Shown one piece after another: positions 1 to 64,000 of a DNA stretch of 64,000 bases (position 1 is its first letter; each line of letters starts with the position of its first letter). The DNA comes from Henricia sp. BOLD:AAB3569 (taxonomy: Eukaryota; Echinodermata; Asteroidea; Spinulosida; Echinasteridae): assembly GCA_037783545.1 (NCBI GenBank), contig JBBELK010001560.1, positions 17,501 through 81,500 of the forward strand, in the 5' to 3' direction. The notes under the pieces were generated by a model. The model saw only the letters and a list, made by a program, of their open reading frames with translations, did not search any database and had not been told where the DNA came from. The translations under genes and the position numbers were made by a program.

Positions 1-2300
1 GATTGATTTGATTCAAATTTATGCCAATTAATTCAAATTTATTCACATTTATGCAAATTTATTTAATTTTACTCAGATTTATTTCAATTGATTCACATTT
101 ATTCAAATATAACTTTACGCAAATTTATTTAAATTTACTCAGATTGAATTGATGCAAATTTATTCAAAACTTCAGTTATTCACATTAATTCAAATTTCAA
201 CAAATGATTCGAATCCATACAAAATTTACGTTTAAAATTTATTTCATTTGATTCAAATAAACGTAGAACATTTATCGTCAACAATTTAAGGTCGAAAATT
301 TAACGTAACAAGTTTACGGTCTATAATTTAACATCGCAAATTGACCTTTATATTTTAATGTAGATAATGTTTTTATATTTATTGAAATTTAACATAGAAA
401 ATTTAACGTCAGAAAATTTACGGAGAAATTTAACATTTATCGTCGACAATTTCATGTCGAAAATTGACCTTTATATTTTAATGTACATAATGTTTATTTA
501 ACGTCGGGAAATTTGACGTTTAACATTTATTTCTATTTATTCAAATTACCGTATAACATTTATCGTCGAAATTTTAACGTCACGCATTTAACGTAGGAAA
601 TTCAACGTCGCATAATTCAAAGTAGACAATTAAACGTACAAAATTTATCGTCAAACATTTAACGTACAAAATTTATCATCGAAAAATAAATGTACAAAAT
701 TTTAGGTAACAAATTTAACGTAGAAAATTTGACGTAGACAATTTATCGTCGAAAATTTAATGTGCAAAATTTAATGTACAAAATTTAACATCGCAAACTT
801 AACGTAGACAATTAAACGTAGGAAATTTATCGTCGAAAATTTAACGTAGACAATTTGACGTAGACAATTTATCGTTGAAAATTTAATGTAACAAATTTAA
901 CGTCGCAAATTGACCTTTATATTTTAATGCAGATAATGTTTTTATATTTATTCAAATTTGACGTAGACAATTTATCGTCGAAAATTTAATGTACGAAATT
1001 TAACATCGCAAACTTAACGTAGACAATTAAACGTAGGAAATTTGACGTCAAAAATTTAATGTACACAATTTTATGTACGAAATTTAACATCGCGAACTTA
1101 ACGTAAACAATTGAACGTCGCAAAATTTAACGTAGACAATTTGATGTCGAAAATTTAACGTCGCAAATTGACCTTTATATGTAGATAATGTTTTTAAATT
1201 TATTCAAATTTGACGTAGAAAATTTATCGTCAAATTTAATGTAAAAAATTTAACGTTGACAATTAAACATCGCAAATTGACCTTTATATTTTAATGTAGA
1301 TAATGTTTTTAAATTTATTCAAATTTGACGTAGACAATTTAATGTACAAAATTTAATGTACAAAATTTAACATCGTAAAGTTAACAATTGAACGTCGCAA
1401 AATTTCACGTAGACAAATAAACGTAGGAAATTTGACGTCGAAAATTTAATGTACACAATTTTATGTACGGAACTTAACGTAAACAATTAAACGTAGAAAA
1501 TTTATCGTCAAACATTTAACGTAGAAAATTTAATGTACGAAATTTAACGTCGCAAAATTTGACGTAGACAATTTATCGTCGAAAATTTAACATCGCGAAC
1601 TTAACGTAAACAATTGAACGTCGCAAAATTTAACGTAGAAAATTTATCGTCGAAAATTTAATGTACACAATTTAACGTCGCAAATTTACGTTTATATTTT
1701 AATGTAGATAATGTTTTCAAATTTAACGTAGAAAATTTAACATAGAAAAATTAACGTAGAAAATTTATCGTCGAAAATTTTACGTCGCAAATTGACCTTG
1801 ATATTTTAATGTAGATAATGTTTTTAAATTTATTCAAATTTAACGTCGAAAATTTTACGTATAACAATTAGCTTTAACATTTATTCCAATGAACATTTGA
1901 CGTCGCAAATTGAACGTACACAATTTAACGTCAACAATTTAACGTAGAAAATTGACGTTCAAAATTTATTGACATTTATTCAAATTAACCTCGGAAATTT
2001 TTCGTCGACAAATTTACGTCGAAAATTTAACATCTAACAATTAACGTTGACAATTTAACGTCGCAAACTTAACGTACACAATTAAAGTTTAAAATTGATT
2101 GCAAATTAACTAAGAAAATTTAACGTCCAAAAATTAAGTTTAATATGGATTTAAATTTATTCAAATTAACGTCGACAATTTACGTTTAAATTTTATTTCA
2201 ATTGATTCAAATTAACTTCGAAGATTTTACGTCGAACATTTAACGGAGAAAATTTAGCTTAGAAATTGAACTTTCAATTTGGTACATTTATTGCAAATTA
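1..2300. repeat. AT-rich degenerate minisatellite
   Basis: The stretch is built from endlessly varied short modules of about 11-15 bp such as AATTTAACGTCG, AATTTATCGTCGAAA and AATTTAACGTAGACA, with A/T-rich spacers. A longer block containing TTGACCTTTATATTTTAATG followed by TAGATAATGTTTTT recurs at least five times (about 340, 460, 910, 1160, 1265 and 1790). The first 200 bases use a related module, ATTCAAATTTATTCAAATTTA. No credible coding region is visible. Confidence 0.85.
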
Positions 2301-2800
2301 AACTTGCATTTCAGTTAAAAATTCACATTAAACTGGATTTATTTACGGTCATTTAAATTAATTGAAATTAAAGTGCAAACAATTTGTCGCCGTTCTCCGT
2401 CACAATTATTTCATCGCACGTCAATTGCCCGAAAATTTTTAATAGCAATTATTTTCAATTTAGTTTTACTTACTTTAATTTCAGTTAATTTATATAAAGG
2501 TACGTACAATTTAATTGCCTTTTTTCCTCGGTCTTCTCCGTCGTTCTTGGTTGCTTTTCTTCGTTGCATTTCTCCATCGATTTCTTCGGTCATCTTTCTC
2601 CATCACAATTGGCACGTCAGTTTCCGATGAGGACAGCTACAGAAATATCAAATACAAACAATGTGACTCAACATAAAGTTATGTTCATTTATACAAATTA
2701 AACTTAGCAAATTTCAGTTAAAAATAACTGACTAGACAAACAATCAAAATTATCTGCTAATAAACAAGTATAAAGAAAAGCATCAAAATAAATGAACACG
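2300..2800. other. AT-rich transition, no gene seen
   Basis: The minisatellite fades out here. A short frame at 2373-2630 exists on the plus strand, but it opens with GTG, is AT-rich and has an equally open shadow on the minus strand, so I do not call it. Confidence 0.4.
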
Positions 2801-2803
2801 CAC

Positions 2804-2897
2804 CACATGCAGTTCTTGCAGTCTCCATCATCCGAAAAATAGCACTCGGACAGCATGTACAAATGTGCGCAACCAAATCTAATGTCATTGAGTTCAT
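2804..2897 (-). other. Exon-like cassette 1 (minus strand)
   Basis: Read on the minus strand, the order is a branch-point-like GACTAAC, a pyrimidine-rich tract ending in CTGTGTAG, a 94-nt open segment, and a donor-like G|GTGCGT. One frame gives a cysteine-rich peptide (pieces: FGCAHLYMLSECYF, DDGDCKNCMW). I do not recognise the family. The splice signals resemble those of the cassettes further right, which suggests duplicated exons of one gene or non-coding transcript. This could still be chance. Confidence 0.35.
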
Positions 2898-3162
2898 CTA
2901 CACAGATATAAAAAACACAGTTAGTCAAACATAAACTAAATCAAAATTACAGTCATTGTTCATGAAACATAACAATCGTGAATATAAACACCGATAAACA
3001 AATAACTTATCTTTATAGCAATGTAGAATATTTACTGCACGACAGACTATGCCAGAGCGTCGGCAAAAAAATACACAAAGTTAGTCCATTAAAGCAAGAT
3101 TCCAATCTTGAAACATGAAAATAAACACATTAATTACAAAAATACTACATTTATTATCTTAC

Positions 3163-3236
3163 CGAGGGAGCCAAAGCCACAAACGATAGAGAATGACAGG
3201 CTCTGCCGGCAGGTCATGATAGGTTGTTGAAGACAT
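3163..3236 (-). other. Exon-like cassette 2 (minus strand)
   Basis: On the minus strand, ACTAAC lies about 28 nt upstream of TTTATCTGCAG, which is followed by a 74-nt open segment beginning ATGTCTTCAACA and ending at TCG|GTAAGA, a strong donor. The open frame starts MSSTTYHDLPAEPV and is unrecognised. Another ACTAAC...CCTGCAG|ATGAG signal sits about 60 nt upstream (near 3290). Confidence 0.4.
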
Positions 3237-3414
3237 CTGCAGATAAACCAAACAAGAAAGTTAGTTCATTGCAAAACAAACAATTTCTCATCTGCAGGAA
3301 AAACTAACAATAACAGAGTTAGTCTCACAAAACAATCCAAAATTACAATCATGAATCATAAAACAAACAAATAAACAAATTAACAACTTATCTTCGTGGC
3401 AAATTACACAAAAT

Positions 3415-3480
3415 ACTGCACGACAAATTATGCAAACGACTTGTTACACGTGCATCACCATCCACATTTGTTAACAACAT
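3415..3480 (-). other. Exon-like cassette 3 (minus strand)
   Basis: The minus strand has CACTAAC, then a T-rich tract ending TTTTTTTGCAG, then ATGTTGTTAACAAATG. The acceptor matches those of the neighbouring cassettes. No clear donor is seen; the exon end is approximate, near the CCACGAAG motif, which recurs at about 3670. A mutated relative with acceptor CCG instead of CAG lies near 3065. Confidence 0.3.
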
Positions 3481-3499
3481 CTGCAAAAAAACAAAACAA

Positions 3500-4050
3500 T
3501 ACAGTTAGTGATTTGCAAAACAACACAACATAACAATCATGAATCACATGAAACAAACAAACATTTATATAAAATACAAGCACAAAATAAATTTACATTT
3601 GTGAAAAAAATACATAAATAACAACCATCATGAGCGCATCACCATCCCAGGTTGTTAACGACATTGGTAACTTATCTTCGTGGCCAGGTACAAAAATAAA
3701 GACGATAAACTACTCAAGTAACTCGTAATAGGCACATCACGCTCAACCCACCTAAGCCAATAACAAATGCAGCCTGTGACACATACGCACATAGACTTTT
3801 TTCAAGTCTGCGTAATTTCTGATTCTCAATTTATCATCGTAAGTGCGTGTGACTAGCGCCAACTGTGACTTGTGCTACGTATACAGTATGCACGTCAAAA
3901 GTACAAGGCAGGCGTACGTAATGTACATTCGCACGTGTACACAAGCGGCATTTCGGGGAAACGCGGTTAACGTCAAAATTATTTATTCCCAACCGTGAAA
4001 TTCTTCTACTTCCCGCGGGACTGGAGTGAAATTAATATATGAACATGTCA
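3500..4050. other. Low-copy stretch, no gene seen
   Basis: The left part repeats the cassette style (CATCACCATCC, GTTGTTAACGACATT, CTTATCTTCGTGG). The right part (3780-4050) is non-repetitive, with several short GTACGT-type palindromes. No open frame of note. Confidence 0.4.
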
Positions 4051-4059
4051 ACTTTCACC

Positions 4060-4257
4060 AATCCGACTTAAAAGAGGTAAAACACACAGGAATTGAACAA
4101 ATGTTCTAGGTTGATGTGTCCGAGATAAGCAAAATTCCGATCTACGCGATCAGACTTAAGCAAAGAGTGGCATACAAAAATCAAACGTTCCAAGCGATTT
4201 TGTCCGAGATAAGTGAAAATCCGACATAAACGAATCCGACTTAAGCAAGGTTTACTG
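4060..4257 (-). mobile_element. pogo/Tigger-like element end (partial)
   Basis: Read on the minus strand from 4257, the end is CAGTAAACCTTGCTTAAGTC, followed by GTCGGATT and TCTCGGAC modules repeated around 4110-4220, and bounded outside by TA at 4258-4259. This layout is typical of pogo/Tigger-type terminal repeats with TA target duplications. I see no matching left terminus, so it is probably a truncated copy. Confidence 0.5.
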
Positions 4258-4263
4258 TAATTT

Positions 4264-4600
4264 CATAATAATAATAAAGGTTTATTTAACACACGGTCTA
4301 CATATAGAATATCGCAAAGCGCGATACATCATTCAAAAACAAATAAACATGATAATACTTACGAAATTACAGTCATTTAAAACATTTAAAAGTTAGTTAA
4401 AATATTCATTAAGATTAAACTAATATAATATTATTAATAATAATAATAATAATAGTTTATTTAACACACGCTCTACATATAAAATATCGCACAGCGCGAT
4501 ACGGCATTGAAAAACAAATAAACATGATAATAATTACGAAATTATACGGTCATTTAAAACATTTAAAAAATTCATTAAAAATAAATATTCATTAAAAGAA
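4264..4600 (-). repeat. Two copies of a retroelement 3' tail with (TTA)n
   Basis: Two direct copies start TTTATTTAACACACG at 4281 and 4456, 175 bp apart. Both continue TCTACATATA, AATATCGCA, GCGCGATAC, AAACAAATAAACATGATAAT and CATTTAAAACATTTAAAA. Each is preceded by an (AAT)n run. On the minus strand this becomes a 3' end closing with AATAAA and a (TTA)n tail, as in many LINE and SINE 3' ends. The family is not identified. Confidence 0.55.
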
Positions 4601-4685
4601 ATGTAAACAAATGTCCGTCGGTTTTCACGGGAACAACGAATGCAGTGAAAAATCATAAGACTCCCCGAATTTAAGTATGAATGCC

Positions 4686-5005
4686 GACCGGTAGTCTCCA
4701 ATCAAAATATCGCAGTAAGTCTACACTTATCGGTATTGGCTTTTGCAGGTTCTTAACATGTGCGCGGACGGCCACTAACTGGATAAATCCCCCACTTAAC
4801 TACTAATGTACGGCTGTACACTTCCATTGCACGAAAATGCATACTGGGGGCCCCTTCAGTATGCATTTTCGTGCAATGGAAGTTTCCAAAGGACTGTTTA
4901 TTAAGATATCGATGTATCCTAGAATGGACGCCACTGTTGCACGCGATATAGCCAACACCGATAAGTAAAGACCTACGACAACACCTTGTTTAAAGACTAC
5001 CGGTA
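4686..5005. mobile_element. 320-bp foldback MITE with a perfect hairpin
   Basis: The outer ends are an 11-bp inverted repeat, ACCGGTAGTCT (4687-4697) and its complement (4994-5004). A second inverted pair is ACTTATCGGTATTGGC (4725-4740) against 4951-4966 (15 of 16). The centre is a perfect 27-bp inverted repeat, 4820-4846 against 4857-4883, with the 10-nt loop GGGGCCCCTT. No coding capacity. The architecture fits a non-autonomous DNA transposon. Confidence 0.65.
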
Positions 5006-5085
5006 GATTTCACAGCTCAAATGATAGAGCATCAGCCCATTAAACACAAAGTCTATGATTCTAATCCGGGAGGAACCAATTGGAG

Positions 5086-5235
5086 CCGACGCTTGGAGCC
5101 GACGCTTGGAGCCGACGCTTGGAGCCGAGAGCCGATGCTTGGAGCCGACGCTTGGAGTTTGGAGCCAATGCAGCCGACTCTGGGAGCTTTGAACCGATTT
5201 TTTTAGCCGACGCGTTAAGCCGCCGATTAGTTTCT
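5086..5235. repeat. 13-bp minisatellite
   Basis: About six to eight copies of CTTGGAGCCGACG, the first four nearly perfect, decaying to the right (GGAGCCAATGCAGCCGACTC, TTAGCCGACGCG). Short open frames here are products of the repeat. Confidence 0.85.
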
Positions 5236-5289
5236 TGTTTAGGACCCAAGTTTAAAAAAACAAAGTACTCATCTTTCTAAATCCACCGT

Positions 5290-5398
5290 CACAACTGCAA
5301 TCTGCTCGTCTCCATCAGGCGATGATGTAGTCATGACGTACCAGTACGACAGACTCCACAAACTTCAAAATTTGCACCTCGCCATCCAATGAGAATAT
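5290..5398 (-). other. Exon-like cassette 4 (diverged copy of 5 and 6)
   Basis: The minus strand shows TATTTTATTGTAG|ATATTCTCATTGGATGG. The frame runs IFSLDGEVQILKFVESVVLV and stops at TGA shortly after HDYIIA. It aligns along its length with the cassettes at 6110-6255 and 6764-6907. Its donor end is lost. Confidence 0.4.
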
Positions 5399-5541
5399 CT
5401 ACAATAAAATAACAAAAACAAATTGACAGTAATAGTTCCTGCAAAACAAAAACCAATAACCAAACCAAACACACAAAAACATAACCTTACATGAGCCATC
5501 TATCGAGCTTTGTGCTCAAATGAGCCAGTGTTTTTTGTAAC

Positions 5542-6063
5542 CCGTTAGCATATATATTTAATAGAGCTACTAGAGAGGAATGTTTTCCATTTTTTTAGAA
5601 AATTGCTAACATCGTACCCATTCATAAGTCTGGTAAAAAACATAATGTTGCCAACTATAGGCCCATTTCTCTTCTTCCCGGGTATCAAAGGTCTTTGAGA
5701 AAATCCTGTGTGAACAGATCATGTGTCACGTCCAAACCGCTATCGCCGAGCAGCAGCATGGTTTCATCCCCGGTAGAGATTGCTCCTCTAACCTGACCTT
5801 ATTGTTGCAAGATGCTTACCATGCTGTTGAACGGAGAGAGCAGTTAGATGTTATTTGCACTGATTTCTCAAAGACCTTTGATCGAGTCAACCATAATTTT
5901 CTTATGTATAAACTCTCGTCCTATAATATTTATCATGATGTTCTCCATTTGATAAGCAATTATCTCACTGGTAGAAAACAGAGTTATTGTTGACGGTCAC
6001 TTTTCCAATTGAAATGTAGTGCCCTCTGGTGTTCCCTAAGGCTCAATTTTTGCTGTTGGATAT
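5542..6063 (+). pseudogene. Non-LTR retrotransposon reverse transcriptase fragment
   Basis: Conceptual translation gives characteristic pieces of the RT domain of a Jockey/CR1/L2-like LINE. In order these are ANIVPIHKSG and NYRPISLL (5600-5680), VSKVFEKIL (about 5684-5712), HGFIPGRDCSSNLT, a metal-binding aspartate in DFSKTFDRVNH (first catalytic motif), YLTGRKQ, and VPSGVP followed by GSI. The copy is dead. A tag stop sits at the expected tryptophan codon near 5596, there is a frameshift near 5682, another near 5990, in-frame stops near 6013 and 6038 (CAA changed to TAA in the SGVPQGS motif), and truncation before the second catalytic motif (YADD-type). It runs into (ATACAA)n sequence at about 6070. 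It belongs to the genome's LINE load and says nothing about local function. The clade cannot be fixed without alignment. Confidence 0.8.
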
Positions 6064-6109
6064 GGTTAAAAAATACAAATACAAATACATTACAAAGACA
6101 AATACTGAC

Positions 6110-6255
6110 CTGCCTGACTAATTAAGAAAGGCAGCGTGCACAGAATCCTGAATGCAATCCGTTAGTCTCCATCGGGCGATGATGTAGTCATAAAGTACCA
6201 GCGAGACAGACTCCACAAACTTGATAATTGGCACCTCACCATCCAATGACAATAT
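6110..6255 (-). other. Exon-like cassette 5 (longest open copy)
   Basis: The minus strand reads AACTGAC (branch-like), GTTTGCTTTTTCTGTAG, then 146 nt, then GGCAG|GTCAGT. The frame opens ILSLDGEVPIIKFVESVSLV and continues for 45 residues to a TAG eight nucleotides before the donor. The copy at 6764-6907 carries TGA where this one has CGA, so this is the least damaged copy. The family is unknown. It may be an alternative 3' exon. Confidence 0.45.
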
Positions 6256-6344
6256 CTACAGAAAAAGCAAACAAACAAAAACTAAGTCAGTTATTTCGAC
6301 AAGAAAAATCAAGTGGACAGTAATATTTATTTATTCACCACATC

Positions 6345-6510
6345 CAACAGCGGAGGGACCGCCAATTACAGGAATGGGAGCAAGTGTGGTTGAGTGCCTT
6401 GCTCAAGGGCACAGGTGCCACAACCCGTCACGGCCCGGAATCGAACCCACATTCTAGTACTAGCACAGGAACTTAAGTTCGACGCACTAGACCGCTCGGC
6501 CATAACATAC
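6345..6510 (-). mobile_element. tRNA-derived SINE (Leu/Ser-type head)
   Basis: On the minus strand the element starts about 6510 with GGTATGTTATGGCCGAGCGG. It contains a perfect A box (TGGCCGAGCGG, 6492-6502 complement), a long variable-arm region typical of Leu/Ser tRNAs, and a perfect B box (GGTTCGATTCC, 6437-6447 complement). The body has the CCCTTGAGCAAGGCACTCA motif seen in many aquatic-animal SINEs. It ends in an AATAAATAAA-like tail near 6335. It is not a functional tRNA gene because the acceptor stem does not close. Confidence 0.8.
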
Positions 6511-6763
6511 CGAGCAACAAAAGAAATATGATTGAAAAATGCGGTCAATCTTAAAGTGAGTATTTTCAGCACACAGAAGCTTTATACAGTCATGCAAAAT
6601 CTCGATGTTAACTTAATTACAAAAGACATTTTCTAGTTTGGATTTAACTGAAAAATTGCGTTAATTTAGTTGCTCGGTATAGTTTATGCAAAACAAAAAC
6701 AAGCAAAAAAACAAAAAAAAACAAAAATAATTACATGACTAAATTACAAGGACAAATACTGAC

Positions 6764-6907
6764 CTGCCTGACTACCGAAGACAGGCATAGTGCACGGAAT
6801 CCGGAATGCTCTGCTAGTGTCCATCAGGCGATGATGTAGTTATAAAGTACCAGCGAGACAGACTTCACAAACTTGATAATTGGCACCTCACCATCCAATG
6901 ACAATAT
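6764..6907 (-). other. Exon-like cassette 6
   Basis: The minus strand shows a branch-like TGACTGAC, a TTTTCTTTTTCTGTAG acceptor, a 144-nt segment (48 codons exactly) and GGCAG|GTCAGT. The first 26 codons are ILSLDGEVPIIKFVKSVSLV and onwards, then TGA. It is about 90% identical by eye to the copy at 6110-6255 and shares flanking intron-like sequence with it, so the whole unit was duplicated. Confidence 0.45.
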
Positions 6908-6909
6908 CT

Positions 6910-8815
6910 ACAGAAAAAGAAAACAAACACAAACTAAGTCAGTCATTTCGACCAGCCCAAAGTTGGAATACTCTAAGTTTGCACATTGTACTCTACGTCT
7001 CAATATTTTGGTTTAATTCTGTTGAATAGTTTAACTATATATATTCAAATTTTCATTGAGATGCAAGTGTGTAGACCTATTCTTTTGTGTTGATGTGCAG
7101 ATTTTCAAATCGCTTTAAATTCATATCCCATTTATGGCACTACCGAGTGTATGGTTGTAGGGGTAAATAAATTTTAAGCACACCCAGATTCACAAACAAA
7201 AGCCAAAGGCACAAAATATTAATGAGGGCAGTGTAAAAAACTTTGCATGATAGACGAGGCAACATTCAAACAAAAATAACATAAAACCCAAACAGTGATT
7301 AAATTTTACCCGCATCCAATCATGGCCATTACCAAACAGTTTAATGGATTGATTTTACACAAGAATGAAAGGATTATACCACTGTATGTGCACAAAGAAG
7401 CTACCTTTTCGCATTTTAAACTCTTTATAGAAGGTGCCGGGCACCATTTGTAGCTAGTCATAGAAGAAACCCATAGTTGAAAATCCAAAATAAAATTATA
7501 TTTTAACAAACACCTGTTGCCCACTAATCCTAAACAATTTTGGAATTATTTGTATGGCATACAGAAACTGAAATTACAACGGATCTTGTCCAAGCTGAAT
7601 CCATTACATTTTAAGTCTGAAAATTCTCTGCTACCATATTTTAGCAGTTTGAAATCGTTTCAACTGGATGAATCATTTAAACTCAGTAATTTTGTAGAGA
7701 ATTGTGTCTACACAAGAAACAGAAGACTCAAAGGGATACAACTGTTGCAATGATGCCCTGTAGTTTGGGCACTGCCATGTTGTCTGAACACTGAGCAAAC
7801 AATGTTTGTGCAAGCAACTTTGGTATGTTTATTAACAATCGTTATGCAAACGGATACATGTGTTTACAATACTGTGAGGCAAACGGGTTACATGCACCTT
7901 CAAAAATGAATTACCACAAACTACCATCTTTGTGTTTAATGTACATGTTTAAAGCCCCAATAACATCATTTGAAATTATCCAGAAATTTCACTTCAAGAG
8001 TTGACAACAAAAAGCTGAAAGTGTTGACTGCAATACATATGCCTGCAATGGTAACATTGAAAAATTACACCTCTGTGGAAGAAATTAACAATTGAAGGTG
8101 GAGTTTTAAACAAGTCTTCTACAGAACTTTAACATTCCTTCATACACAAAAACCATACATGGATTTTTGCACGTTTTATGTAGGCCTATATTACTGCATC
8201 TACGTGGCTGAAATTTCTACAAGGAAGTTTTTCTCTATATTTAGAAGCCTTTAATTTTTTTTAAACTACAGGAGATTACGAGAGTTTCTAAACTCCATGC
8301 AAGCACAATCTCAAAACTAATGTGTCCAACATGTTTCTAAAGTCCTGAAAAAATAGTATTAGCCACTGGGAGAATTGCACCAATACTCAATCAAATAAAG
8401 ACCTTTCCTCTGGATCGCAGGTTAATGAAAAAGTATGGTCTAAATACCTGCACGTACATGCACGTGTGATACTGTTGGACACCATTATGCAGTGAGTTGA
8501 ATACAATTTTGTAATAATTACTCCACCTGTGAAATTGCATGTTTATTTATTGTCGTGAATAGTGTATTCATTTCATCACTTTCAGCAATGAAAAACCAAA
8601 CCATAAAATTATTACATTATTTTTTATAATTTTTGACTTTGAAGAAGACTCTGCAAAGGTCGGCACACAAGGCCACTAATTTGACGTACAGTGTGTCATC
8701 TATTTTTATCAAATTATTTATTGGAAAGAATTTTCAAGTCGGACGTCACGTAAGCCCTCGTGAACTAAGCCTATGGGTGGGACAAGTCGGAAATATTCTC
8801 GGTTTTTCCGAGTAA
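6910..8815. other. Low-copy stretch, no convincing gene
   Basis: Frames at 7306-7524 (minus) and 7517-7753 (plus) are AT-rich and unsupported. A weak exon-like segment with acceptor GACTAG and donor AAAAG|GTAGC lies at 7405-7453 on the minus strand. The motif GGGCACTGCCATGTTGTCTG at about 7768 recurs in diverged form in element 1 near 14580. Nothing else is recognisable. Confidence 0.35.
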
Positions 8816-8819
8816 ATTC

Positions 8820-9545
8820 TTCATATTTTTTCCCCTCCAAATTTTGGTTTCTTCATTAGATTTGCACTTATTGATGTATAATAAATCATTTTAAGACAAA
8901 ATTAGTGAGGTCCGAGTACTAAATTCTTACCTATTTAACAAAAGACGCCAAAGTAATAAAAATAGAAACGTGCTAAAATGGTTAAATCCAAGAGGAAAGG
9001 ATACTGGTACCATTTCTACCCAATGCAAGCTATTAGAAACAGACTTGATCTGAAATTAGGCAGATTTCAGCTTTTTCTGAATTGATCTCGCGTATTTAAA
9101 CAGAGTTTACATGCATGTGCACCAAACATAAAACCCGGACATTTTATAACGGTATTGTGGATGGATTACACCCACCCATATTTTTATAAACCTTTTTCCA
9201 CTTTCAAAGAAATTGCCTTAGTTATTTGGGGAAAATTGAAAACTAGCAAATTTAAGAATATATAACTTGAGAAAATCTCTTTAAAATGAAGGTTTAAGAA
9301 CGATTCCAAAAAATCATGAGCAATTTTAAGATATCAAGTTCTCAGAAAATTACTCAAACAATAGGTCAAGTATTAAGTTGTTCGTGGCTTCAAACCTTGT
9401 GTGCAAAACATATCAGACAGGCTCAAACATTTCAAAGTGTTTCCTCACAAAATCTCAAATTTTTCCCACTGGAAATGTTGGGTTTTTCAATCAAATCTGC
9501 ACATTCCAATGCTAAACGAGTTATTTTAAAGAAAATAAAATCTAC
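8820..9545 (+). repeat. Dispersed repeat X, two plus-strand copies
   Basis: The segment 9385-9530 (CTTCAAACCTTGTGTGCAAA, TTTTTCCCACTGGAAATG, TTTTTCAATCAAATCTGCAC) has a diverged partial copy at 8825-8895. A third copy lies inverted at 12495-12615. No terminal repeats are visible and the class is unknown. The plus-strand frame at 9316-9573 is only the repeat read through. Confidence 0.45.
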
Positions 9546-9549
9546 TCAA

Positions 9550-10215
9550 CTTCTCAACTCTTACCAAAAGTAGATCTTGTGATTGAATGGATCATTTGAT
9601 ATTTAGAAAGTGGCCAAAATAATTACCATTTGCATCAAATTCGGTGCATTAGGATTTAGTTTGTTATGTACTGTATACAATTCCACAATGGTACATTTCA
9701 AGTTAAACCGACTTACACTACACACTATTAAATTAAAGTTATAAGAGATTTTAATAATTTGTTGCAAACATTTATGAAGTGATAAATGCTTATGCCTGTT
9801 CGTGTATTTCTAAAATGCTCGTTTGGATTATATTCATGCCATGTAAAATAATGTGAAATTAAAGGTAGAATGCATCATTTGTAGTGACGCCAATTAATTT
9901 TTCTCATGAATTGACAAGAAGAATCTTACTAACAAGAATAACATTAGTACCAAAACCACATTTTTGTCCAAAATGGTATTTTGTTTGAAAAATTAACCAA
10001 AGATGGTTTTCTAAAAAGTCTTTTGAATGAACTTTTCAAGTTTTTTTGAGATGCTGCCTCTGTGTGGCTGAAATGTCTACACAGCAGACTTTTTATTAAC
10101 ATGGGGGTTTTAATCGCAAGTGGAAATAATGCCATTTGTAACAGCTTACCATTCAGCTTACCAATCATGTACTCTACATTTATACAGTTGGATTCAATAA
10201 CAAAACAAAATGTTT
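9550..10215. other. Low-copy stretch, nothing seen
   Basis: AT-rich, non-repetitive sequence between repeat X and the candidate exon; no open frame with support. Confidence 0.35.
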
Positions 10216-10219
10216 TTAC

Positions 10220-10291
10220 CTGTGTTAGACGGCAACTTGTATTCCAAGCAGTAGCTCGTGCATTCTTGTTTACCACAAGAGTAGGCATACC
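10220..10291 (-). other. Candidate internal exon, cysteine-rich
   Basis: On the minus strand a branch-like TGATAAC lies about 25 nt before GCTCTACCTACAG, followed by a 72-nt (24-codon) segment ending CTAACACAG|GTAAAA. Two frames are open. One gives YAYSCGKQECTSYCLEYKLP, a CxxxxCxxxC pattern that might bind metal or form disulfides. Acceptor, branch point and donor are all good, and the length keeps phase. The partner exons are not identified. This is one of the better coding candidates in the window but remains unproven. Confidence 0.4.
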
Positions 10292-10294
10292 CTG

Positions 10295-10735
10295 TAGGTA
10301 GAGCATAAAATACAAGTTATCAATGTGGAAAATAATGTTTGTAGCATTTATAGCTTTGAGGTAATGCACCTATATCACTTTGTTCCCCACCATAGCTACC
10401 CTATGCATCCAAGAGGGCCGGGACCAAAGCATAGATGCTTTACTCTGGTGTTCTGAATTTTAAAATCAAAGTCGAGTGAAAACATTCATGCCCCATAGAC
10501 TTTATTCACAGATCCTTGGGTAATAAGGAATACATTGTAAATTACATACATGAACACCATTTCTTTTTATGACTTGCCTTAGTGCAAAGTTGTAATTAAA
10601 AGCTGTAATTAATCTGTGAATATCACCTGGATGATCATGTACAAAACTTCTTCCTTTGTTTTTCCGTCATTTAAAGAAAAGAGTGATGTCCAAATTGTGA
10701 CAAATAAGTGGCATACGAGTATAGAATTTAAACCG
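10295..10735. other. Low-copy stretch, nothing seen
   Basis: No open frame or repeat is recognised. CATGCCCCATAGACTTTATT at about 10489 is unremarkable. Confidence 0.3.
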
Positions 10736-10830
10736 CGGCGCTGCATGAACCTACCGTTCATGTAGGTACTTCTTCTACCTCCATGAACCCATGAAGCTAG
10801 TCGCTCGGCCGCAACCACGGTACGGCCGCG
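10736..10830 (-). repeat. tRNA-like SINE remnant with hairpin
   Basis: On the minus strand the sequence GGTTGCGGCCGAGCGACTAG resembles the A-box region of the 6345-6510 SINE. It is followed by a stem made from ATGGGTTCATGGAGGTAG and CTACATGAACGGTAGG, and a weak B-box-like GGTTCATGC. Degenerate; could be coincidence. Confidence 0.3.
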
Positions 10831-10840
10831 GCTTGTGGAC

Positions 10841-10952
10841 ATGGTGGAAACTCGGCTAAATTACCGTAACAAAGTAGCGACATTGCCGGAGCTTGAAGTT
10901 AAAACTCGTACGTTAAGACACATTGTAAAAAAAACCGGTCAAGTTTGTCAAG
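10841..10952 (+). other. Candidate first coding exon
   Basis: An ATG at 10841 opens MVETRLNYRNKVATLPELEV and stays open to a consensus donor, TCAAG|GTATGT, at 10952/10953. The 37 codons are basic and hydrophilic. The upstream 100 bases are CpG-rich, as a promoter might be. No downstream acceptor was paired with it and the family is unrecognised. Confidence 0.3.
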
Positions 10953-10959
10953 GTATGTA

Positions 10960-11850
10960 TAGATCTAGAGACGGTATACATTGTACGGCTGTAACACAAC
11001 AACGGCTAATTACCTGGTTGCAATTACGCGTGGTGTTTTGCCGAGGTCAAGAACAACTCCATCCTGCACACATCGCGCGGACAAGTGAGGCAGCACCGGA
11101 GAAAATATCATGACGAACTACTCCCGTCTGCGTACCTGTCCCAACTGACACAAAGTTCTCTCCCCCCGTACGCAAATGGCCATGATGCTCCATGGTGCCC
11201 CAAACCTCAGTGATTGAACAATACATGAAAGAAAAAAATCAAGTATGCCATGTAACTCCAAGCCAGCTGTCCAAAAGGTTGCATGGTCTTCCAAGTTGAC
11301 AAAAGAGTCAAGCCAAAGCGCCGCATCTTGCCAGAAAGCACTATTTAAATAATAATAAAGAAAATAACTGTGTTACTCTTTTTTCAAAATCGGTAAAACT
11401 TCTCTCTACTTGAACAATTACAAACAAAAAACGGCATGATTTAAATCAGTGCATTTGACGCGCAGCAGTAAATCCAAATGTGACCAAATCTGATTGTGCG
11501 TGTTCGGTCACATTTCAGCCTCACATTTTTGTTTCAAAATGTAAAGATTGTGCGCGTTTATCACGGGAAACACGTTTAGTTGCATGCGCTCATAAAAGTG
11601 GAAAAAGTCAATCCACGTGTTCTTCTGTCACCATATGCAGCACGGTATGTGGCAGAGGGTATACCATTGTTCCCCCGTTGAGTCTAAATCATCCAAGGAA
11701 TTTCCAAGGAATTCCTTTCAGTTTTTAGGTTGGGTTGGTGCGTTAACAAAAGGGGAGAGTGCAGATCATATGGCAATGATGCACATGTACGTACGGTATG
11801 TGTATCACAACAGACCACGTGGATGGACTTTTCCCACCAGCGAAACCGCC
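10960..11850. other. Low-copy stretch, no gene called
   Basis: A cysteine-containing frame at 11480-11728 is open but has no family signature, splice support or codon bias that I trust. CCAAGGAATTTCCAAGGAATTCC at 11693-11715 is a short direct/inverted duplication. Confidence 0.3.
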
Positions 11851-12254
11851 CCCAGTCACAATTAGCTTGCGGTGGGTTTGCGACGGATTTTTCGGCATTT
11901 TCGGCCGGCACTCCTTGCGGCTGCCGGGTCATTTTTCGGCATCGGGCGGGCATCGAGTTACTTTTAATTCGGTTTGTAAACCTGGTGCGGCGTTTCCCAT
12001 CGCAAACTAATCGCCACAATCCATATATCGGCCAGACGCCGCTCAGACGCCGGCCGGAGCCCGCCCGGCGTCCGGCCGACTTGGCGGTGCCCGGCCGGAA
12101 ATCGGCCAGACATCGGCCGGGGTTTTGCAGGGACACAGGCAGGACATCGGCAGGACATCGGACGAGTGCCTGCCGGACACCGGCCGATAAACGGGCCAAG
12201 AATTCGACCCCATTCCGTCATGGCAGCGTGGGAGCACTTTTAATTGTGACTGTG
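11851..12254. mobile_element. 404-bp MITE with GC-rich interior
   Basis: The ends CCCAGTCACAATTA (11851-11864) and TAATTGTGACTGTG (12241-12254) are inverted repeats, 13 of 14. ACCGCC flanks both sides (11845-11850 and 12255-12260), a probable 6-bp target duplication. The interior holds another inverted pair (about 11862-11877 against 11996-12011) and an array of CGGCCGGACATCGGCC-like palindromic modules (12030-12185). The long open frames here come from its GC-rich repeats. A diverged TTTAATTGTGACT lies at 12334. Confidence 0.55.
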
Positions 12255-12489
12255 ACCGCCCTATCGCGCGATCTTTCGCCGACCTCTACACGCCGGCCGA
12301 TGCCTAGAAATCGCACACGCCGCCCGGCCTCCGCTTTAATTGTGACTAAAGGTTTATACAGGTGTCTCGATCAGAGCTTTTCTAATTCTGGCTGCGCGAT
12401 TAAAAGGTCAGGCACGTCGCGGTTCAGCCGGCGCAGCTATAGCGCGCTCCGCGTTGCGATAAACCACGCACAAGCGAACAATAATTAGC

Positions 12490-12620
12490 TGCCGGCAAAG
12501 CTATATTATAACGAAGTGCAGATTTGATAGAGAAAAACACATTTTTGAGTGGAAAAAAAATTAGAATTTCCAGTTTGGTATGTTTTGTGCATAAAGTCTG
12601 AAGCCGATCATGTACCAACT
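12490..12620 (-). repeat. Dispersed repeat X, inverted copy
   Basis: Read on the minus strand it matches 9385-9530: CTTCAGACTTTATGCACAAA, TTTTTTTTCCACTC, TTTTTCTCTATCAAATCTGC. Divergence is perhaps 25-30% by eye. Confidence 0.45.
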
Positions 12621-12714
12621 ATTCCTGAAAGGTTCATCTTGGCACGTCAAAATTAGGCCTTGTTCAGACACAGTCTAACTGTTAAGAAAACGGTCAAAAA
12701 AGGGTGTACGGTCA

Positions 12715-12890
12715 TTTCGCCCTGAACCACGGCATGTGCACGAAGTTGTTTTGGAATGTTTGGGGTGAAATGGCCTTTGGGCGAGGTAGTGTTTGGACGA
12801 AGTGGTTTTGGGGGTAAATGGCACTTGGGCGAAGTGGTCCAGCCGGGTGAAATGGTTTTGGGGCGAATTGATTTTATGCTCGCGAGACGA
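12715..12890 (+). repeat. 16-17-bp G-rich minisatellite
   Basis: About ten degenerate copies of a unit near TTTGGGCGAAGTGGT. Variants include GGTGAAATGG and GGCGAATTGA. Not coding. Confidence 0.8.
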
Positions 12891-13130
12891 AATATAATTG
12901 TTTTGTTTATATTTCTCAAAGACTATAGCACCTCAGACAAAACCATTTCAGGGAAGCTTTCTACCGTCGTAGTGTTTATATTGTGTAAGTTATGTGTAAA
13001 TCTGTGAACATTTCTGATTTTTCGAGATACCAATCATGTATACTGCCTTTAACTATTAATTGTACAATTTTATGCATCGGGGAACGAATTGATGGTTAAA
13101 AGGTTTACAAGGTTTATCTCTAAACACATC

Positions 13131-13222
13131 TTGGAACCTTATTTGGAACCTTGGTTCCAACTTGGAACCTTGGTTGGAACCAAGGTTCCAAGTTGGAACT
13201 AAGGTTGGAATCAAGGTTCTTC
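13131..13222. repeat. Small 12-mer array, both orientations
   Basis: Seven or so 12-mer units (CCTTGGTTCCAA type, then GGAACCAAGGTT type) meet head to head near 13171, so the short array is itself a large palindrome. It is the leftmost trace of the minisatellite that dominates 27.6-48.5 kb. Confidence 0.85.
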
Positions 13223-13246
13223 TCATACTTCTCATACTTCTTCTTC

Positions 13247-13297
13247 AGCAGCGGAGTGCAGCTGCAGCAGCGGAGTGCAGCTGTAGCAGCGGAGTGG
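13247..13297 (+). repeat. 19-bp minisatellite, three copies
   Basis: AGCAGCGGAGTGCAGCTGC starts at 13247, 13266 and 13285; the third copy is truncated by satellite 1. Confidence 0.85.
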
Positions 13298-13422
13298 TAT
13301 TTTTGGAATCAGCGTCGAAAGGAGAGTTCAAAAATACCAAATACGACCAAAGTGACAAGTGGTCAGGTTTTTCGAAAATGGCCGAAACTGAACATGTGTG
13401 GTATTTTTGGAATCAGCGTCGA
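13294..13422 (-). repeat. Satellite 1, inverted single unit
   Basis: This is one diverged unit of satellite 1 in the reverse orientation: on the minus strand it contains GAACTCTCCTTTCGACGCTG, ATTCCAAAAATACC and TTCGGCCATTTT. It is the only inverted unit I see; all other satellite 1 arrays run plus. Confidence 0.85.
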
Positions 13423-13664
13423 ACGTTTAATTGCAACCTAGGGTTTAAATATAAGTTCCGAACACATTTCTTCAGGGAAGATGAGGTAGTGCAGTGGATC
13501 TGTACTCTGACTCCGGATCAGGCGATTGAGGTTCGAATCCCGTCGTTGTGAGGATTGTGGTTTCTTTTGATCTACTTGGTTTAATTCAAGACGTTTCATT
13601 GCAACCTAAGGTTTAAATATAAGTTCCGAACACATTTCTTCAGGGAAGATGAGGTGGCCCAGTG
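13423..13664 (+). mobile_element. tRNA-Arg-derived SINE, partially duplicated
   Basis: A 168-bp unit starts ACGTTTAATTGCAACCTA at 13423 and again at 13591. The first copy carries a tRNA-Arg-like segment (13480-13553) with A-box-like TAGTGCAGTGG, an anticodon stem-loop GACTCCGGATC (CCG in the loop) and a perfect B box GGTTCGAATCC (13530-13540). The acceptor stem does not pair, so this is a SINE or pseudo-tRNA. The second copy stops at the start of the tRNA part, where satellite 1 begins. Confidence 0.7.
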
Positions 13665-13876
13665 CTATTTTTGAACTCGCCTTTCGATGCTGATTCCGAA
13701 AATAGCACACATGGTCAGTTTCGGCCATTTTGGAAAAAGTGTCATTTTTGACACTTTGGTCTGTTTTTTGACACTTTGGTCGTAATTAGTATTTTTGAAC
13801 TCGCCTTTCGCCGCTGATTCCGAAAATACCACACATGGTCAGTTTCGGCCATTTTGGAAAAAGTGTCATTTTTGAC
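13664..13876 (+). repeat. Satellite 1, left block
   Basis: About 1.7 units of the 124-bp form, interrupted at 13876/13877 by element 1; the same satellite resumes at 17644. Confidence 0.95.
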
Positions 13877-14561
13877 CCCTGATAACACCACGACGTCGGA
13901 CCAACGTTGGGACCATGTGTGCTTCCGCGTTGGCCCAATGTGGGCCAATGACGTTGGGCCAGCGTGATTTTGCTCATCAAGGTTTCGACGGGCCAACGTC
14001 GGCAAGAGACATCGGCCCAACGTTGAAACAATGTTGGGCCAACGTTAGCCTTTTTTGTATCATTTAGAGTTGACGTTGGGCCAACGTCTGGCCACCCTTC
14101 ACCCAACAACATGCCCACACTCAACCGACGTAGGAACAACGTGGGGCCAACAATGGCACCACCTGTAATACTAGTGTCAAACGTTGGGCCAACATGGTAC
14201 CAACCATTTCCCAACCTTTATACAGGGTAGCTGCCAACATGTTGACTGTTGGCAATTACTACAGATAAAAAAAAGAAGCTTATAATAGTATAGGTTCACA
14301 GCACCATTTCAGTTATATTGACCGAGTAAAAGGTTTATCAAAAATGGATCCAAAAAATGTAAATACATGTACAATGTACTGCAAGTTATGAAAAGGTTAA
14401 TTCTATAAATTGTGAGCCTTAAAGTGTGACATTGGTGTTTTTGTTACAACCTGGCCAGGAGTATTAAAGGCCAATTAAATGTATATCATTTGCAGTAACA
14501 AAATCATCACAGTTACATTTGTCACTGAAAAGCGGATACGACCTTCACAAAGAGTGGCAAT

Positions 14562-14745
14562 TTTAGCGAATCGCCGCACTATGGGCACTGCCATTTTGTC
14601 TGATTACTGGGAAAAGAATGACATCTTTGTGCATTTTAATTCATTCCTATGACAATACAGTCAACAAAGTTGTACGGAAAAAGTCATTCTAGCCCAGGCA
14701 GTATTTAGACAAATGGCGGCGCCCATACCATGTGGCATCGCTGCA
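14562..14745. repeat. Foldback within element 1
   Basis: ATGGGCACTGCCATTTTGTC (14580-14599) and the following 28 nt pair imperfectly with the reverse complement of 14685-14742. A diverged relative of the left arm lies at about 7768-7790. Confidence 0.45.
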
Positions 14746-14921
14746 ATTGTCATTTTTTGTTAAATTGGTATTTTATTTTTAGTGGGTAATATTTTTTTGT
14801 TATAGTTGTTATGCACAAGGTTCTCCTTTGGTTATTTAACCTGCACACGGACATCCAGGATTTCGTTGTTCAAACCTATAATAAAAATGGGAGGTAAAGT
14901 GTCATGAATTTACGTTTACTG

Positions 14922-15178
14922 TATGGATGGGATGCGTTTAACCGGTTAACCGAAAGAAAATTAAAAACCGGTTTTTCCGTAAAGTTTAAACAAAACCCAA
15001 TTTTGAAGAATTTACAATAGTTTTCAGATGGTTGTTTGTAATGACTTCTTGAAATAAGTTTATATGCGGTATAAACACCAGCAACAATCCTTGGTGTCGA
15101 CCGAACGGTTAACCGATTAACCAACACTTGAAAGAATTACAAACTGGTTTTTGAATTAACCGTAAATTCCCATTCCTA
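14922..15178. mobile_element. hAT-like MITE nested in element 1
   Basis: It is 257 bp with termini TATGGATGGGA and TAGGAATGGGA (9 of 11), flanked by GTTTACTG (14914-14921) and GTTTAGTG (15179-15186), an 8-bp target duplication with one mismatch. Inside are AACCGGTTAACCG motifs near both ends. The length and 8-bp duplication fit the hAT superfamily. Confidence 0.65.
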
Positions 15179-15301
15179 GTTTAGTGTATGAGGTCCCAGA
15201 GGGTGTCTGTGCATGGTGATCTTTTCTTATGACATCTTTGAAAAGGTAACATAAATGTCGGCATAGTCGTAAGGTCCGTGACATCGCCAGCCTATACATG
15301 C

Positions 15302-15796
15302 CTTTACGGTTCCCCCATAATTCACTGCGCGCGGAACATGGCACAGTGCATGATGGGATGCAATTCTAGTACACATCGTCTCTGCGCACACAGCTTTATT
15401 GCACAAGTGAATGAGAATTGACAGTACTCGGTCGCTTCAAACTTGTAAAACGTGACAAATTTGTGTTTATGACAAATTTTCACTGGTAATATAGATCTCG
15501 GATACAAATTCAACCTACTGTATGTTTGTTTTGGGATTATATCGTCGTGAAAAACTGACGCGGGTTGTCATAATGTTTATACTCCGATAACGCGATACAA
15601 TGACAGTGCACAACGCGCCGAGTGTACCGAGAAGATGCCCACGCTGGCCACGCACTCAACGCGTCTTGCATTGTCATTGTATTCCCATTCACTTGAGCAA
15701 TAAAGCCGTGAGGGCCGAGGCGATGTGTACTAGAATTGCATACCATCATGCACTGCGCCATCTACCGTGCGCAGTGAATTGTGGGGGAACCGTAAA
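15302..15796. repeat. Nested long foldback in element 1
   Basis: The arms 15302-15414 and 15684-15796 are imperfect inverted repeats (shared pieces GATGTGTACTAGAATTGCAT, GGGGGAACCGTAAAG). Inside, 15593-15626 pairs with 15650-15687 around ATACAATGACARTGCA. The opposed short frames here are mirror images of the same DNA. Confidence 0.65.
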
Positions 15797-16139
15797 GTCA
15801 CGTATTGATGAACAATGGCTTATGAATAGGGTGGCGACATCCCACGGACATGGCGACTATGCCAACATTTACTTTACAGATTGAGAATGCGAAATTTAAG
15901 AATGATAAACAGAAAAATATGACAAAATATGTTGTAAAAATCTCATCACCCGAAAGGTAAGTGTGAGGGGGGGGGGTGTGGTACGTCAGAAAAAGTTATC
16001 TGGTCAAGATCCTTTAATCTCGTTCTGCAGCAATCTCAGCTTCTGAGCTCCACTCCTTGCGATTTCTCGGTCGGCCGCTTGATTTATCTTCGCAACATTC
16101 TCTACATCGTGTCGCGAGATGACGGTATGGTGGGGTTTG

Positions 16140-16715
16140 AACTTGACAGCTTCTGAAATAGAATTAAGATTTTATTTATAGCATGAACAAAGGTTTTTTT
16201 TTGTATACATTGAACAAGGAGTTGAATGAAATTACCTCCTGAAATAAACAGATCATTCAGTTCTATAAGCTGTATTTTTTTTGTATACATTGAATAAAGA
16301 TTTGAATGAAATTACCTCCTGGAATCAACAGATCATCAAATTCTAAGATTTCTGTCGCAAATGTTGCATTTCTGAGATAAATAAATAATAAATTACTGCG
16401 TAAAGTAATGCACAAAATGACGCAGCGAGCGGTCTGTGCGTAAGTGTAACAACAGAGGGCGCTGCGCGCGCGTGAATGGTTATCTTGTGCACTAACTGAA
16501 GGCAATTTTTGAAGGAGAAAGATGTGATAGAAAAGCAACATTTGCGACAAAAGTGTAAGTGGGAAGTATATGTATTGGAATTAGATTATCTATTGATTCC
16601 AGGAGGTAATAGTTTCTCTAAAACCAACTCGACCGTTGTAGGCCTACCAACTCGATTTGGCAAACGGTCGAGTTGGCAAACGGTCGAGTTGTCACAAGGA
16701 TTAAGTTGACAATGA
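16140..16715. repeat. Tandem pair, foldback and CGGTCGAGTTGG array
   Basis: Tandem copies end GAATGAAATTACCTCCTG (16225 and 16305). The segment 16314-16376 then folds back onto 16531-16612 (TTGATTCCAGGAGGTAAT, CAACATTTGCGACA). Next, 16624-16700 carries four to five CCAACTCGACCGTT/AACGGTCGAGTTGG modules in both orientations. Confidence 0.6.
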
Positions 16716-17643
16716 ATGATCATGCTAGGCCGGCCTACTCAATTCGTTCCCACTAAAAATAAAAAAGTTATGATCAATGAACGCAGGTTCACTGTCGATA
16801 CATCAGCCGAAATAATGAAATCAAATTTTGAAAAACTTACAGAGAATTATTGGGCAATGTTGGAAGACGTGCAGGCAGTCATGTCGAAAACTCATCACAC
16901 TCGCTCGATCTGGGCCGGTTTCCCGCCTGTTGCCGAACAAAGAATTAGACTGGTTCCCGTCCACATATTCCACATAGGACAATAGCAATAGGATCGGGGC
17001 GCGCGTGCATAAAACAAATAGTGTGTGATGGTATCCAGTCTCCTGGACTTGTACCCAGACGTGCTTAACATCTTACGAAAGCAAATGTATACTGGCTCCA
17101 GTCCAGGATAGGGCCAACGTCTGTGCGTATCACTCCGCGGGTTTTCTTATGGCGTAATCGGGTGATCGGGTAAAATGATATACATCGTATCGGGTCAATC
17201 GGAGGTTCAATCCCTTCCATATATTATTTTTTTCATGTACTGTTCTGTCTTTTTCTGTTTGCAGTCTCCTAGAATCTTCATTTTTAGTAAAAATAATAAA
17301 CATTTACCTTTTCTTTGGCCAAATTTCATGAACTGCAACAGTAAATTTGTTTGTACATCGACCGCGATATGATTGCCGCCATGGGCCGTTATTTTTTCTA
17401 CATTACTTTTTTCTACGTTACAATGACGTTGGGCCGATGATCTGCCAACATTATAAATCAAACAGAAATGCCGACCATGGACGTTGTGCCAACATGGATG
17501 TGTCAACACGAAAAGTTGAGCACGGTGCCGACATGAAACACACGTTGGCCCAACATCAAATCTCAACCAATGGCCAACTGCGACGTGTGCCGACGTTCCC
17601 GACCAACAGCCAACGTTGGCCCGACGTCGTGGTGTTATCAGGG

Positions 17644-18924
17644 ACACTTTGGTCTGTTTTTTGACACTTTGGTCGTAATTGGTATTTTTGAACTCGCCTT
17701 TCGATGCTGATTCCGCAAATAGCACACATAGTCAGTTTCGGCCATTTTGGAAAAAGTGTCATTTTTGACACTTTGGTCTGTTTTTTGACACTTTGGTCGT
17801 AATTGGTATTTTTGAACTCGCCTTTCGCCGCTGATTCCGAAAATATTACACATGGTCAGTTTCGGCCATTTTAGAAAAAGTGTCATTTTTGACACTTTGG
17901 TCTGTTTTTTGACACTTTGGTCGTAATTGGTATTTTTGAACTCGCCTTTCGATGCTGATTCCGCAAATAGCACACATAGTCAGTTTCGGCCATTATGGAA
18001 AAAGTGTCATTTTTGACACTTTGGTCTGTTTTTTGACACTTTGGTCGTAATTGGTATTTTTGAACTCGCCTTTCGCCGCTGATTCCGAAAATAGCACACA
18101 TGGTCAGTTTCGGCCATTTTAGAAAAAGTGTCATTTTTGACACTTTGGTCTGTTTTTTGACACTTTGGTCGTAATTGGTATTTTTGAACTCGCCTTTCGA
18201 TGCTGATTCCGCAAATAGCACACATAGTCAGTTTCGGCCATTTTGGAAAAAGTGTCATTTTTGACACTTTGGTCTGTTTTTTGACACTTTGGTCGTAATT
18301 GGTATTTTTGAATTCGCCTTTCGCCGCTGATTCCGAAAATAGCACACATGGTCAGTTTCGGCCATTTTAGAAAAAGTGTCATTTTTGACACTTTGGTCTG
18401 TTTTTTGACACTTTGGTCGTAATTGGTATTTTTGAACTCGCCTTTCGATGCTGATTCCGAAAATAGAACACACGGTCAGTTTCGGCCATTTTGGACAAAA
18501 ACTGACCACTCTTCAGTTTTGGTCGGACGGTGTCCAAAGTGGTATTTTTGAACTCGCCTGTCGACGCTGATTCCGAAAATACCACACACGGTCAGTTTCG
18601 GCCATTTTGGACAAAAACTGACCACTCTTCAGTTTTGGTCGGACGGTGTCCAAAGTGGTATTTTTGAACTCGCCTGTCGACGCTGATTCCGAAAATACCA
18701 CACACGGTCAGTTTCGGCCATTTTGGACAAAAAATGACCACTCTTCAGTTTTGGTCGGACGGTGTCCAAAGTGGTATTTTTGAACTCGCCTGTCGACGCT
18801 GATTCCGAAAATACCACACACGGTCAGTTTCGGCCATTTTGGACAAAAAATGACCACTCTTCAGTTTTGGTCGGACGGTGTCCAAAGTGGTATTTTTGAA
18901 CTCGCCTGTCGACGCTGATTCCGA
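17644..18924 (+). repeat. Satellite 1, 124-bp then 116-bp forms
   Basis: The 124-bp units alternate between two subtypes (CGATGCTGATTCCGCAAATAG and CGCCGCTGATTCCGAAAATA), giving a 248-bp dimer. From about 18440 the 116-bp form takes over, with GACCACTCTTCAGTTTTGGT and CGGACGGTGTCCAAAG. Each unit contains an inverted pair GGTATTTTT...AAAATACC. Short minus-strand frames are repeat read-through. Confidence 0.95.
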
Positions 18925-21900
18925 AAAAAAAAGAAGCTTATAATAGTATAGGTTCACAGCACCATTTCAGTTATATTGACCGAGTAAAAGGTTTATCAAA
19001 AATGGATCCAAAAAATGTAAATACATGTACAATGTACTGCAAGTTATGAAAAGGTTAATTCTATAAATTGTGAGCCTTAAAGTGTGACATTGGTGTTTTT
19101 GTTACAACCTGGCCAGGAGTATTAAAGGCCAATTAAATGTATATCATTTGCAGTAACAAAATCATCACAGTTACATTTGTCACTGAAAAGCGGATACGAC
19201 CTTCACAAAGAGTGGCAATTTTAGCGAATCGCCGCACTATGGGCACTGCCATTTTGTCTGATTACTGGGAAAAGAATGACATCTTTGTGCATTTTAATTC
19301 ATTCCTATGACAATACAGTCAACAAAGTTGTACGGAAAAAGTCATTCTAGCCCAGGCAGTATTTAGACAAATGGCGGCGCCCATACCATGTGGCATCGCT
19401 GCAATTGTCATTTTTTGTTAAATTGGTATTTTATTTTTAGTGGGTAATATTTTTTTGTTATAGTTGTTATGCACAAGGTTCTCCTTTGGTTATTTAACCT
19501 GCACACGGACATCCAGGATTTCGTTGTTCAAACCTATAATAAAAATGGGAGGTAAAGTGTCATGAATTTACGTTTACTGTATGGATGGGATGCGTTTAAC
19601 CGGTTAACCGAAAGAAAATTAAAAACCGGTTTTTCCGTAAAGTTTAAACAAAACCCAATTTTGAAGAATTTACAATAGTTTTCAGATGGTTGTTTGTAAT
19701 GACTTCTTGAAATAAGTTTATATGCGGTATAAACACCAGCAACAATCCTTGGTGTCGACCGAACGGTTAACCGATTAACCAACACTTGAAAGAATTACAA
19801 ACTGGTTTTTGAATTAACCGTAAATTCCCATTCCTAGTTTAGTGTATGAGGTCCCAGAGGGTGTCTGTGCATGGTGATCTTTTCTTATGACATCTTTGAA
19901 AAGGTAACATAAATGTCGGCATAGTCGTAAGGTCCGTGACATCGCCAGCCTATACATGCCTTTACGGTTCCCCCATAATTCACTGCGCGCGGAACATGGC
20001 ACAGTGCATGATGGGATGCAATTCTAGTACACATCGTCTCTGCGCACACAGCTTTATTGCACAAGTGAATGAGAATTGACAGTACTCGGTCGCTTCAAAC
20101 TTGTAAAACGTGACAAATTTGTGTTTATGACAAATTTTCACTGGTAATATAGATCTCGGATACAAATTCAACCTACTGTATGTTTGTTTTGGGATTATAT
20201 CGTCGTGAAAAACTGACGCGGGTTGTCATAATGTTTATACTCCGATAACGCGATACAATGACAGTGCACAACGCGCCGAGTGTACCGAGAAGATGCCCAC
20301 GCTGGCCACGCACTCAACGCGTCTTGCATTGTCATTGTATTCCCATTCACTTGAGCAATAAAGCCGTGAGGGCCGAGGCGATGTGTACTAGAATTGCATA
20401 CCATCATGCACTGCGCCATCTACCGTGCGCAGTGAATTGTGGGGGAACCGTAAAGTCACGTATTGATGAACAATGGCTTATGAATAGGGTGGCGACATCC
20501 CACGGACATGGCGACTATGCCAACATTTACTTTACAGATTGAGAATGCGAAATTTAAGAATGATAAACAGAAAAATATGACAAAATATGTTGTAAAAATC
20601 TCATCACCCGAAAGGTAAGTGTGAGGGGGGGGGGGGGGTGTGGTACGTCAGAAAAAGTTATCTGGTCAAGATCCTTTAATCTCGTTCTGCAGCAATCTCA
20701 GCTTCTGAGCTCCACTCCTTGCGATTTCTCGGTCGGCCGCTTGATTTATCTTCGCAACATTCTCTACATCGTGTCGCGAGATGACGGTATGGTGGGGTTT
20801 GAACTTGACAGCTTCTGAAATAGAATTAAGATTTTATTTATAGCATGAACAAAGGTTTTTTTTTGTATACATTGAACAAGGAGTTGAATGAAATTACCTC
20901 CTGAAATAAACAGATCATTCAGTTCTATAAGCTGTATTTTTTTTGTATACATTGAATAAAGATTTGAATGAAATTACCTCCTGGAATCAACAGATCATCA
21001 AATTCTAAGATTTCTGTCGCAAATGTTGCATTTCTGAGATAAATAAATAATAAATTACTGCGTAAAGTAATGCACAAAATGACGCAGCGAGCGGTCTGTG
21101 CGTAAGTGTAACAACAGAGGGCGCTGCGCGCGCGTGAATGGTTATCTTGTGCACTAACTGAAGGCAATTTTTGAAGGAGAAAGATGTGATAGAAAAGCAA
21201 CATTTGCGACAAAAGTGTAAGTGGGAAGTATATGTATTGGAATTAGATTATCTATTGATTCCAGGAGGTAATAGTTTCTCTAAAACCAACTCGACCGTTG
21301 TAGGCCTACCAACTCGATTTGGCAAACGGTCGAGTTGGCAAACGGTCGAGTTGTCACAAGGATTAAGTTGACAATGAATGATCATGCTAGGCCGGCCTAC
21401 TCAATTCGTTCCCACTAAAAATAAAAAAGTTATGATCAATGAACGCAGGTTCACTGTCGATACATCAGCCGAAATAATGAAATCAAATTTTGAAAAACTT
21501 ACAGAGAATTATTGGGCAATGTTGGAAGACGTGCAGGCAGTCATGTCGAAAACTCATCACACTCGCTCGATCTGGGCCGGTTTCCCGCCTGTTGCCGAAC
21601 AAAGAATTAGACTGGTTCCCGTCCACATATTCCACATAGGACAATAGCAATAGGATCGGGGCGCGCGTGCATAAAACAAATAGTGTGTGATGGTATCCAG
21701 TCTCCTGGACTTGTACCCAGACGTGCTTAACATCTTACGAAAGCAAATGTATACTGGCTCCAGTCCAGGATAGGGCCAACGTCTGTGCGTATCACTCCGC
21801 GGGTTTTCTTATGGCGTAATCGGGTGATCGGGTAAAATGATATACATCGTATCGGGTCAATCGGAGGTTCAATCCCTTCCATATATTATTTTTTTCATGT

Positions 21901-22972
21901 ACTGTTCTGTCTTTTTCTGTTTGCAGTCTCCTAGAATCTTCATTTTTAGTAAAAATAATAAACATTTACCTTTTCTTTGGCCAAATTTCATGAACTGCAA
22001 CAGTAAATTTGTTTGTACATCGACCGCGATATGATTGCCGCCATGGGCCGTTATTTTTTCTACATTACTTTTTTCTACGTTACAATGACGTTGGGCCGAT
22101 GATCTGCCAACATTATAAATCAAACAGAAATGCCGACCATGGACGTTGTGCCAACATGGATGTGTCAACACGAAAAGTTGAGCACGGTGCCGACATGAAA
22201 CACACGTTGGCCCAACATCAAATCTCAACCAATGGCCAACTGCGACGTGTGCCGACGTTCCCGACCAACAGCCAACGTTGGCCCGACGTCGTGGTGTTAT
22301 CAGGGACACTTTGGTCTGTTTTTTGACACTTTGGTCGTAATTGGTATTTTTGAACTCGCCTTTCGATGCTGATTCCGCAAATAGCACACATAGTCAGTTT
22401 CGGCCATTTTGGAAAAAGTGTCATTTTTGACACTTTGGTCTGTTTTTTGACACTTTGGTCGTAATTGGTATTTTTGAACTCGCCTTTCGCCGCTGATTCC
22501 GAAAATATTACACATGGTCAGTTTCGGCCATTTTAGAAAAAGTGTCATTTTTGACACTTTGGTCTGTTTTTTGACACTTTGGTCGTAATTGGTATTTTTG
22601 AACTCGCCTTTCGATGCTGATTCCGCAAATAGCACACATAGTCAGTTTCGGCCATTATGGAAAAAGTGTCATTTTTGACACTTTGGTCTGTTTTTTGACA
22701 CTTTGGTCGTAATTGGTATTTTTGAACTCGCCTTTCGCCGCTGATTCCGAAAATAGCACACATGGTCAGTTTCGGCCATTTTAGAAAAAGTGTCATTTTT
22801 GACACTTTGGTCTGTTTTTTGACACTTTGGTCGTAATTGGTATTTTTGAACTCGCCTTTCGATGCTGATTCCGCAAATAGCACACATAGTCAGTTTCGGC
22901 CATTTTGGAAAAAGTGTCATTTTTGACACTTTGGTCTGTTTTTTGACACTTTGGTCGTAATTGGTATTTTTG
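18925..22972. repeat. Second copy of a 4.05-kb tandem duplication
   Basis: The sequence repeats 14267-18310 at a spacing of 4658 bp (4662 after the poly-G tract). It covers most of element 1, its right terminus (ending 22305) and the first five satellite units. By eye the copies are virtually identical; the clear difference is the G run at about 15967 (10 G) against 20625 (14 G). The left breakpoint joins satellite GATTCCG to the A run before GAAGCTTATAATAG. The left terminus of element 1 is not included. The nested hAT-like MITE reappears at 19580-19836. Confidence 0.95.
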
Positions 22973-25900
22973 GACTCGCCTTCCGACGCTGACTCCGAAA
23001 ATACCACGCATGGTCAGTTTCGGCCATTTTGGAAAAAGTGTCGACTTTGACACTTTGGTCGAAATTGGTATTTTTGAACTCGCCTTCCGACGCTGACTCC
23101 GAAAATACCACGCATGGTCAGTTTCGGCCATTTTGGAAAAAGTGTCGACTTTGACACTTTGGTCGAAATTGTTATTTTTGAACTCGCCTTCCGACGCTGA
23201 CTCCGAAAATACCACGCATGGTCAGTTTCGGCCATTTTGGAAAAAGTGTCGACTTTGACACTTTGGTCGAAATTGGTATTTTTGAACTCGCCTTCCGACG
23301 CTGACTCCGAAAATACCACGCATGGTCAGTTTCGGCCATTTTGGAAAAAGTGTCGACTTTGACACTTTGGTCGAAATTGTTATTTTTGAACTCGCCTTCC
23401 GACGCTGACTCCGAAAATACCACGCATGGTCAGTTTCGGCCATTTTGGAAAAAGTGTCGACTTTGACACTTTGGTCGAAATTGGTATTTTTGAACTCGCC
23501 TTCCGACGCTGACTCCGAAAATACCACACACGGTCAGTGTCGGCCATTTTGAACAAATGGCTGACCACTCTTCAGTTTTGGTCGGACGGTGTCCAAAGTG
23601 GTATTTTTGAACTTGCCTGTCGACGCTCATTCCGAAAATACCACACATGGTCAGTTTCGGCCATTTTGGAAAAAGTGTTATTTTTGACACTTTGGTCTGT
23701 TTTTTGACACTTTGGTCGTAATTGGTATTTTTGAACCCGCCTTTCGCCGCTGATTCCGAAAATATTACACATGGTCAGTTTCGGCCATTTTAGAAAAAGT
23801 GTCATTTTTGACACTTTGGTCTGTTTTTTGACACTTTGGTCGTAATTGGTATTTTTGAACTCGCCTTTCGATGCTGATTCCGCAAATAGCACACATAGTC
23901 AGTTTCGGCCATTTTGGAAAAAGTGTCATTTTTGACACTTTGGTCTGTTTTTTGACACTTTGGTCGTAATTGGTATTTTTGAATTCGCCTTTCGCCGCTG
24001 ATTCCGAAAATAGCACACATGGTCAGTTTCGGCCATTTTAGAAAAAGTGTCATTTTTGACACTTTGGTCTGTTTTTTGACACTTTGGTCGTAATTGGTAT
24101 TTTTGAACTCGCCTTTCGATGCTGATTCCGAAAATACCACATACGGTCAGTTTCGGCCATTTTGGACAAAAACTGACCACTCTTCAGTTTTGGTCGGACG
24201 GTGTCCAAAGTGGTATTTTTGAACTCGCCTGTCGACGCTGATTCCGAAAATACCACACACGGTCAGTTTCGGCCATTTTGGACAAAAAATGACCACTCTT
24301 CAGTTTTGGTCGGACGGTGTCCAAAGTGGTATTTTTGAACTCGCCTTTCGATGCTGATTCCGAAAATAGCACACATGGTCAGTATCGGCCATTTTGGAAA
24401 AAAACTGACCACTATTCAATTTTGGTCGGACGGTGTCCAAAGTGGTATTTGTGAACTCGCCTTTCGACGCTGATTCAGAAAACACCACACATGGTCAGTT
24501 TCGGCCATTTTGGAAAAAGTGTTATTTTTGACACTTTGGTCTGTTTTTTGACACTTTGGTCGTAATTGGTATTTTTGAACTCGCCTTTCGATGCTGATTC
24601 CGAAAATACCACACATGGTCAGTTTCGGCCATTTTGGAAAAAAAACTGACCACTATTCAATTTTGGTCGGACGGTTTCCAAAGTGGTATTTGTGAACTCG
24701 CCTTTCGACTCTGATTCAGAAAATACCACACATGGTCAGTTTCGGCCATTTTGGAAAAAGTGTTATTTTTGACACTTTGGTCTGTTTTTTGACACTTTGG
24801 TCGTAATTGGTATTTTTGAACTCGCCTTTCGATGCTGATTCCGAAAATAGAACATGGTCAGTTTCGGCCATTTTGGGAAAAAAACTGACCACTATTCAAT
24901 TTTGGTCGGACGGTGTCCAAAGTGGTATTTTTGAACTCGCCTTTCGATGCCGATTCCGAAAATACCACACATGGTCAGTTTCGGCCATTTTGAAAAAGAA
25001 ATGACCAGTATTCAGTTTTGGTCGGACGGTTTCCAAAGTGGTATTTGTGAACTCGCCTTTCGACGCTGATTCAGAAAATACCACACATGGTCAGTTTCGG
25101 CCATTTTGGAAAAAGTGTTATTTTTGACACTTTGGTCTGTTTTTTGACACTTTGGTCGTAATTGGTATTTTTGAACTCGCCTTTCGATGCTGATTCCGAA
25201 AATAGAACATGGTCAGTTTCGGCCATTTTGGAAAAAAAACTGACCACTATTCAATTTTGGTCGGACGGTGTCCAAAGTGGTATTTTTGAACTCGCCTTTC
25301 GATGCCGATTCCGAAAATACCACACATGGTCAGTTTCGGCCATTTTGAAAAAGAAATGACCAGTATTCAGTTTGGGTCGGACGGTGTCCAAAGTGGTATT
25401 TTTGAACTCGGCTGTCGACGCTGATTCCGAAAATACCACGAATGGTCAGTTTCGGCCATTTTGGACAAAAACTGACCAGTATTCAGTTTTGGTCGGACGA
25501 TGTCCAAAGTGGTATTTTTGAACTCGCCTGTCGACGCCGATTCCGAAAATACCACGAATGGTCAGTTTCGGCCATTTTGGACAAAAAATGACCAGTATTC
25601 AGTTTTGGTCGGACGGTGTCCATAGTGGTATTTTTGAACTCGCCTGTCGACACTGATTCCGAAAACACCACGAATGGTCAGTTTCGGCCATTTTGGACAA
25701 AAACTGACCAGTATTCAGTTTTGGTCGGACGATGTCCAAAGTGGTATTTTTGAACTCGCCTGTCGACGCCGATTCCGAAAATACCACGAATGGTCAGTTT
25801 CGGCCATTTTGGACAAAAAATGACCAGTATTCAGTTTTGGTCGGACGGTGTCCATAGTGGTATTTTTGAACTCGGCTGTCGACGCTGATTCCGAAAATAC

Positions 25901-26786
25901 CACGAATGGTCAGTTTCGGCCATTTTGGACAAAAACTGACCAGTATTCAGTTTTGGTCGGACGATGTCCAAAGTGGTATTTTTGAACTCGCCTGTCGACG
26001 CCGATTCCGAAAATACCACGAATGGTCAGTTTCGGCCATTTTGGACAAAAAATGACCAGTATTCAGTTTTGGTCGGACGGTGTCCATAGTGGTATTTTTG
26101 AACTCGCCTGTCGACACTGATTCCGAAAACACCACGAATGGTCAGTTTCGGCCATTTTGGACAAAAAAATGACCAGTATTCAGTTTTGGTCGGACGGTGT
26201 CTAAAGTGGTATTTTTGAACTCGCCTCGCGACGCCGATTCCGAAAATACCACGAATGGTCAGTTTCGGCCATTTTGGACAAAAACTGACCAGTATTCAGT
26301 TTTGGTCGGACGGTGTCCAAAGTGGTATTTTTGAACTCGGCTGTCGACGCTGATTCCGAAAATACCACGAATGGTCAGTTTCGGCCATTTTGGACAAAAA
26401 CTGACCAGTATTCAGTTTTGGTCGGACGATGTCCAAAGTGGTATTTTTGAACTCGCCTGTCGACGCCGATTCCGAAAATACCACGAATGGTCAGTTTCGG
26501 CCATTTTGGACAAAAAAATGACCAGTATTCAGTTTTGGTCGGACGATGTCCAAAGTGGTATTTTTGAACTCGCCTTTCGATGCCGATTCCGAAAATACCA
26601 CACATGGTCAGTTTCGGCCATTTTGAAAAAAAAATGACCAGTATTCAGTTTTGGTCGGACGGTGTCCAAAGTGGTATTTTTGAACTCGCCTTTCGATACC
26701 GATTCCGAAAATACCACACATGGTTAGTTTCGGCCATTTTGAAAAAAAAATGACCAGTATTCAGTTTTGGTCGGACGGTGTCCAAA
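22306..26786 (+). repeat. Satellite 1, main array with three unit lengths
   Basis: The 124-bp dimers (22306-22962) are followed by a 104-bp form with GTCGACTTTGACACTTTGGT (about 22963-23523, 208-bp dimers), then mixed 124- and 116-bp units (23523-25360), then a 116-bp array with a 464-bp four-unit higher-order repeat (25367-25830 and 25831-26294). The last unit breaks at GTGTCCAAA (26786) against the element 2 fragment. Confidence 0.95.
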
Positions 26787-27416
26787 CGTTGGTTTCACGT
26801 AATTCCAACTTTGTCTTGGTTGGAATTTAATAAAAACTATTTTGGGAGCTAATATAATATATAAGTAAACAAAAAAATGAAAAAAGCAGTGCACTTTTCA
26901 TTAACGCGTAAACATGGTTGCGTGGCGCGGAGACTGGTTTCCATTCCTATATTTGCATGCTCTATATTTCCCTGGTTCCCGCATCCATTGCTGCACACTT
27001 GTACTGTGCATACTCGTGCAGCAATGGGAACCAGTTTGGCTGGATGCACATGTGGCATTTCTTCCAATTTTCTGTGTGGCAGCTTGAATTATCCCACGAA
27101 AATCGACTGATAAAGTGTGATCTGGCTGTCCTAACTAACGTTGCATTATATTTGCATGTTGCATCATTTCTTCAGTACAATTGTGGGTATGTATCATGTC
27201 ATGAATTTGTTCAGTTGTTTTGAAATTTGAAATGTTAAGGTCAGTATTTTACGCCAAATCTGACAAACGTTAAACATGTTAAACATAGGCCTACATGTAT
27301 AACACTTAAGGAGTTAGGTCAACTCGACCGTTTACCAGCACGTGACATGTAGTTCTATTTCATTTGTGTATAGAACGCGAAACCTTTTGTCCATTTGATC
27401 ATGATTGTATACTTCT
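26786..27416 (-). mobile_element. Element 2 fragment (inverted)
   Basis: Read on the minus strand this matches 29860-30640 of element 2 (shared pieces ACCAGTTTGGCT, CATGTCATGAATTTGTTCAG, GTCAACTCGACCGTTTACCA). It lacks about 125 bp of terminal sequence and a roughly 195-bp interior segment present in the full copy. Similarity ends near 27410 at ATGATTGTATACTTCTGG. Confidence 0.8.
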
Positions 27417-27613
27417 GGCAAGAGTCAATTCACCCTGAATACATGCACAACCTCCTGGACGTAGACTATTTCGGTCTGAATTTCACCGTGGCCGACGACA
27501 TCGACGATTTCATCCTGAAGATTGTAGGCAACACCGTATACAGCTGTCTTCGGCAGACAAACAGAACTACCGCAGAGACTTATATCCCGCAAACTACGAC
27601 CCCATCGCAATAG
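27395..27613 (+). pseudogene. Coding-like exon remnant, unrecognised protein
   Basis: The frame runs to TAG at 27611-27613 and, unlike its AT-rich surroundings, has codons favouring C and G in third positions. Pieces are HPEYMHNLLDVDYFGLNF, ADDIDDFILKIVGNTVYSCL and a Thr-rich end (TAETYIPQTTTPSQ). It is acidic then Thr-rich. It begins where similarity to element 2 ends, so it may be the last exon of a longer, autonomous relative, or captured host DNA. The 12-mer array starts 20 bp later. Most likely only the part after about 27420 is coding. No domain recognised. Confidence 0.4.
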
Positions 27614-27631
27614 CTTACTACCCCTGCATAA

Positions 27632-28219
27632 TCGAGACGTTGGAACCAAGGTTCAAAGTTGGAACTAAGGTTGGAACCAAGGTTGGAACCAAGGTTGGAA
27701 CCAAAGTTGGAACCAAAGTTGGAACCAAGGTTGGAACCAAAGTTGGAACCAATGTTCCAAGTTGGAACTAAGGTTGGGACCAAGGTTCCAAGTTGGGACC
27801 AAGGTTCCAAGTTGGAACTAAGGTTGGGACCAAGGTTCCAAGTTGGAACCAAGGTTCCAAGTTTGAATTAAGGTTGGAACCAAGGTTTCAAGTTGGAACC
27901 AAGGTTGGAACCAAGGTTCGGAGTTTAAACTAAGGTTGGGACCAATAGGTTCCAAGTTGGAACCAAGGTTAGTTGCAACCAAGGTTGGAACCAAGATTCC
28001 AAGTTGGAACTAAGGTTGGAACCAAGATTCCAAGGTTGGAACCAAGGTTCCAACTTGAAACCAAGGTTGGAACCAAGGTTCCAACTTGAAAGCAAGGTTG
28101 GAACCAAGGTTCCAAGTTGGAACCAAGGTTGCAACCAAGGTTCTAAGTTGGAACCAAGGTTGGAACCAAGGTTGGAACCAAGGTTGGAACCAAGGTTCCA
28201 AGTTGGAACCAAGGTTATA
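27632..28219 (+). repeat. 12-mer minisatellite block A
   Basis: About 48 units of GGTTGGAACCAA and variants (CCAAGTTGGAACTA, ACCAAAGTTGGA), with occasional 8-bp insertions GGTTCCAA. The unit has approximate dyad symmetry (GGTT-GG-AACC). All frames stay open because 12 is a multiple of 3 and the unit has no stop. Confidence 0.95.
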
Positions 28220-30764
28220 CCCAGGTAGCAAGACAACGTTGGTCCAACGTTGATCCAACGTTGTCAAATCCTCATCACAACGTCGGATCAACGTTGTCTG
28301 GCAACGTTGGACCAACGTTATATTGCACGTTGAGACAACGTTGCAGCAACGTTGGATCCAACGTTGCTCCAACGTTGGATTCACGTTAATCCCACGACAT
28401 CCAACGAAACTGGATGCAAATCCAACAAACATCCAACGTTGCTCCAACGTAATATACGAGCATCCAACGAATTTCCAACGCATTTCCAACAAGGTTCCAA
28501 CTGCCATATACATAAATTGCCACTAGAAGAAACAGACTGGAATTCTAGTAAACCTCAATTTATTAAAAAATAAAAATTAATAGCTACATTGGTCAGAAAA
28601 TTATGCACGTTTTTTGTTTTCCATTAGCTGAAATATTTACCAAAAGGAATATAATTTTGAAAAGTACACGCCTACATGTGTATCTACTCAGTTTATCTGC
28701 TTGCTTGAAAGGAACGTCCATAAAATAGTTATCCACAGGTACATTTAAACCGCATTAATAAGATGAATCTAGATTTTTACAAATGAGATAAACTTGTATT
28801 CTCAACAAAAAAAGACCACAAATTGTCCGATGAGCAGAATGTTGTATTAATATTGCTCTTAATATTGAGGTTCAGTTCAATTGCATAACTACAACCATGC
28901 ACTGTAAACTTGTTGCACAATTAAAACAAAGAGAAAATTGCCTTACATCAGGGCATAGAGGGAGAAACAAACATGGTCGGGGTTTGTTCACATCAATATT
29001 TTTCTACAGAACTATTTCAACTAACCCAGATTCGTATTAATAAAAAAAAATTAATGTTTTCAATGTAAAAGAAAAATCAAACTAAAGTTCTGTACATCAA
29101 ATTGATGGATGATTGAAGAGTTTATCCAAGGTCTACTCGAACGTCGATTTTTCATCCGTCATGTCCGTTGTACGCACAACTGTAACAGCACTATTAAAAT
29201 ATATACAGCACAAGGTGTTTTCCGAAGAAGCTCGTGTGATGTTTTATAGCGCATTTTTCACGATGCGTCACTTCGCATACGGCAGAAATCCGTTGTGAAA
29301 CTGACCATATTAGTGTGCGCGCGCGGTGACGTCACGGATTTCCAAGTCTCTGCTGACCCTCTTGTGCCGGCACATGCAGGCTATGACTCTCCTGTACATG
29401 TAGATCCAATTGTAGATCCTGTAGTAGTACCCGTCTGTAGATCCTGAAGATTTACACATTGACTTTCTTGCTGTTCCACGGGCATCTATAGGTCGAATCT
29501 GTTGCGCAGATGATTAGCTGCAGCTTCTTGAATGGCCTCTCGGCTAGAATTTCCGTATCCAGCATGTTCGTCAAACTGATTCTGGTGAAAAACACAAGAA
29601 CAAAAGTGTAAGATCAATTATAAGACTCTTTGCAAAATTTTTCGAACGCAAGACGGTCGAGTTGGACAACGGTAGAGTTGGTACAACGGTCGAGTTTGTC
29701 CGAGTCAAGTTGGCAAACAGTCGAGTTGACCTGCACCCGTTACAGTACGATGTCAATCGTTTGTGATCCAAAAAATGCTTTAAAAATCCACGTTTATGAA
29801 TGCTGGGAATGGTGATCATTTGTCTTCCGAGATAAAACCCCAAAAGCATACAATCATGATCAAATGTACAAAAGGTTTCGCATTCTATACACAAATAAAA
29901 TATAACTACAAGCAACGTGCTGGTAAACGGTCGAGTTGACCTAACTCCTTAAGTGTTATACATGTACAGATGTATGTTAAAACAGAGTGTCAGATTTGGC
30001 GTAAAATACTGACCTTAAAATTTCAAATTTCAAAACAACTGAACAAATTCATGACATGATACATACCCACAATTGTACTGAAGAACTGATGCAACATGCA
30101 AATATAATGCAAGGTTAGTTAGAACAGCCAGATCACACTTTATCAGTCGATTTTCGTGGGAGAATAAAAGCTGCCACACAGGAAATTGGAAGAAATGCCA
30201 CATGTGCATCCAAGCCAAACTGGTTCCCATTGCTGCACAAGTATGCACAGTACAAGTGTGCAGCAATGGATGCGGGAACCAGGGAAATATAGAACATGCA
30301 ACTGGTTCCCAGTCCCTACACTTTGTTGGCTCAACACGTATTTTAGTTTTTAGTTCTGATAGTTAATGTTCTTTTTTATATATATCTTCTGTAGTTCCTT
30401 AAATTTCTATAGCATCAACAGTTTTGTATTTTAAGCTCGCTCTCATACCCCATGCTGGGGTCGCAGAGGTTAATAAACCATTTAAACCAACCATTCAAAC
30501 CATTCAAAAGTGAATTTCAGAGTAAATAAAACTGCAGTGTTTTTTTCATTTTTTTGTTTACTTATATATTATATCAGCTCCCAAAATAGTTTTTATTCAA
30601 TCCCAACAAAGACAACGTTGGAATTACGTGAAACCAACGTAAGGTTTCCAACATTCTAGCCCAATAAATTCCGACGTTGGTCCAACGTTGGTCCAACAAG
30701 TTTTTCCAGCGTCCAACGTGTTGCGAGTTTCCAACGTTGGACCAACGTTGTCTTGCTACCTGGG
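28220..30764. mobile_element. Element 2: 2.55-kb inverted-repeat DNA transposon
   Basis: Perfect 33-bp terminal inverted repeats begin CCCAGGTAGCAAGACAACGT, flanked by TA on both sides (28218-28219, 30765-30766). The subterminal regions carry 11-bp modules CAACGTTGGTC in both orientations (28230-28460 and 30610-30750). The interior has a CGGTCGAGTTGG array (29650-29735, 29925-29940), a terminal-exon-like segment (29486-29581) and a partial inverted duplicate outside at 26786-27416. Most of the transposase is missing, so the copy is non-autonomous. The 2-bp duplication and C-terminus are compatible with the PIF/Harbinger-ISL2EU group; this is inference. Confidence 0.8.
29486..29581 (-). pseudogene. 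Last-exon remnant, possibly transposase C-terminus
   Basis: On the minus strand TGTTTTTCACCAG is followed by a 96-nt open segment ending in TAG. It reads NQFDEHAGYGNSS, REAIQEAAANHLRNRFDL. The pattern Gly-x-x-x-Arg-(E/D)-A-I followed by an amphipathic end is reminiscent of the C-termini of PIF/Harbinger-type transposases. No DDE catalytic region is found in the element, so the protein is not made here. Confidence that it was once coding is moderate; the family is a guess. Confidence 0.4.
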
Positions 30765-30766
30765 TA

Positions 30767-31782
30767 AGTTGGAACTAAGGTTGGAACCAAGGTTCAAAGT
30801 TGGAACCAAGGTTGGAACCAAGACTCCAAGTTGGAACCAAGGTTGGAACCAAGGTTATAGGTTGGAACAAAGGTTGGAACAAAGGTTGGAACAAAGGTTG
30901 GAACAAAGGTTGGAACAAAGGTTGGAACAAAGGTTGGAACAAAGGTTGGAACAAAGGTTGGAATAAAGGTTCCAAGTTAGAACCAAGGTTGGAACCAAGG
31001 TTCCAAGGTTGGAACCAAGGTTCCAAGTTTGGAACAAAGGTTCCAAGGTTGGAACCAAGGTTCCAAGGTTGGAACCAAGGTTCCAAGGTTGGAACCAAGG
31101 TTCCAAGGTTGGAACCAAGGTTCCAAGGTTGGAACCAAGGTTCCAAGGTTGGAACCAAGGTTCCAAGGTTGGAACCAAGGTTCCAAGGTTGGAACCAAGG
31201 TTCCAAGGTTGGAACCAAGGTTGGAACCAAGGTTGGAACCAAGGTTGGAACCAAGGTTGGAACCAAGGTTGGAACCAAGGTTGGAACCAAGGTTCCAAGT
31301 TGGAACTAAGGTTGGAACCAAGGTTCCAAGTTGGAACAAAGGTTGGAACAAAGGTTGGAACAAAGGTTGGAACAAAGGTTCCAAGTTGGAACCAAGGTTG
31401 GAACCAAGGTTCCAAGGTTAGAACCAAGGTTAGAACCAAGGTTAGAACCAAGGTTAGAACCAAGGTTAGAACCAAGGTTAGAACCAAGGTTAGAACCAAG
31501 GTTAGAACCAAGGTTAGAACCAAGGTTAGAACCAAGGTTAGAACCAAGGTTAGAACCAAGGTTAGAACCAAGGTTAGAACCAAGGTTAGAACCAAGGTTA
31601 GAACCAAGGTTAGAACCAAGGTTAGAACCAAGGTTAGAACCAAGGTTAGAACCAAGGTTAGAACCAAGGTTAGAACCAAGGTGTTAGAACCAAGGTTAGA
31701 ACCAAGGTTAGAACCAAGGTTAGAACCAAGGTGTTAGAACCAAGGTTAGAACCAAGGTTGGAACCAAGGTTGGAACCAATGT
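30767..31782 (+). repeat. 12-mer minisatellite block B with three subtypes
   Basis: The block shows stepwise subtypes: GGTTGGAACAAA (about 30860-30970), a 20-bp form GGTTCCAAGGTTGGAACCAA (31000-31210), plain 12-mers (31210-31410), and GGTTAGAACCAA (31418-31770, about 29 near-identical copies). Two GTGTTAGAACC slips occur at 31681 and 31732. Homogeneous subtype blocks indicate recent local amplification. The frames of 118 to 274 aa here are repeat read-through. Confidence 0.95.
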
Positions 31783-31783
31783 T

Positions 31784-31972
31784 GAAACTGTGCAGAAACT
31801 GTGCAGAAACTGTGCAGAAACTGTGCACAAACTGTGCACAAACTGTGCACAAACTGTGCACAAACTGTGCACAAACTGTGCACAAACTGTGCACAAACTG
31901 TGCACAAACTGTGCACAAACTGTGCACAAACTGTGCACAAACTGTGCACAAACTGTGCACAAACTGTGCACA
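31784..31972 (+). repeat. 11-bp minisatellite CTGTGCACAAA
   Basis: Seventeen or so copies; the first three read CTGTGCAGAAA. The unit contains the palindrome TGTGCACA. Compared with the complement of the neighbouring 9-mer (CTGTGCAAA) it differs only by an inserted CA. Confidence 0.95.
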
Positions 31973-32022
31973 TGGTCAGTTTCGGCCATTTTGGAAAAAA
32001 ACTGACCAGTAGTCAGTTTTGG
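31968..32022 (+). repeat. Satellite 1 fragment between two minisatellites
   Basis: CACATGGTCAGTTTCGGCCA through CAGTTTTGGT is a 55-bp slice of the 116-bp satellite unit. Its left junction uses the shared GCACA and its right junction uses the shared TTGGTTGGAACC/TTTTGGT overlap. Confidence 0.9.
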
Positions 32023-32387
32023 TTGGAACCAAGGTTCCAAGTTGGAACCAAGGTTAGTTGGAACCAAGGTTGGAACCAAGGTTCCAAGTTGGAATTAAGG
32101 TTGGAACCAAGGTTTCAAGTTGGAACCAAGGTTGGAACCAAGGTTCGGAGTTTAAACTAAGGTTGGAACTAAGGTTGGAATCAAGATTCCAAAGTTGGAA
32201 CCAAGGTTTCAAGTTGGAACCAAGGTTGGAACCAAGGTTCGGAGTTTAAACTAAGGTTGGAACTAAGGTTGGAATCAAGATTCCAAAGTTGGAACCAAGG
32301 TTCCAACTTGAAACCAAGGTTGGAACCAAGGTTCCAACTTGAAAGCAAGGTTGGAACCAAGGTTCCAAGTTGGAACCAAGGAGGGGA
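32023..32387 (+). repeat. 12-mer minisatellite block C
   Basis: Degenerate 12-mer units with CGGAGTTTAAACTAAGG insertions; the segment around 32115-32185 is repeated at 32205-32285. It ends GAACCAAGGAGGGGAG, where the composite array begins. Confidence 0.9.
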
Positions 32388-35300
32388 GTTTGCACAGTTT
32401 GCACAGTTTGCACAGTTTGCACAGTTTGCACAGTTTGCACAGTTTGCACAGTTTGCACAGTTTGCACAGTTTGCACAGTTTGCACAGTTTGCACAGTTTG
32501 CACAGTTTGCACAGTTCGGGGGCGGGGAGGAGGGGGCGGGGGCGGGGAGGAGGGGAGTTCGCACAGTTTGCACAGTTTGCACAGTTTGCACAGTTTGCAC
32601 AGTTTGCACAGTTTGCACAGTTTGCACAGTTTGCACAGTTTGCACAGTTTGCACAGTTTGCACAGTTTGCACAGTTTGCACAGTTTGCACAGTTTGCACA
32701 GTTTGCACAGTTTGCACAGTTTGCACAGTTTGCACAATTCGCACAGTTTGCACAGTTGGCACAGTTGGCACAGTTTTGCGGGGAGGAGGGGGCGGGGCGG
32801 GGAGGAGGGGGCGGGGGCGGGGAGGAGGGGGCGGGGGCGGGGAGGAGGGGGCGGGGGCGGGGAGGAGGGGAGTTTGCACAGTTTGCACAGTATGCACAGT
32901 TTGCACAGTTTGCACAGTTCGCACAGTTTGCACAGTTTGCACAGTTTGCACAGTTTGCACAGTTCGCACAGTTTGCACAGTTTGCACAGTTTGCACAGTT
33001 TGCACAGTTTGCACAGTTTGCACAGTTTGCACAGTTTGCACAGTTTGCACAGTTTGCACAGTTTGCACAGTTTGCACAGTTTGCACAGTTTGCACAGTTT
33101 GCACAGTTTGCACAGTTTGCACAGTTTGCACAGTTTGCACAGTTTGCACAGTTTGCACAGTTTGCACAGTTTGCACAGTTTGCACAGTTTGCACAGTTTG
33201 CACAGTTTGCACAGTTTGCGGGGAGGAGGGGGCGGGGAGGAGGGGGCGGGGGCGGGGAGGAGGGGGCGGGGGCGGGGAGGAGGGGAGTTTGCACAGTTTG
33301 CACAGTTTGCACAGTTTGCACAGTTTGCACAGTTTGCACAGTTTGCACAGTTTGCACAGTTTGCACAGTTTGCACAGTTTGCACAGTTTGCACAGTTTGC
33401 ACAGTTTGCACAGTTTGCACAGTTTGCACAGTTTGCGGGGAGGAGGGGGCGGGGAGGCGGGGGCGGGGAGGAGGGGAGTTTGCACAGTTTGCACAGTTTG
33501 CACAGTTTGCACAGTTTGCACAGTTTGCACAGTTTGCACAGTTTGCACAGTTTGCACAGTTTGCACAGTTTGCACAGTTTGCACAGTTTGCACAGTTTGC
33601 ACAGTTTGCACAGTTTGCACAGTTTGCACAGTTTGCACAGTTTGCACAGTTTGCACAGTTTGCACAGTTTGCACAGTTTGCACAGTTTGCACAGTTTGCA
33701 CAGTTTGCACAGTTTGCACAGTTTGCACAGTTGGCACAGTTTGCACAGTTTTGCGGGGAGGAGGGGGCGGGGGCGGGGAGGAGGGGGCGGGGGCGGGGAG
33801 GAGGGGGCGGGGGCGGGGAGGAGGGGAGTTTGCACAGTTTGCACAGTATGCACAGTTTGCACAGTTTGCACAGTTTGCACAGTTTGCACAGTTTGCACAG
33901 TTTGCACAGTTTGCACAGTTTGCACAGTTTGCACAGTTTGCACAGTTTGCACAGTTTGCACAGTTTGCACAGTTTGCACAGTTTGCACAGTTTGCACAGT
34001 TCGCACAGTTTGCACAGTTGGCACAGTTGGCACAGTTTTGCGGGGAGGAGGGGGCGGGGCGGGGAGGAGGGGGCGGGGGCGGGGAGGAGGGGGCGGGGGC
34101 GGGGAGGAGGGGGCGGGGGCGGGGAGGAGGGGAGTTTGCACAGTTTGCACAGTATGCACAGTTTGCACAGTTTGCACAGTTCGCACAGTTTGCACAGTTT
34201 GCACAGTTTGCACAGTTTGCACAGTTCGCACAGTTTGCACAGTTTGCACAGTTTGCACAGTTTGCACAGTTTGCACAGTTTGCACAGTTTGCACAGTTTG
34301 CACAGTTTGCACAGTTTGCACAGTTTGCACAGTTTGCACAGTTTGCACAGTTTGCACAGTTTGCACAGTTTGCACAGTTTGCACAGTTTGCACAGTTTGC
34401 ACAGTTTGCACAGTTTGCACAGTTTGCACAGTTTGCACAGTTTGCACAGTTTGCGGGGAGGAGGGGGCGGGGGCGGGGAGGAGGGGAGTTTGCACAGTTT
34501 GCACAGTTCGCACAATTCGCACAGTTTGCACAGTTTGCGGGGAGGAGGGGGCGGGGGCGGGGAGGAGGGGGCGGGGGGCGGGGAGGAGGGGGCGGGGGCG
34601 GGGAGGAGGGGAGTTTGCACAGTTTGCACAGTTTGCACAGTTTGCACAGTTTGCACAGTTTGCACAGTTTGCACAGTTTGCACAGTTTGCACAGTTTGCA
34701 CAGTTTGCACAGTTTGCACAGTTTGCACAGTTTGCACAGTTTGCACAGTTTGCACAGTTTGCACAGTTTGCACAGTTTGCACAGTTTGCACAGTTTGCAC
34801 AGTTCGGGGGCGGGGAGGAGGGGGCGGGGGCGGGGAGGAGGGGAGTTCGCACAGTTTGCACAGTTTGCACAGTTTGCACAGTTTGCACAGTTTGCACAGT
34901 TTGCACAGTTTGCACAGTTTGCACAGTTTGCACAGTTTGCACAGTTTGCACAGTTTGCACAGTTTGCACAGTTTGCACAGTTTGCACAGTTTGCACAGTT
35001 TGCACAGTTTGCACAGTTTGCACAATTCGCACAGTTTGCACAGTTGGCACAGTTGGCACAGTTTTGCGGGGAGGAGGGGGCGGGGGCGGGGAGGAGGGGG
35101 CGGGGGCGGGGAGGAGGGGGCGGGGGCGGGGAGGAGGGGGCGGGGGCGGGGAGGAGGGGAGTTTGCACAGTTTGCACAGTATGCACAGTTTGCACAGTTT
35201 GCACAGTTCGCACAGTTTGCACAGTTTGCACAGTTTGCACAGTTTGCACAGTTCGCACAGTTTGCACAGTTTGCACAGTTTGCACAGTTTGCACAGTTTG

Positions 35301-38300
35301 CACAGTTTGCACAGTTTGCACAGTTTGCACAGTTTGCACAGTTTGCACAGTTTGCACAGTTTGCACAGTTTGCACAGTTTGCACAGTTTGCACAGTTTGC
35401 ACAGTTTGCACAGTTTGCACAGTTTGCACAGTTTGCGGGGAGGAGGGGGCGGGGAGGAGGGGGCGGGGGCGGGGAGGAGGGGGCGGGGGCGGGGAGGAGG
35501 GGAGTTTGCACAGTTTGCACAGTTCGCACAATTCGCACAGTTTGCACAGTTTGCGGGGAGGAGGGGGCGGGGGCGGGGAGGAGGGGGCGGGGGGCGGGGA
35601 GGAGGGGGCGGGGGCGGGGAGGAGGGGAGTTTGCACAGTTTGCACAGTTTGCACAGTTTGCACAGTTTGCACAGTTTGCACAGTTTGCACAGTTTGCACA
35701 GTTTGCACAGTTTGCACAGTTTGCACAGTTTGCACAGTTTGCACAGTTTGCACAGTTTGCACAGTTTGCACAGTTTGCACAGTTTGCACAGTTTGCACAG
35801 TTTGCGGGGAGGAGGGGGCGGGGAGGCGGGGGCGGGGAGGAGGGGAGTTTGCACAGTTTGCACAGTTTGCACAGTTTGCACAGTTTGCACAGTTTGCACA
35901 GTTTGCACAGTTTGCACAGTTTGCACAGTTTGCGGGGAGGAGGGGGCGGGGGCGGGGAGGAGGGGGCGGGGGCGGGGAGGAGGGGAGTTTGCACAGTTTG
36001 CACAGTTTGCACAGTTTGCACAGTTTGCACAGTTTGCACAGTTTGCACAGTTTGCACAGTTTGCACAGTTTGCACAGTTTGCACAGTTTGCACAGTTTGC
36101 ACAGTTTGCACAGTTTGCACAGTTTGCACAGTTTGCACAGTTTGCACAGTTTGCACAGTTTGCACAGTTTGCACAGTTTGCACAGTTTGCACAGTTGGCA
36201 CAGTTTGCACAGTTTGCACAGTTTGCACAGTTTGCACAGTTTGCACAGTTGGCACAGTTTGCACAGTTTTGCGGGGAGGAGGGGGCGGGGGCGGGGAGGA
36301 GGGGGCGGGGGCGGGGAGGAGGGGGCGGGGGCGGGGAGGAGGGGAGTTTGCACAGTTTGCACAGTATGCACAGTTTGCACAGTTTGCACAGTTTGCACAG
36401 TTTGCACAGTTTGCACAGTTTGCACAGTTTGCACAGTTTGCACAGTTTGCACAGTTTGCACAGTTTGCACAGTTTGCACAGTTTGCACAGTTTGCACAGT
36501 TTGCACAGTTTGCACAATTCGCACAGTTTGCACAGTTGGCACAGTTGGCACAGTTTTGCGGGGAGGAGGGGGCGGGGCGGGGAGGAGGGGGCGGGGGCGG
36601 GGAGGAGGGGGCGGGGGCGGGGAGGAGGGGGCGGGGGCGGGGAGGAGGGGAGTTTGCACAGTTTGCACAGTATGCACAGTTTGCACAGTTTGCACAGTTC
36701 GCACAGTTTGCACAGTTTGCACAGTTTGCACAGTTTGCACAGTTCGCACAGTTTGCACAGTTTGCACAGTTTGCACAGTTTGCACAGTTTGCACAGTTTG
36801 CACAGTTTGCACAGTTTGCACAGTTTGCACAGTTTGCACAGTTTGCACAGTTTGCACAGTTTGCACAGTTTGCACAGTTTGCACAGTTTGCACAGTTTGC
36901 ACAGTTTGCACAGTTTGCACAGTTTGCACAGTTTGCACAGTTTGCGGGGAGGAGGGGGCGGGGAGGAGGGGGCGGGGGCGGGGAGGAGGGGGCGGGGGCG
37001 GGGAGGAGGGGAGTTTGCACAGTTTGCACAGTTCGCACAATTCGCACAGTTTGCGGGGAGGAGGGGGCGGGGGCGGGGAGGAGGGGGCGGGGGGCGGGGA
37101 GGAGGGGGCGGGGGCGGGGAGGAGGGGAGTTTGCACAGTTTGCACAGTTTGCACAGTTTGCACAGTTTGCACAGTTTGCACAGTTTGCACAGTTTGCACA
37201 GTTTGCACAGTTTGCACAGTTTGCACAGTTTGCACAGTTTGCACAGTTTTGCGGGGAGGAGGGGGCGGGGCGGGGAGGAGGGGGCGGGGGCGGGGAGGAG
37301 GGGGCGGGGGCGGGGAGGAGGGGGCGGGGGCGGGGAGGAGGGGAGTTTGCACAGTTTGCACAGTATGCACAGTTTGCACAGTTTGCACAGTTCGCACAGT
37401 TTGCACAGTTTGCACAGTTTGCACAGTTTGCACAGTTCGCACAGTTTGCACAGTTTGCACAGTTTGCACAGTTTGCACAGTTTGCACAGTTTGCACAGTT
37501 TGCACAGTTTGCACAGTTTGCACAGTTTGCACAGTTTGCACAGTTTGCACAGTTTGCACAGTTTGCACAGTTTGCACAGTTTGCACAGTTTGCACAGTTT
37601 GCACAGTTTGCACAGTTTGCACAGTTTGCACAGTTTGCACAGTTTGCACAGTTTGCACAGTTTGCACAGTTTGCACAGTTTGCACAGTTTGCACAGTTTG
37701 CACAGTTTGCACAGTTTGCACAGTTTGCACAGTTTGCACAGTTTGCACAGTTTGCACAGTTTGCACAGTTTGCACAGTTTGCACAGTTTGCGGGGAGGAG
37801 GGGGCGGGGAGGAGGGGGCGGGGGCGGGGAGGAGGGGGCGGGGGCGGGGAGGAGGGGAGTTTGCACAGTTTGCACAGTTCGCACAATTCGCACAGTTTGC
37901 ACAGTTTGCGGGGAGGAGGGGGCGGGGGCGGGGAGGAGGGGGCGGGGGGCGGGGAGGAGGGGGCGGGGGCGGGGAGGAGGGGAGTTTGCACAGTTTGCAC
38001 AGTTTGCACAGTTTGCACAGTTTGCACAGTTTGCACAGTTTGCACAGTTTGCACAGTTTGCACAGTTTGCACAGTTTGCACAGTTTGCACAGTTTGCACA
38101 GTTTGCACAGTTTGCACAGTTTGCACAGTTTGCGGGGAGGAGGGGGCGGGGAGGCGGGGGCGGGGAGGAGGGGAGTTTGCACAGTTTGCACAGTTTGCAC
38201 AGTTTGCACAGTTTGCACAGTTTGCACAGTTTGCACAGTTTGCGGGGAGGAGGGGGCGGGGGCGGGGAGGAGGGGGCGGGGGCGGGGAGGAGGGGAGTTT

Positions 38301-41300
38301 GCACAGTTTGCACAGTTTGCACAGTTTGCACAGTTTGCACAGTTTGCACAGTTTGCGGGGAGGAGGGGGCGGGGGCGGGGAGGAGGGGGCGGGGGGCGGG
38401 GAGGAGGGGGCGGGGGCGGGGAGGAGGGGAGTTTGCACAGTTTGCACAGTTTGCACAGTTTGCACAGTTTGCACAGTTTGCACAGTTTGCACAGTTTGCA
38501 CAGTTTGCACAGTTTGCACAGTTTGCACAGTTTGCACAGTTTGCACAGTTTGCACAGTTTGCACAGTTTGCACAGTTTGCGGGGAGGAGGGGGCGGGGGC
38601 GGGGAGGAGGGGGCGGGGGGCGGGGAGGAGGGGGCGGGGGCGGGGAGGAGGGGAGTTTGCACAGTTTGCACAGTTTGCACAGTTTGCACAGTTTGCACAG
38701 TTTGCACAGTTTGCACAGTTTGCACAGTTTGCACAGTTTGCACAGTTTGCACAGTTTGCACAGTTTGCACAGTTTGCACAGTTTGCACAGTTTGCACAGT
38801 TTGCACAGTTTGCACAGTTCGGGGGCGGGGAGGAGGGGGCGGGGGCGGGGAGGAGGGGAGTTCGCACAGTTTGCACAGTTTGCACAGTTTGCACAGTTTG
38901 CACAGTTTGCACAGTTTGCACAGTTTGCACAGTTTGCACAGTTTGCACAGTTTGCACAGTTTGCACAGTTTGCACAGTTTGCACAGTTTGCACAGTTTGC
39001 ACAGTTTGCACAGTTTGCACAGTTTGCACAGTTTGCACAGTTTGCACAGTTGGCACAGTTGGCACAGTTTTGCGGGGAGGAGGGGGCGGGGGCGGGGAGG
39101 AGGGGGCGGGGGCGGGGAGGAGGGGGCGGGGGCGGGGAGGAGGGGGCGGGGGCGGGGAGGAGGGGAGTTTGCACAGTTTGCACAGTATGCACAGTTTGCA
39201 CAGTTTGCACAGTTCGCACAGTTTGCACAGTTTGCACAGTTTGCACAGTTTGCACAGTTTGCACAGTTTGCACAGTTTGCACAGTTTGCACAGTTTGCAC
39301 AGTTTGCACAGTTTGCACAGTTTGCACAGTTTGCACAGTTTGCACAGTTTGCACAGTTTGCACAGTTTGCACAGTTTGCACAGTTTGCACAGTTTGCACA
39401 GTTTGCACAGTTTGCACAGTTTGCACAGTTTGCACAGTTTGCACAGTTTGCACAGTTTGCACAGTTTGCGGGGAGGAGGGGGCGGGGAGGAGGGGGCGGG
39501 GGCGGGGAGGAGGGGGCGGGGGCGGGGAGGAGGGGAGTTTGCACAGTTTGCACAGTTCGCACAATTCGCACAGTTTGCACAGTTTGCGGGGAGGAGGGGG
39601 CGGGGGCGGGGAGGAGGGGGCGGGGGGCGGGGAGGAGGGGGCGGGGGCGGGGAGGAGGGGAGTTTGCACAGTTCGCACAGTTTGCACAGTTTGCACAGTT
39701 TGCACAGTTTGCACAGTTTGCACAGTTTGCACAGTTTGCACAGTTTGCACAGTTTGCACAGTTTGCACAGTTTGCACAGTTTGCACAGTTTGCACAGTTT
39801 GCACAGTTTGCACAGTTTGCACAGTTTGCGGGGAGGAGGGGGCGGGGAGGCGGGGGCGGGGAGGAGGGGAGTTTGCACAGTTTGCACAGTTTGCACAGTT
39901 TGCACAGTTTGCACAGTTTGCACAGTTTGCACAGTTTGCACAGTTTGCACAGTTTGCACAGTTTGCGGGGAGGAGGGGGCGGGGGCGGGGAGGAGGGGGC
40001 GGGGGCGGGGAGGAGGGGAGTTTGCACAGTTTGCACAGTTTGCACAGTTTGCACAGTTTGCACAGTTTGCACAGTTTGCACAGTTTGCACAGTTTGCACA
40101 GTTTGCACAGTTTGCACAGTTTGCACAGTTTGCACAGTTTGCACAGTTTGCACAGTTTGCACAGTTTGCACAGTTTGCACAGTTTGCACAGTTTGCACAG
40201 TTTGCACAGTTTGCACAGTTTGCACAGTTTGCACAGTTTGCACAGTTGGCACAGTTGGCACAGTTTGCACAGTTTTGCGGGGAGGAGGGGGCGGGGGCGG
40301 GGAGGAGGGGGCGGGGGCGGGGAGGAGGGGGCGGGGGCGGGGAGGAGGGGAGTTTGCACAGTTTGCACAGTATGCACAGTTTGCACAGTTTGCACAGTTT
40401 GCACAGTTTGCACAGTTTGCACAGTTTGCACAGTTTGCACAGTTTGCACAGTTTGCACAGTTTGCACAGTTTGCACAGTTTGCACAGTTTGCACAGTTTG
40501 CACAGTTTGCACAGTTTGCACAGTTTGCACAGTTTGCACAGTTTGCACAGTTTGCACAGTTTGCACAGTTTGCACAGTTTGCACAGTTTGCACAGTTTGC
40601 ACAGTTTGCACAATTCGCACAATTCGCACAGTTTGCACAGTTGGCACAGTTGGCACAGTTTTGCGGGGAGGAGGGGGCGGGGCGGGGAGGAGGGGGCGGG
40701 GGCGGGGAGGAGGGGGCGGGGGCGGGGAGGAGGGGGCGGGGGCGGGGAGGAGGGGAGTTTGCACAGTTTGCACAGTATGCACAGTTTGCACAGTTTGCAC
40801 AGTTCGCACAGTTTGCACAGTTTGCACAGTTTGCACAGTTTGCACAGTTCGCACAGTTTGCACAGTTTGCACAGTTTGCACAGTTTGCACAGTTTGCACA
40901 GTTTGCACAGTTTGCACAGTTTGCACAGTTTGCACAGTTTGCACAGTTTGCACAGTTTGCACAGTTTGCACAGTTTGCACAGTTTGCACAGTTTGCGGGG
41001 AGGAGGGGGCGGGGAGGAGGGGGCGGGGGCGGGGAGGAGGGGGCGGGGGGCGGGGAGGAGGGGGCGGGGGCGGGGAGGAGGGGAGTTTGCACAGTTTGCA
41101 CAGTTTGCACAGTTTGCACAGTTTGCACAGTTTGCACAGTTTGCACAGTTTGCACAGTTTGCACAGTTTGCACAGTTTGCACAGTTTGCACAGTTTGCAC
41201 AGTTTGCACAGTTTGCACAGTTTGCACAGTTTGCACAGTTTGCACAGTTTGCACAGTTTGCACAGTTTGCACAGTTTGCACAGTTTGCACAGTTTGCACA

Positions 41301-42218
41301 GTTTGCACAGTTTGCACAGTTTGCACAGTTTGCACAGTTTGCACAGTTTGCACAGTTTGCACAGTTTGCACAGTTTGCACAGTTTGCACAGTTTGCACAG
41401 TTTGCACAGTTGGCACAGTTTGCACAGTTGGCACAGTTGGCACAGTTGGCACAGTTTTGCGGGGAGGAGGGGGCGGGGCGGGGAGGAGGGGGCGGGGGCG
41501 GGGAGGAGGGGGCGGGGGCGGGGAGGAGGGGAGTTTGCACAGTTTGCACAGTATGCACAGTTTGCACAGTTCGCACAGTTTGCACAGTTTGCACAGTTTG
41601 CACAGTTCGCACAGTTTGCACAGTTTGCACAGTTTGCACAGTTTGCACAGTTCGCACAGTTTGCACAGTTTGCACAGTTTGCACAGTTCGCACAGTTCGC
41701 ACAGTTTGCACAGTTTGCACAGTTTGCACAGTTTGCACAGTTTGCACAGTTTGCACAGTTTGCACAGTTTGCACAGTTTGCACAGTTTGCACAGTTGGCA
41801 CAGTTGGCACAGTTTGCACAGTTTTGCGGGGAGGAGGGGGCGGGGGCGGGGAGGAGGGGGCGGGGGCGGGGAGGAGGGGGCGGGGGCGGGGAGGAGGGGG
41901 CGGGGAGGAGGGGAGTTCGCACAGTTTGCACAGTTTGCACAGTTTGCACAGTTTGCACAGTTTGCACAGTTTGCACAGTTTGCACAGTTTGCACAGTTTG
42001 CACAGTTTGCACAGTTTGCACAGTTTGCACAGTTTGCACAGTTTGCACAGTTTGCACAGTTCGCACAGTTTGCACAGTTTGCACAGTTTGCACAGTTTGC
42101 ACAGTTTGCACAGTTTGCACAGTTTGCACAGTTTGCACAGTTTGCACAGTTTGCACAGTTTGCACAGTTTGCACAGTTTGCACAGTTTGCACAGTTTGCA
42201 CAGTTTGCACAGTTTGCA
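32388..42218 (+). repeat. 9.8-kb composite array: TTTGCACAG blocks and G-rich blocks
   Basis: Tandem 9-mers (TTTGCACAG; blocks of about 5 to 60 units) alternate with about 36 G-rich blocks of 40-100 bp built from CGGGGAGGAGGGGG and CGGGGG. Block edges carry fixed variants. After many G-blocks the third 9-mer is TATGCACAG (near 32890, 33847, 34151, 35178, 36367, 36670, 37367, 39187, 40370, 40775, 41550). Before many G-blocks come TTGGCACAG pairs and TTTTGCGGGG, or TTCGCACAATTCGCACAG. These markers define higher-order units. Neither component contains a stop triplet on either strand, so all six frames are open for more than 3,000 codons; no gene is implied. Confidence 0.97.
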
Positions 42219-43200
42219 AACTTTGGTTCCAACCTTGGTTCCAACCTTGGTTCCAACCTCATTCCAACCTTGGTTGCAACTTGGAACCTTGGTTTCAACT
42301 TGGAACCTTGGTTTCAACTTTGGTTCCAACTTCGAACCTTGGTTCGAACCTTGGTTCCACCTTGGTTCCAACCTTGGTTCCAACTTGGAACCTTGATTCC
42401 ACCTTGGTTCCAACTTTGGTTCCAACTTTGGTTCCAACTTTGGTTCCAACCTTGGTTCCAACTTTGGTTCCAACTTTGGTTCCAACCTTGGTTCCAACTT
42501 TGGTTCCAACTTTGGTTCCAACCTTGGTTCCAACCTTGGTTCCAACCTTGGTTCCAACCTTGGTTCCAACCTTGGTTCCAACCTTGGTTCCAACCTTGGT
42601 TCCAACCTTGGTTCCAACCTTGGTTCCAACCTTGGTTCCAACCTTGGTTCCAACCTTGGTTCCAACCTTGGTTCCAACCTTGGTTCCAACCTTGGTTCCA
42701 ACCTTGGTTCCAACCTTGGTTCCAACCTTGGTTCCAACCTTGGTTCCAACCTTGGTTCCAACCTTGGTTCCAACCTTGGTTTCAACCTTGGTTCCAACCT
42801 TGGTTCTAACCTCATTCCAACCTTGGTTGCAACTTGGAACCTTGGTTTCAACTTGGAACCTTGGTTTCAACTTTGGTTCCAACTTCGAACCTTGGTTCGA
42901 ACCTTGGTTCCACCTTGGTTCCAACCTTGGTTCCAACTTTGGTTCCAACTTTGGTTCCAACTTTGGTTCCAACCTTGGTTCCAACCTTGGTTCCAACCTT
43001 GGTTCCAACCTTGGTTCCAACCTTGGTTCCAACCTTGGTTCCAACCTTGGTTCCAACCTTGGTTCCAACCTTGGTTCCAACCTTGGTTCCAACCTTGGTT
43101 CCAACCTTGGTTCCAACCTTGGTTCCAACCTTGGTTCCAACCTTGGTTCCAACCTTGGTTCCAACCTTGGTTCCAACCTTGGTTCCAACCTTGGTTCCAA
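42219..43200 (-). repeat. 12-mer minisatellite block D (reverse orientation)
   Basis: Units read CCAACCTTGGTT. Two copies of a marked segment with CTCATTCCAACC, CTTGGTTTCAACTTGGAACC and CTTCGAACCTTGGTTCGAAC lie at 42257-42370 and 42809-42920, so a block of about 550 bp was duplicated. Confidence 0.95.
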
Positions 43201-44090
43201 GTTGGAACCAAGGTTAGAACCAAGGTTCCAAGTTGGAACCAAGGTTGGAACCAAGGTTGGAACAAAAGTTGGAACCAAAGTTGGAACCAAAGTTGGAACC
43301 AAAGTTGGAACCAAAGTTGGAACCAAAGTTGGAACCAAAGTTGGAACCAAGGTTGGAACCAAGGTTCTAAGTTGGAACCAAGGTTGGAACCAAGGTTCCA
43401 AGTTGGAATGAGGTTGGAACCAAAGTTGGAACCAAGGTTCCAAGTTGGAACCAAGGTTGGAACCAAGGTTCCAAAATGAAATAAGGTTGGAACCAAGGTT
43501 CCAAGTTGGAACCAAAGTTCCAAGTTGGAACCAAAGTTAGAACCAAAGTTGGAACCAAGGTTGGAACCAAAGTTAGAACCAAAGTTGGAACCAAGGTTGG
43601 AACCAAGGTTCCAAGTTGGAATGAGGTTGGAACCAAAGTTGGAACCAAGGTTCCAAGTTGGAACCAAGGTTGGAACCAAGGTTCCAAAATGAAATAAGGT
43701 TGGAACCAAGGTTCCAAGTTGGAACCAAAGTTCCAAGTTGGAACCAAAGTTAGAACCAAAGTTGGAACCAAGGTTGGAACCAAAGTTAGAACCAAAGTTG
43801 GAACCAAAGTTGGAACCAAGGTTCCAAGTTTGAACCAAGGTTGGAACCAAGGTTCCAAGTTGGAACCAAGGTTGGAACCAAGGTTTCAAGTTAGAATGAG
43901 GTTGGAACTACAGTTCCAAGTTGGAACCAAAGTTGGAACCAAAGTTAGAACAAAAGTTGGAACCAAAGTTGGAACCAAAGTTGGAACCAAGGTTGGAACC
44001 AAGGTTCTAAGTTGGAACCAAGGTTGGAACCAAGGTTCCAAGTTGGAATGAGGTTGGAACCAAAGTTCCAAGTTAGAACCAAAGTTGGAA
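43201..44090 (+). repeat. 12-mer minisatellite block E (forward)
   Basis: Orientation flips at about 43200 (TTGGTTCCAAGTTGGAACCAA). A 213-bp segment containing the landmark CCAAAATGAAATAAGG is repeated in tandem (43470 and 43683). Confidence 0.95.
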
Positions 44091-44289
44091 CCGGGGGGCG
44101 GGGAGGAGGGGGCGGGGGAGGAGGGGGCGGGGCGGGGAGGAGGGGGCGGGGAGGAGGGGGCGGTGGCGGGGAGGAGGGGACGGGGGCGGGGAGGAGGGGG
44201 GCGGGGGCGGGGAGGAGGGGGAGGAGGGGGCGGGGATGAGGGGACGGGGCGGGGAGGAGGGGGCGGGGCGGGGAGGAGGGGGCGGGGAG
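44091..44289 (+). repeat. Isolated G-rich block
   Basis: About 200 bp of CGGGGAGGAGGGGG modules like those of the composite array, but with no 9-mers beside it. It lies exactly where the 12-mer array flips orientation. Confidence 0.95.
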
Positions 44290-44783
44290 GTTCCAACTGT
44301 GGTTCCAACTGTGGTTCCAACTTTGGTTCAAACTTTGGTTCCAACCTTGGTTCCAACCTTGGTTCCAACCGTGGTTCCAACTGTGGTTCCAACTTTGGTT
44401 CAAACTTTGGTTTCAACCTTGGTTCCAACCTTGGTTCTAACCTCATTCCAACCTTGGTTGCAACTTGGAACCTTGGTTTCAACTTGGAACCTTGGTTTCA
44501 ACTTTGGTTCCAACTTCGAACCTTGGTTCGAACCTTGGTTCCACCTTGGTTCCAACCTTGGTTCCAACTTTGGTTCCAACTTTGGTTCCAACTTTGGTTC
44601 CAACCTTGGTTCCAACCTTGGTTCCAACCTTGGTTCCAACCTTGGTTCCAACCTTGGTTCCAACCTTGGTTCCAACCTTGGTTCCAACCTTGGTTCCAAC
44701 CTTGGTTCCAACCTTGGTTCCAACCTTGGTTCCAACCTTGGTTCCAACCTTGGTTCCAACATTGGTTCCAACCTTGGTTCCAA
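44290..44783 (-). repeat. 12-mer minisatellite block F (reverse)
   Basis: CCAACCTTGGTT units; repeats the CTCATTCCAACC...TTCGAACC segment of block D at 44442-44550. Flips back to forward near 44783. Confidence 0.95.
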
Positions 44784-47700
44784 GTTGGAACCAAAGTTAG
44801 AACCAAAGTTGGAACCAAAGTTGGAACCAAGGTTAGAACCAAGGTTCCAAGTTGGAACCAAGGTTGGAACCAAGGTTGGAACAAAAGTTGGAACCAAAGT
44901 TGGAACCAAAGTTGGAACCAAAGTTGGAACCAAGGTTGGAACCAAGGTTCTAAGTTGGAACCAAGGTTGGAACCAAGGTTCCAAGTTGGAATGAGGTTGG
45001 AACCAAAGTTGGAACCAAGGTTCCAAGTTGGAACCAAGGTTGGAACCAAGGTTCCAAAATGAAATAAGGTTGGAACCAAGGTTCCAAGTTGGAACCAAAG
45101 TTCCAAGTTGGAACCAAAGTTAGAACCAAAGTTGGAACCAAGGTTGGAACCAAAGTTAGAACCAAAGTTGGAACCAAAGTTGGAACCAAAGTTGGAACCA
45201 AAGTTCCAGGTTGGAACCAAGGTTGGAACCAAGGTTCCAGGTTGGAACCAAGGTCCAAAGTTGGAACCAAAGTTGGAACCAAAGTTGGAACCAAAGTTGG
45301 AACCAAGTTGGAACCAAGGTTGGAACCAAGGTTTCAAGTTAGAATGAGGTTGGAACCAAAGTTCCAAGTTGGAACCAAAGTTGGAACCAAAGTTAGAACA
45401 AAAGTTGGAACCAAAGTTGGAACCAAAGTTGGAACCAAGGTTGGAACCAAGGTTCTAAGTTGGAACCAAGGTTGGAACCAAGGTTCCAAGTTGTAATGAG
45501 GTTGGAACCAAAGTTCCAAGTTAGAACCAAAGTTGGAACCAAGGTTGGAACCAAGGTTGGAACCAAAGTTGGAACCAAGGTTGGAACCAAGGTTGGACCA
45601 AAGGTTGGAACCAAGGTTGGAACCAAGGTTGGAACCAAGGTTGGAACCAAGGTTGGAACCAAGGTTGGAACCAAGGTTGGAACCAAGGTTGGAACCAAGG
45701 TTGGAACCAAGGTTGGAACCAAGGTTGGAACCAAGGTTGGAACCAAGGTTGGAACCAAGGTTCCAAAATGAAATAAGGTTAGAACCAAGGTTCCAAGTTG
45801 GAACCAAGGTTCCAAGTTGGAACCAAAGTTCCAAGTTGGAACCAAAGTTGGAACCAAAGTTGGAACAAGGTTGGAACCAAAGTTAGAACCAAAGTTGGAA
45901 CCAAAGTTGGAACCAAGGTTGGAACCAAGGTTCCAAGTTGGAACCAAGGTTGGAACAAAAGTTGGAACAAAAGTTGGAACCAAAGTTGGAACCAAAGTTG
46001 GAACCAAAGTTGGAACCAAGGTTGGAACCAAGGTTCTAAGTTGGAACCAAGGTTGGAACCAAGGTTCCAAGTTGGAATGAGGTTGGAACCAAAGTTGGAA
46101 CCAAGGTTCCAAGTTGGAACCAAGGTTGGAACCAAGGTTCCAAAATGAAATAAGGTTGGAACCAAGGTTCCAAGTTGGAACCAAAGTTCCAAGTTGGAAC
46201 CAAAGTTAGAACCAAAGTTGGAACCAAGGTTGGAACCAAAGTTAGAACCAAAGTTGGAACCAAGGTTGGAACCAAGGTTCCAAGTTGGAATGAGGTTGGA
46301 ACCAAAGTTGGAACCAAGGTTCCAAGTTGGAACCAAGGTTGGAACCAAGGTTCCAAAATGAAATAAGGTTGGAACCAAGGTTCCAAGTTGGAACCAAAGT
46401 TCCAAGTTGGAACCAAAGTTAGAACCAAAGTTGGAACCAAGGTTGGAACCAAAGTTAGAACCAAAGTTGGAACCAAAGTTGGAACCAAAGTTGGAACCAA
46501 AGTTCCAGGTTGGAACCAAGGTTGGAACCAAGGTTCCAGGTTGGAACCAAGGTCCAAAGTTGGAACCAAAGTTGGAACCAAAGTTGGAACCAAAGTTGGA
46601 ACCAAGTTGGAACCAAGGACCAAGGTTTCAAGTTAGAATGAGGTTGGAACCAAAGTTCCAAGTTGGAACCAAAGTTGGAACCAAAGTTAGAACAAAAGTT
46701 GGAACCAAAGTTGGAACCAAAGTTGGAACCAAGGTTGGAACCAAGGTTCTAAGTTGGAACCAAGGTTGGAACCAAGGTTCCAAGTTGTAATGAGGTTGGA
46801 ACCAAAGTTCCAAGTTAGAACCAAAGTTGGAACCAAGGTTGGAACCAAGGTTGGAACCAAAGTTGGAACCAAGGTTGGAACCAAAGTTGGAACCAAAGTT
46901 GGAACCAAAGTTGGAACCAAAGTTGGAACCAAAGTTGGAACCAAAGTTGGAACCAAAGTTGGAACCAAAGTTCCAGGTTGGAACCAAGGTTGGAACCAAG
47001 GTTCCAATTTGGAACCAAAGTTGGAACCAAGGTTCCAAGTTGGAACCAAAGTTGGAACCAAGGTTGGAACCAAGGTTGGAACCAAGGTTCCAAGTTGGAA
47101 CCAAAGTTCCAAGTTGGAACCAAAGTTAGAACCAAAGTTGGAACCAAGGTTGAAACCAAAGTTAGAACCAAAGTTGGAACCAAAGTTGGAACCAAAGTTG
47201 AAACCAAGGTTCCAAGTTGAAACCAAAGTTGAAACCAAGGTTCCAAGTTAGAACCAAGGTTGGAACCAAGGTTCCAAGTTGGAACCAAAGTTGGAACCAA
47301 AGTTGGAACCAAAGTTCCAGGTTGGAACCAAGGTTGGAACCAAGGTTCCAGGTTGGAACCAAGGTCCAAAGTTGGAACCAAAGTTGGAACCAAAGTTGGA
47401 ACCAAAGTTGGAACCAAGTTGGAACCAAGGACCAAGGTTTCAAGTTAGAATGAGGTTGGAACCAAAGTTCCAAGTTGGAACCAAAGTTGGAACCAAAGTT
47501 AGAACAAAAGTTGGAACCAAAGTTGGAACCAAAGTTGGAACCAAGGTTGGAACCAAGGTTCTAAGTTGGAACCAAGGTTGGAACCAAGGTTCCAAGTTGT
47601 AATGAGGTTGGAACCAAAGTTCCAAGTTAGAACCAAAGTTGGAACCAAGGTTGGAACCAAGGTTGGAACCAAAGTTGGAACCAAGGTTGGAACCAAAGTT

Positions 47701-48473
47701 GGAACCAAAGTTGGAACCAAAGTTGGAACCAAAGTTGGAACCAAAGTTGGAACCAAAGTTGGAACCAAAGTTCCAGGTTGGAACCAAGGTTGGAACCAAG
47801 GTTCCAATTTGGAACCAAAGTTGGAACCAAGGTTCCAAGTTGGAACCAAAGTTGGAACCAAGGTTGGAACCAAGGTTGGAACCAAGGTTGGAACCAAGGT
47901 TCCAAGTTGGAACCAAAGTTCCAAGTTGGAACCAAAGTTAGAACCAAAGTTGGAACCAAGGTTGAAACCAAAGTTAGAACCAAAGTTGGAACCAAAGTTG
48001 GAACCAAAGTTGAAACCAAGGTTCCAAGTTGAAACCAAAGTTGAAACCAAGGTTCCAAGTTAGAACCAAGGTTGGAACCAAGGTTCCAAGTTGGAACCAA
48101 GGTTGGAACCAAGGTTATAAGTTGGAACCAAGGTTCCAAGTTGAAACCAAAGTTAGAACCAAAGTTGGAACCAAAGTTGGAACCAAAGTTGGAACCAAAG
48201 TTGGAACCAAGGTTGGAACCAAGGTTCCAAGTTGGAACCAAAGTTGGAACCAAGGTTGGAACCAAAGTTGGATCCAAGGTTGGAACCAAGGTTGGAACCA
48301 AGGTTGGAACCAAGGTTGGAACCAAGGTTCCAAAATGAAATAAGGTTAGAACCAAGGTTCCAAGTTGGAACCAAGGTTCCAAGTTGGAACCAAAGTTCCA
48401 AGTTGGAACCAAAGTTGGAACCAAAGTTGGAACAAGGTTGGAACCAAGGTTGGAACCAAGGTTGGAACCAAGT
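44784..48473 (+). repeat. 12-mer minisatellite block G (forward) with nested duplications
   Basis: A mixture of AAGGTTGGAACC and AAAGTTGGAACC subtypes. An 812-bp tandem duplication covers about 46620-47433 and 47432-48245, and a further relative of its left part lies at 45330. A 213-bp duplication is at 46140 and 46353. The landmark CCAAAATGAAATAAGG recurs near 45057, 45765, 46140, 46354 and 48329. Frames up to 325 aa are read-through. Confidence 0.95.
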
Positions 48474-50957
48474 TATTTTTGAACTCGTCTTTTGACGCTG
48501 ATTCCGAAAATACCACGAATGGTCAGTTTCGGCCATTTTGTAAAAAAACTGACCACTATTTAGTTTTCGTCGGACGGTGTCCAAAGTGGTATTTTTCAAC
48601 TCGCCTTTCGCCGCTGATCCCGAAAATACCACGAATGGTAAGTTTCGGCCATTTTGGAAAAAAAATGAACAGTATTTAGTTTTGGTCGGACGGTGTCCAA
48701 AGTGGTATTTTTAAACTCGCCTTTCGACGCTGATTACGAAAATACCACACCTGGTCAGTTTCGGCCATTTTTGAAAAAACTGACCACTATTTAGTTTTGG
48801 TCGGACGGTGTCTAAAGTGGTATTTTTGAACTCGTCTTTCGCCGCTGATTCTGAAAATACCACGAATCGTCAGTTTCGGCCAATTTGGGAAAAAACTGAC
48901 CAGTATTCAGTTTTGGTCGGACGGTGTCCAAAGTGGTATTTTAATATTTTTGAACTCGCCTTTCGACGCTGATTACGAAAATTCCACACATGGTCAGTTT
49001 CGGCCATTTTGGAAAAAAAGTGAACACTATTCAGTTTTGGTCGGACGGTGTCCAAAGTGGTGTTTTTGAACTCGCCTGTAGACGCTGATTCCGAAAATAC
49101 CACACATAGTCAGTTTCGGCCATTTTGGAAAAACTGACCACTATTCAGTTTTGGTCGGACGGTGTCCAAAGTGGTATTTTTGACCTCGCTTTTTGACGCT
49201 AATTCCGAAAATACCACACTTAGTCAGTTTCGGCCATTTTGAAAAAAAAATGACCACTATTCAGTTTTGGTCGGACGGTGTCCAAAGTGGTATTTTTGAA
49301 CTCGCCTGTCGACGCTGATTCCGAAAATACCACACATGGTCAGTTTCGGCCATTTTGGAAAAAAACTGAACACTATTCAGTTTTGGTCGGACGGTGTCCA
49401 AAGTGGTATTTTTGAACTCGCATTTCGACGCTGATTCCGAAAATACCACACATGGTCAGTTTCGGCCATTATAGAAAAAACTGACCACTATTTAGTTTTG
49501 GTTGGACGGTATCCAAAGTGGTATTTTTGAACTCGCCTCTCGACGCTGATTCCGAAAATACCACACATGGTCAGTTTCGGCCATTTTGGAAAAAAACTGA
49601 ACACTATTCAGTTTTGGTCGGACGGTATCCAAAGTGGTATTTTTGAACTCGCCTGTCGACGCTGATTCCGAAAATACCACACATGGTCAGTTTCGGCCAT
49701 TTTGGAAAAAAACCTGACCACTATTTAGTTTTGGTCGGACGGTATCCAAGGTGGTATTTTTGAACTCGCCTGACGACGCTGATTCCGAAAATACCACACA
49801 TGGTCAGTTTCGGCCATTTTTGAAAAAAAATGACCAGTATTCAGTTTGGGTCGGACGGTGTCCAAAGTGGTATTTTTGAACTCGCCTTTCGACGCTGATT
49901 CCGAAAATACCACACATGGTTTCGGCCATTTTGGGAAAAAAATGACCACTATTTAGTTTTGGTTGGACGGTATCCAAAGTGGTATTTTTGAACTCGCCTC
50001 TCGACGCTGATTCCGAAAATACCACACATGGTCAGTTTCGGCCATTTTGGAAAAAAACTGAACACTATTCAGTTTTGGTCGGACGGTGTCCAAAGTGGTA
50101 TTTTTGAACTCGCCTGTCGACGCTGATTCCGAAAATACCACACATGGTCAGTTTCGGCCATTTTGGAAAAAAAACTGACCACTATTTAGTTTTGGTCGGA
50201 CGGTATCCAAGGTGGTATTTTTGAACTCGCCTGACGACGCTGATTCCGAAAATACCACACATGGTCAGTTTTGGCCATTTTGGAAAAAAAACTGACCACT
50301 ATTTAGTTTTGGTCGGACGGTGTCCAAGGTGGTATTTTTGAACTCGCCTGACGACGCTGATTCCGAAAATACCACACATGGTCAGTTTTGGCCATTTTGG
50401 AAAAAAAAATGACCACTATTTAGTTTTGGTCGGACGGTGTCCAAAGTGTTATTTTTTAACTCTCCTTTGGACGCTGATTCCGCAAATACCACACATGGTC
50501 AGTTTCGGCCATTTTGGAAAAAACTGACCAGTATTCAGTTTGGGTCGGACGGTGTCCAAAGTGGTATTTTTGAACTCGCCTGTCGACGCTGATTCAGAAA
50601 ATACCACACATGGTCAGTTTCGGCCATTTTGGGAAAAAAACTGACCACTATTCAGTTTTGGTCGGACGGTGTCCAAGGTGGTTTTTTGAACTCGCCTGTC
50701 GACGCTGATTCCGAAATTACCACACATGGTCAGTTTCGGCCATTTTGGAAAAAAACTGACCACTATTCAGTTTTGGTCGGACGGTGTCCAAAGTGGTATT
50801 TTTGAACTCGCCTGTGGACGCTGATTACGAATATACCACACATGGTAAGTTTCGGCCATTTTGGAGAAAAAACTGACCACTATTTAGTTTTTGTCGGACG
50901 GTGTCCAAAGTGGTATTTTTGAACTTGCCTTTCGCCGCCGATTCCCAAAATACCACG
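48474..50957 (+). repeat. Satellite 1, right array (116-bp form)
   Basis: About 21 units of about 115-119 bp with CGGACGGTGTCCAAAGTGGT and TTTCGGCCATTTT. More diverged from each other than the left arrays. The left junction reads GGAACCAAG|TTATTTTTGAACTCG; the right junction is ATACCACGAACG|AACCAAC. Confidence 0.95.
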
Positions 50958-51346
50958 AACGAACCAACATTGGAACCAAGGTTCCAAGTTAGAAAAAAAA
51001 GTTGGAACCAAAGTTGGAACCAAGGTTGGAACCAACGTTGGAACCAAGGTTCCAGGTTGGAACCAAGGTTGGAACCAAGGTTCCAGGTTGGAACCAAGGT
51101 TCAAAGTTGGAACAAAGGTTGGAACCAAAGTTAAAACCAAGGTTCCAAGTTGGAACTAAGGTTGGAACCAAGGTTCTAAGTTGAAACCAAGGTTGAAACC
51201 AAGGTTGGAACCAAGGTTGGAACCAAGGTTGGAACCAAGGTTGGAACCAAGGTTGGAACCAAGGTTGGAACCAAGGTTGGAACCAAGGTTGGAACCAAGG
51301 TTGGAACCAAGGTTGGAACCAAGGTTGGAACCAAGGTTGGAACCAA
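50958..51346 (+). repeat. 12-mer minisatellite block H
   Basis: A varied left half, then about 14 perfect 12-mers (51200-51345), ending GGAACCAAG|TTATTTTTGAACTCG, the same junction as at 48473/48474. Confidence 0.95.
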
Positions 51347-51689
51347 GTTATTTTTGAACTCGCCTTTTGACGCTAATTCCGAAAATACCACACTTAGTCA
51401 GTTTCGGCCATTTTGGAAAAAAACTGACCACTATTCAGTTTTGGTCGGACGGTGTCCAAAGTGGTATTTTTGAACTTGCCTTTCGACGCTGATTCCGAAA
51501 ATACCACACATGGTCAGTTTCGGCCATTTTGGAAAAAGTGTCATTTTTGACACTTTGGTCTGTTTTTTGACACTTTGGTCGTAATTGGTATTTTTGAACT
51601 CGCCTTTCGATGCTGATTCTGAAAAAACCACACATGGTCAGTTTCGGCCATTTTGGAAACAAACTGACCACTATTCGGTTTTGGTCGGA
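51347..51689 (+). repeat. Satellite 1, last block
   Basis: Three units (116-, 124- and 116-bp forms) ending at TTTTGGTCGGATTTCACG, where low-copy sequence begins. Confidence 0.95.
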
Positions 51690-52213
51690 TTTCACGGGGA
51701 TTTCACGTGCAGGGAATTTCCTGTTCAGAGTAAGAGGCCAACTCGTGTTGTAAAACACATGCTGATTGGCTGATAAAAATAATATGACCTGCTGCTAGTA
51801 AATTCTGGCCAATGAAGTTCAAGTTAACAAAAGGTGATCGGCATGAGTTGGACTGGTTACCGCCCCACTAAAGTGGGCAATATTTTGGTCCGGAAACCAG
51901 ACTAGGCACGTTCCGGCGCCCGCCTACCGTATCGAGAGCTGCTTTTGGTCGGCCGTGCGAATCAGAATGAAGTATTTTTTGCCATGATTTCTCTGTGGTT
52001 CTTTTTTTCACGAGAGAGAATTTATGTCTGGTAATTTTATTGTATTTTTTAGCAGCACCATGTGTGATATTTTTGATTTTTTGTTGTGCGTATCGGGAGC
52101 TGAATTTTTTGATCGGCAATTTTTCCTGCGTATCGGGTCGGAATTTCAGCGTATCAGGCCGATACGCACGTTTGTACGTGGGGAGAACCCTGACGTTATA
52201 CCCAAAATGTAAA
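51690..52213. other. Low-copy stretch, no gene called
   Basis: It contains a CACTAAAGTG-type hairpin at 51872-51886 and GCGTATCGGG repeats with an inverted CCGATACGC (52087-52170), perhaps the remains of another inverted-repeat element. The short frames here lack support. Confidence 0.35.
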
Positions 52214-52215
52214 TA

Positions 52216-52580
52216 GACAGTTTCGGCAAGCTCAAAATCCGCGCGCGTATACGTATCCGTACCATTTTCAGCTTTGACGTCATCACTTTATGCGGTCTCC
52301 TCGTACGTGTTGCGGATTAGCCACACGTAGGACAACGTATGGGAGCCGTTTGACACGGGAGCGGTACGTATAAAATTAATCTCGACTTGTTTACACCAAA
52401 TTAATGTTATGTCACACGGATACGTCTGCGAACACGTACCATTAAACTGAGATGCCGAAACTGTCTGACACGGGAGCGCTACGTATAACATTAATCTAGA
52501 CTTGTTAACACTAAATGAGTATTATGTCACACGGATACGTCTTCGAACACGTACCATTAAACTGAGATGCCAAAACTGTC
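52216..52580. mobile_element. TA-flanked MITE with a duplicated right half
   Basis: The left terminus GACAGTTTCGGCA (52216-52228) is the inverted counterpart of TGCCAAAACTGTC (52568-52580, 12 of 13), with TA on each side (52214-52215, 52581-52582), as for Tc1/mariner-type elements. The right 115 bp is present twice in tandem (52351-52465 and 52466-52580), so the right terminus also occurs internally at 52453-52465. Confidence 0.65.
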
Positions 52581-52824
52581 TATTATAACCCAGTTACGTT
52601 GCGAGAGCAATGGGTGCGTTCAATTAGCCATCATCGAGTCATAGGGGTGCTCGTTTAAAGTGTGAACAGTCCGGCAGACCATGGCAACAAAGGTATTTAT
52701 GTGTACAGTCATCGAACGCCACGGCACAGCCTTCAGCGCGCGCGCGGGAAATTCCAGGTTCATTACCTGACTAAACCTAGCCGCGTATTGGGCCCAAAAT
52801 CCAGCCGCGGTTTCAGCCGCGGTC

Positions 52825-53004
52825 TTAAAATCCCAAACGAATGTAGTAAAAGGTGATGTTGTCCCATTCTTCAAGGAGATAACGCCTGACATCTTGAAGA
52901 GAGTCACCTGGCTGGACATGATTATTAGCATTTGAATGCTCCATTTCTTGCAATTTTCTGTTACTGTACTTGCTATTGTTCAATGCGTGTAACCAGCCAT
53001 GCAT
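52825..53004 (-). pseudogene. 59-codon ORF, possible transposase or domesticated fragment
   Basis: From ATG at 53004 the minus-strand frame reads MHGWLHALNNSKYSN, EMEHSNANNHVQPGDSLQDV and RRYLLEEWDNITFYYIRLGF, then TAA. The stretch from QPGDSLQDV to LLEEWDNI has balanced codons and an amphipathic pattern like the last helix region of Tc1/mariner-type transposases (x-L-x-E-W-x-N-I). A possible acceptor (AGTAACAG) lies inside the frame. No DDE residues are found next to it. The overlapping minus-strand frame at 52620-52931 is an alternative reading that I trust less. The match is by memory of a family pattern only. Confidence 0.35.
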
Positions 53005-53141
53005 GATTGCTCACGTGTTAACTCAATATCATGCTGGTAGAGAACTATTGTGTGGTCATATTGATATACAATAATGTGCTTTTGATGAATTATTTTTAAA
53101 AATTATTTGAACTTTTACCAGTGTCCAAGAACTTCTTTTGC

Positions 53142-53350
53142 CGAGTGTACTTGTGCAGTAAAGAGGAAACGGCGTTTTGGATGTTTCGCTAGTGCTGAGC
53201 CAATTGCCATAGACTATACAGTAATGAGGAAACACCATTTTGGATGTTTCGCTAGTGCTGAGCCAATGGCCATAGGACTATACAGTAATGAGGAAACACC
53301 ATTTTGGATGTTTCGGTAGTGGTGGGCCAATGGCAATAGGCTGTACATCT
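53142..53350 (+). repeat. 65-bp tandem repeat, three copies
   Basis: Units share GAGGAAACACCATTTTGGAT, GTTTCGCTAGTGCTGAGCCA and ATGGCCATAGGACTATACAG. Divergence increases towards the ends. Satellite 3 starts immediately after, at ATCTATGGGTCTAAG. Confidence 0.9.
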
Positions 53351-53352
53351 AT

Positions 53353-56300
53353 GGGTCTAAGCAACATTTCCTGACATTATGAGGAAAATCTGATTCGTAC
53401 AATTTTTGGCCAAAAATGACAAATATCAGACAAATATCAGCGATTTTTGTCAAAAATGGCCAAGTACTCCTAACGAAACTTTAGCCCGTTTGGAACCTAT
53501 TTCGGTAGTTCTCGAAGCCAAATCCTATGAAAAATTGACATTTTGGCCAAAAACATTTATAATTTTCCTTAAAATCAGAAATTTTCAAACTTTAATATTT
53601 CTTTGTCTGGGTGAGCAGTCAGGGTCTAATTCAAGAAATAACATCTATTGGGTCTAAGCAACATTTCCTGACATCATGAGGAAAATCTGATTCATACAAT
53701 TTTTGGCCAAAAATGACAAAAATCATAAGGGTTAGTCCAGCGATTTTTGTCAGAAATGGCCAAAAATTTACTTCTTTTAAAATGTCTCAGAAAGTACTCC
53801 TAACGAAAGTTTACCCCGTTTGGAACCTATTTCGATAGTTCTCGAAGCCAAAACCTATGAAAAATTGACATTTTGGCCAAAAACATTTATAATTTTCCTC
53901 AAAATCAGAAATTTTCAAACTTTAATATTTCTTTGTCTGGGTGAGCAGTCAGGGTCTAATTCAAGAAATAACATCTATTGGGTCTAAGCAACATTTCCTG
54001 ACATCATGAGGAAAATCTGATTCATACAATTTTTGGCCAAAAATGACAAAAATCATAAGGGTTAGTCCAGCGATTTTTGTCAGAAATGGCCAAAAATTTA
54101 CTTCTTTTAAAATGTCTCAGAAAGTACTCCTAACGAAAGTTTACCCCGTTTGGAACCTATTTCGATAGTTCTCGAAGCCAAAACCTATGAAAAATTGACA
54201 TTTTGGCCAAAAACATTTATAATTTTCCTCAAAATCAGAAATTTTCAAACTTTAATATTTCTTTGTCTGGGTGAGCAGTCAGGGTCTAATTCAAGAAATA
54301 ACATCTATTGGGTCTAAGCAACATTTCCTGACATCATGAGGAAAATCTGATTCGTACAATTTTTGGCCAAAAATGACAAAAATCATAAGGGGTTAGTCCA
54401 GCGATTTTTGTCAAAAATGGCCAAAAATTGACTTCTTTTAAAATGTCTCAGAAAGTACTCCTAACGAAAGTTTAGCCCGTTTTGAACCTATTTCGGTAGT
54501 TCTCGAAGCCAAATCCTGTGAAAAATTGACATTTTGGCCAAAAACATTTATAATTTTCCTTAAAATCAGAAATTTTCAAACTTTAATATTTCTTTGTCTG
54601 GGTGAGCAGTCAGGGTCTAATTCAAGAAATAACATCTATTGGGTCTAAGCAACATTTCCTGACATTATGAGGAAAATCTGATTCGTACAATTTTTTGGCC
54701 AAAAATGACAAATATCAGACAAATATCAGCGATTTTTGTCAAAAATGGCCAAGTACTCCTAACGAAACTTTAGCCCGTTTGGAACCTATTTCGGTAGTTC
54801 TCGAAGCCAAATCCTATGAAAAATTGACATTTTGGCCAAAAACATTTATAATTTTCCTTAAAATCAGAAATTTTCAAACTTTAATATTTCTTTGTCTGGG
54901 TGAGCAGTCAGGGTCTAATTCAAGAAATAACATCTATTGGGTCTAAGCAACATTTCCTGACATCATGAGGAAAATCTGATTCATACAATTTTTGGCCAAA
55001 AATGACAAAAATCATAAGGGTTAGTCCAGCGATTTTTGTCAGAAATGGCCAAAAATTGACTTCTTTTAAAATGTCTCAGAAAGTACTCCTAACGAAAGTT
55101 TACCCCGTTTGGAACCTATTTCGATAGTTCTCGAAGCCAAAACCTATGAAAAATTGACATTTTGGCCAAAAACATTTATAATTTTCCTCAAAATCAGAAA
55201 TTTTCAAACTTTAATATTTCTTTGTCTGGGTGAGCAGTCAGGGTCTAATTCAAGAAATAACATCTATTGGGTCTAAGCAACATTTCCTGACATTATGAGG
55301 AAAATCTGATTCGTACAATTTTGGCAAAAAATGACAAAAATCATAAGGGGTTAGTCCAGCGATTTTTGTCAAAAATGGCCAAAAATTTACTTTTTTAAAA
55401 ATGTCTCAGAAAGTACTCCTAACGAAAGTTTAGCCCGTTTTGAACCTATTTCGGTAGTTCTCGAAGCAAAATCCTATAAAAAATTGACATTTTGGCCAAA
55501 AACATTTATAATTTTCCTTAAAATCAGAAATTTTCAAACTTTAATATTTCTTTGTCTGGGTGGAGCAGTCAGGGTCTAATTCAAGAAATAACATCTATTG
55601 GGTCTAAGCAACATTTCCTGACATTATGAGGAAAATCTGATTCGTACAATTTTGGCCAAAAATGACAAAAATCATAAGGGGTTAGTCCAGCGATTTTTGT
55701 CAAAAATGGCCAAAAATTGACTTGTTAAAAAATGTCTCAGAAAGTACTCCCTAACGAAAGTTTACCCCGTTTGGAACCTATTTCGATAGTTCTCGAAGCC
55801 AAAACCTATGAAAAATTGACATTTTGGCCCAAAAACATTTATAATTTTCCTCAAAATCAGAAATTTTCAAACTTTAATATTTCTTTGTCTGGGTGAGCAG
55901 TCAGGGTCTAATTCAAGAAATAACATCTATTGGGTCTAAGCAACATTTCCTGACATCATGAGGAAAATCTGATTCGTACAATTTTTGGCCAAAAATGACA
56001 AAAATCATAAGGGGTTAGTCCAGCGATTTTTGTCAAAAATGGCCAAAATTGACTTCTTTTAAATGTCTCAGAAAGTACTCCTAACGAAAGTTTAGCCCGT
56101 TTTGAACCTATTTCGGTAGTTCTCGAAGCCAAATCCTGTGAAAAATTGACATTTTGGCCAAAAACATTTATAATTTTCCTTAAAATCAGAAATTTTCAAA
56201 CTTTAATATTTCTTTGTCTGGGTGAGCAGTCAGGGTCTAATTCAAGAAATAACATCTATTGGGTCTAAGCAAACATTTCCTGACATTATGAGGAAAATTC

Positions 56301-59300
56301 TGATTCGTACAATTTTTGGCCAAAAATGACAAATATCAGGACAAATATCAGCGATTTTTGTCAAAAATGGCCAAGTACTCCTAACGAAACTTTAGCCCGT
56401 TTGAACCTATTTCGGTAGTTCTCGAAGCCAAATCCTATGAAAAATTGACATTTTGGCCAAAAACATTTATAATTTTCCTTAAAATCAGAAATTTTCAAAC
56501 TTTAATATTTCTTTGTCTGGGTGAGCAGTCAGGGTCTAATTCAAGAAATAACATCTATTGGGTCTAAGCAACATTTCCTGACATCATGAGGAAAATCTGA
56601 TTCATACAATTTTTGGCCAAAAATGACAAAAATCATAAGGGTTAGTCCAGCGATTTTTGTCAGAAATGGCCAAAAATTGACTTCTTTTAAAATGTCTCAG
56701 AAAGTACTCCTAACGAAAGTTTACCCGTTTGGAACCTATTTCGATAGTTCTCGAAGCCAAAACCTATGAAAAATTGACATTTTGGCCAAAAACATTTATA
56801 ATTTTCCTCAAAATCAGAAATTTTCAACTTTAATATTTCTTTGTCTGGGTGAGCAGTCAAGGGTCTAATTCAAGAAATAACATCTATTGGGTCTAAGCAA
56901 CATTTCCTGACATTATGAGGAAAATCTGATTCGTACAATTTTGGCAAAAAATGACAAAAATCATAAGGGTTAGTCCAGCCGATTTTGTCAAAATGGCCAA
57001 AAATTACTTTTTTAAAAATGTCTCCAGAAAGTACTCCTAACGAAAGTTTAGCCCGTTTTGAACCTATTTCGGTAGTTCTCGAAGCAAAATCCTATAAAAA
57101 ATTGACATTTTGGCCAAAAACATTTATAATTTTCCTTAAAATCAGAAATTTTCAAACTTTAATATTTCTTTGTCTGGGTGAGCAGTCAGGGTCTAATTCA
57201 AGAAATAACATCTATTGGGTCTAAGCAACATTTCCTGACATTATGAGGAAAATCTGATTCGTACAATTTTGGCCAAAAATGACAAAATCATAAGGGGTTA
57301 GTCCAGCGATTTTTGTCAAAAATGGCCAAAAATTGACTTGTTAAAAAATGTCTCAGAAAGTACTCCTAACGAAAGTTTAGCCCGTTTTGAACTATTTCGG
57401 TCGTTCTCGAATCCAATTCTATGAAAAATTGACATTTCGGCCAAAAACATTTATAATTTTCCTTAAAATCAGAATTTTCAAACTTTAATATTTCTTGCTC
57501 TGGGTGAGCAGTCAGGGTCTAATTCAAGAAATAACATCTATTGGGTCTAAGCAACATTTCCTGACATTATGAGGAAAATCTGATTCGTACAATTTTGGCA
57601 AAAAAATGACAAAAATCATAAGGGTTAGTCCAGCGATTTTTGTCAAAAATGGCCAAAAATTGACTTTTTTAAAATGTCTCAGAAAGTACTCTTAACGAAA
57701 GTTTAGCCCGTTTTTGAACCTATTTCGGTAGTTCTCGAAGCCAAATCCTATGAAAAATTGACATTTTGGCAAAAACATTTATAATTTTCCTTAAAATCAG
57801 AATTTTCAAACTTTAATATTTCTTTGTCTGGGTGAGCAGTCAGGGTCTAATTCAAGAAATAACATCTATTGGGTCTAAGCAACATCTCCTGACATTATGA
57901 GGAAAATCTGATTCGTACAATTTTGGCAAAAAATGACAAAAATCATAAGGGGTTATAGTCCAGCGATTTTTGTCAAAAATGGCCAAAAATTGACTTTTTA
58001 AAAATGTCTCAGAAAGTACTCTTAACGAAAGTTTAGCCCGTTTTGAACCTATTTCGGTAGTTCTCGAAGCCAAATCCTATGAAAAATTGACATTTTGGCC
58101 AAAACATTTATAATTTTCCTTAAAATCAGAAATTTTCAAACTTTAATATTTCTTTGTCTGGGGTGAGCAGTCAGGTCTATTCAAGAAATAACATCTATTG
58201 GGTCTAAGCAACATTTCCTGACATCATGAGGAAAATCTGATTCATACAATTTTTGGCCAAAAATGACAAAAATCATAAAGGGTTAGTCCAGCGATTTTTG
58301 TCAGAAATGGCCAAAATTTACTTCTTTTAAATGTCTCAGAAAGTACTCCTAACGAAAGTTTACCCGTTTGGAACCTATTTCGATAGTTCTCGAAGCCAAA
58401 ACCTATGAAAAATTGACATTTTGGCCAAAAACATTTATAATTTTCCTCAAAATCAGAAATTTTCAAACTTTAATATTTCTTTGTCTGGGTGAGCAGTCAG
58501 GGTCTAATTCAAGAAATAACAATCTATTGGGTCTAAGCAACATTTCCTGACATCATGAGGAAAATCTGATTCATACAATTTTTGGCCAAAAAATGACAAA
58601 AATCATAAGGGTTAGTCCAGCGATTTTTGTCAGAAATGGCCAAAAATTTACTTCTTTTAAATGTCTCAGAAGTACTCCTAACGAAAGTTTAGCCGTTTTG
58701 AACCTATTTCGGTAGTTCTCGAAGCCAAATCCTGTGAAAAATTGACATTTTGGCCAAAAACATTTATAATTTTCCTTAAAATCAGAAATTTTCAAACTTT
58801 AATATTTCTTTGTCTGGGTGAGCAGTCAGGGTCTAATTCAAGAAATAACATCTATTGGGTCTAAGCAACATTTCCTGACATTATGAGGAAAATCTGATTC
58901 GTACAATTTTTGGCCAAAAATGACAAATATCAGACAAATATCAGCGATTTTTGTCAAAAATGGCCAAGTACTCCTAACGAAACTTTAGCCGTTTGAACCT
59001 ATTTCGGTAGTTCTCGAAGCCAAATCCTATGAAAAATTGACATTTTGGCCAAAAACATTTATAATTTTCCTTAAAATCAGAAATTTTCAAACTTTAATAT
59101 TTCTTTGTCTGGGTGAGCAGTCAGGGTCTAATTCAAGAAATAACATCTATTGGGTCTAAGCAACATTTCCTGACATCATGAGGAAAAATCTGATTCATAC
59201 AATTTTTGGCCAAAAATGACAAAAAATCATAAGGGTTAGTCCAGCGATTTTTGTCAGAAATGGCCAAAAATTTACTTCTTTTAAATGGTCTCAGAAAGTA

Positions 59301-62300
59301 CTCCTAACGAAAGTTTACCCCGTTTGGAACCTATTTCGATAGTTCTCGAAGCCAAAACCTATGAAAAATTGACATTTTGGCCAAAAACATTTATAATTTT
59401 CCTCAAAATCAGAATTTTCAAACTTTAATATTTCTTTGTCTGGGTGAGCAGTCAGGGTCTAATTCAAGAAATAACATCTATTGGGTCTAAGCAACATTTC
59501 CTGACATCATGAGGAAAATCTGATTCATACAATTTTTGGCCAAAAATGACAAAAATCATAAGGGTTAGTCCAGCGATTTTTGTCAGAAATGGCCAAAAAT
59601 TTACTTCTTTTAAAATGTCTCAGAAAGTACTCCTAACGAAAGTTTTAGCCCGTTTTGAACCTATTTCGGTAGTTCTCGAAGCCAAATCCTGTGAAAAATT
59701 GACATTTTGGCCAAAAACATTTATAATTTTCCTTAAAATCAGAAATTTTCAAACTTTAATATTTCTTTGTCTGGGTGAGCAGTCAGGGTCTAATTCAAGA
59801 AATAACATCTATTGGGTCTAAGCAACATTTCCTGACATTATGAGGAAAATCTGATTCGTACAATTTTTGGCCAAAAATGACAAATATCAGACAAATATCA
59901 GCGATTTTTGTCAAAAATGGCCAAGTACTCCTAACGAAACTTTAGCCCGTTGGAACTATTTCGGTAGTTCTCGAAGCCAAATCCTATGAAAAATTGACAT
60001 TTTGGCCAAAAACATTTATAATTTTCCTTAAAATCAGAAATTTTCAAACTTTAATATTTCTTTGTCTGGGTGAGCAGTCAGGTCTAATTCAAGAAATAAC
60101 ATCTATTGGGTCTAAGCAACATTTCCTGACATCATGAGGAAAATCTGATTCATACAATTTTTGGCCAAAAATGACAAAAATCATAAGGGTTAGTCCAGCG
60201 ATTTTTGTCAGAAATGGCCAAAATTGACTTCTTTTAAAATGTCTCAGAAAGTACTCCTAACGAAAGTTTACCCCGTTTGGAACCTATTTCGATAGTTCTC
60301 GAAGCAAAACCTATGAAAATTGACATTTTGGCCAAAACATTATAATTTTCCTCAAAATCAGAAATTTTCAAACTTTAATATTTCTTTGTCTGGGTGAGCA
60401 GTCAGGGTCTAATTCAAGAAATAACATCTATTGGGTCTAAGCAACATTTCCTGACAATTATGAGGAAAATCTGATTCGTACAATTTTGGCAAAAAAATGA
60501 CAAAAATCATAAGGGGTTAGTCCAGCGATTTTTGTCAAAAATGGCCAAAAATTTACTTTTTTAAAAATGTCTCAGAAAGTTACTCCTAACGAAAGTTTAG
60601 CCCGTTTTGAACCTATTTCGGTAGTTCTCGAAGCAAAATCCTATAAAAAAATTGACATTTTGGCCAAAAACATTTATAATTTTCCTTAAAATCAGAAATT
60701 TTCAAACTTTAATATTTCTTTGTCTGGGTGAGCAGTCAGGGTCTAATTCAAGAAATAACATCTATTGGGTCTAAGCAACATTTCCTGACATTATGAGGAA
60801 AATCTGATTCGTACAATTTTGGCCAAAAATGACAAAAATCATTAAGGGGTTAGTCCAGCGATTTTTGTCAAAAATGGCCAAAAATTGACTTGTTAAAAAT
60901 GTCTCAGAAAGTACTCCTAACGAAAGTTTAGCCCGTTTTGAACCTATTTCGGTCGTTCTCGAAGCCAATTCCTATGAAAAATTGACATTTCGGCCAAAAA
61001 CATTTATAATTTTCCTTAAAATCAGAAATTTTCAAACTTTAATATTTCTTGCTCTGGGGTGAGCAGTCAGGGTCTAATTCAAGAAATAACATCTATTGGG
61101 TCTAAGCAACATTTCCTGACATTATGAGGAAAATCTGATTCGTACAATTTGGCAAAAAAATGACAAAAATCATAAGGGGTTAGTCCAGCGATTTTTGTCA
61201 AAAATGGCCAAAAATTGACTTTTTTAAAAATGTCTCAGAAAGTACTCTTAACGAAAGTTTAGCCCGTTTTGAACCTATTTCGGTAGTTCTCGAAGGCCAA
61301 ATCCTATGAAAAATTGACATTTTGGCCAAAAACATTTATAATTTTCCTTAAAATCAGAAATTTTCAAACTTTAATATTTCTTTGTCTGGGTGAGCAGTCA
61401 GGGTCTAATTCAAGAAATAACATCTATTGGGTCTAAGCAACATTTCCTGACATTATGAGGAAAATCTGATTCGTACAATTTTGGCAAAAAATGACAAAAA
61501 TCATAAGGGGTTATAGTCCAGCGATTTTTGTCAAAAATGGCCAAAAATTGACTTTTTTAAAAATGTCTCAGAAAGTACTCTTAACGAAAGTTTAGCCCGT
61601 TTTGAACCTATTTCGGTAGTTCTCGAAGCCAAATCCTATGAAAAAATTGACATTTTGGCCAAAAACATTTATAATTTTCCTTAAAATCAGAAATTTTCAA
61701 ACTTTAATATTTCTTTGTCTGGGTGAGCAGTCAGGGTCTAATTCAAGAAATAACATCTATTGGGTCTAAGCAACATTTCCTGACATCATGAGGAAAATCT
61801 GATTCATACAATTTTTGGCCAAAAATGACAAAAATCATAAGGGTTAGTCCAGCGATTTTTGTCAGAAATGGCCAAAAATTTACTTCTTTTAAAATGTCTC
61901 AGAAAGTACTCCTAACGAAAGTTTACCCCGTTTGGAACCTATTTCGATAGTTCTCGAAGCCAAAAACCTATGAAAAATTGACATTTTTGGCCAAAAACAT
62001 TTATAATTTTCCTCAAAATCAGAAATTTTCAAACTTTAATATTTCTTTGTCTGGGTGAGCAGTCAGGGTCTAATTCAAGAAATAACATCTATTGGGTTAA
62101 GCAACATTTCCTGACATCATGAGGAAAATCTGATTCATACAATTTTTGGCCAAAAATGACAAAAATCATAAGGGTTAGTCCAGCGATTTTTGTCAGAAAT
62201 GGCCAAAAATTTACTTCTTTTAAAATGTCTCAGAAAGTACTCCTAACGAAAGTTTACCCGTTTGGAACCTATTTCGATAGTTCTCGAAGCCAAAACCTAT

Positions 62301-64000
62301 GAAAAATTGACATTTTGGCCAAAAACATTTATAATTTTCCTCAAAATCAGAAATTTTCAAACTTTAATATTTCTTTGTCTGGGTGAGCAGTCAGGGTCTA
62401 ATTCAAGAAATAACATCTATTGGGTCTAAGCAACATTTCCTGACATCATGAGGAAAATCTGATTCATACAATTTTTGGCCAAAAATGACAAAAATCATAA
62501 GGGTTAGTCCAGCGATTTTTGTCAGAAATGGCCAAAAATTTACTTCTTTTAAAATGTCTCAGAAAGTACTCCTAACGAAAGTTTAGCCCGTTTTGAACCT
62601 ATTTCGGTAGTTCTCGAAGCCAAATCCTGTGAAAAATTGACATTTTGGCCAAAAACATTTTTAATTTTTCCTTAAAATCAGAAATTTTCAACTTAATATT
62701 TCTTTGTCTGGGTGAGCAGTCAGGGTCTAATTCAAGAAATAACATCTATTGGGTCTAAGCAACATTTCCTGACATTATGAGGAAAATCTGATTCGTACAT
62801 TTTTGGCCAAAAATGACAAATATCAGACAAATATCAGCGATTTTTGTCAAAAATGGCCAAGTACTCCTAACGAAACTTTAGCCCGTTTGGAACCTATTTC
62901 GGTAGTTCTCGAAGCCAAATCCTATGAAAAATTGACATTTTGGCCAAAAAACATTTATAATTTTCCTTAAAATCAGAAATTTTCAAACTTTAATATTTCT
63001 TTGTCTGGGTGAGCAGTCAGGGTCTAATTCAAGAAATAACATCTATTGGGTCTAAGCAACATTTCCTGACATCATGAGGAAAATCTGATTCATACAATTT
63101 TTTGGCCAAAAATGACAAAAATCATAAGGGTTAGTCCAGCGATTTTTGTCAAAAATGGCCAAAAATTACTTTTTTAAAAATGTCTCAGAAAGTACTCCTA
63201 ACGAAAGTTTAGCCCGTTTTGAACCTATTTCGGTAGTTCTCGAAGCAAAATCCTATAAAAAATTGACATTTTGGCCAAAAACATTTATAATTTTTCCTTA
63301 AAATCAGAATTTTCAAACTTTAATATTTCTTTGTCTGGGTGAGCAGTCAGGGGTCTAATTCAAGAAATAACATCTATTGGGTCTAAGGCAACATTTCCTG
63401 ACATCATGAGGAAAATCTGATTCATACAATTTTTGGCCAAAAATGACAAAAATCATAAGGGTTAGTCCAGCGATTTTTGTCAGAAATGGCCAAAAATTTA
63501 CTTCTTTTAAATGTCTCAGAAAGTACTCCTAACGAAAGTTTACCCCGTTTGGAACCTATTTCGATAGTTCTCGAAGCCAAAACCTATGAAAAATTGACAT
63601 TTTGGCCAAAAACATTTATAATTTTCCTCAAAATCAGAATTTTTCAAACTTTAATATTTCTTTGTCTGGGTGAGCAGTCAGGGTCTAATTCAAGAAATAA
63701 CATCTATTGGGTCTAAGCAACATTTCCTGACATCATGAGGAAAATCTGATTCATACAATTTTTGGCCAAAAATGACAAAAATCATAAGGGGTTAGTCCAG
63801 CGATTTTTGTCAGAAATGGCCAAAATTTACTTCTTTTAAAATGTCTCAGAAAGTACTCCTAACGAAAGTTTAGCCCGTTTGAACCTATTTCGGTAGTTCT
63901 CGAAGCCAAATCCTGTGAAAAATTGACATTTTGGCCAAAACATTTATAATTTTCCTTAAAATCAGAAATTTTCAAACTTTAATATTTCTTTGTCTGGGTG
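53353..64000 (+). repeat. Satellite 3: 33 units in a higher-order array
   Basis: Units begin GGGTCTAAGCAACATTTCC. Long units are about 330 bp. Six short units of about 297 bp, lacking 33 bp between GGCCAA and AGTACTCC, start at 53353, 54641, 56261, 58857, 59814 and 62751. Long units fall into diagnostic subtypes, for example CAGAAATGG with CGATAGTTC; TTAAAAAATG with CGGTCGTTC and TTGCTCTGGG; CTTAACG; GGTTATAGTCC. The order of subtypes repeats. The recurring frame of 79-91 residues containing EQSGSNSRNNIYWV is present in many units but broken by indels in others, so it is not called a gene. The array continues beyond the window. Confidence 0.97.

What the first reader, a model, noticed from the sequence alone, without database searches (positions are those of the whole stretch)
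32388..42218. 9.8-kb composite array of 9-mers and potential G-quadruplex blocks
TTTGCACAG blocks alternate with about 36 G-rich blocks. Each G-block has many runs of four or five Gs separated by one to three bases, all on the same strand, which is ideal for G-quadruplex formation. Ordered variants at block edges (TATGCACAG, TTGGCACAG, TTCGCACAATTCGCACAG, TTTTGCGGGG) show that amplification occurred in units of several hundred bases. I know of no described satellite with this design.
Basis: partly seen in the sequence, partly recalled or inferred. Interest (0 to 1): 0.75.

Follow-up and report, generated by a model that had tools for sequence, protein, structure and literature searches.

The report
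Sea-star chromosome-end G-rich composite satellite
Near the end of a sea-star chromosome lies a long stretch of DNA in which a 9-letter repeat alternates with blocks packed with the letter G; the same design recurs near several other chromosome ends in the same direction, so it looks like an end-of-chromosome repeat that is copied between ends, of a broad kind already known in people but with an unusual two-part layout.

Summary
Window 32389-42212 holds 796 nine-base units (718 TTTGCACAG) alternating with 36 G-rich blocks of 12 sequences. All 36 are potential G-quadruplexes on one strand. Block order recurs far above chance (10 repeated triplets; 2,000 shuffles: mean 0.4, maximum 4).

The host is a sea star (COX1 94% to Meridiastra). 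The contig carries 10,000 bases of CCCTAA repeats before the window. The composite occurs on at least 12 contigs. Six of the 12 carry telomere repeats, nearest array hit within about 70 kb; in 6 of 6 the G-strand points away from the telomere. It is best read as a subtelomeric composite minisatellite, amplified locally and shared between chromosome ends.

By position and sequence it resembles human G4-forming subtelomeric minisatellites (CEB1 class); regular alternation and shared orientation are the new part. Folding and instability are untested. Shuffled letters of the G-blocks score as well in a G4-aware fold, so only G-richness is shown. One array (C683) is internal, two telomere tracts are not at the contig's very end, and some contigs may be haplotype copies.

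The parts
32389..42212 (+). composite array: 796 9-mers and 36 G-blocks; G-rich strand is the + strand, pointing away from the telomere
   Evidence: telomere repeats before the window
32371..32388 (+). left edge: the 12-mer array ends in GGAGGGGAG, the tail of a G-block, followed by 9-mers
42213..42235 (+). right edge: TTTGCAAACTTTGGTTCC, passage from 9-mers to the 12-mer array
32587..33165 (+). example of a higher-order unit, first copy (579 bases, exact)
36367..36945 (+). example of a higher-order unit, second copy, 3,780 bases further
31785..31972 (-). 17 copies of an 11-mer (AAACTGTGCAC; on the other strand TTTGTGCACAG, the 9-mer with two more bases)
30768..31788 (.). flanking 12-mer array GTTGGAACCAAG, telomere side
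32021..32381 (.). flanking 12-mer array, directly left of the composite
42219..48600 (.). flanking 12-mer array AACCTTGGTTCC and variants, inward side (first TRF row 42219-43200)
44092..44291 (+). orphan G-block of the same 20-mer kind inside the 12-mer array, without 9-mers
22305..26786 (.). 116-base satellite on the telomere side; relatives flank the C40 and C70 arrays
2008..2845 (-). telomere-side sequence, 98.8% identical over 838 bases to the right end of array contig C384

Best explanation
A subtelomeric composite minisatellite of a sea star. SHOWN: two short repeats, a 9-mer TTTGCACAG and a 20-mer GGGGAGGAGGGGGCGGGGGC, alternate in long arrays with two main left junctions and one main right junction; ordered groups of blocks recur inside arrays; the same grammar occurs on at least 12 contigs; six of these carry telomere repeats, with the G-rich strand pointing inward in all six. 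INFERRED: one ancestral composite unit grew by unequal exchange or template switching (higher-order copies), slippage changes the number of 9-mers, and exchange between chromosome ends spread the blocks, which keeps their orientation relative to the telomere. INFERRED, less sure: the G-blocks fold into quadruplexes when forks pass toward the telomere. If forks come from the interior, the G-strand is the leading-strand template, the setting in which CEB1 is unstable in pif1-deleted yeast; stalls and breaks there would feed the rearrangement. No selected function is needed.
For: Structure. Higher order: repeated block triplets 10 vs mean 0.4, max 4 of 2,000 shuffles; C40 39 of 139 vs mean 0.9, max 5; exact copies 579 and 2,158 bases. 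Telomere: 10,000 bases of CCCTAA repeats in the same contig; C70, C131, C472, C1487, C1547. Six of 12 array contigs telomeric; chance 1.7e-9 to 3.4e-7 if 26 to 60 of 2,104 contigs are telomeric (contig length ignored). G-strand inward 6 of 6. C384: 7 of 8 hits inward, right end 98.8% identical to window 2008-2845. C40 and C121: inward, near their right ends. 116-base satellite beside three of four arrays read (C1560, C40, C70) and 12-mer array on the inward side of three of four (C1560, C40, C121). Private variants on the shared plan: 11 of 11 TATGCACAG-after-G-block sites and 3 of 3 TTCGGGGGC blocks lie in C1560. Literature: PMC3486850 and PMC7063842 (passages).
Against: C683 array is internal (430 of 855 kb). 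C384 has one hit of opposite strand. On C472 and C1487 the telomere hits end 25-30 kb before the contig end, so they might be internal tracts. Many telomere contigs were not seen to carry an array (24 telomere contigs in a list cut at 100 of 138 hits). C121 and C1547 may be one locus, and haplotype copies would reduce the number of independent ends. 6 of 6 orientation is only p = 0.03 two-sided. Against the G4 step: shuffled letters fold as well; in this array the 9-mer runs vary (7 of 7 lengths differ) while the G-block before them has 99-100 bases in 7 of 7; human G4 minisatellites cluster at ends in either orientation (PMC3486850).
Confidence: 0.75

Rival explanations
1. A functional polar element of chromosome ends: the G-blocks are kept on the strand that is the leading template of outgoing forks, so that they slow forks, mark a subtelomere boundary, or serve as a platform for end-to-end recombination.
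For: Same orientation at 6 of 6 telomere-linked arrays and inward at C40, C121 and 7 of 8 C384 hits; in this array G-blocks are copied with constant length while spacers vary.
Against: Spread of whole subtelomere blocks keeps orientation without selection; not every telomere contig was seen to carry an array; no conservation in another species could be tested.
Confidence: 0.1
2. Independent local expansions of a common 9-mer and a common G-rich minisatellite, without exchange between ends.
For: Each array has private block sequences; 9-mer arrays almost without G-blocks exist inside C23 and C24; an orphan G-block lies at 44092-44291.
Against: The same junction words occur across arrays (left 587, right 775 in the genome) and the same edge phrases cCG and aCG precede G-blocks on several contigs; flanking satellites recur.
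Confidence: 0.1
3. Assembly artefact or chimera.
For: C121 ends inside the array and has 60 distinct blocks of 77, so repeats trouble this assembly; reads were not available.
Against: Same composite on at least 12 contigs, three of them over 1.9 Mb (C40, C70, C131) plus C121 at 2.4 Mb, with distinct variants in those read.
Confidence: 0.03
4. A protein-coding repeat gene: all six frames are open over about 10 kb.
For: Open frames of 3,314 to 3,690 codons in six frames; 73 of 84 substitutions in the 9-mers of this array fall at positions 3 and 9, third codon positions of one frame.
Against: Each frame switches between CAN, KLC and QTV repeats at the G-blocks; 41.5% of all 9-mers are stop-free in six frames when in tandem; the substitutions are four types multiplied by copying.
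Confidence: 0.01

Closest known systems
Human GC-rich, G4-forming subtelomeric minisatellites (CEB1, CEB25, HRAS1)
   Same: Tandem G-rich arrays with G4 potential, clustered near chromosome ends (313 of 504 with at least 30 G4 sequences in the terminal 10% of arms; PMC3486850, passages).
   Different: Here G-blocks alternate with an unrelated 9-mer, have higher-order structure, and the plan is shared by several ends in one orientation; the human ones lie in either orientation (same paper).
Satellites with higher-order repeats (recalled: human alpha satellite as the model case)
   Same: Ordered variants recur as multi-unit copies.
   Different: Two unlike short units instead of diverged copies of one monomer; near telomeres, not shown at a centromere.
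Human subtelomeric CpG-island repeats tied to TERRA promoters (listing and abstract beginnings only)
   Same: G-rich, CG-containing repeats in subtelomeres.
   Different: Here tens of kb from the telomere and with the G-strand facing away from it; transcription unknown.

Membership tests
G4-forming subtelomeric minisatellite (CEB1 class) | tandem GC-rich unit in a long array | tested here: met
   20-mer G units in 36 blocks
G4-forming subtelomeric minisatellite (CEB1 class) | G4 motifs | tested here: met
   36 of 36 blocks by motif and G4Hunter; sequence prediction only
G4-forming subtelomeric minisatellite (CEB1 class) | position near a chromosome end | tested here: met
   10,000 bases of telomere repeats in the same contig; 6 of 12 array contigs telomeric; C683 internal
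G4-forming subtelomeric minisatellite (CEB1 class) | folding in vitro and G4-dependent length instability | not testable with these tools
   needs bench work; shuffled-letter control shows G-richness alone suffices for the predicted fold
Higher-order-repeat satellite | recurring ordered series of distinguishable units | tested here: met
TERRA promoter repeats | directly beside the telomere tract (recalled) | tested here: not met
   array begins 32.4 kb into the window, beyond the telomere repeats
TERRA promoter repeats | transcription toward the telomere | not testable with these tools
   no transcript data
Repeat-coding gene | one reading frame kept through the repeats | tested here: not met
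   frames switch at G-blocks

The most novel reading that the evidence does not exclude
A polar subtelomeric element: one composite G-quadruplex satellite is carried by several chromosome ends, always with the G-strand as the leading template of forks heading for the telomere, and acts there as a fork-slowing and recombination platform that homogenises chromosome ends.
Probability: 0.1. Interest if true: 0.75.

Novelty: new variant of a known kind. Interest (0 to 1): 0.43.

Why it matters
It is a natural set of G4-rich arrays near several chromosome ends of one animal, in the same polarity where that could be judged, each cut into short G-blocks by a 9-mer spacer. That allows tests of whether G4 tracts drive subtelomere rearrangement and whether strand polarity is selected. 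It also gives a sequence marker for sea-star subtelomeres; my library searches (listings) showed no description of one.

Tried and rejected
Coding repeat: rejected (frames switch; stop-free 9-mers are common). Letter order tuned for G4: not supported. Chimera: unlikely. A viral link: two IMG/VR contigs hold the 27-mer. L009 shows only a short run. L010 shows about 25 units with T, C or G at position 3 and no G-blocks in the 5,280 bases held; I take both as chance or convergence, with no family search made. Telomere repeats within 50 bases of the 12-mer word: none. Passage from 11-mer to 9-mer: one place in the genome, on C802, so the 11-mer is not a regular part. C40's right end matches window 6.1-6.9 kb at up to 93%, but C23 matches there too, so it may be a dispersed repeat and I do not count it. 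Exact-repeat lengths are too short, because words seen over 60 times were skipped; one search replaces them. The paper search for the 9-mer letters gave 460 papers; I saw 10 rows, none on satellites. Searches gave no sea-star satellite in their listings.

Limits of the counts: searches list only the first 100 places, so 12 array contigs and 24 listed telomere contigs are lower bounds. For C384, C683, C1487 and C1613 only the pattern hits were seen, not the blocks. One search counts blocks of 30 to 200 bases; others were left out. One search kept at most 400 matches per query, and C121, C24 and C23 came close to that, so a missing match there is not absence. C24 (9-mers with two short G matches) is not among the 12.

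Full report
WHAT IS THERE. The described array is real and runs from 32389 to 42212: 796 nine-mers (718 TTTGCACAG) in 37 runs and 36 G-blocks of 12 distinct sequences. G-blocks are built from the 20-mer GGGGAGGAGGGGGCGGGGGC; 36 of 36 end in GGGGAGGAGGGGAG, 21 start with TTTGCGGGG, 12 with TTTTGCGGGG and 3 with TTCGGGGG. All 36 are canonical G4 motifs on the + strand. G4Hunter at 1.5 finds 39 regions in the window, 36 in the array, none on the other strand; 2,402 of 9,824 bases lie in motifs against mean 161 and maximum 344 in 50 dinucleotide shuffles. A control speaks against design: in a G4-aware fold with RNA parameters, shuffling the letters of each of the 12 distinct blocks gives about the same energy (20 shuffles each). 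The G4 potential follows from G-richness, not from letter order.

HIGHER ORDER. The order of block types recurs: 10 repeated triplets against mean 0.4 and maximum 4 in 2,000 shuffles, and in the C40 array 39 of 139 against mean 0.9 and maximum 5. Exact copies reach 579 bases here (3,780 bases apart) and 2,158 bases in C40. In this array seven runs that begin with the signature ..A..C have seven different lengths (26 to 49 units), while the G-block before them has 99 or 100 bases in 7 of 7 and the one after them 73 bases in 5 of 7. So here the 9-mer number changes faster than the G-blocks. In C40, 5 of 11 kinds of run with three or more copies have one length throughout and most others have one or a few outliers, which suggests more recent copying of large units.

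WHERE IT IS. The genome has 740.7 Mb in 2,104 contigs. Its mitochondrial COX1, read by the echinoderm code, is closest to sea stars (94% to Meridiastra gunnii; the seven best hits are sea stars by my knowledge of the names). The window lies in a 91.7-kb contig, C1560, which carries 10,000 bases of CCCTAA repeats, with few variant units, before the window, in the orientation of a left chromosome end. Some stretches of the contig read N and were not examined. The array therefore lies in a subtelomere, with its G-rich strand pointing away from the telomere.

OTHER COPIES. The 27-mer of three 9-mers occurs 9,199 times, one left junction word 587 times and one right junction word 775 times; the reversed patterns gave none. 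Arrays were placed on 12 contigs: C40, C70, C121, C131, C384, C472, C683, C728, C1487, C1547, C1560, C1613; listings were partly cut at 100 places, so there may be more. Telomere repeats lie on six of the 12: C70, C131, C472, C1487, C1547 and C1560, with the nearest array hit within about 70 kb. In all six the G-strand points away from the telomere repeats. If 26 to 60 of the 2,104 contigs are telomeric, six of 12 has a chance of 1.7e-9 to 3.4e-7, ignoring contig length. On C472 and C1487 the telomere hits stop 25 to 30 kb before the contig end, so they might be internal tracts. C384 shows 7 of 8 hits inward and its right end is 98.8% identical over 838 bases to window 2008-2845. C40 and C121 arrays lie near their right ends, also inward. 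C683 is internal (430 of 855 kb), C728 is a 50-kb contig, and the left end of C1613 could not be judged. C121 and C1547 could be parts of one locus, and haplotype copies are possible, so the number of independent ends may be below six.

FLANKS. Four loci were read (C1560, C40, C121, C70). The 116-base satellite lies beside the array in three (C1560, C40, C70), in the orientation expected from the array. The 12-mer array lies on the inward side in three (C1560, C40, C121); in C1560 it lies on both sides, and its own orientation relative to the G-strand is not constant. C728 begins with the satellite found at window 53.3-64 kb, on the side to which its G-strand points, as in C1560. Each array has private variants on the shared plan: TATGCACAG after a G-block 11 of 11 in C1560, TTCGGGGGC blocks 3 of 3 in C1560. 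This fits blocks exchanged between ends and then amplified locally.

MECHANISM. Shown: shared junctions, higher-order copies, subtelomeric position, shared orientation. Inferred: unequal exchange or template switching for the higher-order copies, slippage for the 9-mer runs, end-to-end exchange for the spread. More tentative: if forks enter from the chromosome interior, the inward-pointing G-strand is the leading template. In yeast without Pif1 the human CEB1 minisatellite is unstable only when the G4 strand is the leading template, although an RPA mutant destabilises it in both orientations; a one-base loop raises the stability of the CEB25 quadruplex together with its instability in cells (PMC7063842, passages). 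The G-blocks here have many one-base spacers. That the G-blocks are the steadier part in this array argues against a simple G4-instability model.

KNOWN KINDS. Human G4-forming minisatellites cluster near chromosome ends: 313 of 504 with at least 30 G4 sequences lie in the terminal 10% of arms, in either orientation (PMC3486850, passages). This array resembles that class in position and sequence; folding and instability are untested. Differences are the regular alternation with an unrelated 9-mer, the higher-order structure and the shared orientation. Library searches (listings) showed no such composite and no sea-star subtelomere; the A. amurensis genome paper has the word satellite once and telomere not at all in its main text (PMC11090083, passages). 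I file it as a new variant of a known kind.

VERDICT. Real, unlikely to be an artefact, subtelomeric, and shared between contigs that mostly look like chromosome ends. Best explanation 0.75. The bold reading, a polar functional element, is not excluded, but a neutral alternative fits the same data; I give it about 0.1.

Noticed in passing
15967-18310 and 20629-22972: 2,344 bases repeated exactly 4,662 bases apart, a recent tandem duplication or an assembly repeat.
   Followed up: partly
17643-18848, 22305-26786, 48830-51450: A satellite of about 116-124 bases that also flanks arrays on C40 and C70.
   Followed up: partly
53300-64000 and on to the contig end: AT-rich tandem repeat with a best period of about 330 bases; also found at the left end of C728.
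   Followed up: partly
5661-5993: Reverse-transcriptase fragment (PF00078, E 3.1e-10); the other 8 of 9 pieces scanned had no Pfam match.
   Followed up: partly
546-2076: AT-rich 14-mer array (TTAACGTAGAAAAT), shared with the right end of C384; a possible subtelomere marker.
   Followed up: partly
32181-43411: Six overlapping open frames of 3,314 to 3,690 codons; explained by stop-free units, 41.5% of 9-mers being so.
   Followed up: yes
L010 434-663: About 25 copies of the same 9-mer with T, C or G at position 3 in a contig labelled viral (IMG/VR), without G-blocks.
   Followed up: partly
L061 (C472 right end), L053 (C1613 9001-9600): Degenerate GTTAAC-rich sequence at or near contig ends, resembling a scrambled terminal repeat or low-quality sequence.
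   Followed up: no
contig C955: COX1 found three times 16,221 bases apart, as if the mitochondrial genome were assembled three times in a row.
   Followed up: no
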